DNA of 64,000 bases from assembly GCF_019649055.1 (NCBI RefSeq), contig NW_026570307.1, positions 62,001-126,000 on the forward strand, in the 5' to 3' direction. The position numbers were made by a program, and so were the translations under genes. Position 1 is the stretch's first letter, and every line of letters begins with the position of its first letter. The stretch comes from Paramacrobiotus metropolitanus (lineage: Eukaryota; Tardigrada; Eutardigrada; Parachela; Macrobiotidae). The notes under the pieces are model-generated. The model made no database searches. It saw nothing but the letters and a program-made list of their open reading frames with translations, and was not told the origin of the DNA. Shown piece by piece: positions 1-64,000 of the stretch.

Positions 1-1397
1 TAAAAGTTTGCGGTATTCCATCTACGTAATATTCTCAAAAAACCAGCGTGGTCGGCAACATAATTAGATACAGATATGATTGCATAGTGCAGTCGCGCGA
101 ATTATTATTGCTAATTTGCTGCAATTAATGGATGCATTTTTTAAGCCCTACGCCGGAAAACGGTAGTGCTCGTCTGTGCACAGCACGCCAGCTTAAGCAT
201 GCATTGTACGCATCTGTATGCACGGTGTAAATACTGTGGCATTATTTTACTGCTCACTTTGCTACCTAATTAGGACTTGAATTACGTAAACCATATTATT
301 TAAGTTCCTCATACAGTAGACTCAAAGTCTCAAACGCGTTAGAACCAGAGAAGTTGACAGGTATCGCAAAGGAGCGATTGTACGAAATGCCGACTTTACC
401 AAATGACCTATATATATTTATGATTGAACGTTTCAGCCGATTACCCGGGAGCGAATGCAACGCGGTATACCTGGAGACTTGGAGTCGAAGAGATACAACA
501 CTGCAAAACGGAAATAAATAAGAAAAACAATGCAGTACTGTGCCTTCTGGCAGGCCGGCAAGTAAAATGCATATCATATGAGCACTGTACTTCTATTGTA
601 TAATATACATATATAGATACGTAAATTTTCCTTTTTCAGTAACCAGTTTACGTCCACTACTTCGTACAGTAATCATACAGTGTTTGGCAGTACCACAACC
701 CAATAATACTACTACCTGGGGCTGTGGCAGTACCATCACTACCAGTACCATGGCATTTAGCCATTTACTTTTTATGCTGTAGATGTAAGAAGCCAGTAAA
801 CCTGTCATATTTGCGTCGCTAACAATAAAGCAGCATCATATCTTCCAGAATTTTCATTTTCTTCGGTGAAAAATACTTACGATTATTATGAAATTCTGTT
901 AAGAATTGTTTACCGTACAGATACATGCAACGGGCCGTGAGTCGTAAATCGTAAACCAACTGTACTTGTTGTTAATAAGCCGAAGGGCATTATTATTAAC
1001 AGTGTGTGAGCGATTAATGGATTGATTGCTAGCTTCTTTTTCAGCCGGTAAGATTTACATTGCGGAAATTTGCACTCATTTGCTTCTGTTAGGATGCGTG
1101 CACGAAAACCTTCGCAAATCAGTATTGCATTCAGATCGTTATTTTTTATTTCGTTTGAATAAAATGTTATCAATTTCCTAAAAGAACTGTGCAAGCGCAA
1201 ACCGTGATAAATTAATAAAGCACCGAGCAGCTTAAATCAACATACACAAACAATAAAAACTCCACAATCTGTCACAGGTATCAAATTATATCTCATTACG
1301 AAAATAGCTTTGGTACAAAATGTGAAATAAATCTCACTTATTAGCGGCCTAAAAAATCAACCAGGAACTGATTACGAAAATTAATCATCAGATAACT
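1..1397. other. 3' flank, no supported gene
   Basis: AT-rich sequence downstream of the JMJD8-like gene. A minus-strand frame at about 296-505 follows a good-looking acceptor (polypyrimidine tract and CAG near 506) and could be the last exon of another gene. I recognise no domain in it and find no partner exon, so it is not called. Confidence 0.4.
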
Positions 1398-4300
1398 TCA
1401 TTGTGCAAAGGTATGGTCCATCATCTTCGGAGTCTGATGGGGAATGGATTTCAGCTCAGGGTCCAGACGGAGCAATTCTTCCGCTTGTTGAATCAAGTTG
1501 TTGAAAAACTCTTTCTTGTCAACATGATCACGAGCTCCCTGAACGAAATTTAAGAATCACAGATAATCAGAATTCTCAATTTACCGCTATATCACACAAA
1601 CGAATTACAAATTCTGCGACAACATCAAAAGAAGTCACAGAACTACTGTAATTGTAAGTCGGTAAACCTCAGCAATTAAAATATGAAAGAAAGACAAACC
1701 TTTTTGAACCACTCAATCGCCTCTTCGACGCGCCGGCGGAACACCAAAAATTCTCCGTAAATCCAACATACATCGGAATTGTTGGGGTTAATTTCAATGG
1801 CTTTTTTGAAATGCTTTTCCGCATTTTCCGGTTCACCCAAGGAGAAGTACATTTTCCCAAGATTCATGTGAGCCACGAGGAAGTAAGGGTCGCGCTCCAC
1901 CGCCTTGAGACCAGTGATCACACCGTTACGGAAATCACCACGCGAGGCATAATTCTCTGCCAGTCGATTCGTAATCTCGGTGTTTGTTGGGTATGTGGCA
2001 TGTAGCTCCTTGAAGATCTCGAAAGCTTTTTCTGCTTTAACAGGTGGAGCAAGCGTTTTATCATCCTCAATACGGTTGTCTGCAAATTGCAACGGAAATG
2101 AATTACGAATGAATGAAGAGTGCACCAGATAATAAAATAAACTAACTGCAGCAAAAAAATGAGTACGAGCGCTCTTTATCTTTTGCAGGAAACCAAGATT
2201 AACGCTCTAACATTCAACGTACCTTGCACACCACTGACACCAGAAGGAAATGCATTAAAGTGAATGTTACTTTCTTAATAGCTTTCTTCGTATATTTCCT
2301 TTGGATTCTTACATATAAAATGGAAAGATTTAAGGAACACCCTTAAATATCACTTTTTTAATAAACAAACGTTTTTCTTATACAACCGAGCAAAAATGAA
2401 GTAATGAACTGATAATGAAGTAAAGGTCCAATGTGGCCGGTGAACTTACTTTCATAAGTGAGATTCTCCATATGCAGAGCACCGATATTTTTCTGGATGC
2501 CAACGGCTATGGTGTCTCCAACATTAATTGTGCCTTTAAGCAAATAGCATATAGTACAGGCTCACAGATGCACGGGCAAAAAACAGAGCATTATATACTA
2601 AATCAGCCTTACCATGATACCAGGATTCCGGCTGCAAACCAAAAGACCGAATTGTTATATCAAGATAAATAACCCTTCGGGATCACAATTCAGCCAAACT
2701 TTATTTGAACTGTGACCGATTTATTAAAATTAAAATCATAATAACAGCACAACAGTTCTCACCAAATACACGACGTCACCAGGTCCTTGCATACATTCCA
2801 ACGGTGCGAGATCGCCAGACAATTTGGGATAGATGCGGGCATACCATTCCATTGTGTTCAGACCGGGCCATACTCCGCTGGGCGGGGTCTGTGTGGGAGG
2901 ATAAATGAACCAACGCTTCCAGCCGAAAATCACGCCGTTCCATGCATCCGCGTGCTTGTGAAATGATACACCAGACATGGAAGCGCCAAGGAAAAATATA
3001 TTCTCGTCATAAACAGGCTGAAATGATACAGCAACATTTGTTCATGATTGGCGGAGGTGCACTTGCTAAATTTGCCTGCCGCGGGCGAGTATTTACGGAT
3101 GCAGTGTACTTAAAAGCTAGAGTCACCAACTTCCCTTACCTAATGCAGCTTTGTGAAAAATCAAACCACAAGTGTACTTACCTTAGAACGGCAAGTAGGA
3201 TACTTTCCAGGAATATATTACTTACCGAAATACATTTTCAATTGACACAAGTTTTTTTCCAAACTGAATTACGTAACAGTTATAGAATGCAAGATTAACG
3301 GGAAACAAATCGAAAACACCGGATCCGTCTCGGTGGATTATCATGTGTAAGGAAGGTATTACATATAGTTATAACAGTGAGATTACGTTAACGTTGTTCG
3401 GAACTCACCGAAATTTTGAAATATTCCGGAGGGTGCATGCTTCTGGGAAGGTCCGATGCGTTGTAGAAGTTGCGATCGAACATATAGCTGTCGAAGATCA
3501 AATACTGAAACTCGTAGTTCGCAACTTCGCACACTAGAGGCTTGCCGGTAAGTCTAAATTATTTTAGCACAATCACACTTACAATGGTTCTCTGTTGCTG
3601 TCGCGCATTTCCATAAGGCTCATAACGTAATTCTCGAAAGTGCTTTTATAATGTCCATTGCCACCATGTCGAACAATATCCACACCACGTCCCGCTCCAA
3701 CCTCCCACTGGCCATAAGAGCTGCAAATACCCGCCGAAAATATTATTATATACTCGCACAAATTGGAAGATAAGAACGATATAATCTACTACTACGGATA
3801 CCAGATAATTGAATAAATAACGTTTGGCATTCAGGCAGTTTTAAGGAAGTCCACATAAAACTCAGCAATCAAGAGAAAATAATTATCAAATACCGCTATA
3901 GTGGCGCCAAGCAAATGAGATCAAAACGTAAAGATAATGATGTTTTATTCCGTTAATTGGGACTTTTTATCGTTTCGTACCGTAATAATGCCGGGAGGGT
4001 CCATAAATCGGCTTTCGTCCACCCATCGGCACCGTTTGGGAAATGAATCAGTAACGGCTTCTTATAGCGGTACTCCTTTTCGAAAAATTCTGGAGTGATG
4101 TCATTAACGTTCATCTGATCAAAATCACAGCGACTAATTGAGTACTTTTCCCAGTCGGCCTTGCTAGCCAAACGCCATCCGCCGTTTTCTTTGGGTATGT
4201 CCGAAAGGTCGCGGATCTTTTGCGGATTGTTCGCGTAAGTTTTGGCGTATGGTCCGGGACGTTGCTAGAAACACAAGATAAAAATGTAATTAAACATATA

Positions 4301-4964
4301 AACATCACGGAGCCAGTATTGCATCTATGAGCACGATAGACTTTTTTAAGTGACCCGATTGCCACCACTTCCTGGTTTCTCCTACACAATAAACAGAGAT
4401 CTGCGTAATGCGCACATTTGTACGAGCGCGAACTGGACGTCCAATACACATTCGTTGATCCTACTTCCAGCCAGACGGCATAATAAAATAACACAAAATT
4501 AATACAGTATTAAAACGTTACAGTAACACCGGATCGTCCACCGGATTTTAAATTAGTGCAAAATTTTCAAATCAGTGCAAAAATTTTCAAATTTTAATCA
4601 AAGGTATGCGAACACTTTTCCGTTTACAGATTATGCTTCGCACAACCGGAAAAGGAAGGGGTTGAGCCGTATTTTCAGCAGCTGACGCTGAAAAAGTTTA
4701 CTGATATTATGTAATGCAACTGAAGCAAATTTTTACCTGAGCTAATTTGGAATATCGGGATTGCAATCCGAAGTAAACTGCCGCAGCAATGGATAACACA
4801 GCAAAAATATATTGCCAGCTGGAAAGTCTAGATGATTTCTGGGTTATAGTGATTTCCTGATCATCCTTGATGAGGGTCTTGGTGGTTCCTTCTGCAAGGA
4901 CATCATCCACGTTCTTCTTCACCTCATCGACACTGGGAGGATGATTATGCTTTTTATGACCCAT
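1398..4964 (-). CDS. JMJD8-like JmjC oxygenase, N-terminal TM and C-terminal TPRs
   Basis: Predicted exons, in transcript order: 4964-4740, 4264-3981, 3720-3583, 3553-3409, 3017-2763, 2631-2613 (19 nt), 2533-2450, 2079-1700, 1538-1398. Phases join without a break to give about 556 residues. Residues 1-45 are a basic, His-rich tail. About 47-67 is one membrane segment (WQYIFAVLSIAAAVYFGL), so it looks like a type II protein with the enzyme in the lumen. The JmjC part shows JMJD8 signatures: FHKHADAWNGVIFGWKRWF, then LECMQGPGDVVYL, then PESWYHGTIN. The first metal-site motif reads HKH rather than HxD. About residues 385-500 hold TPR-type helices (AHMNLGKMYFSLGEPENAEK). As I recall it, human JMJD8 is shorter (about 260 residues) and lacks TPRs. 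JmjC proteins are Fe(II)/2-oxoglutarate oxygenases; JMJD8 is an ER protein whose substrate I do not know. The start was chosen because it supplies the membrane anchor, and phase 0 fits exon 2. A second identical first exon lies at 5892-5668. Confidence 0.85.
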
Positions 4965-6125
4965 CCCTGTTGTTTCCTAATAAATCCTTCACAACTTAAT
5001 CCTCATAAAAGTAAGTAAGTCACGGAAGATAAATTAACACGAATACTGCGAGATGCTCCGAATGAGAACGCAGCACGGATGTCCAGTCAGGCAAAAATCA
5101 TGCAGTTTTTTCATGCGGCGCTGGTCTGCACAGTCCACTGGCTTTTACGCCACTGTCGTCTTTGAGTCGCAGTGAGTGGAGCGCAGTCTGCTTGGCTAAC
5201 ACAAGATAAAAATGTAATTAAACATATAAACATCACGGAGCCAGTATTGCATCTATGAGCACGATAGACTTTTTTAAGTGACCCGATTGCCACCACTTCC
5301 TGGTTTCTCCTACACAATAAACAGAGATCTGCGTAATGCGCACATTTGTACGAGCGCGAACTGGACGTCCAATACACATTCGTTGATCCTACTTCCAGCC
5401 AGACGGCATAATAAAATAACACAAAATTAATACAGTATTAAAACGTTACAGTAACACCGGATCGTCCACCGGATTTTAAATTAGTGCAAAATTTTCAAAT
5501 CAGTGCAAAAATTTTCAAATTTTAATCAAAGGTATGCGAACACTTTTCCGTTTACAGATTATGCTTCGCACAACCGGAAAAGGAAGGGGTTGAGCCGTAT
5601 TTTCAGCAGCTGACGCTGAAAAAGTTTACTGATATTATGTAATGCAACTGAAGCAAATTTTTACCTGAGCTAATTTGGAATATCGGGATTGCAATCCGAA
5701 GTAAACTGCCGCAGCAATGGATAACACAGCAAAAATATATTGCCAGCTGGAAAGTCTAGATGATTTCTGGGTTATAGTGATTTCCTGATCATCCTTGATG
5801 AGGGTCTTGGTGGTTCCTTCTGCAAGGACATCATCCACGTTCTTCTTCACCTCATCGACACTCGGAGGATGATTATGCTTTTTATGACCCATCCCTGTTG
5901 TTTCCCCAATCCTTCACAACTTAATCCTCATAAAAGTAAGTAAATGACAAAAGATAAATTAACACGAATACTGCGAGATGCTTCGAATGAGAACGCAGCA
6001 CGGATGTCCAGTCAGGCAAAAATCATGCAGTTTTTTCATGCGGCGCTGGTCTGCACAGTCCACTGGCTTTTACGCCACTGTCGTCTTTGAGTCGCAGTGA
6101 GTGGAGCGCAGTCTGCTTGGCTAAC
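4271..6125. repeat. Tandem duplication, two copies of about 925-928 bp
   Basis: Copy 1 runs about 4271-5198 and copy 2 about 5199-6125. The offset is 928 at the left end and 925 at the right end because of small indels near 4980/5908. The copies are nearly identical, including the first exon of the JMJD8-like gene. The left edge sits only 7 bp from the exon 2 acceptor, so the duplication took part of intron 1, exon 1 and the promoter side but not exon 2. Confidence 0.9.
5668..5892 (-). CDS. Duplicate first coding exon of the JMJD8-like gene
   Basis: This is a second copy of the 75-codon first exon (starting MGHKKHNHPP, ending before the same GTAAAA donor), with the same predicted protein as the copy at 4964-4740. 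There is one acceptor for exon 2 (position 4264), so this copy can only work as an alternative first exon that skips the other copy. Each exon carries its own duplicated upstream region, so there may be two promoters. It could also be a recent, unfixed duplication or an assembly artefact. Confidence 0.7.
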
Positions 6126-6508
6126 AGAGGCGATAGATGCATATCAGCGAAGTTCAAGGTCATTGACTGTTTTCCAGTTTTCGGGGAAATTTGTTGGGAT
6201 AAGACTTCGACGATGATATCCCAAACACAAGAAAAACTGTGTGCTCTGGAAGAGATCTTTGATCGTGGTAAATGCGTTGGAAAAGCGAAAGTGCTATGTG
6301 CGTTATGCACAATCTTGAGCTCGTTGACACCCGATGGAAATATATTGTTATGCCATGAATGACCGGAACCGCCCTGGGGCATTTTTGTGATTTTACATCC
6401 GAACAGGTTATACGAAATCGTAAGTAGAAGTAAGATCTGTGCCACCAGCTGATTGTAAAACGTCAACATCTGCTCAATTATGCGGACTATGAAAATATTA
6501 AAATACAA
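6023..6508 (-). other. Open frame upstream of the JMJD8-like gene, doubtful
   Basis: A 161-codon uninterrupted frame. A methionine at about 6467 is followed by a hydrophobic stretch (LVAQILLLLTISYNLFG) that looks like a signal peptide. The rest has no domain I know. Its 3' end lies inside the tandem duplication, so only a tail of it is repeated. It may instead be promoter or leader sequence. Confidence 0.2.
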
Positions 6509-6865
6509 TAAAAATGCTTAATTATTTCATATGATTGGTCAGGTACATTCCGTGACCTGTTTTACAAAAATTAAGTTTAGAAAGAAAAAAATTATTGTAC
6601 AATATTTTACAATTTACAATATATTATTTCACAATATCTTTGTGATCAGTAACCGTCACTGTCAATCTCGCAACATGGTTTGAAAAAAGCATCAATTTGT
6701 CTTCATTATTACTGCGTTTTCCTGTTGAAACAAGTAAACAAAAATAACCAAATTAAAAAAAATTTTGACTATGCACTGTACACAAAACCATAACAAAATA
6801 AAAGCACAAACAACTTCTGAGATCGGTAAAATAATAAAACAATCAAACGTACACTTGCACGCAAT

Positions 6866-8568
6866 TCACGCATCATTAAGCGCAGGCGCGTCTAGGGCCA
6901 TCAGTTCGACCGTAATTTCTTCCAGCTGCTGACGGTACTGTTTATTAGCCACTTCTAGATCGCGCAACTTAATCTCCCATTCGCGCTTTTGTTCTCGATA
7001 ACGGGCACTTTGTTCCTCCTTTCCAACGCGCAGCTTTGCCACTTGTTTTTCCGCATCTTTGCAGCGCTCCCTATATTCTTCCAGATCTTCGTTTTCACGC
7101 TGCAATTTGCTAATGCGACTAACTGCCTGGGCTAACTTCACCTCAATCATCTGCGTGCGTATCCCTTCTTCCTGTTTTTCATTCTCGTAGGCCTCGGCAG
7201 ATTTTTTATATTCTTCCAGATCTTGCTGCAACCGCAAAATATCCGAATTTTTCTCTTGTGCAACTTTGTCACTTTTGGCAAGATTTTCCGATAAGGATTT
7301 CTGTGAAGATTCCAAGGCTGTTTTCATGCTGGTGTAAGCGGACATCATTTGCTTCAGATGCGCCAGCAACGATTCATTCTGTTGCTGCATACGAAGTAAA
7401 CTATCCACCATTTTTGCGCTCCCTAAAAGAACCATAACGGTTTACAGTGCTGCATCTTATACCACACAGCTTCTGAAAATGTTGTAATATTCTCGCAGCA
7501 AATAATTTACTCGCAATTCTCCGAGATCTATGAAGTTTCAGTTTACAAATAAAAATCAAAACGTGGAACAAAAACAATAAAACTTGTCGACTAACTAAAC
7601 AGTGCAAAACTCGCAGCAAATTATATTTTATTCCCCAGCCAAAAATTTATAAATAAAAAACCCGGCAAAGTACACCTTAAAAAAGAAAAGCTACCAGAAG
7701 AAACCAACTTGAAAGCTAAAAATAATTAATTAAAATAAAATCAGTGAAACAAAATAAACTAATTTTAAAAATAAGAATAAAGTGGGCGCAAAGGCGGTCG
7801 CTTACCTTGCGGACGGGATGGAGCTGGTTCGTTTCTCCGTACATGCCCCGTATCCACGTGGGTAAGCTGATTTCTCACATGGTCCGCGAGCTCCTTCAAA
7901 TTCTCTTCAGACCTGCTCAATCTGGCGGAATTAACAAGTGATTTTCGACTACGCGCTGATGCAGGTTCATCTTCCTCCGCCACATCGGGCAAACTGGAAT
8001 GGATCCGCCGTCCGGCACGCGAAATCCGAAATCCCTTGGGAATGTTTTTCTTCGCGGGAACGGGTCCATTTGTGCGTGGGTGATGATTATCCACGGCAGT
8101 GGAAATTACGCGCTGTGTCAATTCATGGACTTGTTGCGACAATGTTTTCACGGGGACGCTGGTTCCGTTGACAGGACGGAGCGGACTGACAGAACGGCTG
8201 TCCACGCTGTTCGACGCAGAGGAGCCACTGCGTCGCTCACCGGAGCGGGACTTGCGAATGTCCAAAGCGGGACGGAGTTCGGAAAACGTGGACGGAATAC
8301 TGAATTCGCCGTCGTTGCGCGGACGAAGCGGACGGCGAGATTGGGGCTCTTTGGGTTGTCCGGAAGACGCTGCATGTCGAAGTTTTTGGCGTTCTGTAAA
8401 CGGAAGAGTCCAATAAATTAATAAAACAATGTTTAAAAAGCTCGGGAATTCTGCATCGAAATATAAATGATTTTAATGTCCAACAGAGAAAACACTTCAC
8501 GCACCTAGCTTGAACTGGGTATATGCGCGCAACAACTCCGCAGAATATGCGCTATCACTATCCGCCAT
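6866..8568 (-). CDS. Coiled-coil protein with Ser/Arg-rich N-terminal half
   Basis: Exons 8568-8505, 8393-7806 and 7422-6866 join in phase to give about 402 residues. The start follows from a short first exon (MADSDSAYSAELLRAYTQFK) that enters exon 2 in frame. Residues about 20-215 are polar and low complexity, rich in Ser and Arg (RSGSSASNSVDSRSVSPLRP), and probably disordered. Residues about 220-395 form a long coiled coil (heptads through MQQQNESLLAHLKQMM to QYRQQLEEITVELMAL). This architecture suits a scaffold, cytoskeletal or centrosomal protein, but I do not recognise an orthologue. The gene runs head to head with SNRPB. Confidence 0.8.
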
Positions 8569-9049
8569 TCCCTTCAATGCATTTTACGAAAGAGTCAAGA
8601 ATAAAAATAAGGTACCAAAAGCTTATGTAAAAGCTGTGACAATAGTTTATGACGATGTGATAAATCTATACTTAAAGTCACTGTCTTAGTCACATAATAT
8701 TTTATGTAAATTCTAAAAATCAAACATTCAAACTCCAAAAATTGTTTCACAGTTTTGAAATTCTGTTGTTTGCAAACTGAAAGCATATAACGTGCCGAGC
8801 AGAGCCGGGCTTTTATCGGCCGAGGACCCCTGTAACTGTACATTTATTTCGTCCCCCACCATAAGGGCTGCTCGTTACGCTATTTGCGATAGAGACCGCT
8901 GCGAACCGATAACGTTTGGGAATAAATCAATTTTTATGCAGCAAAATTGTCTGTTTGATTCGCTTATTGCATACGATATTATCATTTGTGCGGAGGAATC
9001 GGCATAGAATTGTGTGTTTTATATTAGTCTCCCTAATTACAAATCCACC
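8569..9049. promoter_or_regulatory. Shared intergenic promoter region, coiled-coil gene / SNRPB
   Basis: Only 481 bp separate the two divergent start codons. No TATA box stands out near either start, as is common for divergent housekeeping promoters. That it acts in both directions is inferred from the layout. Confidence 0.45.
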
Positions 9050-10484
9050 ATGCCGGTGGGAAAGAGTAATAAGATGCAGGCCCACATCGGGTATCGTGTG
9101 CGTGTAACACTGCGCGATTCGCGGAGCTTTGTGGGGACCTTCAAAGCTTTTGATAAATACATGAACCTCATCCTATCCGACTGTGAGGAATTCCGAAAGA
9201 TCCGACCAAAGAACAAGCAGCAAGCGGAGCGCGAGGAAAAACGCGTGCTGGGTTTCGTGCTGCTGCGCGGAGAAAATATTGTCTCCATGACGGTTGAAGG
9301 TCCGCCGCCAAACGAGGTTCGTTTAAGATTTAAGTCATTTAACTGTTTGTTTTGTAACTTTTGCAGCACCGCTGGTATTAGGTTTATGTTTGAAATGGAG
9401 GAGGATTTATTTAGGAATTAAAGGTTTAATCCTCCTGAATCATGACGCTTATGCGTGTGCTGAGTTTATCTTTAACTTTCTGAAAAAGGAAAAAAATTTT
9501 TCTCTTAGCATTTTATATTACTTGCAAGTCTACTGCTGACTCATAAGTTTACCGTAAGACAAGAGTTTTGGTAACAATAGTGCTAAAAATTTGAAGATCT
9601 GTAGAATCAATAATAATGTAACGAAATTTGATTTATTTCTAATTTGCTATTCATCGGTACGCTGATTAGAGCCTGCGCTTGGAACGGGTTTGGCATAGAA
9701 TTAGAGCTCAGAAATTTTTTATAAATTCCTGAGTGTCGTATCTATGCAAAAGTATGGAATTGATCCATTTTTGTGAGCTTTGCCAGAGACGCGAGAAGTT
9801 TCGCAGAAATTTTCACGAGGGATTAATTCGAACATGTTATATGGTTATATGGCTAATATGGGTATTTGTTTGTTGGAGTTTTGGGAATTCAAACATGAAT
9901 TTTTCTTCTTGGTTTCGTCGCATTTAGGCAATAAGTTATAGTCTGTCTGTTTACTTATAGCGCTTATTATATTTTATTTTCTGTAAAATCGTACGAGTAT
10001 TACTGCAATTTCGAAGTCGACGTTTTGTATTAACAAAATTATTAAAATCTGTTCCGTCGGTTCCGATGTGAGAGACATAGGGGGAGTTTTCCCGTTTCTC
10101 TGGAGATAGTAATTTCTGACCCCCTACGGTTTGGCTTTTTTCCAGGATGTCATTCCTCGCGTCCCGATCCCGGGAATGATGCCCGGCATGGGTGTGGGAC
10201 GGGCAGCCGGTCGTGGCCTGCCCATGTCGGTGCCTCCGGGCGCGTCAGCGCCGCCCACCGTCCCTTCGGGATTGTCCGGACCAGTGCGGGGTGTGGGCGG
10301 ACCTCCGCCGGGTGTCATGGCACCGGGTGGTGTCCCGGCCGGAATGATGCGGGGTCCGCCGCCAGGCTTCCCCATGCAGGGACCACCAGGAATGCCGGGT
10401 ATGCCACCACCACGCGGTATGCCGCCGCCACCGGGCGGAATGATGCGCGGACCACCGCCGGGAATGCGACCTCCGGGACAGTAG
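9050..10484 (+). CDS. SNRPB: Small nuclear ribonucleoprotein SmB/B'
   Basis: Exons 9050-9316 and 10146-10484 encode about 201 residues. Residues 1-89 are the Sm fold: Sm1 carries [20 protein letters not shown] and Sm2 carries [20 protein letters not shown], both close to human SmB. Exon 2 encodes the tail: a GRAAGRG patch (sites of symmetric arginine dimethylation in SmB), PVRGVGG, then repeated proline-methionine motifs ending [10 protein letters not shown], the type bound by GYF/WW proteins. SmB joins the heptameric Sm ring of spliceosomal U snRNPs, assembling in the cytoplasm and acting in the nucleus. Human SmB/B' is about 231-240 residues, so the tail here is shorter. The start is the conserved MPVGKSNKM. 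An ATTAAA at 10493 may be the polyadenylation signal. Confidence 0.96.
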
Positions 10485-12316
10485 TTCGCCTTATTAAATT
10501 CGCATTCACGTGTATCCTATTGTTTTGCCATTATGTTGTTTTATTCCATTTGATCACTAGATGGCACGCCCATTGTTGACTGATCTAAAATATTGTTGAA
10601 ACGAACCTCGAGGTTGTTGTATTGTAACCGTGTTGGTCCTTGGATGTTAGGTTTTTTTTATTTCGAGATTCAGTTTGCGAAATGTTTTTTATGCATTTTC
10701 GAATTAGTAGTTAGTTTAGCTAATGACTGACAACACCGCACGTCATTTTATTTGATTTGCACGCCACTGTGTGCTGGTTCGAAGAATAATATACTTTCGC
10801 GTTGCTCGTTCACGTTTAGTGTACGAGACTACTAGTACAGTATAATAACTGAAATTATAATTTCTACAAACGTAAAGTTGCAGTGATGATATGCGTATGT
10901 ACATGTAGTTGGTATTTCGGAAGCTTTCGACAGTCGACATCCGTCAATAATTGATAATTTTGTCGTTGTTGCCCTGTCGAGGTTTGCCTTCGTCCATTCA
11001 TTCATACACTGGTGAAGTTTATTATGGAGTCAATGGAATACATTGAGCGTTCTGAAAATGTAAAAAGAAAGTAGTTTACTTACGTACAGTATTTGTTAAT
11101 TGTTACCATACGGAATTTTTCAATGTGCTGGGTGCGCAAATGGTCGTGCTGCGTGTCGCGCTTTACTGTACTATTCAAACTTCTATTTCGACTACCCTGC
11201 GGCTTCGGATTTTTCGGGGTGAACAGCTGAATCCGCGGTTAAAGTTCCAAAACCGGAGATGTAAGCAACGTAGTTTATGATTGCTACTTATTGTTAATCG
11301 GTTTCCCAGGGATGATTGCTTTTACCTAATAGGTGTGTGGCCTGATAAATCCCTATAAACCATATTCGAATTCACTTTATTGCAAATTAAGAATCCAAGA
11401 CATTCGGTACCTTTGACTTTTTTGCAACGCACATTAGATTACTGCGAATGGAAGCAATCAGTTTCATGTCCATCATCCAATTATATTTCGGGCTAACGTC
11501 ATAATGTCCAAAATCCCATTTCGAAGTAACGAGATGGGTTAGGGTTTATTATCGCGTAACGTGAATGAGATGGCAAATTCGATAAGTACAAGTCTATGAT
11601 CATGAGCATTCCTGTTTACAGTGATAATCGCTTCCGCCCTCACTTAATTATTTATCGATTTGACAAATATTAGGCGGAACTATCAACTACGCAAAGGACA
11701 TTCGAGCCCATTTACAACGTATTCACCCAGCGTACCAGTGAACATCACAAGTGTTAGTACTACATAACCTCATAACCCATGTCCGGGTCAGCCGTGACCT
11801 TTAATGATTACTACCACTTCGACTGTGTCTATGTTGTGATGATACAACAAAACAAACCTTAGACCTTTTTCTTCTGTTTACATGTATATGTTGGGTGTAT
11901 TGTGCTTTGGCGCCAATAACAATTCCGTAGACGTCATAGCACTGAAGAGGATGGGCAGATGGCACTTGGGGTGATCGTTTTGTGGAATTGAACGAACAAA
12001 ATCAACGAACTAAACGAAAAACATTGCGACCGGCAGGTACGTACATAGCTATAAAAGAGCTTTCTCAAAATTTCACAGGTAGTTTAGGTGCACCTGAATT
12101 GTGGGCTCACCATTATTTGCAAACTATTGCAAGTACATATAAGTTGTGCAAGAGTGAATTTTAATAGTATTATCACAATTTAGGCGTTGCACTAGTCTGT
12201 GCCCACTGTCCACTTTTCAGGCATACCGAGCTACAGGCCAATAGTTGTGTGCCCAGGCCGCAGCCAGGATTTCGTTTAGATTTATAGCATTTTATTCCTC
12301 GCACCAGCTATCTGGA
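10485..12316. other. Intergenic, no supported gene
   Basis: 3' flank of SNRPB and upstream DNA of the small peptide gene. Only short frames without family resemblance are present. Confidence 0.5.
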
Positions 12317-12760
12317 ATGTCTGACCGTCACAGTTTATTGGGAAGACATGTTATGGAAACCGTTGCGGTTTCTTACTTGTTTTTCTTTGCGTTATTCCAT
12401 GCCGGTAAGCAAAAAGAGTGACCCAAAAAATAGGGGGCTTCCTAATAACTTATCTCTCACGTTTTAACCACATTTTACCTGATAGATGATTGCTACGATA
12501 TTTCGAAATCGTTTGTGTGAAATTTTATAAACGTTTCATGGTTAGGAACAGCCGCTTCATCCAACGACGATTCGATGGTCATCATGCAACGGTTTCAACG
12601 ACCCAGGCTCCATAACAGTCGCGATGCGTGGCGCTTTCTGGGCTTTCCGGCTCTTCGCAGCACTCCGAAAAAATTATGCACAACCCTGCCGTGCTCCTTG
12701 AGTCGTCCATTATCTATCCACAACAAGCAGTTCATGGTCGATCATGGGCAGGATGATTAA
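12317..12760 (+). CDS. Putative small secreted peptide precursor
   Basis: Exon 1 (12317-12404) ends at a strong GTAAGC donor. Exon 2 (12546-12760) follows TTAG and joins in phase, for about 100 residues. Near the N-terminus, METVAVSYLFFFALFHA looks like a signal peptide; the second methionine (12353) may be the true start. The rest is short and mostly polar, with two cysteines in LCTTLPC (spacing C-x4-C), RF-containing stretches (MQRFQRP, WRFLGFPALR) and one PKK that could be a processing site. Size and layout fit a neuropeptide, hormone or other secreted peptide, but it matches no family I know. The C-x4-C spacing is seen in oxytocin/vasopressin-type rings, yet no neurophysin or CPxG follows. 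Confidence 0.55.
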
Positions 12761-15419
12761 CCGGCGTTTAAGCGGGAAGCCGGATATACTCGTACTGATA
12801 CCAGACGGCTGTAAAATTTTCATATATAGACTGTGATTGGTCTTTACTACAATAATCATTTGCGACTCCCAACCATGGACAAATCAGTCAAAATTACTTA
12901 CTCTTGCAGCTATTTCAAAGCGAAAATGTACTTCTTATAAAACCTCGACCTTCAAGTTTCCGTGAAACGGTATCTGCGTATAGCAATACCTGCAAATGAG
13001 CCGTATTTTAACGATACGCATATCTTTACATTGCAAAATTAATTATTTGGGAAAATAGCCACAGGTAAGTATCTCATGCCTAAAATGTTGTATGTTACAA
13101 GCATTTTGTTCGAAGTCGAGTATCCGAATTTCTATGGATACTTGTATTAAAATTTCGAGTCGGTTGAACATACTGAGGTACTGTGTCCAGTGCTCATACT
13201 GCTTACTTTTGTTGTACTTTTTTCTAATGTCGGATCGGCTGTGCCCTTCATTGATAAAAATCATGAAATTACTGTATCTTTACAAGCATTACCTGTTTTT
13301 TATTTGTGACTTTATACTCGATAAGTGCACTTTGTAGTAAATGCTATACTCACCCATATTCTGCATGAAACGAATACCGAACAAAACTGGGCGTGTGAAA
13401 ATACATTTTCTGTTTACACACACAAAACACAATATTAATCTGATTTTTGTACTATTTAATTTACAAGGCCACGTGTAATAATTTTTGGCACAAGGTCATA
13501 ATTCTTAAGGTTTCATTAAGAATAGCAGTAATATATGATTACGAGTATGTATATCTGCTCTTCTTTTTAACATGAATAAGTGAATCATAAATTTACGTAT
13601 ATAAATTATATAAATATAGGCAATCGTTAAGCCGGGAGAGTTACTGAACCGTTAATTATTGTGTTGAAAAGGTAAACACAGTTACCTTACAGCATTCCAT
13701 GGGATATTTTTCAAATTCTATGATGAATCTTCAAAAATTTGAAAACTGATTTCAAATGTGAGCAAATTAAAGTTTTAAGAATACCGAAGAATATGTTTTA
13801 GTTTTAAGATAATTACTTAACATTTATGCCTTAAGAGACGTAAACTGTTTTTTGTTCTTTATTCCGCCATATATATCCAAGTATCTGCAACTGTTACACG
13901 CTTAAAGGCTTACATACCAATAGGTATGCCGTACTCGTATATTATACAAATCGTTTCATAAAAGAATGCTACTTGTATAAACAAGAACGCGAAAAAATGT
14001 TTGGGGTGCTTGAAAGTGAACAATTTTCATGGGATTTACGCGAAGGTGGTACGTACAATGTACCAGATCGTTTTCTTACTATTTTGTTTGCCAATAACCA
14101 TAACTGCAGTACTTTTGTGCAACATGAACACGAGACAGAACGCTGGGAATAGTCAGTAAACATTGCACCCTATAATTAAGATTTTCTTTTTGATGAAACC
14201 TGAGAATGTCGGATGTTGTGTTTCCTTCCTTCCAGGTAACGGGGTTCGCGATGTAACGCTCTAACCGATTGCAATGGGCATACTACTCTGTACAGTAAGT
14301 ACGTACCGGAAGTGGGAGCCGGCACGCAGTGCCATAGAAGTACTCGTGAATCGTGATGTTAGGTTTGGCCGGGCGAATCGGATTTGATGAGAGCTTTCGC
14401 TAATTGCAGTGATCGACGTTCAAATCGAGGCTGGTTTCGATTGTCAATGTGTCGAATTAAGAATAGCTTTTACAAATCTGCGGGAATTATTACCGTAATA
14501 AATAGGCTTTACGGGCATTTTGACGTAAGATTGCAACAGGATCGTCCGTGTGACAATAAACATACTGTAACTGCTACACTCGTACTGAATAAGTATAATA
14601 TTCACCAATTGTCTGCTCTTGTTTACGTATACAACATGCAAAGTCCTAAACAAACCGGAAATCCTTCTGAATCGTCTTTTTGTAACGTGCATGAATAATT
14701 TATATATTTCTGACACCTGAATATTTTTGACAGCTGGTGACCTTTTAATGCAGTTGTTGTTACAAGAAGAGGTATGGCATTGTATGCGTTAGCTGATGTC
14801 TACAACGCCTACAAGTAGAGGTAATACACGTCTTAAAAGACGTATATCTAATACTTAATCTGGTTAAATAATAACAATAACGTTATTAATATAAAAATGT
14901 GCTGTTATTGCTAAAAATATGTCTCCTCCAAACGGAAATAAAACAACCATTGCGTACTTCTATGCCACAATACAGATCGAGTACGGATGTAAAGGATATC
15001 GGTACCAGCGGATAATCTCTGTATGAAAGATACAACAAAGGCAAACTCATGTTTTTAGCAAGTCCCGTACAGGATTACAACGTCTTAGAACGCAAGATAA
15101 TAGCTGTACCAAGTAAACCCGCAGCATTTCTAAAAAAATGTTTACAAAACCTCACAAGGCATTTCCATCACAAACAGCCTCACATCTCCCCGGTTCCTTA
15201 AATCAACACCATGTTAAACGAATGTTATCCCTCCGTTCCGGTATTTGTTCGGGATCAGAGAGAAAAACCGAATGTCAGCCGTATATTTGCATAATGGTTT
15301 CCTTTAATAAGCCATTGAACGGGGCATTTTCTCGCTGACCAAATCGATTGTGCATATGCAAGGATTGCATAGCGCCGGAGCGTGCATATTACACGGTGCC
15401 ACTAGTAAAGACAGCGCGC
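12761..15419. other. Intergenic, no supported gene
   Basis: AT-rich DNA between the peptide gene and the 3' end of GPCR1. Frames near 14384-14716 are open on both strands by chance and have no domain signature. Confidence 0.5.
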
Positions 15420-18400
15420 TTAATCCTCCATACTAAATCGCACTTTACTGCTTTTTCCCTCGACAGTATGCTCAAGTGATTCTTGAGAGTCCCCAGCGGA
15501 TCGCCGTTTCAATCCCAGCGACAGGGAATCATTGCGCGGCTTCCGTCCGCCGCTGCAGCTGGTATTATTATACACAGCCATATTGGCCCATTCGGTCTGC
15601 GGCGGCACACCGGCCGGCTGCTGATTGACCTGCATCAGCGCCTGCCATTCCGCCAGCCCCGGGCGGGTGGTGCGTGAGCGGGCTTTGGCTTTCTTGTCGG
15701 TGAACAGCTGGTGGAAAATCCGGCGGTATGTGTGGGATACCCCGAAATAGACAAGAAAATTTCCCGAGTAATTAACCAGTGCAATCGTCCAGATGATGGG
15801 CTGTAAATACGGCCGTATGAAGAAATCGAAACGGCAGTACGGCTGTGCTGACAGACTTAGTCCGATGAGATTGAGGAGGACGACCGGAAGCTGTGTGATA
15901 AAGTACATACTGACAGCGCCCAGCAGCATCCGGTTGATTTTGGTTTTAGCCTGCTTAGCGCAGATTTTCGTATGGCGTGTTATTATGGAGCCTTTTGTGG
16001 AGCTGTTGCGGACGTAGGTGTAATCGGAGGCCGTACTGCCGCCGTCATCCTCCTGCCAACTGTGCCGTTTAATGTGGCATATCAGCCAGGTGTTCAGGAA
16101 AAACAGCAAACCAGAGATAAGAATGGGCAGTACCATCTGGAAAACACAAATTAAATAATAGTAATTAAAGACATTATAGCTTCGGCAACGTATGAATCAA
16201 CATCATAACGTTATCATATTAGCTATATTAATTGAGATTAATGCGCACATATTTGCCCCGCGGAGCGTTTGGTATTTAATTTCCTTCGGTGACGTAGCGA
16301 ATTTAACGAGATTAAATTTTCAGTGAATTCCATTAACTGGCAATCACGTCAGCTGTGTCACAGGTAAGCAATTTGCATTATTGAAATTCCGAAAATAGTG
16401 ATCAGTAGCGGAAATCAAATATTTTACTGAATGTCATCGCACATGCGCAGAAAATTCTGGCAAGATCTAAACAACCTTTTTCAAAAAGGGCAGCAAATTA
16501 AAACGTTTTTGACAGGCATTTGATCCAGGCAAGTGATGTTTACACAAATGAGCCGACCGTGAGAGAAAGTTTATATTTTTGTACCGAAATCAAATTTGGA
16601 TTTAGCTGGTTGTTTATATATACGATATATAAACCAAATTAAATCTGCCAGTCGGATAAACGGTTAAAGTGATCATTCTCTGCTTATCGGTGAAAAATTT
16701 CCATATGCGCATAACACAATAGCCAAATTAAAATCTGGTAATTTCACTCTAGACATTCTAATGATTCTATGCAGTTAGAAAATTCTGCTAACGCTCATGA
16801 GGTCATTCCTAAATTGAGAACTTTGAGCACAGTAAAGTGAGCAAATTGCAATATTGCATTAAGGCTGCCATAACAGCTGGTGCATAAAGACGTGCTTAAC
16901 TTGCAAATTAAATAAATCAGATTTACGTCTACACTCTACAGTTGCTTTACACAAGCATCTGCTTGAAGACGATCAATAAGGCTAAAAACGACTGTCGGCA
17001 CGTAATACGCGAGTATCGCTCCCGGTTGTGGTGGCACTTTACATTTTCGTCAATTAAAAGGTATTTTAAATAAATAATGAGCAGTTACAGCCTTAGAGAC
17101 CGCAATGACGTGGACCCAGGCATAGAACTAGACATCACCCAGGATTAATTACTACGGCAGGATCCGTGTAAGCACAAGATCCCAAGTTGCAATTAATTAA
17201 TATAATTATAGATTTTTAATCAAACGCCATCCAAATCTTACTCGTACATCAACAATATGCTGCACACTTTCCCACACATCCAGCCAATGCGGGGCAGTAA
17301 TCTGGCCGGCGCCGGAAGACATTGCACATGATCCGGGATCCTCAGCTTTGATAGCGGCTACGGCTGGTCTCCAGATATTAATGTAATAATACGGGACTGT
17401 CTCGCACGTCAATAACGCCGAAAGGATAATTAAACCGCAAAAGGCACCGGCAATGCCGCGGGTACGAGTGCGCCACACATGATGCTGAGTGGGAAATCGG
17501 AATCCGGCCAGCCTCTCCAGTGAAAACAACACCAGCAGCCTGTTGGGTATACGCGTGTGTATATTAAGAAAACAGCATCAAAATTCCAGCATGCCGGGCC
17601 AGAGTGGCCCTATAAGATAAATATTGTTTTAATTTATTTTACTTGATAATTTATATATGATATGGCGTGTTTGGCGCGTGACAGTTGGATTGGAACAGCC
17701 AAATACATACGTATAGCCCAGGTCTCGGCAATTGTACACAGACACTCGTACACATATGTACTTGTACTGTACTCTGTCATCTTAGGCCTTTACTCTTAAT
17801 AATTTTATTCTTTGATTTAGTATATATGACATTGCAGTTCGTGCGTAAAAATGTTCGCGAGTTGCGTAAATTTATGATAATTTTGCGTAGCTTTTTTTGA
17901 CACTAAAACTACATACCAGTCGGAGACGTATTGAAAAGTGTATTGCAGCCACGTGAAGACCCCCATTGTAATCCCCAAGAATTCCATCGGCTGCACTTCA
18001 ATGCCCAGAACCGATCGATGAAGATTAAGGTACCTCGGGAGGGCAAACCACCTAAATAGACATTTGTAGAATTCTGTATTAACCAGCTTAATAGTGAAAG
18101 TATTATTTGATTAAAGCACATTACAGACTTGAGAGGTGTGGCTTTATATTATCTGACCACGACACCCTCGAATTAATTATACATCAGTCCGTCGCCTTGC
18201 AGTGTTTGTTGTTGACAAAGCAATACCGAGCGACGCGACTGTCTGTGTCGAATATTTATCAGTTTGAGCCATGATGTCATATATAGCATTTTAAATTTTA
18301 ATTATTAACAGTTAATGTTTGAAGTGTTGTTTAAATCGAAGAAAATAAAATTTTCAACGGTCACACGCTTTGCAGCAACCGTAACGACGAATGCCTCCTT

Positions 18401-19360
18401 GTCTTGTGAGATTTTATATTTGTATCATACAGATACGTATAACAATTAGCGTAACAAATGTGTAAAATCACGTAAAAGTTTGAAAAACCTTGATCCCTTC
18501 TACTGTATTACCAACTGTTTGAATTTTTTTAAACGTAAGATGATTCAGTAGAGCTGTCGGAAAAGTCCCTCAAGGTGACCTTTCAGAAGGAAGGCGTACC
18601 TGTCTGCCACTTGTTCCTGCAGTACTTGGTTATCAAATTTAACGAGCTGACAGATCCTCATAGTGCTTGTGTCGAACTCTATTGTCGAAAGGCAAACAAA
18701 AGCATGCCGCACAAAAGATCGATAGTGTTTAATTTAGTGCTCGGCTATCGAGGCTACGCGCTCCATTGAATCACCTGTTAAGTAACAATGTCGACACTTA
18801 CATTTTGACGAGAGAGTAGAAATATTACAAAGACTGCGGATGCATTTCGACATAACTGTACAAAGCGTGCCGGTTTCTATGACAGGATAGACGAAGCGTT
18901 TTAACATCGCCTGACATAATTTTCTGTGCATTTATATAGGAACGCCATGCTATTGCGTTTTTATTTGTAAACATACGGGTATTAAACAAACTCAGCAATC
19001 TACGCATGGATAAGGAAAAATTAGTTTAACCTTTCGAGTATTTAAATTTCGGGTGCGGTCTTTTCTGACTTACATAACCAGCAAATCGGATAAGGCCAAG
19101 CATAGTAGTAACGTCTCCTTGGCATTCCTGCGGGGATACTTCAACAGGACCTTAACATTGAAGAAATTCCCAATTGTGCATAAAAGCAGCAGAATTGGAT
19201 AGCAGACGGCGGAAACATATTGCGAATAAATAATACTATTTCCCGTATCCAGCGAATCGGAGCGGTTATAATACTGAATCAGAAGCTCACAGCGCTCTTC
19301 TTCATAATTTGCCGGTAAGGAATCCACCAGTTCCTGACCAGCAGCGCCATTCGTGCACAT
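15420..19360 (-). CDS. Rhodopsin-class neuropeptide-type GPCR (GPCR1)
   Basis: Exons 19360-19074, 18051-17917, 17539-17242 and 16136-15420 give about 478 residues with phases 2, 2 and 0. TM1 has the GN motif (LLLLCTIGNFFNVKVLL) and TM2 has LALSDL. The TM3 end reads FSLERLAGFRFP, with LER in place of DRY. TM4 follows in exon 3. TM5 starts at MVLPILISGLLFFLNTWL, TM6 has MYFITQLPVVLLNLIGL, and TM7 has NYSGNFLVYFGVSHTYRRIF in place of NPxxY. The TM6 and TM7 patterns resemble FMRFamide/myosuppressin-type (Srw-like) receptors. The ligand cannot be told. The C-tail is about 120 residues, rich in Ser, Arg and Lys. The start ATG gives a short extracellular N-terminus with an NRS glycosylation site. 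It is a paralogue of GPCR2, with introns at the same places and an equal-length (135 nt) exon 2. Confidence 0.88.
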
Positions 19361-21298
19361 CGCAGCGAATTAGTGTATTCAGAGAACACTTTGTTTCTTA
19401 TCCCTTTACCGGTACTCTAAATGAATCTGCCGCATTTCCACAAGGAAACGAAGAAAAATGGACGTAGTTGAAAATACAAACGCCCTTCGCCGTGTATAAA
19501 AGGTTGAACATCAACGGCTTTTTAAAAGACAAACAAACCATCCCTTTGTGCGTGAAAAGCCGGGCTGTCCCGCACTCTGTTCCCGGAAGAAAGCGGATCA
19601 GATTAAAACGCGATAACATATTATGTGGTTTCCGATTGCAGAACATTTGGATCACTGTACATGTGTTTGCGCCTGGAGTCGCCTGGAGTTGAGGTACACG
19701 TACGAAGGAATGAAGCTGATAGGGAACAGTTTACGCTCCGCCACGTACCGTATGCATATGTAGAACGTACAATACACTGCCGGATATGCTTTAAACGGGA
19801 TGCACATTTCACCATAATATCTACGTATATCTATATATTTTGTGCGTGTGCGCATATACAGTATATTGACTACGACCATCCCGGTAGTATCAAAACTATA
19901 GGGTGCAAGTACGGGAGGTAGGCCAACACGTGTTCTTTAACGGGATCGTGTGCGTGTGCATGATATACTGCAGTCTAGCTACACAAACACAAGCACATGA
20001 TGCTGCAAAAGGTTAACTAATTAACCGATGATTTCTGGTAGCTCGCGGCAACGCAGCAGAACTTTCTAATTTCTGCCATCTTCATACGATCCGGCAAGGA
20101 AAAGGTTGACCAACGAAAACCAGCTGCGGCAAATGCTTCCTTTGAGGAGCATCTATGGTCATCAAAATATATCTGTACAACATTGATAATACTCGAGCAG
20201 GTTTTTGCTTATACAAATATTGCAACATTATTAAACAAAATGCTTCCACGTTGTACATGTCGTGCATCGGCTCCAGTTTGCATGGAATTAATTTTTCTAC
20301 TAACTCTCGCAATTCCAAAAGAGCCACTAATTGCACACGATAGTATTTATTACGATTTACCGTATGAACATTAATACTATCGTTTGCTATCGTCGATACG
20401 AATATTTCTGTATTGTATCGACGATTAAAACACGTCAGCCAACTGGCCACAGGAATTTTTCCAGTGCCATAAAAACTGGAATTGCGGGCGAAGACAAGAG
20501 AACATGACTAATTGTAAGATCGAAGGAAAGATAATTGCAAGCAGAGCAATCAACGTGGACCATATAGAGCCCAAATGTTTCCATGTATACCGACTCGATT
20601 TTAAACTTTGTGCTACTAATTATTTGCCAAAATAACAAACAATAAATTCTCTGGCGGGTCATAAGTATAGCGTGAATGCCCACTGTCGAGAGGCGCGAAA
20701 CATGCTTAATTAAACTTCTTTTAAACTTCCGGTTTACCTTAACGACGGATTGTCAAATTGATGATCATTTCGTAATAATATTATTAGGTAAGTAATTAAT
20801 TACGTACTGGATACTGATGTACGATCGAGTTGCACACACCAAGTTTTGTATTTGTACGTACACGACAAATACAACAACAAACGCCAACAAACAACTTATA
20901 TAATTATATGTTACTGTTAAATTACTTATTGTTAAATGAGTGTTTCGATTATTTTTTGTTTAAAGCGCAACAAAGCATCTTGATGTACAGTACACAGTAA
21001 GAGTTGCTAATTAAGTACCGTTAACATCGTACGAACTACGAAGTACGTAAGTAGTGACAGAAAATAAGTGTAGACCGTTTTACTGACACTGAGAGACCCA
21101 TAAGTATTATAGTATCGCTGTTATATGAAGGACAACTGTTTAGATTATAAAGATAAGCGTTTAATTTGTTCGAATATTGTGGCAGTTATGTATATTTTTA
21201 TCCCTGGAGCTATTTGCACGTAACTGTTTATTTTATTTTTGCTATCGATAATTTTGATTATTTCCGGTGGTGGCAGTTTTATCCCCCTAATTTGCAAG
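19361..21298. other. Intergenic region upstream of GPCR1 and the Smad gene
   Basis: It holds the 5' flanks of two divergent genes and a possible transposase remnant at 20082-20450. I looked here for the missing first MH1 exon of the Smad and did not find it. Confidence 0.45.
20082..20450 (-). pseudogene. Possible PIF/Harbinger nuclease (HARBI1-like) remnant
   Basis: A 122-codon frame with YRVQLVALLELRELVEKL followed by MYNVEAFCLIMLQYLYKQKP. The spacing resembles the N-terminal region of HARBI1-type transposases, where a helical segment precedes an EALC-L-LRRLAYP-type motif. No catalytic region follows, and the frame is closed on both sides. The resemblance is weak. A Harbinger-type MITE does lie at 47233-47396. 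Confidence 0.3.
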
Positions 21299-23030
<1,732 letters not shown>

Positions 23031-25735
23031 CTCGTAACCATTGTGCATCCATTTTTCGCGATTTCCAAGCAAGACGCCGACTGCGTATTTACAATGGAAA
23101 AGCGTTTAAGTGTGTCTTATTGTTGCAGAAGCTATTGAAGGCCGTTTTCTTGCCTTTTCAACAGTGCCACTTTCCTATTTCAACTTCACCGTACATTGAT
23201 TATTCACTAAATCTTTATTTACTTACATTTTTGATTATTTCTCTAATTACTCTGAATTTGATAATGAAGGTCCCAAATAACTAATGGGTGTTATGACAGC
23301 AATGACGTTAATAATTAATATATATTTATGTACAGCATAAAAGTTTTTGGCTTAATCATTAGGCTAAAATGATATTTTTGTATAGTTGTATTTTTCGTCC
23401 AGAATATGTTCACCTATTCCGAATGACGTCAGATTTATGAACAATATTAATTTTGATATTAACTTTTGGTGGTTCGAATCGGAACTTTCGTACGAATGTA
23501 CATTGTACATAAAAATTGATGTGTTGCGCACAGAGGTCTTCTAAAGACGGCGGTAATATGAACTCATCTATTCCTCCCATCGAGCAGCGCGTCAAGGGAA
23601 AATCATGCTGAAAAGTACTTGCATACATAGCGACGGGAGTGACACAAAAAAGTTAAGTACACAGCGATTATCTTTTCCGACAAACACGTGGCGGTGCACC
23701 CCGAGAGACACACGCCCGTAAAAACAGCATTCCCATCTGTACAAAATGTATCGAATGGCCTGTCGAGCCGGCATCCTTGTTAGCCTTGAAGTTTCTCGTA
23801 CACCCGGCGTTCCATTGCCGCCGGCTGCGTGCGTGCCGCCGCTGCCGACCGGCAAGCTTAAGTCTCTGTTGGTTAGTACTGAATACAACTGAATACTTCT
23901 CAAAAACGATTAACAATCCGCGACATTAACTTTCCCGGCAGGATGATCCCGCCCCACTATCATAAGGTCTTCCGCGCCAACACATATTACGAACGATTGC
24001 CGGCTTTATGCCGGATAGCTGCACCAAGATCACAGGCCCCGGCTTCGCGCGTATAACTGTGTACATCTGTATACAACTGGCAAATTAACCCAAATAAATG
24101 CCGGGATCGCGAATGGTCCCAGGGCTAGTTATTTTCGACAGTGACGTCGCAAAGTTTTAGCGTACTCACGGCATCATTGATGGATTTGCAGGGACATGAA
24201 AGAAGAAGTATGTAATGCGGTGTCCCTGCATGCCGTACCGCCAGACCGGAAATCTTAACTAACATATCAGTCAATCACCAGCACAAAAGGCTTCCGGTGG
24301 TGAGCTTGTTATCCTTAGTTAAAGAAATCACGTACGTAGAGTATTTACTCGGGACACTTCCGATTTGGATTCCCCAATCAGGCGGATCCAGGACGTGGTC
24401 AAGTGCCGCAATTTTTATTTGATTAAATTCTTATGTAACCTCTTTCGAGAATGTGGTCACCGGGGTATAATTTTCCATCTTGCGGCGTTTAACTCAGTAG
24501 AAACACCATCTTGCACGTGACGTTAAGGTTTGATCCAAATCTATAATAATGAATAATGCAACCGTACTAAAGAACCGCAAATCACCGACAAACAATCACA
24601 GATAAATACTAGTAATTAACTGCAGCTTACATATCCAGAAAATGATAAGTATGAGGTCGTATATCACTTTAGGCACTTCAATATTTAGCTGAGTTTATCC
24701 AGCTTAACGTCATCTTCTTAAGCGGATTATCCGCGAGATCGACATCAATGCAGTAAAGCAACACAGAAGTACTAGTATAGCTATTATCATAGTTGGCAGG
24801 ACTAAAGAATATAAACCGAATTATTTGGTCATAAAAGTCCCTGAAATCGGATTCGATTACGCAATTGTCTGGAAAAAGTTAAGGGAAGCTTTGACGACTA
24901 CCGATTACCACTGGTATAATTATATTAACGTGTGTGTTGCCTAAACTGAAGAATTTTTATCAAGGACATAAATTTACCTTTATTATCAAATAAAATTCGC
25001 ATTAAAGACTCGCTTTGCGTAACTCTGACCTTTGCTGTCACAAACATACACTGCGTATGATATGATGAATAATCTATCAATTATGAAGCAACTGATAGTC
25101 GCAGTTTTTGGGAGCTGACTCGTTTGGTTAAATCAGAGTGCATCTGACGGTGACGATGTTGCAGTGAACTCATCCCTATCAGCGGCGACCAGGGATCCAT
25201 CACTGCATATGCGCCTCCGCCGTAATGGATATCGTATGTGCGCACTGCGCACTCCAGCCTTGATGATTCTGCGGTACACACGCCTGGCACTGTGATCCAC
25301 GGTAGAAATTGGATTACCGGCTTGACCGTTATTTTGGCAAAACAGAGTAGCATGTTGGGTTGTGTATGTGTTCCCCGGCGTTCAGAGTGGCTTGGCACAA
25401 TTGCAAACGATTTCATGTGTTTCATGTGTCTTAAATAAGCGTCGCGCTGGCACCCATTCGGCAAATCCAGGCGCTCATGTTATTTGCGCTTGGCGGAAAA
25501 AAAGGATCTGAAAAGTTTTTATCAGGAGGATTAATCCATGCTGTGAGTTTGTATTTTCCGGTTTACTGTCGACTGATGTCACTTTCGCGCTCGCTGCTAT
25601 TCGGGACGCGTATGTGTGTGTATCGATTTGTGCTGCGCGTATGTAACCCACAAATAAACTGATAAAATGCTTTATTTATGGGAGTATGATGATATGCCGA
25701 TATTATCATGATACGGACATCCGATCATAACCATT
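23031..25735. other. Intergenic, no supported gene
   Basis: 3' flank of the Smad gene, a GC-richer patch at about 23600-24100, and the 5' flank of GPCR2. No frame shows a domain. Confidence 0.5.
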
Positions 25736-28700
25736 ATGACCAACAATACCACACATGCGTACCATGGTTATTTCGTTACACCACAAGGCGTTTTCGGTGG
25801 CATTGCCGTGCCGAAATACTATACATGGGAATTACGGGAAGATGACTGTCATCGTGTACATAATGTCACTAATCAGATTGTGCCGACAGTATATATTGCC
25901 GTCGTGATGATTCCCGTTTTTCTGGCCATGTGTACCGTGGGGAATATATTAAATTTGTGGATATTAATTCACCATTGCCAAAAGGGAGTTAAGCAAGTAT
26001 TCTTACTGGGAATGGCTATATCGGATATGACCATCATGTAAGATAATTAGGAAATGAAATTCCACTGAATGGTTTGCCGTTTAATAAAACAGATTGGTAA
26101 TAAAGCGTAGTATCACCACTGGCGACTGATGACATAACATGATATTGCGTTTCTTCACTTTTATTTCTACGAGCATATGTCGAAGCTTGCAATATTATCG
26201 ACTGAAAATTCAGTGCAAGATAATATTTCAAATATCTAAAGATAGTTTGAAATTGTGGACTTGGTAATTAGGAAATAACTGTGAAATCTATCGGTAGCTC
26301 AAGTTCTGTGAAACGTCGATGGTCAGGAGTTCAATATATTGGTATTTATGCATCGCGAAGCAGAAAGGTATATTTTGTTTGGATTCGAATATCATTTTAA
26401 CTGAGGGTAGCATGCAAAGATAACGATTAAAGATCAAATACTTGACATATTATCCCAATATAAATAACTTTTTCTATAACTTGGCATATTCAAATTTTAA
26501 CCAAGGCTTCAAAATAAATGCACACTTTGTTAACTTTACTGAAAGCTATTTAATAACGCGCAGTCGCACAAGAAATCCTTAAATATGTACGCATCTTCAT
26601 ATGTCAGTTAGATTCTGGTTCCTGTCGATTTATTCTCAGCTTCTAAAACAGGAGAGCAAAAAGTCAAAGTGCATTATGCTAATACAGTAAGTGTACTCAG
26701 CAAGTTGTGATGTACAATTGAATGTATTACATTACAGCCGCCATACCGTTACGGGATCGATATGATTATTGACCCTTTTCCATGCACATACAAAATGAGC
26801 AAAAAGTAATTGGTTTTACAAATAACCTAAGTGCCCTTCTGCATATGTAACTTATGCAGATTACAAACTGTTGTGAATTGCGTAAAATTGAATAGTCGCA
26901 CTTACACTATTGCACTAACTCCGAAAGAATTCGCCTGCAAATCATGCAATGCGATAGCAAAATTTTTTATAATTTTCGACAGCCTTTAAAGAAAGCGGGA
27001 TAGGATATTCATTACAACGCAAACAAACATTTTTCTGACACAATCGTAAATTTTTAAGCGGAAAAGAGATATTCAGTGTTTAGACTGAATGATCTGGGAT
27101 CCATATACGTATATAAACAGCTAAATTAGCTGGTAAATAATATGGTTAATAATACATTCGTGTAATACAAGTACTGCAAAGTACAACGGAAAAAAGTAAA
27201 ATGAATATTCTGAAGGTTGTTGTCCATATTTATTGCATTACAGCCGCCACATGCTGCCGCGAAATACATTCATGTGTGATAAACAGAAAAATTTCTATAC
27301 TACGTACGGACTTCAAATATTACTTCTAATATCGCATTAATTATATGTATTGCATTATTTGCATAAACTGCATCCTTCAAGCTTTTTGGCATACACAGAT
27401 ACAGAGTACTTCGTACATTTTTATATGGTTGTACTTACAAATTCCGTGCATTAAAATTATTTCACCATTTACCTATTAATCTTTATAATTAATATTGCAG
27501 GTGGCTTTCGTTTCTGCGTTATTTGATATTGTACAGCAACATTTTGGGAATCTTTTTGCCCGACCATCCACTTCTTTTGGGAAGCTACGGCGCCTTGACG
27601 TGGCTGCAGTATGCTGTATGTTACGTCACTGACTGGTGAGATTTTTTTCATTAGCGCTTACCGTAGTTATACCAAGGAAATGCATAAAATAAATGCATCT
27701 AGATCACTATAATAGATGACGTTGACGCTGACAGTGGGATTTTTGTGGGATTATGTAGGATTCTAATATTTTTCTCTCTGGAGCGATTGATAGCGTTCCG
27801 CTTCCCGCATCGGCATGATAAAGTGAGGAAGAAACGCAGCGGTACGGTGTGGCTACTCGTTGGATTCGTGACCACGTCGCTCGTCATTACGTGCGGCATT
27901 CTGGTGTGGTTCTACCATTGGTGGTGGTATCATGAAGATAAAGGCGTCTACGTACAGCCGGAGTGGGTTATTACATGGATCAGAAACCAACAAAGGGTCA
28001 ACGTAAGTTGCGTTGATTGTAACAGAATTACGGTACACTTATCTGTACAATCGCCTGTAATTACGGAATCGCCTAAATTTAACAGGAAACCATTTGTCAG
28101 TCCCGAACTATGCTGTAGTAGTGCAATGCCGTAAAACGAAAACGGAAGGTGAACAAACTGGGTTTTGTTGTTATCATTTGTTTATTAATAATAACACGCA
28201 TTAAATTTCGCCTACACATACTTGCGATTGCTCTCAACACGCCATCTTTAGCTTGCAGTCATCTTACAGTAGCACACATGTATCCATTTTTGCAATTTGC
28301 ACTGTATCCATAAATAATTACGCTATCTGCAGTCGACCAAAATAATACGGCCGCGGTTGTGAAGTGAGATATTTTTAGACGCTTATATTGCGCTTCTTCA
28401 CTGGTGCGCAAGGAATAAATTCGGAGGTTTAATGCATAATGCTGGAGGAACAACTGATTATAATGTCCAAGTACTGCAGTCAACGCAGAAAAATATTGCA
28501 TATGCATACAAGTACAAATAAAAATGTCCACAGGAAGATGCATCGTGTCAAGCTTAGACAGATAGTTACTTTTATTTGTAATACATTAATGCGATTAAAT
28601 TTCAGCAAAAATTCGCTAAACATAAATAACCGGCTTGAAAACTCGATTTATAAGTACATATATTCTGTGCGAATGTGTCGGCGCTTATAAATAACGCAAG

Positions 28701-31513
28701 TACTCGCAATATACGAAAAACAAATAATTCAATATACACCTTTTCCTTGTAATTTTGTAAAATATGCGATAATCATATTCGTCAGTAGTGTATCGATAAT
28801 CGGTTCATGGTCATCAGCATTCAGAAAAGAGTTCAAATGCGAACAAAGCTGTTTTGGCGTGATCGTTTTTGGGAACGATACAAGTGTTTTACAGTCCTTT
28901 TTATGGACAGTTTATCGATCATCACCTACAAGCAGTTTTTAATTGCTGCGCCCGGAATCCAGCAAGTGTGTGTCGACATGTCGCTTCCAGGCTGGAATCA
29001 GCACAGCCGCCATTATTACTCGCCCAGCAGAATCAGCCAGATCGATATACACTGACATAACAAATTTCAACAGCATTCCAAGAGTCATCATTAAATAGTT
29101 TCGGAAGTTGGTGATATTTCTCCAGCATACTCACAGCTTTTATAAAATGTCTATAACTATTATAGTCCTTATTAATATTATAGTTTCTACACAACTTTTA
29201 ATAATTTTTTTACTGTTACTTGCAATTTAACGACCACCTTTTGTATGAAGGAAATGTAGTGCAGCCACAAGACAACGTGTAATCAAATTTACATATGCTG
29301 ATAGAAGTACGCATAGTTAGTGGAATATACTATGAAGTAATGTGTATTGCACTACATGTCTGAATTACACTTACAATAATGCAATAATGGTAACTTAAAT
29401 TCTTAATTAGCTGATTCGCATGCAGCGAAAAACTTAATCACAATTTCTAATTCTTAAAAACATTGTTTTAAGTTTAACTGTTTGATTGCTCTTCGCGTCT
29501 GTAAAAATTTATATTAAACGTTACAACTTTAAACTGTAGACCCTTATACGAAGCCTTTAATCTTCATTCACCGTCCATATTCGGTACAAAATCACGTATA
29601 GGAGCAAACCAAGCTTCAAGAGCAGATGTTACTGTTATACAGATTGTGGTCGACTCTTCATTACTTTCCTGAAGAGCACTTCTACTACTGTATCTTTCTA
29701 CACAGATAGATTAAGATATGCCGCTGAAGTGAAGAAGACGAAATAGCGCAGCCATTCCTCTGCGAATACTGTTGATATAAAATTTTAAATTACAATCGGT
29801 TATGACACCGCACCGACAAACAGGTCTCTTTCCACGACCAAATGGCCCAACTGAATACACATCGCAGAAAATTTCTCACACGCCTATAATGTTTTTCGCT
29901 AGCGGGCCAAATCTAGTATTCGTTTTTCCGGTTTGTAAAATTCGCGCTAGAATGGGAATTTTGTGGGGATTTTGCTCTAAATTACCGGTAAACTGCATCA
30001 AAATTCGTCAAATTTGAAAGGCGAACTTATTTGTTTTTTGATGCTGAGTGATCTGCATATATCCAGCACATGCTACAAAATGTCATAGGTTCTGCATGGC
30101 TGTGGGCAGTCGTAATTACGCAATTTACAAAATGCTTTCGTCAAATTGTCAGGGTTTGTGAAGCATCGTTTACACAGACGGAAGAATCATAAAAGGCAGG
30201 ACGTGGTGAATAGCTGGGGCTATGAAGTAGTGGCACGGGTGTTTACACTACGCGCGTGCAACAGCTTTTACAACCCAAAGTACAAATTGTATTTACATAG
30301 CCGCCCTTTTTACAATTAACAATAAGCACTGGTTGCCGGCCTCATTACAGTTACACTTCAAGGAAAAAGCCTGTACTTCATGCCGGCAGGTACACGAGGT
30401 TTTCCACGAAGTTTACTAAAGGCACCGGCAACACAAGTCAAAAACAGTATCTTAAAAAACTCTGAATACTTCTATTTAAGAAATCAAGTAATAAGAAGTA
30501 GTACAGATACATACAAGTAGCACATAGCACAAATGCTTGGTAGTAGATTTGCACCTAAAATGACATAGTTGCTGTTTGATTACAAAATTTGCAGAATAAT
30601 AATTGCAAAATAACCGACAGTGCCGTCATTTTGCTAATAAAGTCATCAGGCTACCACCGTAAATACGAGTACATAATTATGGTACACACATTATGAAGAT
30701 GTTAACTTGAGGCACTGTAAAACGCTCTCAACCTTCTGTCGTTTTTCGCAGATCATATTCCCGATTCTCGTGTCAATCTCTTTGCTCATCACCAATGCCT
30801 GGTTATTGGATTATCTGAAAAAACAGCTAAATGCCGGTCGGAATCTGCAAGCCGTCAGCTTTATGTCACGCACCGGCGATTTCTTCCGGAGTCATACGCG
30901 TCGTCACGACAATCTGACCCGGATGCTGATTGGCTGCGTGATGGTGTACTTCATCACACAGATTCCTGCCGTCATTCACAACACTCTCGACCATCTAAGC
31001 CATGCACCGTATTGCTGGTTTGATCTCACCGGTTTGCACTACGTTGACCCGGTCATCTCGACGCTGGCGCTGCTGAACTACAGCGTAAACTTTCTTGTGT
31101 ATTGCGGGGCATCGCATAAATACCGCCAACTGTTCTACCATGTGATACGGCAAGGCTCCATGGTCATCATACGGAAATCCCGCGGACCCCCGGGCCGAAT
31201 TCCTCAAAGTCCTAGCATGCTGTTTTCGCCCAGAAGGGATACATTGCGAAGAGTTTCCAGGCTCAGTCAGGCTGGCCATAGTGATCTGGATGGCCCACCA
31301 TCCGTTTTGTTGTCATCTGTACCGTCCAGGCGAGCATCGGTGGATCCAACGCCATTGGGCAGTGCGACCGTCAACGCCAGTGGTCAGAATGGAGACGGCA
31401 TTGTCGGGCTGCATCCGCTATACTCGCCACGCAGGAGCTCGGTGCCGCCGTATAATCCAGCGCAATCTCCTAATCTGTTAAACACTAGGTCGTTTCGGAA
31501 TCGTATACAATGA
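25736..31513 (+). CDS. Rhodopsin-class neuropeptide-type GPCR (GPCR2)
   Basis: Exons 25736-26037, 27501-27635, 27759-28002 and 30752-31513 give about 480 residues. The N-terminus has NNT and NVT glycosylation sites. TM1 has the GN motif (FLAMCTVGNILNLWILI) and TM2 has GMAISDMTIMW. The TM3 end reads FFSLERLIAFRFP, again LER instead of DRY. TM5 begins IIFPILVSISLLITNAW, TM6 has MVYFITQIPAVIHNTL, and TM7 has NYSVNFLVYCGASHKYRQLF. The C-tail of about 150 residues is rich in Ser, Pro and Arg. Intron positions and phases match GPCR1 exactly. Intron 3 is about 2.75 kb with no gene seen in it. The 3' end of this gene has been copied at 39165 and 50405. The family is FMRFamide/myosuppressin (Srw-like) receptors; the ligand is unknown. 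Confidence 0.88.
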
Positions 31514-31859
31514 GTGACCTTTCTGTTTGTATGACAAGGGCCATGCATTTACACGTTTAGTGGTATAATGGTACAATTTACTCTGGGCGCCTTTATTTTG
31601 CAATTTTAATGCATAAGCGTTCACCAGATAAAATGAAAAACGTACCAGCACTTCTAAACATTTACAGTAGCTTGCGTTGTAAAATCCACACTTAAATGTC
31701 TCATGTCGCGCAGTTGATCAGTATTCATCCTGACGAAAAAATAACAAGAAAACTCAAAGTACATGCTTCAGTAAAAATCAAAATCATAATCTCTGATATG
31801 TGATACAAATATAAATAAAGATACTTATAAATTATAAATGCCGGCAGAAAGGCAGAAGG

Positions 31860-32335
31860 AGGACCAATAAGGTTACCAGGACTGTTCCCAGCGCTATTGT
31901 TTTGGCTTTTGGTACTGTTGCAACTATGACTTCCTTGCGCAACTGGTAATTTTCTCCGAGACCGATCATCGATGTTGTTTCCAGCAGTCCGCTAATGGTC
32001 TGCAACTGGCAGCATTTATAGCGGACAATATCACACTATAGTTGGTAACTTGGTACATGATTTCTTTGCGGAAGGGCAGTCATCGAGACAACGCATTGCC
32101 CGACGCCAGGCGAATGTAGCTGGAGGTTCGGGAGTTGAGAGTCTGAGACTTAAGACCAACCAAAAACAATGTTATCGGAAAGCCTGATTTGGAAGAACAA
32201 CGGAAGAAATTTATACTGGTCCTGGTTGTTACGATTCTAGTACAGCGATGGGTGTGTACAGCGCATGTATGACCTTTGCGATGCCTAGACACATCGCCAG
32301 CGTGACCTGCTCTGGGGCAAGAAGGATAAAAAACC
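31860..32335 (+). pseudogene. Decayed 5' part of a membrane-family unit
   Basis: The sequence at 31860-32010 matches the conserved upstream block of the three membrane-family units (CAGCGCTATTGTTT, CCGATCATCGATGTTGTTTC). The sequence at 32060-32220 matches their exon 2 (the stretch coding for RSxxRLxEVRG) but has frameshifts and stops. It lies directly after the GPCR2 gene, where the duplicated tail copies also carry the same block. Confidence 0.55.
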
Positions 32336-32339
32336 GGAT

Positions 32340-34130
32340 GGCAAAGTGGATCCCGGAAACTGGGAAGTGGTGAGTTCTTGTCGGATTTCTTAATCCATTA
32401 AATAACTTACCGCCGTATACCGCAGAACGCTTTCTACTTTCTAATTTTTACTGTAGCCATCTGACTCACACTCATGATTCAGTAGGGAATGCATGCAGAG
32501 TGCAGAGTCACTGCAGAGTGCAGTGCAGACATAACATATTTATCTTTAGGTGCTGGCCGGTGCCGGTTTTTTCTACCGGGTGTCTGCGTTGGAGCAGTTG
32601 TTGTTGCCGGCATTTTACCATACCATGCCATTTACAACCAGATCGCAACCTACTCTGTAGACTCTCAGATACAAAATTTCTATGTTTTAGGCTTCGATTC
32701 CGCTGTTCGTGAGTTAGAACCTTTAAATTGGATGTACTCGCTTTTTTTACTTGACCGTTGATTAACGTTAATTCTTCAAAGCGGGATTAGCAGGAATATA
32801 TGACTAAGGCTCATTAAGCATCGTACATCTTTATGCTGTAAGTCAGTTGATTATTAACCATTACAATACAAGTACTTACTACTTTTCCCGATAAATCTAA
32901 TAACTTTGTTACTGATCATGTGTACTTTGTCCGTCTGTTCGCCTCCGTCGAATCGGAAGTCCAACCTACTCTAGACTGTTACAGTTACAGTGATAACTAT
33001 GAATATCGCGTATTTTATTCAACGTGAACTCGTTGAATAACTAAATTATTTAGAATTAAAAGAATTCTAAATTATTACAATCAGAGATTTGCTCGTTTGC
33101 AGTACCACGCCGTACAATGGCAACCCGGTAGCGGCAGCATACAACATCTGTACAATAATTACAATTATATTTACCAATGAAGAATGTGTGCATAGTTACG
33201 TGTATATCGTACATACAGTTTTACTTCGAAGAATGATGTATTGTGGAGATTTTATTATTGCATTTTCAGTCAAACACTACAGAATTAAAGGGAGATTTGT
33301 CGTGAAAATAATAAATATCATAAAATCACAATATAATATCATTTATAATGTTATCGGTATTATTTAACTTTAATCACATCATATTCACCCGTTTTGAGCT
33401 TTCTTTCACGATTATTGGCCTTATTATTTGGCCGTAACTAGATTTTCGATCCAAGATTTTCTCTTTATTGTTACCTTTAGCGTACACTCATTTTTCAGGC
33501 CTTTACCGGAAAGAGCCGGCAAATGTCTTATCACGAGTGACGATCTGTAAATCCCTCAAATTAAAACAGATAAAATGTGTGCTTTATCATTAATTTGCGC
33601 TGACTTGATTTGTTTGCCGTACTTCTACTCGTACTCCTAAAATCTTATAGCAAAATTTTAACTAATTAATTAGTTTTAATTTTAATAAACGTATCATTAG
33701 CATGAAAGAAAAACGAAATAACGAATTCTTTCGTATAAACGGCCAAAGAGAAACAGAACGACCGCGAAAATTAAAGAAAATAATATTTAAAATTTCCGTT
33801 CCGTTCCTTTCTTGGCATTTATCTGTATGATACACGTACAAAACCTTCGTCGTACGGCAGTAAAATAATAATTATATCGAACGCCTGAGTGTGTGCTTTG
33901 CGCAGTTACGTTAAATATTACAGAAAAATAACTATTATTTGAAAACAGTTAAATAAAATAATAAATAATATTTAAAGAATATTTGAAAATAGTTTATTCC
34001 GTCATAAAAATTACTCAAAAACATTTACTTTAATGATCGTAATCTAGAAAGTATTGCATGCAATTGACGCATCGATGCTGTATAAACGTGCGAACTTATC
34101 GTATCGAAACTAACAAAGCATCCCGTACAA
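32340..34130. repeat. Inverted duplication, arm 1 (partner 40370-42068)
   Basis: This region reappears reverse-complemented at about 40370-42068 with moderate divergence. It includes a short open stretch at 32551-32670 (VLAGAGFFYRVSALEQLLLP, after a CTTTAG acceptor) that is preserved better than its surroundings in both arms. The rest is AT-rich with no gene. Confidence 0.75.
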
Positions 34131-34718
34131 TCTACAAAGCAAAAAAAATAAGCCTTGACCGTGTGTTAATCGTAAGCACGTACGCGTACCATGGTTCTAT
34201 GGCATTATGGACTTTGAACAACTGCAGATAATTTTACTGTAAATGAGCTTCTTTTAGTGAAAGCCATAACAGTTGTAACTTCGAAGATCTGAGTTCGGTG
34301 AATTATTATGCAAATCAATACTAATGCGTGTCACAAAATAATTGCTTTACCGTTATCTACAATTGTTTTTTTCACGATATTTGTTTCATTTGAAAAAGGG
34401 GCTGTCTCGTCATGCCTATTATCTTGGTTTTAATACGTAATTTTTTATTACAAAACTGCTAAAAGAAATTAGTAGTTTTCGCTCAATGCATAAAATAATA
34501 ATACGCTCATTGCATCATAGCCTCTAAAATCCTTTTCAGTTGCACCTGTAATGTTTTGAAAAAATTTATATTCGCCAAGACCAACGAATACTTTCTCCTG
34601 TTTACGAAATTACGTCTTAAAACGTTGTATCGTGCACTTCTTGATGACCAACGCTTTTCGCAACCATCAAAGAGCAGCCGCCTTTTAAACTGAACCCGCA
34701 GTTGGCAGCGCTTCCCGA

Positions 34719-35464
34719 CAGTGGCGTAACGAGCCTAATAATTTGGGGGCCACGGCCCACCCCAAACGAAAAGTTATAGCATAGAGTCTATGGGAACGGC
34801 CTACCCCAAAGCCAGTACTTGTGGCTAGGGATGCCAAAAACTTGAGTTAATAACTTGACTTGACTTTCGACTCGGGTTTTCCATAAAGTCAAAATTTTTA
34901 AATTACTTGGACATCCAAGTTAATTTTTTTGACTTGACTTGGAAGCTCAAGTCAAGTTATTAACTTGAAGTCGACTCCAAGCCGACTTGAAGTCGAATAA
35001 AAAGTAATACGAAAATTTGCGTATAGGGGAAATATCAGACGTCGCACAACCGTTCCATGTACTGCTCCAGCCACCCGCCCGGAGTTTTGCATCATGGCTG
35101 CATATGCAGCCGTGTGGCCATATTCCAGTTCGGTGGCTGGAGCAGTACAGCGAAAGTGTGTTGTACGACAACATTATCAAAATATTTTAAAGAAATAACG
35201 CAGATATCGTCGGTTCACTTTAAATTCTTCAAATGTTTTTAAAACATTGTAAGTCGACTTGAAGCAGAACTTGAGAACTTGGTTTCACAAACGAAGTCGA
35301 CTTCATTGACTTGGTTTGAAAGAATAAGTTCAAGTTAATAACTTGACTTTTCGTCCAAGTTTTTTCGATTAACTCAAGTTATTAACTTGATAAGTCGACT
35401 TCGCCAAGTATTTGGCAACCATACTTGTGGCCCACCCCAAACCTTTGAGCTCGTTACGCCGCTG
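34719..35464. mobile_element. hAT-type MITE, 746 bp
   Basis: Terminal inverted repeats CAGTGGCGTAACGAGC and GCTCGTTACGCCGCTG match at 15 of 16 bases. An 8-bp direct repeat CTTCCCGA flanks it at 34711-34718 and 35465-35472. Both features fit the hAT superfamily. The interior has repeated AACTTGACTT/AAGTCGACTT motifs and a large hairpin around TGGCTGGAGCAGTACA (about 35055-35150). It has no transposase. The paralogous sequence before unit 3 (about 45325-45345) lacks the insert. Confidence 0.88.
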
Positions 35465-35850
35465 CTTCCCGAGTAACGTCGGTTGCAACTTGCAACAGGT
35501 TGCTTACAGCTTATATAGAAGAAACTGGGCGTTTATCTGTTGCCAGCAAAGGCAGGAGGAAGACCAATCAGGAATCCCACCAGCGCTATTGTTTCGGCTT
35601 TTGGCACGAGTTCAGCTATGCAACTTTGTCGCACAGTTCCTCCCGGTTCGATCATCGAAGTAATTGTTTCGAAAAACTTTGTAGAAAACAGCTCAACGCA
35701 GTGTCTGGACATTTCGCCACGACGACGACGTTGTATGCAGTCAATCTTCAGCTTTTCCGTTTGTGGCTTTTTCTGTTAACATCATTTTCGTGTGTAACAA
35801 AGCGTTGACTGATATTTATTTATTCTCGGACCACTCTACGATTGCAAAAA

Positions 35851-37136
35851 ATGTTCAATCTATTCTTTTTCAAGAAAGGTACTCCCCTACAAAGTTTTTT
35901 TAATTATATTGTGTTTTCGTATCATCGAAGTATGCTCAGGAAATTTTACAGATTCTAAAAACTGAGGATTCCAAAATCAGTCTGCTAACGGTCCACATTC
36001 ATGTCCACGTTGATATAACGGGCAATTTCATAATATTGCAACAAGATTTCGTTGCAGATGGATGGTTTTCGGGGCGACTCAAGGCCCGCAGTGCCCGACG
36101 GTTGGAAGAAGTGCGCGGGTTACGACCCACCAAAAATAATTTCATTGGGAAGCCTCCTTCGGGCAAAGGTCATCGTAAGAAATTCGTGCGATCCTAGTAA
36201 CGATGATCTCTACAGTTTGCATACGTACTTCATAGATGTTGCATCCACAACCGTTTTAATAGCGCTACGCATATGTGCGGATATTGTGTGACATCATTTT
36301 GAAGTCTAGTGTATTGTACATACGGCGGCGCATACGCACATGAGCTTTTCGTTAACAATATTTTCTAACCCATCATTCTCATTTAACAGGTGTTTGTTTC
36401 TTTCATATACTCGTACTGAAAAATATGTAGAAATGCAGAGACTGCTTGTGCAGAAATGCAGATTATATTTATATGCAGAAACCGCTTTTTTCTTTTTTAG
36501 TTTACATTGCTAGTACGCCAGTGCCGCCGTAAATTCTGTTTTAACGCTTCGATCGGGAACACCATAAAGCAAGCTGCACGTTTTTCGCACATGTTATAAT
36601 TTAATAGTACAAAACAATGAATCCCATCAATTTTTGTCTAGCTTAAAATTGTTAACAAGTTAACTTTTACAGGCATTCGGATCACGGCCACGCGCTATTT
36701 CTTCCACAAAGAGTCGCCAAATCATTTGCGCGGTGTAAGTGCAAACTGCAAACCCGAGTAAAACAGTTTGTAAAAAATACGTTAGCTAAACGTTAGTTAA
36801 AGGCCAAAATTCGAACACTGTTCGAATTTTGGCCTTTAACTAACGTGTAGTTAACGTATTTTTTACAAACTGTTTTACTCGGGAAAGCATATTCGTATGC
36901 GATACGTACACACTACTCGTAAACCTTGGAAGTGTTCTGAAAACACATGAATGTTTTCGCTTTAGTCACTGTGTTTTCGTATAATTTATGATACAACTTT
37001 TCTGTGCAAGTGTAATAACTGTCTCTAATTATAAGCTCTGGTCACACCGTCTTTTGCATTTTATATCTAGATTGCTACAGCTCGCAGTGCGAAGTTGTAC
37101 GGAGGTAGAAAACAAAAAATGTCGACTAATATTTAA
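35851..37136 (+). CDS. Membrane-family unit 1, short form without TM exons
   Basis: Predicted exons 35851-35878, 36058-36174, 36673-36734 and 37071-37136 give about 90 residues. It is the paralogue of units 2 and 3. Exon 1 is a 28-nt start (MFNLFFFKK), exon 2 codes ARSARRLEEVRGLRP then FIGKP, and exon 3 (62 nt, as in the other units) codes RYFFHKESPNHLRG. Exon 4 starts IATARSAK and runs into a stop after 21 codons, so the membrane segment of the relatives is missing. It may be a truncated gene or a decaying one; exon lengths and phases are still intact. A 131-bp palindromic insert lies 18 bp past the exon 3 donor. Function unknown. Confidence 0.5.
36753..36883. mobile_element. Palindromic foldback MITE, 131 bp
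   Basis: A near-perfect palindrome: the arm starting CCCGAGTAAAACAGTTTGTA at 36753 is mirrored through the end at 36883, with a loop of a few bases around 36818. No clear target duplication was found. It sits in intron 3 of unit 1. Confidence 0.7.
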
Positions 37137-38555
37137 TTTAACACAGATTGCTGAATACTGAGTAGTGTTGCATACGGCTTTTAATTTCATATCTGCTGCT
37201 CAATTCTGCTGCGTTTTTTTAGAAAATCACTAGAAGTACTGTCAATCGCGATCACTCACATGACGCCGACGGCCCGACGTCAACGGGATCGCTGGCGGAA
37301 CTGATAATGAACGCTCCTCGGATGGACGCAGGTAAATCATGTTGACCAACGGTGGATGAGAGTAACAAATAAAAATAATTAATTTCAGAATTATGAGATT
37401 TTTTCTAATTAATTTTTAATAGTTAATACAACGACCGTATAGGAACCGGCGCGTCTCGAAAACTGCGAAAGCCACTGCGAATATTGAACAGATGATTACA
37501 CTGAACACTTTTGAAGGAACCGTAGGTGTTCAAATTACACAGGTTTTACTGTAGTAATTTCCTTCACATGATTATTGCTAAATTATATTTGTGTACGCAA
37601 AACCGCATGCAGTATATGAAATGATACTTTTCACTTATCCTTATGTCTTTAATCTCACAAAAATTCCTTCCCTTAAATTATTTTAGACCGCAATAGCATC
37701 TGAGCGAAGCCGAAGATGGCGCTTGCGTAACAGAATAATATGAATATACTCGTATGATAAATTATTATAACAGTAGTAACAAAACTTGTACAATCGCATA
37801 TCGAAACGAGTATCGAGTATCGCTATAAACACATGTCTAAAGTATTACGTGAAGTACAGTACTTATCTGTACAATACTTACAGACATTTATACGAGTATT
37901 TTTAGTACGACAACGGTACTATCAGTCACGGACATTTTGTTTTTAGTACGCCGCAAAATGAAGTTCAGTTAGACACAAGTCGCCAGCGTAGTCCCAGGGA
38001 CAAGAATAAAGACAGCAAACGTAACGACAAGGTTGAATTTGAAGATGAAACTGGCCACGGAAAGTGGTAATTTAAATGGCACCTTTATACAGCATAAGTA
38101 ATAGTTCATCGTTTTTTGTTTATAGTTTATCGCGTTAACAATTTTTAGACTCGACTCAATAGCCCTCATGGCTAAACATAAAGGTAAGCAACAAAACCCG
38201 AATTGTAAACAGTGAAAAGAATTGCTACAACAGTACAGTCAGTACTATGGCACGTTATCAAAGGTGCAGCCTGCACTCTGCAGTAGGTTTGTGATCAAGA
38301 AATGTGTAGTTACTCCTGTAGATTAATTGCGATCATATCACTTTCTAATGTGATTTGTTGCTGCTGTTTTTATGACGCTATCCACTACACTCAAGGTTAA
38401 CAAATGTTCATTTCGATCAAATATCTATATAAGTTTCCTACGCTCTCACAGTTCTTGCCTTAAAAGTATTCAATTTGTCGCGAACGTTTTTATGCGATCC
38501 TGAAAGCGTTTTTAATTTAGGTATTGCTCTGATGCATTTGGATTCATATTAGTGC
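37137..38555. other. Region without an assured gene
   Basis: Two short exon-like stretches follow unit 1: 37262-37331 before a GTAAAT, and 37965-38070 coding TSRQRSPRDKNKDSKRN, which vaguely resembles the RQRRNSSEERKKAK tail of unit 3. They may be remnants of its 3' exons. A mini-exon-like ATG before GTAAGC stands near 38168. Confidence 0.25.
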
Positions 38556-38559
38556 GATG

Positions 38560-39140
38560 TCATCCTGATGAAGTATCCCGTTAATGTGTGCTGGTTTTGT
38601 AAGAATTTTGCTTCTGGATTAGTTTTGTGTTTTCCGTAATATGCTGATATTTTTTTACTTTTCGATTTTTGCGATGTTTGTTAAATGCGGTTAGACAAAC
38701 TGGTGCGCAACAAACCTTTATTTTTTTTCGTATACGCAGTGGCTGACACTTGACAATCTCACAAAGATGCGTCGCTTTTACCATGCGTATCTTGCATACT
38801 TACGATTGCTAGAATTACTCGGGATTCATTCCCCTCTGTATTAAGTCTGTTTTTCGGCGATTTTGCAATGCATACCAGATGATTACGAAAAAATGCCATC
38901 AGCTACCCATTTTGTTCTCCATATCGCTTTGTCACATAGCGCTTCAACCGTTAACATTTACAGATGCAGTTGCTATAGGACTGCACTATTAATCTTTATA
39001 TTTAGTAATTAAATCTAAGGAACGTAACTGGTCAACTTTTCCAAACAAGAATTATAAAAGTACCAGGATTTATCAGCGGGATTCTGGTAGTGCCCATATG
39101 GATCGGCCACCGGCAGTTTCGCCATACGTGTCCAACGAAC
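38560..39140 (-). pseudogene. RNF14 3' flank and last-exon fragment
   Basis: Positions 39061-39140 match the intact RNF14 last exon (about 51328-51405, around the ICM...GDPYGHYQDP codons) with substitutions. The sequence to the left resembles the RNF14 3' flank (CGCTTTGT...CACATAGC). It is non-functional and sits next to a GPCR2 tail copy. Confidence 0.65.
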
Positions 39141-39164
39141 GGACGATTGTACTGCTGATTTAAC

Positions 39165-39540
39165 CTCGAAGCTGGCCCTGCTCAACTACAGCGTAATTAC
39201 GCTGTAGTTTACGCTTTTACGCTAGAAGAAAGTTTATAAATTTTTGCTGCATTTTGTCTTGTGCATCGCATAAATACCGTTTGTGTTTTACCATCTGATA
39301 CGGCAAGGTTCAGTGGTGATCATCCGGAATTCTCGGGGCCATTGCGAAAAGCCTCAAGGGTTAATCAGGCTGGTGATTTAGATGGCCGGTTGCGAACGCC
39401 ATGCAGTGGTCAGAATGGTCGGGCTGCAGTTGCACCCGCTATATTCGCCACGCAGGAGGTAAGTGCCGTCGTATAATCCAGCGCAATCTCCCAATCTGAT
39501 GAACACTAATTCATGTCGGAATCGTATACAATGAGTGATC
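39165..39540 (+). pseudogene. Copy of the GPCR2 last exon, broken
   Basis: It matches GPCR2 from the TM7 region (LLNYSV) to the stop (GTATACAATGAGTGA). It is interrupted by an altered stretch at 39195-39260, including a small palindrome (ACTACAGCGTAATTACGCTGTAGT), and by deletions that destroy the frame. Confidence 0.8.
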
Positions 39541-40235
39541 TTTCTGTTTGTATGACAAGGACAAAGCATTTGCACAGTTAGTGGTATAATCGTACGAAGT
39601 TATTCTGGACGCCTTTATTTTGCACTTTTAATTTAACGCATAAATATTCACCAGATCGATGAAATGAAAAAAGTACCAGCACGTCTAAACATTTAGCTTG
39701 CATTACACAATCCACATCTACTTAAAACTTAAAAGTTTTATGTCGCGCAGTTGATCAGTGTTCATCCTGACGAAAAAAAAACACAAAATCCACAGAGTAG
39801 TTGAGTAAAGACCATAATCTCTGTATGTGATACAGTCATCCAGATATGAATAAAGATATTTATGGATGGCATTTATGGATGGCATAAATGCTGGCAGAAA
39901 TGCAGAAGGAGGACCAATAATGTTACGAGGACTCTTCCCAGCGCTATTGTTTCGCCTTTTGGTACTGTTGCAGCTATGACTTCTTGCGCACCGGGCAGTT
40001 TTGTCCGAGACCGATCATCGATGTTGTTTCGAGAAATCCGCTAATGGTTTGCAGCTGACAGCATTTATAACGGACAATATCATACTATAGTTGGTACATG
40101 ATTTCTTTGCGGAGGGGCGGTCGTCGAGGCGATGCATTGCCCGACGCCAGGCGACTGCAGCTGGGAGATCCGGGAGTTGAAACTTAAAACCAATCGAAAA
40201 CAACGCTATCGATCGGAAAGCCTAATCTCAGTAGT
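39541..40235 (+). pseudogene. Copy of the GPCR2 3' flank and decayed membrane-family unit
   Basis: Collinear with 31514-32220: the same flank, the same conserved upstream block (39910-40060) and the same degenerate exon 2 (40090-40230). This shows that the degenerate unit was duplicated after it decayed. Confidence 0.65.
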
Positions 40236-40369
40236 GGAAAGAATTTGTACTGTGTGACCTTACGACGATAAACAATGGCAAAACAATTATTTTGACACTT
40301 GGTAATATGTAATGTACAAGGTGCCGTACTTGTTAATATACTGTATAGTTATTGCTCTGTATGTTTGTA

Positions 40370-42068
40370 ACTTTGTACGGGATGCTTGGTAGTTTCCATA
40401 CTATAAGTTCGCACGTTTGTAGCATCGATGCATCGATATTAACTCGCACATGCGAATACTTTCTAATTATGGTCAATAAAGTAATTTGAGTAATTTTTAT
40501 GACGGAAGAAACTATTTTCACATAATATTTATTTTTTTGTATTATTTAAAGTAATTACGCAAAACACGCTCTCACGCACTCATCGCGTTTGATATGTTAT
40601 ATTATTTTACTGGCGTACGACGAAGGTTTTGTACGCATTATCATCATGCAGATAAATGCCAACAAAAACAGGAACGGAACGGAAACAAACACTTTCTTCA
40701 ATTTTCGCGGTCGTTCTGTTTCTCTCTGGTCGTTTATAGGAACGAATTCGGTATTTCGTTGTTCGTTCATGCTAATGATATTTTTATTTGCTATAAGATT
40801 TTAGGAGTACGAATACGGCAAACAAATCAAGTCAGCACAATTAAAATGATGAGGTACACATTTGTCTGTTTTAATTTGAGGAAAAAATGCGTATTCTATG
40901 TGATTTAGATCGTCACTCGTGATAAGACGTCTCCCGGCTCGTTCCGGTAAAGACCTGAAAATGCGTGTACGCTAAAGAGGAAATCTCCGATCGAAAATCT
41001 AATTACGGCCAATAATCGTGGAAGAAAGCTAAATACGGGTGACTAAAATACGATGCTATCAAAGTTAAATAATACCGATGACATTATAAATGATATTATA
41101 TGATAGTATATTATGATAATAATTATTATGATATTTAACATCTCTACGACAAACCTCCCAAGGTTTAATTCAGTAGCGTTTGATTGACAAAGCGATAAAA
41201 AATCTCCACAATGGGTTGTTCATAAATATGCACACATTCTTTATTGATAAATAATTGTAATTATTGCACAGATGTACGAGTATGTTGCCGCTACAGGCTT
41301 ACTATTATACGGCGTGCAGGTATTGCAAACGCGCAAATCTCTGACTCTAATAATTTATATTCTTTTTAATATCCTAATAATTTAGTTATTTTAATTCGAC
41401 GAGTTCACGATAAACAAAATACGCGATATTTCTAGTTATCACTCTATCTAGATCTGTAATAGCGATTCGACTTCCGATTCAACAGAGGCGAACAGACGGA
41501 CACGTAATATACACAGTAATATACACGATCAGTAACAAAGTTACTAGATTTATCGGGAAAAGTAGTAAGTACTTGTATTGTAATGGTTAATAATTAACTG
41601 ACTTACCGCATAAAGATGTACGATGCTTAATCCTATATTCCTGCTAATCCCGCTTTGAAGAATTAACGTGGTTCAACGGTCAAGTAAAAAAAGCGAGAAC
41701 ATCCAATTTAAAGGTTATAACTCACGAACTGCGGAATCGAAGCCTAAAACATAGGAATTTTGTATCTGAGAGTCTACAGAGTAGGTTACGATCTGGCTGT
41801 AAATGGCATGGTATGGTAAAATGCCGGCAACAACAACTGCTTGAACGCAGACACCCGGTCGAAAAAACCAACACCAGCCAGCACCTAGAGTAAAGATAAA
41901 TGTGATGTCTGCACTCTGCATGCATTCCCTACTGAATCATGAGTGTGAGTCAGAAGGCAACAGTAAAAATTAGAAAGTAGAAAGCGTTCTGCGGTATACG
42001 GCGGTAAGTTATTTAATGGATTAGGAAATACGACAAGAACTCACCACTTCCCAGTTTCCGGGATCAAC
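40370..42068. repeat. Inverted duplication, arm 2 (partner 32340-34130)
   Basis: Reverse-complement copy of 32340-34130 with scattered differences and indels. It ends directly at the conserved upstream block of unit 2. Confidence 0.75.
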
Positions 42069-42084
42069 TTTGCCATCCGGTTTT

Positions 42085-42366
42085 TTTTCTTTTGGCACGA
42101 ATACAGCTGTGCAACTTTCTTGCACAGTTTCTCCCAGTTCGATCATCGTAGTAATTGTTTCGAGGAAATTTTGTGGAAAACGGACAAACGCACTCGCAGT
42201 CTGGACTTTTCGTCACAATGCCAACGTTTTCTGTAGAAAGTGTCAGTCTTATTCTGCTTTTCCGACGGTCGTCACTCGTCAGTGCCCTTTTAATTTCTGT
42301 TAACGTCTGTAGAGTTAAAGCGTTTCCTGATATTTCATGATCAGATAACTTTTGCGATTCAACAAA
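42085..42366 (+). promoter_or_regulatory. Conserved upstream block of the membrane-family units
   Basis: The block TTTTGGCACGAATACAGCTG to TTCGATCATCG and beyond recurs at similar distances before unit 1 (about 35595-35680) and unit 3 (about 45480-45560), and in the two decayed units (31900, 39950). Its position about 180-270 bp before each first exon suggests a promoter and leader, but it may only reflect shared ancestry. Confidence 0.4.
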
Positions 42367-44102
42367 ATGTTCAATTGGTTTTGGTTCACAAAAGGTAATC
42401 CTACGCGGACAATTTGATTATATCGCGTTTTTGCAATATCTGTGTATGTTCAAACAGCTTATACAATTGAGGAGTTCTGTACGTGATCATGAGTGCGAAA
42501 TCAATCCGTTAACGGCTGGCAGTGTTTATTCGTTTAACGAGCGGTACCGCAGTGTAACAAATGATTTCGTTGCAGAGGGATGGTTATGGGGTCGACGCAA
42601 CGCCCGCAGCCGCCAGCGATTGCTGGAGGTTCGTGGGTTACGACCCTATAAAAACGAGACTATTGGCACACCTGGCCCGGGTAAGACAGTTCATTGTGAC
42701 CTTTACTGATGCGATTCTGATAGTGTAGGTACGGCGCATACACTCGCGCATGTGCCTTTCGGAGTAATACAGCAAATAGGGTACTGATATTATCGACAGA
42801 AAATAAGTTTTTTTATGTGCCCAGTACGCTAATGTTGCATTAAACTATGTAAACCAAAACGACTGTTTATACAATAGATTATCTGTCCGAAATCCATGAA
42901 ATATGCAGCTAATCGTTTTCCACACAAGTTTTTCATTAGGACAGCTCGATACCTTGCTCTGGAATTTTTAAAAAGTTAGTTTCACAGTTTTACTGTTTTA
43001 CAGGCCCACGGATTCTGGTGAAAGGAAAATTCTTCAGGGAGAAGTCACCCAACCATCTATTCGGTGTAAGAGTGCTACAGATGTCAGCGTAGCGGTGCAT
43101 ACTAAGTAGGGATTTCACATATCAAGATAAAACAAATTATGGAAAAAAATGTTCCTTATCTGTCTGTTAAAAATGGTTTTGTGTATAAAATAGCGCCGTC
43201 ATGTTTTATAATTTCGTATTCATACGACAGAAATTAATCTGCTGTTGAAGCACAGTGTGAGCAGCGTTTGGGTTGCACGAATGATGAGACAATTATTCAA
43301 TTGGTCAACGTTGGAGACACTACTAATATTTTTCAATGTACATGTGTTATGGCAGTTGTTGCTAGTTAATGGTAAGTAAATGTTATTTACTGTACTATTT
43401 TAACTAATTGTATTTAACTAGAACGGCTTTCGTTTTTTTATATCTAGGTTGCCGCAGCTCGGTTTAAAAGATTCAAATCACGTCCGAAACTGGGGGCCAT
43501 TGTGGAAGCGGAGCCTAGCCCGAATGCCAGCACGGTATGCAAAAAAAGTACAATTATAATCGTATCCATAAGATACGAGTACTTTGTAAAACGCAAAATG
43601 AATGCAGCAATGCAATGCACATGTAACCTGTGGGTAATAACTGCTGGATTTGATTACATCTAATGCTCGAACCAGTCACCAGCCGTAATTGAGTTTTGAA
43701 GCGATATTTTTTAAAGCTTCACACAAATGGTAAAAACTCTAGATTATCGGATATTTTTTTTCAAAAGGTTATTTAGATTAGTACGTTTTTTAGATCATCG
43801 AAATGGGAACCGTGGGATTGTACAGAAAAAAGAAGAAATCATCAGCAGCCTTGTACCGGTATCGTAGTGGTCAACAAATTCAGGTGAATGTTTTCATACC
43901 GGTCGAGTCATATTTTTGTTTTGTGTGTTTCAGTCCGGCAGCAGCACTGTTGCTGCTGACGACGCTGGCGTTCGTCTTGCTTCACTTTGCCGCTACATGG
44001 CTTGTGCCAATTAATGGAAATAACGCGGGCGGACCGGGCCCACCACCGGTTACTTCGGCCGTGGGGGACTTCGGGCCTTCCTTTAGGCCAGTATACGTGT
44101 AA
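42367..44102 (+). CDS. Membrane-family unit 2, single-TM protein
   Basis: Predicted exons 42367-42394, 42576-42680, 43004-43065, 43448-43534, 43794-43858 and 43934-44102 give about 171 residues. Exon 1 starts MFNWFWFTK. Exon 2 codes ARSRQRLLEVRGLRP. Exon 3 codes KFFREKSPNHLFG. Exon 4 is basic then acidic (RFKRFKSRPKLGAIVEAE). Exon 5 is Lys-rich and ends at CG|GTATCG, as in unit 3. Exon 6 has a membrane span (PAAALLLLTTLAFVLLHFAATWLV) and a Gly/Pro tail ending FRPVYV. The basic side before the span suggests the N-terminus is cytosolic. I do not recognise the family. A GTAAGG overlapping the stop could be a donor that extends the protein. Confidence 0.55.
43281..43371 (+). CDS. Possible alternative first exon with signal peptide
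   Basis: This lies in intron 3 of unit 2. ATG ATG AGA begins a 30-codon frame with a hydrophobic run (LLIFFNVHVLWQLLLVN) that ends at a strong GTAAGT donor. Its phase (1) does not fit the exon 4 acceptor in the main frame, so its partner is unclear. Confidence 0.2.
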
Positions 44103-45320
44103 GGTCAGTTTCACTAGTACCAACTTCGGGAAACGAAACAGGATCGCTTCTCTATAATTGCACCAGTACTACAATAATCTGTAGATCAATAAGTATTTTT
44201 ATTGTTGGCCACTAGTGTATCCACCAACGGCTGGTTAAAGTAGCATAGTGAGTATACTGCTCGCGCTATTACTGGCACTTAAATTTCGCAAGAGATATGA
44301 ACTGGACCAGCAAGAGATATGAACTACATAGTACTTTAACTTTAACTGTGTAACATATGCGTGCACTAAATAAAATGCTTGTTTTGATAGCCCACAATGC
44401 CCGCGATTTTTTCTCCCGGTGGATCTGAAGGGAATTCGGTCCGTCTGGATCCCCGGAAGTGGTTGCCCTGAAGTGGTTGCTATGTTTACCGATTTTAAAA
44501 GAATACGTGTGCTGCCGAACGTATCATTTGCCTTATATCTGATTGTCGGGAATGATGCGGGATTCGTTTTTGTGTTTTTCCTCACAACCGTGCGATTTGC
44601 AGTTTAAGTACTTAATTATTTTGCTGTGTCGACTGTTAAGCTTTGTTTCCATTGTTTGCAGTACAACCAGCTCATAATCATAATTAAATAAAGATAACGA
44701 TCGTGTACGCCAATGATAAGCACGAACACGGAACCGTTTTTTGGCTCATCGAAGCCAGTGTCGCGATTGCCAGTTGCCACTACGAATCGTTATCGTCGCA
44801 TAATCGTAACAGTCGTAGTATAGCAGGCGGTGTAGTTGCCGCATAATCTAACAGTGTTGCCGCATAATCTAACAGAATCTTTTAATTTTAAATTACTTAC
44901 TGAATGCTGATATACTGTGTGCTAGCAGTGGTCGCTGCGAAATCTTATAAAATGAGTGACCTTTATTTTGACAAGAATATACCCAATCAATAATTGACTG
45001 TTACTAAATTACGTTTTTTGCAAGCACAGTTTCCTACAAATTCGATCAGCGATGGCAGAAATGACTTCAGTTTTCAAATACCTAGTAAAGCACATAATGT
45101 AATTATACACCGTTATGTACTGCAGTATGTACGAGTATTTATTTATAAGAAGTTTTCGTGCGTTGTGGTAGCATTAGCAAGTGAAAGTGTTTCCGACAGG
45201 AAAAATATGGTGCTAACGTACTCACAACGGCCAAGTGCCGAACATTCTTACTTTCTTAGGAAAAATTTTGCAGCACTGCACGTTTTCGATAGATCAAAGG
45301 GAAACCGCCGTTATAGGACC
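44103..45320. other. Spacer between units 2 and 3
   Basis: A possible extra exon of unit 2 (about 44400-44471, after TTGATAG) and a short match to the GPCR2 end (ATGAGTGACCTTTATTTTGACAAG near 44952) are seen. No supported gene. Confidence 0.3.
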
Positions 45321-45697
45321 GCAGTTGGCACACGCTTCCCGTTTACCAGCCGCGGTCAGGGTGGTTTATACGCAGGAAAACGTTGGGCGTTCACAACTTC
45401 ACACACTTTCTTACACTGTTGCCAGCAGGGCAGAAGGAGGACCAATGAAAGAAGGAGAAATCACGACGACTCTCCCTAGCCCTATTGTTGCGGGTTTTGG
45501 CACGGTGACAACTATGCAACTTTCTTGCAAATTTTCCCCCATTCGATCATCGAAACAGTTGCAATAATTTAAACTTGACACTTAACAGCCAGACGCGTTT
45601 TCTGGACGTTTCGTCAGCCGCATTTGCAGACGATTGTCTGGTTTTCAGTTAGTTCAACCTGAAGCGTTCTTACTTCAACCATTTATTAAGCCGAATT

Positions 45698-48600
45698 ATG
45701 TTTGACATCTTCGGAGTGAAAAAGGGTAGGAGTACTGTACATGCATATTAATATTACAGATTAATTTTAACGCTAATTGATACAAGGAACTGTAAGAAGG
45801 ACCAAGCGAGCTAAGCCAACGGTTCCCACTTCTCATCGTACACAGAAAGAGTACCTGAAAAGCATTTTATGCCTGTGTATTAAAAGTGACATCAGCTTCG
45901 ATGTAGGTGCGCGTTCATCGGGAAAGTACAGCGCTCGAAGCGCTCAACGCCTAGCGGAAGTGAGGGGAGAGCGTCAAACCAGCTCTTTTATTGGAAATCC
46001 TGAAGGAGAGGGTAAGAATTTTTGATGACCTTGATTGTTGAGATCGTACCAGAAAGTCGTATAACGCGCGCGTGTCTTTCGTACACAGATTAATTTTGAG
46101 AAAGAATGTACAATATTAATAATTTCATTCGCGCAAAACTTCGCCAGTACTGGGCTGGCATAAATAAAGCCCCTCGCACTGAAATTAAATATTTTATTGG
46201 TGAAATGCTTTTTTGCAGGTGACGTGGTCTATGTCACTGTGAAATTTTTTCTGGACAAAACGCCAGGAGGCCTTCACGGAGTAAGTGTACTGAAAATCAA
46301 CAAAAATTAATGAGCGCTTTAAGTTATTGCTTACTAGTTAATACATCAAATTTTAAAGCTTTTAGTATTGGACAAAATATTGTTATTTATGGCGCAAACT
46401 AGTAATTAATAAAAACTTGTAGTTTAAGGAATATACAACGACTGCATTTTTAAATAGTGCTCATACTGTCAAAGGCGCAAGCCGTTATGTTTGATAAAAA
46501 TTTTGTTATTTCATAAAGTATTTTTATAATTTAAATAACTTGTGGTACGTCAATGCATCATTCGTCATAAAATCGATGTCCTAGTTGTACTCTAATAGAG
46601 CCTGCTTAATAGTGCATGATGGTAGTGCGTACAGGCCTTATAACCAAAACATCTAAAGATACTTGTTAATTATATTATAGGTGCACGTCGTTCGTACATT
46701 CCTTATTATCCGTAAACCGTACATTACAACCGTAATTATTCGTACCGTACTACCGGAGGTGTTTGATAGTAATTATTGTGCCTACTGCAACTGACATTTA
46801 TTCTGCGAGTATAACATTAACAGAGATACCAATAATACCATCGCATGTTTAGTTCGCGCAGAACACTTTCGTATAAAAACTGATCAGCTCACTTTAAAAT
46901 AATCGCTTTGCAAAGGGCGCACATGCAAATGTTTTCCCACTTGTCGGATGTTTGTCAGTCTGATGGCTTTCATTTCGTGTGCAGGTTCCCGCAGTACGGA
47001 GCGAACAATTCAAGAGCAAACCAAAACTGGAAACAATAGTGGAGGTTGAAAAAGATTCTACTGGAACGAGCACAGTATGCAAGAAGTATTCTCAGAAAAA
47101 AATTCAGAAAATTAAATTAATTTAATAACTAACAGAAGTCTCTGGGTTGTCGATAAGTATGTATGTTGTAGCTAACTGTCAGTCGTTTTAAACCGGCGTG
47201 CATGCTGGTTGTTGTAGACCAGTCGTTAGTTAGGCCTCGTCCCGAATTCAAAGCGAATCTCGTTGCGATACAGCAACTCCACCTCGCGAGGTGGCTTCGC
47301 GTACCGTATCTGTAGGCGTGGCCACTGCATACAGCCACCTCGTGCGGTTGAGCAACCGTACCATAGCGAGATTCGCTTTGAATTCGGGACAAGGCCTTAG
47401 TAAGATAATACATGTCACCAACAGCAGATGCTCGGAACTGCTGCCATTAATAAGCACTCATCAAAGCTTGTGGACCATTTACGCTCGAAAATTATTATCA
47501 CTGAATACTGAGAAAACTCACTGACGGATATCTGCGATTAGTTCAGTAAATGTAAAATTGTTAAATAATCGTTGTATAATTTAGGCGGCGCTGAAACTGG
47601 GAACTGGAAAACGAAATACGAGAATGTTTCGGTATCGTCACTGCCTGCCAATGAACTATACCTGATTTCATACTGATTGATATAAAATCGTATTTTAGAT
47701 ATTTTTATTGTGTATTTTATATTGCCATATTGTATTTTAGACCGGCAGCTGTCGTGTTATTTGTAATGATGTTTTGGGTCTTAACGATCAAATCGGTCAG
47801 CGCGCATCAGCCGTCAACAACTACTATCACGGTCTGTGGCATCGCGGCGACTTGGATCGGCGGCGAAGGTCAGTATTAACAAAGCTTGGGAATGCACAGT
47901 ATTCGCACTGCACAGTACTTAGTAACTACTTACTATGCTGGTTCAGCCTGGTTGACCATACAGATTATTAATTCGGTATTGCAAGTACTTCTGTGATCAT
48001 CGACAGCGCATGTGCCGTTAGTTTTGTCTTACAATTTACAGCATTAGTTATTTGCTTGGTTTCTTTTACAAGCTTACAATGCACTGGCGGAGACTAATAT
48101 GTACGTGCAAATGGTGTATCAAATGCTTATTAATTTGATAGTCCTCCAAGCACGAAAATGCGTGTTTTGCTGGGTGAGAGGGGAACCGCCTCATACCGAC
48201 TGTCCGGAAGTCATGTTGTTGCTGGTCGGCGGATTTGCTTTTCTTGCAATCCTTCTTGGATTTCTCCGTCTGCATGGACAAGAAAAGGTATATAAGTACA
48301 GATATCAAGATATCAAGTCATAACCCGTTTTGAGAAAATAAACTGGCGTGATTGATTTTTTTTAAGGAATCAATTGTGGTTCGTGAGCACCATGGTGCCG
48401 GTGGCGAGCGGGATCACATCGTGAATATGGAACCGAACAATATGCCGCCTGGTCCAAATGATACGTTTCGGTAAATTAAGTAAATGTTAACTGGTCACTT
48501 TATAATCGCATACATATAATATGTATACTGTATTGTTATAATTATTACTTATCTGTATACTTATGTCTGGCGTCAATGTTACTAACATGTGACGGAAGCA

Positions 48601-48872
48601 GTTAATCTACGTATTTTGAAGAGTTGCTATTCTACAATGGTCAGCTACTTCTTGTTAGCACGCCGATGAATGAGAACACAGGCACAGGGGTACCGCGCCA
48701 ACGCAGGAATTCAAGCGAGGAGAGAAAAAAAGCTAAAATGATGGAACAACAAAAAGCACAAGTAAGTACTCGTACATATCCGGTGACCGGTGGTGTTTTC
48801 CACAATTATCGTACCTTCTATACTTTCTAGCGTTCCGGTTTTCCCGTGGAGAGCGTCCATGAGGCCGGCTAA
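45698..48872 (+). CDS. Membrane-family unit 3, long form
   Basis: Predicted exons 45698-45725, 45907-46011, 46219-46280, 46985-47074, 47585-47631, 47741-47868, 48073-48287, 48367-48470, 48659-48761 and 48831-48872. All phases agree, giving about 307 residues. Exons 1-6 match unit 2 in order, phase and (exons 1-3) length: MFDIFGVKK; ARSAQRLAEVRGER...FIGNP; VKFFLDKTPGGLHG; FKSKPKLETIVEVE. Membrane spans are about PAAVVLFVMMFWVLTI in exon 6 and EVMLLLVGGFAFLAILLGFL in exon 7. Exon 7 also has a weaker segment (MYVQMVYQMLINLIVL) and a cysteine pair (CVFC). The C-terminal third is polar with a basic stretch (RQRRNSSEERKKAK), ending SVHEAG. Intron 4 carries a Harbinger-type MITE. I know no family of this kind; function unknown. 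Confidence 0.6.
47233..47396. mobile_element. PIF/Harbinger-type MITE, 164 bp
   Basis: Terminal inverted repeats of about 30 bp (GGCCTCGTCCCGAATTCAAA at the left, mirrored by GAATTCGGGACAAGGCC at the right), flanked by TTA on both sides (47230-47232, 47397-47399). TTA target sites and GG-starting ends fit PIF/Harbinger. It lies inside intron 4 of unit 3. Confidence 0.8.
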
Positions 48873-49039
48873 TTTTAAGTAAGCAAAAAAACAAACATTT
48901 ATGATTAAATGCTCGTACTATTGCTAAATAATATTACACAGCCTTCCGACCTACTGCACTGGCGTATTTTTGCTAGTATTTCCCGAATTATTTCTAACGT
49001 TGAAAAGAAAAGTTGAACATACCTGGCGTCTTTTAAAAA

Positions 49040-49630
49040 AAGTATCACTTTAAAGTCAGTGTTTTCTTATGCACCGCCAAAAACGCTTTTCATTTAGGCA
49101 CTGCCACTGTGTATGCAAAATTCTGCCGGTCATGAATGGATTGCAAGTTCTGTATCTATCCAAAAATTTTGTTGATTGTACTGTTTCTCCATGTTTGTTT
49201 GCATACTTATTTATTATGTCATGGACCGCAACTGATTGCGGTCGACTACGCTCCGCATACGCTATCCCTTCTGATACTGGAAAAATAATTCTGCTGCCGG
49301 AAGGGTCTTTTTGCATTTCTTGTAACTGGCATCAGTAATGCGCGATTCTTGATTTTTTTTTGGTTTTCATTGTGGTCAACCGTCCGATTTTACAATAAAT
49401 TTTTCGCGCTTTATTAAGCTTGTTTTTCTTTGGTTACGATTCGTACATGCCAGATGATACATGTTGACAAAATGCGTATTTGTAAATTGTAATTAGTTAT
49501 TTTGTTTGTCGTTTCGCTTTGTGACATAGCATGTCAACAGTCAGCATGTGAAATTAATTGATATGAGTATCACTGTATCATCCAAGGTAGCATTACCCAA
49601 CAAAAAATTCATGTAGCAGGATTCAATAAT
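49040..49630 (-). pseudogene. Second RNF14 3'-flank copy with last-exon trace
   Basis: The stretch CCCAACAAAAAATTCATGTAG at 49596 matches the RNF14 last exon near 51302. The preceding 300 bp resemble the RNF14 3' flank (CGCTTTGTGACATAGC). Very decayed. Confidence 0.45.
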
Positions 49631-50019
49631 GTGGTCTTGGTTTTGCCATGCATGAATTCTGCCAATATTTTAGAAAACAGCATTCATTGAGGAGCAATAT
49701 CACAATAACGATAGTGACCGCGTTCCTGACCTTGAGCTGGACACAGAAATAAAGATTAAAGGATACCACCTGAAAACACTTGGCTACTGATGAGATAAGA
49801 TGTGGTTTTCAACAAACCGGTACTCAAGTACTGCAGCCGAGCGTACTTTAGATAACTTTACCACATGTGAAATGCTACGATTTTTTAAGAGCACGCTACG
49901 TTTTTGGCTACCTTAACAGAATCATCCTAAAATAATCACTAAACTGAGGGCTTCGCTTTACGGCCGGTGATATGTATTTCAACTTATTCGACAAAAGGAA
50001 GATAAACAGCTGGTGAGTA

Positions 50020-50356
50020 TTGACGTACGGCAAAGGGAAGTTTGTATTGCGAACACGCTTTGGAGTTCTGAGACACCTAACTGAGGCTTTAATTTCGACG
50101 CCACGGTTATTCAGTCCCGTTTTCCCGCATCGTTCTCCATGATGAGCTTGGTCCTGCAGTATTCGCCTCTCTCGCATTCACCCACGGTAAAGCACTTCTC
50201 ACCATCCAACTGACACGGCTCGATTCCGTGGTATCCGACAACAGTTAACATAGAAAACACAGGACTGATAGAAACATCGTAAACAACTTCCGGCGTCGAT
50301 TTCACTCCTTTGAAAACGGCTTGGTTGCACCATGATCGCGTACAGTACACGACATC
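50020..50356 (-). pseudogene. Copy of RNF14 exon 4 (IBR region), broken
   Basis: It keeps DVVYCTRSWCNQAVF and YHGIEPCQLDGEKC, matching intact RNF14 exon 4, but zinc-binding cysteines between them are lost and the 3' half is out of frame. Confidence 0.8.
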
Positions 50357-50404
50357 CTGCTTTGTTGCGTCTTCGAAATGAAGACGAATTGTCAGGTTGC
50401 GTGA

Positions 50405-50540
50405 CCCGTTAAATTCGCCACGAAGCAGCTCACCAGTCAGTGCCACCGTATAATCCAATGTAATGTCCTAATCTGTTAAACAGTGAATCTTTAGGAACTA
50501 GAGCAGTGACCTTTCTGTCTAGCTGCTTAACAAGGAGAGT
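50405..50540 (+). pseudogene. Fragment of the GPCR2 tail
   Basis: It matches the last 45 codons and stop region of GPCR2 (CCGTATAATCCA, CCTAATCTGTTAAACA, GTGACCTTTCTGT). It directly abuts the RNF14 exon 4 copy, in the same relative order as the pair at 39061-39540. Confidence 0.7.
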
Positions 50541-51143
50541 ACGCGATTGGTGGCAATGATGCAGAACTGCGTTGGGCACTTAAGGGAGACTGCTTATTTA
50601 ATCTATTACGTATACATAAACGTCTACCTGAAGGTATGAGAACATTCCAGCATTTAATTCTAAAAATTTGGCTTTGTTTTGCACCGCTTATGCTGCAAAA
50701 TAAGAGTACAGTGCTCAGTACACAGTTACCTGCTGCTGCTTGATGTCGTGCAGTAAATACGGGTTTAGATATTTAGGAATGTCCAGGTTCCCGTACGGTC
50801 CTTAAAGATTCGTGATTGTTTTTCTGGTCTTCAGTCTTCAATACACTCTTCCGACTTCCTAATATATTTTTTCCGCTGCATTAAGCTTGCCATTCTTTTT
50901 TTTTGCAAATACACCGGATAACAACGACAACTTCGACAAGGATACTCGTAAAATATCCATTTTGTTCACCAAATCGCTTTGTTACGCAACCCATCGACAG
51001 CACATGTAAAATTAATATAACCACTCTTTCATTTAAAATGAACATATATTTATAAACCAAGAAACTAGGCTCCAAGAAACTGGACCAGACTTGAAGTCCC
51101 TTTTGGGTTGTCTGCCCTTGTGCCGTAATAATAAAAAAAGGCA

Positions 51144-54104
51144 CTACACACGGTTTAAGAATTCTCTCAGTCCATCTAAAATCAGCCTTCCATTGACTTC
51201 GCCGTGGTCGGCACCGAAAGCGTCGAACCAACGCTCAGGAACAGCATCATCGCCAAACAGTACATCTTCCTCCTCGTCATTATCTTGATCGTCAATCTGC
51301 ATGCCCAACATAAGATTCATGTAGCACGATTTATTTGCAGGATCCTGGTAGTGTCCATATGGGTCGCCTATCGGCAGCTTCGCCATACATATCCAACAAA
51401 ACGGACTGGCACATTTCGTGCACAACATCTTATTGCATCCACCCATTTTCTAGTAAAAAACAACAAAACAGGTATTTAATTTCTAGTAAACCACGAAAAT
51501 GTTTAGGGAGCAATAGCGCAAATCACATAACAATATCGGTCGCTTATCGGGGAAGAACATACAAAAACTCAACGCAATCATTGGTGAAGATCTCGCGCTC
51601 TGTCAGCTCACAATGTCGGAAGCGTTTCTCACAAGACATCTGGGCTCAAGTACGTACTGCCGCATATTCCAAGTTCCAATCAGCCAAATAATACAATTCT
51701 CAATATGCACTTAAACTTTCATAACATCATCATGATTAAAATTACGATGTAACTTGGTTAAACCGAAATTTTAAAGTGATACTCCATGAGTATCGACCGG
51801 AGAGCAAGAGACACTTATGAACTGCAAGCTACTGTAATTCAAAACATCCCTGAATAAATATCTGGAGATTAGTAAACCTTATTACTTATGTAATTACAAA
51901 ATTTCACTAATGTGAACACAGAATAGTACCGTGAAGATAAATTATGTGATACTATTGCTCGTACATTATTTCATTAAAACAATTTTACGATCAAATGTAT
52001 TATTGCTCCAACCATGGCATGAACAGCTTTCCGAAGTACCTCGACAGGAAATTTGCATTTCGGACACGGTTTAGAGTTCTGCGACACCCAATCTTCCGCT
52101 TTGATTTCATCACCAAGGTTTTTCAATCGCGTTTTCCCGTATCGTTTCTCCATGCTAAGCTTCGTCTGGCTGTCAGCTTTCTCGTATTCATCCACGATTA
52201 AGCGCTTTTCACCATCCAATGGGCACGGCTCGATTCCGTGGTATCCTCGGCGACAGTTAACACAGAAAACATAGGCGCATCCTGGACAGCGTCCGGCGTC
52301 GCTTTGGCCCTCTTTGAGCACGGCTTGATTGCACCATGGTCGTGGACAGTACACGACGTCCTGCAATTTCCGAAAGAAACATTAAAATAAATCTTTTTTA
52401 AATGTTTGCATTCGCACAATAAAGCTGCTTTTATTCCAAGCAACTTTTCTAGAAGCGAAACTGGATTGAAATGAAACGTCCAAAGATGAGTCGTTTGTAC
52501 TGCTTTTAGCATTAGTGTCTACGCAGTAAATTCGAAAGAATAATGAATTATTTCGACATAATAACTATGGCAAAATGGGATTCCTAACCAGTAAAATCAA
52601 CTTTAATGTGCCGATTTACTATTTACGATGTCTCTCATCAGCATACCTCCATTAAAGATAACGCATTATCCAACTGGAATTTCTGATAGCGACTCCAAAA
52701 CACCGGATCCACCGACGCCTCAATATCAAAGGGATTCAATTCTTCCGAGCATTCCAAACACTGCAGCTTCTGCACCGATCCATCACGTATCAGACTATCA
52801 CACAATCCCTTCATGCAGGCTTTGCAGACGAAATGTCGGCAGTTGGTCAGGCGGATGAAATCTGTGCCCGGATGCGTGTCAAAACATACATTACAACGAT
52901 GCGTATTCTGCTGGAAGAGCACCACGGTCCGGTTGTCGTCGTAGTGCTGCAAAGAGCGGAGGAAGTTGTCAGCGTGAGGTACCAGCAGCAGATAGTTGGA
53001 CTCCATTTTGGCTATAGTCTCGTTGGACTGGGAGAAGCTTTCTCTGGAAAATATGGGAAGGCACGGGGCTGTGAAAGGAAATAACCGGAAGCTGGCAGCG
53101 AGGTCGGAGACGGACTGGAAGAATTCGAAAAGCACGGCCTGGTGGCCATTCTGATCCCATAATACTTTAACGCGGTGTTCTAACTGCTGAACCTGTAACA
53201 CATCTCGTGTGAAAAATCAAAGAAATCATAGCTATTACAGTACTTAAGGATTAGTTTTACCGTGCGATTAATCCGCGATTAAATTAATGCTTACGATATT
53301 TTGTTACAAATTTAAAATTCCCGTATTTTAAAACAGAAAAATAAAAACAGTTAAAAATAGGTAGTCGAAGTTAAAAAAGCAGCCGGTTAGCCACAGCACT
53401 CAGTCATTTCAGTGTACCTGTAAATTCTGTACGCAACAATCAACATGACTGTATCTGTTACAGTTACACTTACACATAATTATTTATTTCACGAAAAAAG
53501 CAGCAAAATTGAAGCAAATATTTAAGAAAAAATTTGAGCCGAAACGTTTTACCAGACGTCGAGGGATCCAACAGGCTGTAACACGAATTTCGGGAGAACA
53601 GTGCGAAGGGTACCCTTCAGGGTAATGGAAATGTATTTGTATCGGAGGCAGATACGATAAATGCGAATGCAGGCCTTTAAAGTCCTCGTTCAACAATTTC
53701 GTCTTGTCCTGCAATTCCAGAAAATCCGCTTTTATTTCTATGAACACTGATATTGTTTTCACTTAAAACTGTACAATATCCTTCGAAATTTTAACAGAAA
53801 TATAACAATAGTTTCGGGATAGTTAACGAAACGCAAAGGGAGAGGGGAGCAGTGGAGTTCGTTCATATAGATATTCAACTTTTACACTCACCTCCTGGTC
53901 TTCAGTGTTCAACCATTCATTCAGCTTTTCCACTTTCGGCGGAGAATCCACAATTATAGCCGTGATACCCAATTCAAAAAATGGACAAATCTCCAAAATC
54001 CCACTGGCATTTTCATCGGATTTCCGAAATTCTTCAGGAGACAACAGTGATTCCAAGCAGAGAACTTCGTCTCGCTGCAGTTCCAGATCTCCTTCGGAAG
54101 GCAT
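51144..54104 (-). CDS. RNF14: E3 ubiquitin-protein ligase RNF14-like (RBR type)
   Basis: Exons 54104-53892, 53708-53553, 53192-52647, 52360-52040 and 51449-51144, all phase 0, give about 513 residues. Residues about 1-125 are the RWD domain (LPPIQIHFHYPEGYPSH). RING1 begins HRCNVCFDTHPG and includes CRHFVCKACMKGLC. The IBR spans DVVYCPRPWCNQ to FCVNCRRGYHG. RING2 has CPKCKFPVEKMGGCNKMLC, whose GGC cysteine corresponds to the thioester-forming residue of RBR ligases, then CWICMAKLPIGDPYGHY. The tail is acidic (DDQDNDEEED), as in human RNF14 (474 residues). RBR ligases take ubiquitin from an E2 onto the RING2 cysteine before transfer. Known RNF14 roles include a response to stalled ribosomes and nuclear receptor coactivation. 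Partial decayed copies lie at 38560, 49040 and 50020. Confidence 0.92.
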
Positions 54105-54404
54105 TGCTTATGATCGGTGTAACTGACTAAGTTTTGAAATTTGAACCACTAAATCTTGAGGAGTATGGCAGTAACCAGCTTTAAAAGTCACAAAATATAG
54201 CAGCTATAAGCTCAAAATTTTTACACATTTATGATTTATCTATTTTACAGACAGAGTACGAGTATAATAATAATATTCATATTTCAGCTGATTTCATTCA
54301 TAACGAGCCATTCCGCTACACTCTACAGCATGCGTAAAAAGGCTGGAGACTCTACTGTCTAGTGTCTACTCTAGAGCAGAAAGCGTCAGAAATCGAGACG
54401 GTAG

Positions 54405-57400
54405 ACGAGATCATCACGACTGATCGAATCCTGCTGGAGGGTTGGGATGCGTGTTATTCACGCAATTCGGTTCATTTAACGCACTTAGCGTCTTGTTCAG
54501 TGACGGCGTTCACACATCCACTCTAACATGAAATCCATTGGAAGTGTCAATACATTGGAAGTGTCAATCCATGAAATCCATTGGAAGAGTAAGTATGAAT
54601 ACGCAAATAAAGCGAAAAACGTTCGTTTTGTTCTTCGACAGCTAAAAGGGTATCTGATAGGAATTAGGAACGATATTGAAAAAATCATAGATTTTAAATT
54701 TTTAGTTTGTTATTGTCAATGCATACTTTCAGATTAGTTGATGCTCAGGTACGTTTTAACTTCGATGCTGTAATGGTGAGAACTAACGCTTGTAGCGGCA
54801 GCACATTTGCTAATCTACGGCTTCACAGTCAAAATTTAACAATTTCTAGGAGTGAAAAACCTTTAATAAATATCGTAATAAAAGTACAAACTAAGTATCA
54901 AAACGAATGAAAGTCTACTATTACATTTATTTCCAAGTAGTGTGTATTAACTCTGCTATAAAAAAACTTCGTGCAATGCAACCGCAAGTGCACTGTGTAA
55001 ACGCACAGTAACTATATAATATTATTTTTCACATTTTGGTCCTTTTTTCCCAATGAATAAAACAAAAATTGCATCCGCACAAACGACAGCGCCAAAAACT
55101 AGAGTAGAAAAGCCGCTTGAAAACTCCGCTGTAAATTACAGTCTTCACACAAATAAATTCTTGACGGCACTTACATAAGCACTTAGGTTAAGACTTTGAT
55201 TAGAACTAATATCAGCACTCGGGTTAAGACATTGATCATAACTAACACCAGCACTCGGGTTTACATTCCGGTGAGCACTAGCAATAGCACTCTGATTAAG
55301 ACACTTGAAACTAAGGACCACATAAGCACTACAGTTGCAATTATCCACCGTTGCGTTTAACCCCCGGAAGATTCAGGTCCATAAACAGATTCTAGATTTT
55401 TTTCTGAATTTTTTCATTAAAACTATGAACTAAGGAAAAATTCTCAAAAGATGTTAATAAATCATGGTTTTTAATTCAGAAGCCTGAAAGTTTTTCGTCA
55501 GTGCTTCATGATGGACCCACGGTCGAGATGGTAGCCATTGAGCCAAACCATTCTACAAGCTATTTGAACCGTTGCTAATATTTCAGCTATTCATGTTTTA
55601 CGCAACGATCTTAAATTCTCAAATTTTTTCATTATTTATTCAAAGACATGGGCATCGTTTGTAGAAATATTAATATTAACTGTTTATAACAGAATTTTTT
55701 TGTTTTTAAAACGTTTGTTTTGTTTAGAACTAGAGAAGAAAATTCAAACAGGTGTTTTTTTAAAAGAAAAAAAAGTTGCTTCAATTGTTGGATAATAGTA
55801 ACTGTTCAAAAAATGGCTAGCTTTTCTTCTTTTTGAATGGTAGCCATTGAGCCAAACCATTCTACAAGCTATTTGAACCGTTGCTAATATTTCAGCTATT
55901 CATGTTTTACGCAACGATCTTAAATTCTCAAATTTTTTCATTATTTATTCAAAGACATGGGCATCGTTTGTAGAAATATTAATATTAACTGTTTATAACA
56001 GAATTTTTTTGTTTTTAAAACGTTTGTTTTGTTTAGAACTAGAGAAGAAAATTCAAACAGGTGTTTTTTTAAAAGAAAAAAAAGTTGCTTCAATTGTTGG
56101 ATAATAGTAACTGTTCAAAAAGTGGCTAGCTTTTCTTCTTTTTGAATGTTTTTTTTTGCTCACAACTGAAACAAAAAATTCAGAAGTTAAAAAGTGAAAA
56201 GTTTACTAAAGACGCTTAAGGCTCTACTTAACAGAATTTTAGAGACATCTAGATTTTGTTATTTACTCAAGTTGCACCTTTCAACATCACTAACATGAGC
56301 ACTCGGGTTAAGATTTTGATTAGGACTAACACCAGCACTTAGGTTAACACTCAAGTAAGCACTGACAAGAGTACTCTAGTTAAGACTTTTGGTAAAACTA
56401 ACATTAACAACCGTCAATTGCTACGATGCACTCTCATAACGGCTAGCTGTTATGCAACTGCGCCAAATATTGAAGGCAAATGCACAATAAATGTTGAAGT
56501 CTCTTTGCAGTCTCTTTCCAAGCATTCTCGCAAATGCAAAATTGCAAACCAATGGTTCGGTGCAACTGTGCCAGATCAGGCCACAAAAAGCGCTAGATGC
56601 CAGAAGGGAAATCTTTAAATGGATTTAATTTTTTGCTTCAGAACAAATATTTAAACTGAAAAATGTAAAACTAGTCCATTTTAGAGCAGTTGCTGGCGCG
56701 AAGGCTAAATAAACCGACCAATCGAAACATTTTTGCCAGGTAGCTTTAATTCACGGCCGACAGCTTCTTTTCGCACATAATCCGCTATCTACAGCTCAGC
56801 AATTAAAACCGAAATCCCGAAAGAAAAAGAAAGACATTTAACTTACAAATTTGAAGCTCGCTGTGGAACTGAAACAATGCATAAACAGATTATTGATAAC
56901 AGTTGAAACTGTTTGTTAAGGTGATTTCGCTACCTCGACCGAGGTCCTGGTAGAGTGATTTCTCGACCTCGACGCTAACGAAGAAAGTTCAGTCTTTTGA
57001 ACTTGAAAACGCTGAACTGGAACATTTTTGTTGGGATCTTTTTTTTGATTGATAGCCTGATGGAATTAAGAAAAAACTGATTCTGTTTGGACCTGAATCT
57101 TTCCGGGGTCAAACGCAACGGTGGTTAATTGCAACTGTCGTGCTTATGTGGTCCTTAGTTTCAAGTGTCTTAATCAGAGTGCTATTGCTAGTGCTCACCG
57201 GAATGTAAACCCGAGTGCTGGTGTTAGTTATGATCAATGTCTTAACCCGAGTGCTGATATTAGTTCTAATCAAAGTCTTAACCTAAGTGCTTATGTAAGT
57301 GTCGCCAAAAATTTATTTGTTGTGAAATCTGTAATTTACAGCTGAGTTTTAAAGCGGCTTTCTGCTGTAGTTTTCGGCGCTGTAGTTTGTGCGGATGCAA

Positions 57401-58015
57401 TTTTTTTTTAATTTATTAAAAAAAGGACCAAAAGGTAAAAAGTGTTATTATATGGTTACTGTGCGTTTACAGAGCGTACTTGCGGTTGCATTGCACAAAG
57501 TTTGTTTTATAGCAGAGTTAATACACATTCCTTGGAAATAAATGTAAGAATAGTAGACTTTCATTCGTTTGTTATTTATTTTGTACTTTTATTGCAATAC
57601 TTATTAAAGGTTTCACTCCTAGAAATAGTAAAATTTTGACTGCGGAGCTTCCGCTACAAGTGTCAGTTTCTCACTATTACAGCATCAAAGTTAAAACGGT
57701 CCTGAGCTTTATCTAATCTGAAAATATGCCTGACAATAACAAACAAAAAATTTACAATCTATGAATTTTTTAATATTGTTCCTATCACATACCCTTTTAG
57801 CTGTCGAAGAACAAAGCGAAAGTTTTTCGCCTTATTTGCGTATTCATGCTTTCGCTTAAGCTCTGAACAGCGACACTTCCAATGGATTTCATGTTAGAGT
57901 GGATGTGTGAACGCCGTCACTGAACAAGACGCTAAGTGCGTTAAATGAACCGAATTGCGTGAATAACACGCATCCCAACCCTCCAGCAGGATTCGATCAG
58001 TCGTGATGATCTAGT
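54405..58015. mobile_element. 3.6-kb element with long terminal inverted repeats
   Basis: The left arm (about 54405-55385) and right arm (about 57075-58015) are near-identical inverted copies beginning ACGAGATCATCACGACTGAT and ACTAGATCATCACGACTGAT. GAGACGGTAG is repeated on both flanks (54395-54404 and 58016-58025). Long arms and a 9-11 bp target duplication suggest a Mutator-like or foldback element. No transposase is seen in the 1.7-kb centre, so it is non-autonomous. Each arm holds short tandem repeats (units with GCACTCGGGTTAAGA). Confidence 0.85.
55530..56147. repeat. Internal tandem duplication, 2 x 309 bp
   Basis: Two nearly identical 309-bp copies, each starting GGTAGCCATTGAGCCAAACC, lie in the centre of the long-inverted-repeat element. 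Confidence 0.9.
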
Positions 58016-58090
58016 GAGACGGTAGCGCAGCTGGTAAAGCGTATTTGCCGCCTGCGGGCGGATGGCTTGACAATCATTTGCGGTATTTGA
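58016..58090 (+). other. tRNA-like (A-box/weak B-box) sequence, possible SINE remnant
   Basis: GGTAGCGCAGCTGGTAAAGC resembles an RNA polymerase III A box. About 40 bp on, GGCTTGACAATC is a poor B-box match. No tRNA cloverleaf closes. The target duplication of the adjoining element includes the first bases. Confidence 0.25.
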
Positions 58091-59197
58091 CGCGGGCGGC
58101 ATGCTATGGTCGACCAGCCCAATAGTGAAATTTTACATGATACTGAAACGATGGCCACGACTTGAATTTCAATAAATATAAATTATTTAATAAAAATTAT
58201 GTTAACTATTGGCAATTTCATGGCTTGAGAAACACAAACGTCATTAATTGTTGACACTTATTTTAATCTGGATCTGTGCCATAATTTTACATAAAAACAC
58301 AGCCGTACTTTGCGATTATTTTGCTTTATTCGGCTAATTGTTTCGGAAACCACCTGCGATGCGCAGGCCTAGGTAATTCGCAGACTGCGGATACTTTCAC
58401 GCATTATTGTGATTTGCCGAAATTCACCGACATTTCTGCTGTACATACCGTGTTTGGATCGCTCATTTACACCGTACAACATGTTACACGTGCTTTGTGA
58501 CTTTGTGTGCTCGTGTTTTGTACAGGAAACGTAGGTCGTAGTTCATTTTGATAAGGCAGACTGCTTATACGAAGGCACTTAACACTTCTATGCACTTTTA
58601 ACTGCGCCAGAAGAGCAGTTGTACTAATATCCAATTAAAACTAATTGCGTAACTCCCGTTGTTTGAAAAATTATGGTTTTGAAATTGGTTATTTATAAAG
58701 AGATAACCAATAATTATTTTGGTCGCCGTTTTCAAATGGGTTTTCAAGGTGACCATGCAGCTCTACTTGTATATAGATCTCTAACTGTGGTTATTCAACT
58801 GCCAAACAATCAAGCAGACGTACCTAGTTGCAGTGGAGAGATGGGTAAAAATAGAGCCCGTTGTTGTGCTGATTGATTAATTAGTAATTTCTCTGCCAAA
58901 AAATCGAAGGCAATCCTTATCAAGGTTGCCGATTTTCACAGATTTGTACAACAAAATACTTTGACATGACGAACAATAAACAATACTATTTTGCATGTAT
59001 CTACACTTTGTCCCACTCCGATTACGTTACAAAGACGCTCGACAGATTCGTTTATTGATACATACCGATTTCGCCGTAGTCATTTAAGAGTGATCGCGAT
59101 GGTACCCACACAACAGCAAGACAATCACCCGTCAAGAAATACACCGATAAAATACAATGCCTGCACTGTAATCTGCGCTAAAGATGCGCAACCACCG

Positions 59198-59271
59198 GCA
59201 CCGATATATATATTTGTCGCCAATACGCTCTGCAACCTCACTCAAAACATTCACAATTTCTAACCGCCAAC
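59198..59271 (+). promoter_or_regulatory. TATA box and leader of the secreted protein gene
   Basis: GATATATATATTTG at about 59201 lies 70 bp before the start codon, with an initiator-like CTCACTC at 59238. The start context is CCAACATGG. Confidence 0.5.
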
Positions 59272-60213
59272 ATGGCCACGCGCTACATTGTTCTGATCGC
59301 CCTGTTCGTACACTGCGCCCTGGCCGCACTCCCCCCGGGCTACGATGGCCTGTCCAACGACGGCAAACGGGATGCTCTGTGGAGCCTGATCAATGCGCGC
59401 CAATACAGCGGCGCTTATCCCACTGACAATCCCGGGGTGCTGAGCATGCCACAGCTCTTTGTTCCCTCCTTCCTAGCTGCTCGCTTCACCACTGTCAGCG
59501 ATGAGCTCGGTGACCCCGGCCGCCAAAAGCTCATCCACACCTACGGTGCCACGGCGAAAGTGGAGATGCGCATGTTCGCCAACTCCACCTACTCTGGTGT
59601 TTTCAAAGCCAACCACAACTCCAAAGGTCTCCTGCGCCTGTCATTGGCCAAGTTTGACCCGGAGGCTTTTACTCCCGGTATGGCACTGAAACTGTTCGTC
59701 CGCAACCACCCCTCTCTGAACATCATCGCCATGTTCTCCCTGGACGGTCAGGGTACCAACCGCAACTTCCTACAGAATCCCTTCTGGAACGTCATTGCCG
59801 GACCGTCCTCGCTGGCCCTGAAGATCCTGGCTAAGGCTTTTGCCCTGTCACTTCACTTACTGCCGGGTGACAGCACCTGGGATCGACCGGAAAAGGAGGA
59901 GAATCTGCCGCTGTATGAGCACGCCTGCATTGATTCGGACGGGAATGTCCCGGCGGCGATCCGGGCACCGTACCGCATCACCTTCACTCCCAACCGTGAT
60001 CTGGGCTGGAGTGCCTCGACTCCCAACGATTTCCGTACGCATCTGGCGCAGATCCCCGTGGGCTCGGTACTGCAGACCATCTCGGTGCAGCGTGATGTCA
60101 ATGCACATGAGGAGATTATCGGACAAGTGGTAACGGAAAGCACCTTTGTCGCGACTCCCTATAACGATGAGCAGCTGTACTTCCAGCATCATGCCAAACG
60201 TTGGAGACCATAA
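59272..60213 (+). CDS. Secreted protein, possibly of a catalase-like fold, intronless
   Basis: A single 313-codon exon. Residues 1-18 (MATRYIVLIALFVHCALA) are a clear signal peptide. The mature part has RFTTVSDELGD, KLIHTYGATAKVEMRMF, GLLRLSLAKFD with PGMALKLFVRN, SLDGQGTNRNFL and near the end YNDEQLYFQHH. The order resembles a group of uncharacterised catalase-related proteins: the IHTYG histidine could be the distal haem residue. I cannot find a proximal RxxxY tyrosine, so catalase activity should not be assumed. Coding GC is far higher than in the neighbours and there is no intron, unlike the other confidently identified genes here, which would fit horizontal transfer or retroposition. The start codon is the only one giving a signal peptide. 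Confidence 0.85.
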   Translation: MATRYIVLIALFVHCALAALPPGYDGLSNDGKRDALWSLINARQYSGAYPTDNPGVLSMPQLFVPSFLAARFTTVSDELGDPGRQKLIHTYGATAKVEMRMFANSTYSGVFKANHNSKGLLRLSLAKFDPEAFTPGMALKLFVRNHPSLNIIAMFSLDGQGTNRNFLQNPFWNVIAGPSSLALKILAKAFALSLHLLPGDSTWDRPEKEENLPLYEHACIDSDGNVPAAIRAPYRITFTPNRDLGWSASTPNDFRTHLAQIPVGSVLQTISVQRDVNAHEEIIGQVVTESTFVATPYNDEQLYFQHHAKRWRP

Positions 60214-63200
60214 ACATACATAGTGGCAGGAGGTGACCTTTAAGCAATCATCTCATAATGGACATTGTATAACTATGTGCTGGCTATTAAAATCAAATAG
60301 TTAATGTCGAACGCTTTGATATTATATTTATATCCGGGTTTTGTTGCTCGTCTATTTTCTGAACAACTGCATATAATTATATACAGTGCATATATGCACT
60401 GTATAATTCAATTTATGGTGTGGGATCGGTGTCAACTCCGGTTATGTAAAGTAAAACAATTTGTTTTGGGATAATTACATAAATAGAAAGCTAATTAGTC
60501 GCATCTACAACAGCATACAGCATTAGGCATTAGGCAACAACAAGACGAATTAAAAACTAACGTCATATGTGGTATTTTTCCAGTGTAGATAGAAGGTTTA
60601 ACCCTGCACCACCTTGCCTGCTTACTGCACAGTTGGTAGCAAACATCGATCCATTGGACTGGTTAATGGACTGCATAATGGACTTAACAAACATTTGGAC
60701 TGATTATTTTCAGTTTCTAAAACTTCCCACAATAAAAAAGGCGTTGCTATTCTGCGTTCAAAAATTATAGATTTCATTTCGATCGCGAACTTTATGGATT
60801 TGTCTTTTTCATGAACATTTCTGACATATTTGTAATATGTCCTCGCAGTCAGTGCGTTATATGATAGCGGAAATTAAAAGCTTCTTGTAAAACATCTGAC
60901 ACTTTCACCTAGAATTCAAATCGCGATTTCACCGACATTTTGATTATCGGCAAATCTTTCGGCTTATCTGCTGCCGATTTGCTATTCTGCAGTTTATCTG
61001 TGTTAATTCCGCACCTACCAAGAATAACAATACAAACTGTATTGTACAATTCAAGATAGCTGTTACTGCCATATCCATAATTTCATACTCACATTAGTGC
61101 TCACAATAACAGTATAAATGTCGGAAACACTGTAACAATATACAGATTCCATATGCCTTCGCACGAACAAGAACTACTCCAATATTGTACATGTGCAGCA
61201 GCGTGCTAGTAGTTATAATCACTAAGTTAAAATTAATTACTCAGTAAAAGAAGGCTCCGTTACATCAAATCTTAACAAACCAACCCTTTGCGCGTCCTTA
61301 TGGTTGTCCCCGACTGGAGCTCCTGTAATAGTGTAATGCGTTTGTTGGTACTGCAGCACTTATAAAAGCACCTAATTAGAAATCAACATACGAAACACTC
61401 GTAAGTGTTCTAATAATATTTCTTAGGCTTTCGCGAAATTAGGAGTTCCACAGCAGCTACAAACGGCATAAATTTATAAGGGTAAAGTAGAATAATGAAT
61501 TCGGCTTCTTGATTTCCCAACATTCCATGCGTGCACCTTATTTCGTTGTCAAGATTAACGCCTGCCTGATCCCGCCCATATAGTTAAAATATGAATGCCC
61601 GATAATGCAATGCAAATTGCAATATCGCGCCAATAATATCGTAAATGTACTACGGGCTACTTCATATTATCGTTATGAAGAGAAAAACTGGGCATGCTTC
61701 ACACCAGCAAAACAGAAGGAACACAGATGGCCTTTTATTCTTATTCCGATGCGGTGGCAAATGTCTACATTTGCCCCCATAGAAATCAACCATAAACTCG
61801 GCAAGTTGAATAGTTAACAATACCACAGCTCATGATCAGCTTGGTTAAATCTGCAATCAAATGGAGGAATTACCCAGCCGAGTCAACTTGTAAAGGGTAG
61901 CCTATAGGGTGTTAATAACGATTTTGGGCCGTGCCAGTAACACGAGGATTGTCAAGAGGCTTGTGTGTGCTATACGGTAGAAAAGCGAAGTCTATTGAAT
62001 ATATCAATCCACACAATATAATAGCCGAAACAATGCAGCCGTGCATAAAAGCAGTAATAAGAAGGCAACATTCTTGTCAGCCACGAATAAAACTCAATCA
62101 TTTTTCAAGGAGTTATGGTGAAGTCGGCACCGGCAGACACGAGTTGAGGTACTTCTTAATAAAGCCGGGATAATACAACACTTGGCTGCCGGAAAACGTA
62201 TATTGAATTTATGAAATGATTGAGTGTGATTTTCCGAAAAAGCCATCGCGCAACTGGCCAACGAGCTAAGTAATCGGCATGCCTTCTTGACCGTTTCCAA
62301 AAGCGCCCACAGGCTCACTTGAACAGACTTTTACCATTTCTTAATCAACGACGACAACTGCTAGTTTTTTGCGCTCTACTGGCGCTGTCAACACTTGTAT
62401 TACACTCTTGAGTCGATCAGAATAAGGCAATAAAGAACAATTTCCGCCGACTTAATCGGTTAGTATTCTGGCTGGTCATTCAACAGCAGTCAGTAACTCG
62501 GTGGCTAATTACTTAATTTCTCTTGTTTGTTTCGTTATCCCTGTAGCTTGTAGTCATATTATGGCAACAACGAACCGCAGCACACAAAGACAACGAAGGA
62601 CAGGTTATAAAAGAATTTTGCGCCAAGCTGAAAAGCTACACCTTTCATTTTCGGCTTTGCTGATGTAATAACCGTAAGCAAAACTGCGAAATAAGCTTAT
62701 AACACTGCTATACCAGTAAGCGGTGCCAATTTCGGAAGGATTTTCTGTTTCTGGTGTCGCAGAGTGATTTGTAAAATGTTTTTGCTGAGAAACACGGAAA
62801 CAATGCATAAATTTGCACGAATGAAAGAAATAATTAAGAACTTTCGTTTGTGCTGGTTAACCTGTGCAAAGACACACAAAAATCTGAGCATGATTACATA
62901 TAAAATATGAATACTGGATCCCTCATAACATTAAAGAAAGATGCGGAAGCAATGGAGTGTCGTATTATCGGTATTCTCATAATTTGTAAATTGAACGGTA
63001 CCCGCTTCGGAATAAAAAAAGCTTCAAGCCAGTTAAGTGTGTTATTCGCTTGACCATTCGAAAGGCAAGTGTACAATACTGGTGCCATCCTGCCCATCCG
63101 ATGCGCCGCTTGGTTAGACTAGTACCCTCAACCGTCAATAATGGATTTTTATCATAAGGCCCAATTTGGATGATCGTTGTTTTCATATTTGATCTGGGCT

Positions 63201-63757
63201 GATTGTCGAGCAGGGTCAACCAGCGGTGCGTTTTAGCTACCGTGAATCACGAATTCAAGTAGCGGCTCTTGTACGGCAATAACTTTATTGGCACTTTCTA
63301 TTAAACAACCATTCTGTGCGCAAAATCGGAAAAACGATGTACAGAAAGGCAAAAGTGTGTATTGTTGGCGGCTGGGCAGCCAGCGCGCTTTCGCGCTCTT
63401 TGCTTCGTCGGTACTCCATACCGACCAATCAGCGTGCACACTGAGGACAATGTCTCAAGCACCGCCCGATAGATTTGCCTTCTATTCGTCCATCAGCCGG
63501 AATCAAATTAGATGTCATTTGCTTAGAGCCTTTTAATGTTGTCTAGCTATTTACGTGGCTTCTTGTGAATTGAGAAATTGTGCAGTTGTGTTGAGTCCTG
63601 GCTTTAGATAATCTATCGACTTTTTCTAGCATTTCACAGATTTCTCTAGCCATTTTCGCCAACAGTGCCGCGATAGATTGCCAAACATCGCCGGAAGTCA
63701 CCCAAACCAGACGGTTTACGGATTAGCCACCGACTACCGAACAAAGACACAATAAAA
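60214..63757. other. Intergenic, no supported gene
   Basis: 3' flank with a near-perfect palindrome at 60375-60408 (arms ACAGTGCATA/TATGCACTGT). Beyond it there is only AT-rich DNA and short frames without domains. Confidence 0.45.
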
Positions 63758-63797
63758 ATGTCTATTAACAAAGAATGTGGCTCCGTTTCTTCATCCG
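63758..63797 (+). CDS. Putative first coding exon, gene continues past the window
   Basis: ATG begins MSINKECGSVSSS and the 40-nt stretch ends at a strong GTAAGC donor. No following exon is seen before the window ends at 64000, so the identity is unknown. Confidence 0.3.
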
Positions 63798-64000
63798 GTA
63801 AGCAAAAACATATTTTTTTAATATGTGAAAGCTTAATCCCGGCTAATTTTGCGCAAAAGTTAGGTAGTCATAATAGATTGTTAATCAATTCAAAACAGAG
63901 TCAAAATTTTGTTATCGTTGTAACTTTGAAAAAAATTTCTACTTATTAGCCCTAAACGTCGATATTAACTTCATTTATAAGAGAGAAAGTTGAGCTAATT

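Follow-up and report, generated by a model that had tools for sequence, protein, structure and literature searches.

Unrecognised membrane proteins make up a large unread portion of tardigrade genomes, and one locus of Paramacrobiotus metropolitanus raises the question of what kind of family such proteins can belong to and why neighbouring copies encode proteins of three different lengths. Within the window (the whole stretch of DNA analysed, 64,000 nucleotides of contig NW_026570307.1), we rebuilt three tandem genes, units 1 to 3, from the DNA sequence, with all exon junctions being predictions and GT-AG found at every predicted intron:

35851..37136, + strand: unit 1, 90 aa, predicted model plus homology; exons 35851-35878, 36058-36174, 36673-36734 and 37071-37136 (stop)
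42367..44102, + strand: unit 2, 171 aa, one span, predicted model; exons 42367-42394, 42576-42680, 43004-43065, 43448-43534, 43794-43858 and 43934-44102 (stop TAA)
45698..48872, + strand: unit 3, 307 aa, three or four spans, predicted model; exons 45698-45725, 45907-46011, 46219-46280, 46985-47074, 47585-47631, 47741-47868, 48073-48287, 48367-48470, 48659-48761 and 48831-48872 (stop)

The rebuilt models retain the common exon layout of the original prediction, with exon 1 measuring 28 nt and exon 3 measuring 62 nt in each unit, and the intron phases match (1,1,0 in units 1 to 3, followed by 0,2 in units 2 and 3). The motif ARSxxRLxEVRGxR is present in all three units, while FFxxKxPxxLxG, previously ascribed to all of them, is exact in units 2 and 3 only, with unit 1 having FFHKESPNHLRG instead. 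The earlier end of unit 1 exon 2 needs to be changed, most likely to 36174, because the donor sequence there (GTAAGA) is the better one. Furthermore, we place the exon 5/6 junction of units 2 and 3 at the donor CG/GTATCGT, with the acceptors TTTCAG/TCCGGC (unit 2) and TTTTAG/ACCGGC (unit 3). Translation across it gives YRPAAALLLL for unit 2 and FRPAAVVLFV for unit 3, with RPAA in common, and this junction is preferred since its splice sites are better and both conserved stretches are explained.

Similarity among the three units is far beyond chance (exon 2 by tblastn: units 1-2, 6e-11 and 2e-9; units 1-3, 9e-6), with a protein identity of 38-43% between neighbouring units. The frame held open through the ten exons of unit 3 had been read as a sign of function; the chance of 307 codons without a stop is ~8e-8, as computed from the local stop frequency and before correction for the free choice of splice sites. 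Across exons 1-4, pN lies below pS in 1000 of 1000 bootstraps for each pair of units (pN = 0.32, 0.37 and 0.39 and pS = 0.61, 0.85 and 0.88 for units 1-2, 1-3 and 2-3, respectively), and the third codon position carries most of the differences. The dN/dS of units 1-2 is 0.33, which is not near 1. For units 2-3, the pair for which such an estimate had been proposed, pN is again the smaller value, with synonymous sites saturated in both pairs that involve unit 3; this saturation indicates that the gene family is old. Alignments of unit 3 introns with those of units 1 and 2 score hardly above shuffled sequence. Coding constraint on the three units is real, with purifying selection evident on exons 1-4 in pairwise estimates that include the earlier history of the units.

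A probable reason for the differing protein sizes lies where exon 6 ends. In unit 3 this exon closes with GAA G/GTCAGT, and in the same frame and phase unit 2 reads TAA G/GTCAGT; the stop of unit 2 is the last full codon before a donor-like site, at which unit 3 splices onward (AAG/GTCAGT). The 9-mer AAGGTCAGT occurs in the 64-kb window only at the exon 6 ends of units 2 and 3, with a chance expectation of ~0.24 at equal base frequencies. Past the membrane span, exon 6 is not confidently alignable, and the case for truncation therefore consists of the motif together with its phase and position. On the simplest reading, unit 2 would once have run on into exon 7 and then have been cut short, making it a shortened copy of a gene like unit 3; unit 1, which stops within exon 4, may likewise be a truncated copy. 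Judging from a comparison among the copies of this array, the change would have gone from long to short. Behind unit 2 lies one candidate remnant of the lost part:

44327..44495, + strand: candidate exon 7 relic, with 1.4-2% of shuffles scoring equally high

It is weakly suggestive only. Downstream of unit 1, candidate remnants of exons 8 and 9 were rejected: as DNA they equalled the top 1.5-2% of shuffles, but as protein they did not exceed shuffled sequence; the exon 8 candidate, in addition, is not the best-scoring place for that exon in the window.

The original prediction of three size classes is thus borne out as to the proteins themselves (90, 171 and 307 aa), but designed forms are not the best reading of them, because unit 2 ends where unit 3 splices on and because the array holds two wrecked copies. 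The sizes probably reflect copies with lost ends rather than designed types. Alternatively, soluble, single-span and multi-span products could be distinct working forms kept by selection, the long one being modulated by the short ones via the shared N-terminal region. In favour of this we observe N-terminal regions that are intact and constrained in all three units, a unit 1-unit 3 distance (pN = 0.37) no greater than that of units 2 and 3 (0.39), and an upstream box common to the units. Nevertheless, we consider this quite unlikely, given that the stop of unit 2 occupies the final codon ahead of a donor in use in unit 3, as a chance mutation would place it, and that dead copies lie within the same array.

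The array comprises at least five copies, that is, units 1 to 3 and two pseudogenes that were absent from the original prediction:

31841..32190, + strand: psi0, a decayed copy with the upstream box and an exon 2 remnant, exon 1 deleted and the frame broken
39885..40230, + strand: psi1b, a second decayed copy with an exon 1 deletion identical to that of psi0 and a broken exon 2 frame

Both pseudogenes sit in a duplicated block that also holds the tail of a Srw-like GPCR gene lying upstream (30677-31513). The block includes a 1.8-kb segment found at 32322-34130 and 40373-42092 in opposite orientations, with no third copy in the genome and with a membrane-like open stretch (32549-32761) that a stop interrupts in the second copy. 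We rejected a repeat family as the source of this inverted pair, its two genome copies both being at this locus. In addition, a fragment at 39060-39144 resembles the downstream RBR/RING gene, and the duplicated blocks with their pieces of GPCR and RBR neighbours are ordinary local segmental duplication. Genome searches, which have limits for weak matches, place copies of the membrane-gene family at this locus only.

With two sister copies dead, units 1 and 2 both shorter than unit 3, and a donor-like site behind the unit 2 stop, it is possible that unit 1, alone or along with unit 2, is an unexpressed pseudogene and that unit 3 is the sole gene. We regard this as doubtful: the remaining exons of units 1 and 2 show neither a frameshift nor a broken splice site, and pN is well under pS, though earlier history contributes to this difference.

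Other rearranged or repeated sequences are scattered over the window. A near-perfect 131-bp palindromic foldback with dozens of genome copies occupies 36753-36883 in intron 3 of unit 1, and further palindromes are found at 35041-35169 and 47226-47403. Lying 3' of the array is a duplicated fragment of the RBR/RING E3 ligase gene (50036-50360 vs 52047-52364, 77%), followed by an inverted pair of ~600 bp with 83% identity (54405-55000 vs 57467-58015). At the other end, 4111-4509 and 5111-5437 form a direct duplication ~1 kb apart, with an identical minus-strand translation of ~80 aa, beside a putative hydroxylase/JmjC-type gene. Finally, 59182-60213 holds a single-exon open frame (343 aa, stop to stop) that probably encodes a signal peptide and matches no Pfam family.

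Upstream of each live unit we observe a conserved untranslated box:

35582..35659, + strand: box of unit 1
42090..42148, + strand: box of unit 2
45478..45554, + strand: box of unit 3

This box measures ~75 bp, lies some 150-270 bp 5' of the ATG, and shows an identity of 79% between units 3 and 1 and of 85% between units 3 and 2, exceeding the conservation of both introns and exon DNA; it is still recognisable in psi0 and psi1b. Because its indel lengths are not divisible by three, the box is not coding. We rejected a known RNA (Rfam and tRNA searches gave no match) as well as a dispersed repeat, since the genome search matched copies of the membrane-gene family only. The box is probably a promoter element common to the family, and its retention in all three live copies suggests that units 1 to 3 are probably co-regulated.

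At the protein level, hydropathy agrees with the proposed difference in membrane spans at the 3' ends, giving none for unit 1, one for unit 2 and at least two clear ones for unit 3. Unit 3 has three clear spans, with a possible fourth near residues 139-157. The net charge of residues 1-112 is +18 for unit 2 and +8 for unit 3, and a strong span comes next; under the positive-inside rule this would make the N-terminus cytosolic; with four spans, the N- and C-ends of unit 3 would both be cytosolic. A single-sequence fold prediction of exon 7 alone gives two helices (2-36 and 44-69; mean pLDDT 81). The proteins would thereby present an N-terminal segment that is basic and cytosolic, carried by one span in unit 2 and by three to four in unit 3, and any function past membrane placement is conjecture.

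We find no convincing match to the protein in Pfam, NCBIfam, PHROGs or PDB, and the earlier statement that no family with this layout was known agrees with the searches, which covered these libraries, prokaryotic and viral contigs and the family's own genome. The sole Pfam match, a weak one of the exon 6-7 part, is AA_permease_2 (PF13520; E = 0.0025-0.0044, 16.4-17.3 bits against a gathering cut-off of 27 bits). NCBIfam and PDB sequences gave nothing, and PHROGs gave one weak match, to a family of unknown function. We rejected an AA_permease_2 identity because the match is below the cut-off and 1 of 10 shuffled controls scored E = 0.014 against a different family. If the protein were a known animal membrane-protein family's strongly diverged member, beyond the reach of profile recognition, it might produce such a sub-threshold match, and the fast evolution of the units (synonymous saturation, 38-43% protein identity between neighbours) points the same way; yet with 16-17 bits, the shuffled control at E = 0.014, no match among PDB sequences and too few spans for a permease, we think this unlikely. 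Transfer from prokaryotes or viruses was also rejected, as GTDB and IMG/VR contigs contain no relative. A search of the literature on tardigrade families of this sort returned nothing specific. Units 1 to 3 and the psi copies thus appear to be a lineage-restricted family as far as Pfam, NCBIfam, PHROGs, PDB, GTDB, IMG/VR and its own genome go.

Taken together, we favour as reasonably probable a tardigrade-restricted family shaped by local tandem duplication and decay, with gains and losses at the array and an ancestor resembling unit 3. In this ancestor, the N-terminal region encoded by exons 1-5, bearing ARSxxRLxEVRGxR and FFxxKxPxxLxG, would have been short, basic and cytosolic; exons 6-7 would have supplied three or four spans, and exons 8-10 a polar tail. 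Unit 2 would have lost its 3' part through a stop in the last exon 6 codon and unit 1 through one within exon 4, while psi0 and psi1b would have died and the three live copies kept the upstream element. More tentatively, and with low certainty, the conserved N-terminal region could bind a cytosolic partner or an acidic lipid at the membrane face, where the spans would position it, acting as anchor and perhaps as an assembly part. The truncated copies would then be single-span and soluble versions of the contact region, or be heading for loss. The protein-level distances of units 1 and 2 to unit 3 are much alike (pN = 0.37 and 0.39), which suggests, again with low certainty, that the short copies were recently constrained or still work. 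It seems improbable that this is a tardigrade-specific membrane-protein family whose soluble and single-span copies, products of truncation, are kept to regulate the multi-span copy, with one promoter element common to all. Although the array has no direct bearing on any long-standing open question, its live, truncated and dead copies, its upstream box and its splice-junction stop offer a tidy test of truncated-paralogue function.

With respect to known systems, the family resembles CAHS in being lineage-restricted (here as far as tested) and multi-copy in a tardigrade genome, but CAHS proteins are heat-soluble rather than membrane proteins, their genes lie on many contigs of this genome rather than at one locus, and we see no sequence relation between the two. 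The many CAHS matches mark the genome as that of a eutardigrade; a telomere pattern expected for tardigrades gave no match. In its membrane part, unit 3 weakly matches the profile of AA_permease_2, in the APC superfamily, whose transporters have 10-14 spans as opposed to three, at most four, candidates in unit 3; with a score far under the cut-off and no support from PDB sequences, the protein is not assigned as a member. The family also resembles birth-and-death tandem families in general: we observe linked paralogues with equal exon phases, truncated and decayed copies in the array, a shared upstream element and purifying selection (pairwise). Among the features tested, the unrecognised protein alone sets the family apart from these. 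To the extent tested, it is a lineage-restricted family of a well-known evolutionary kind.
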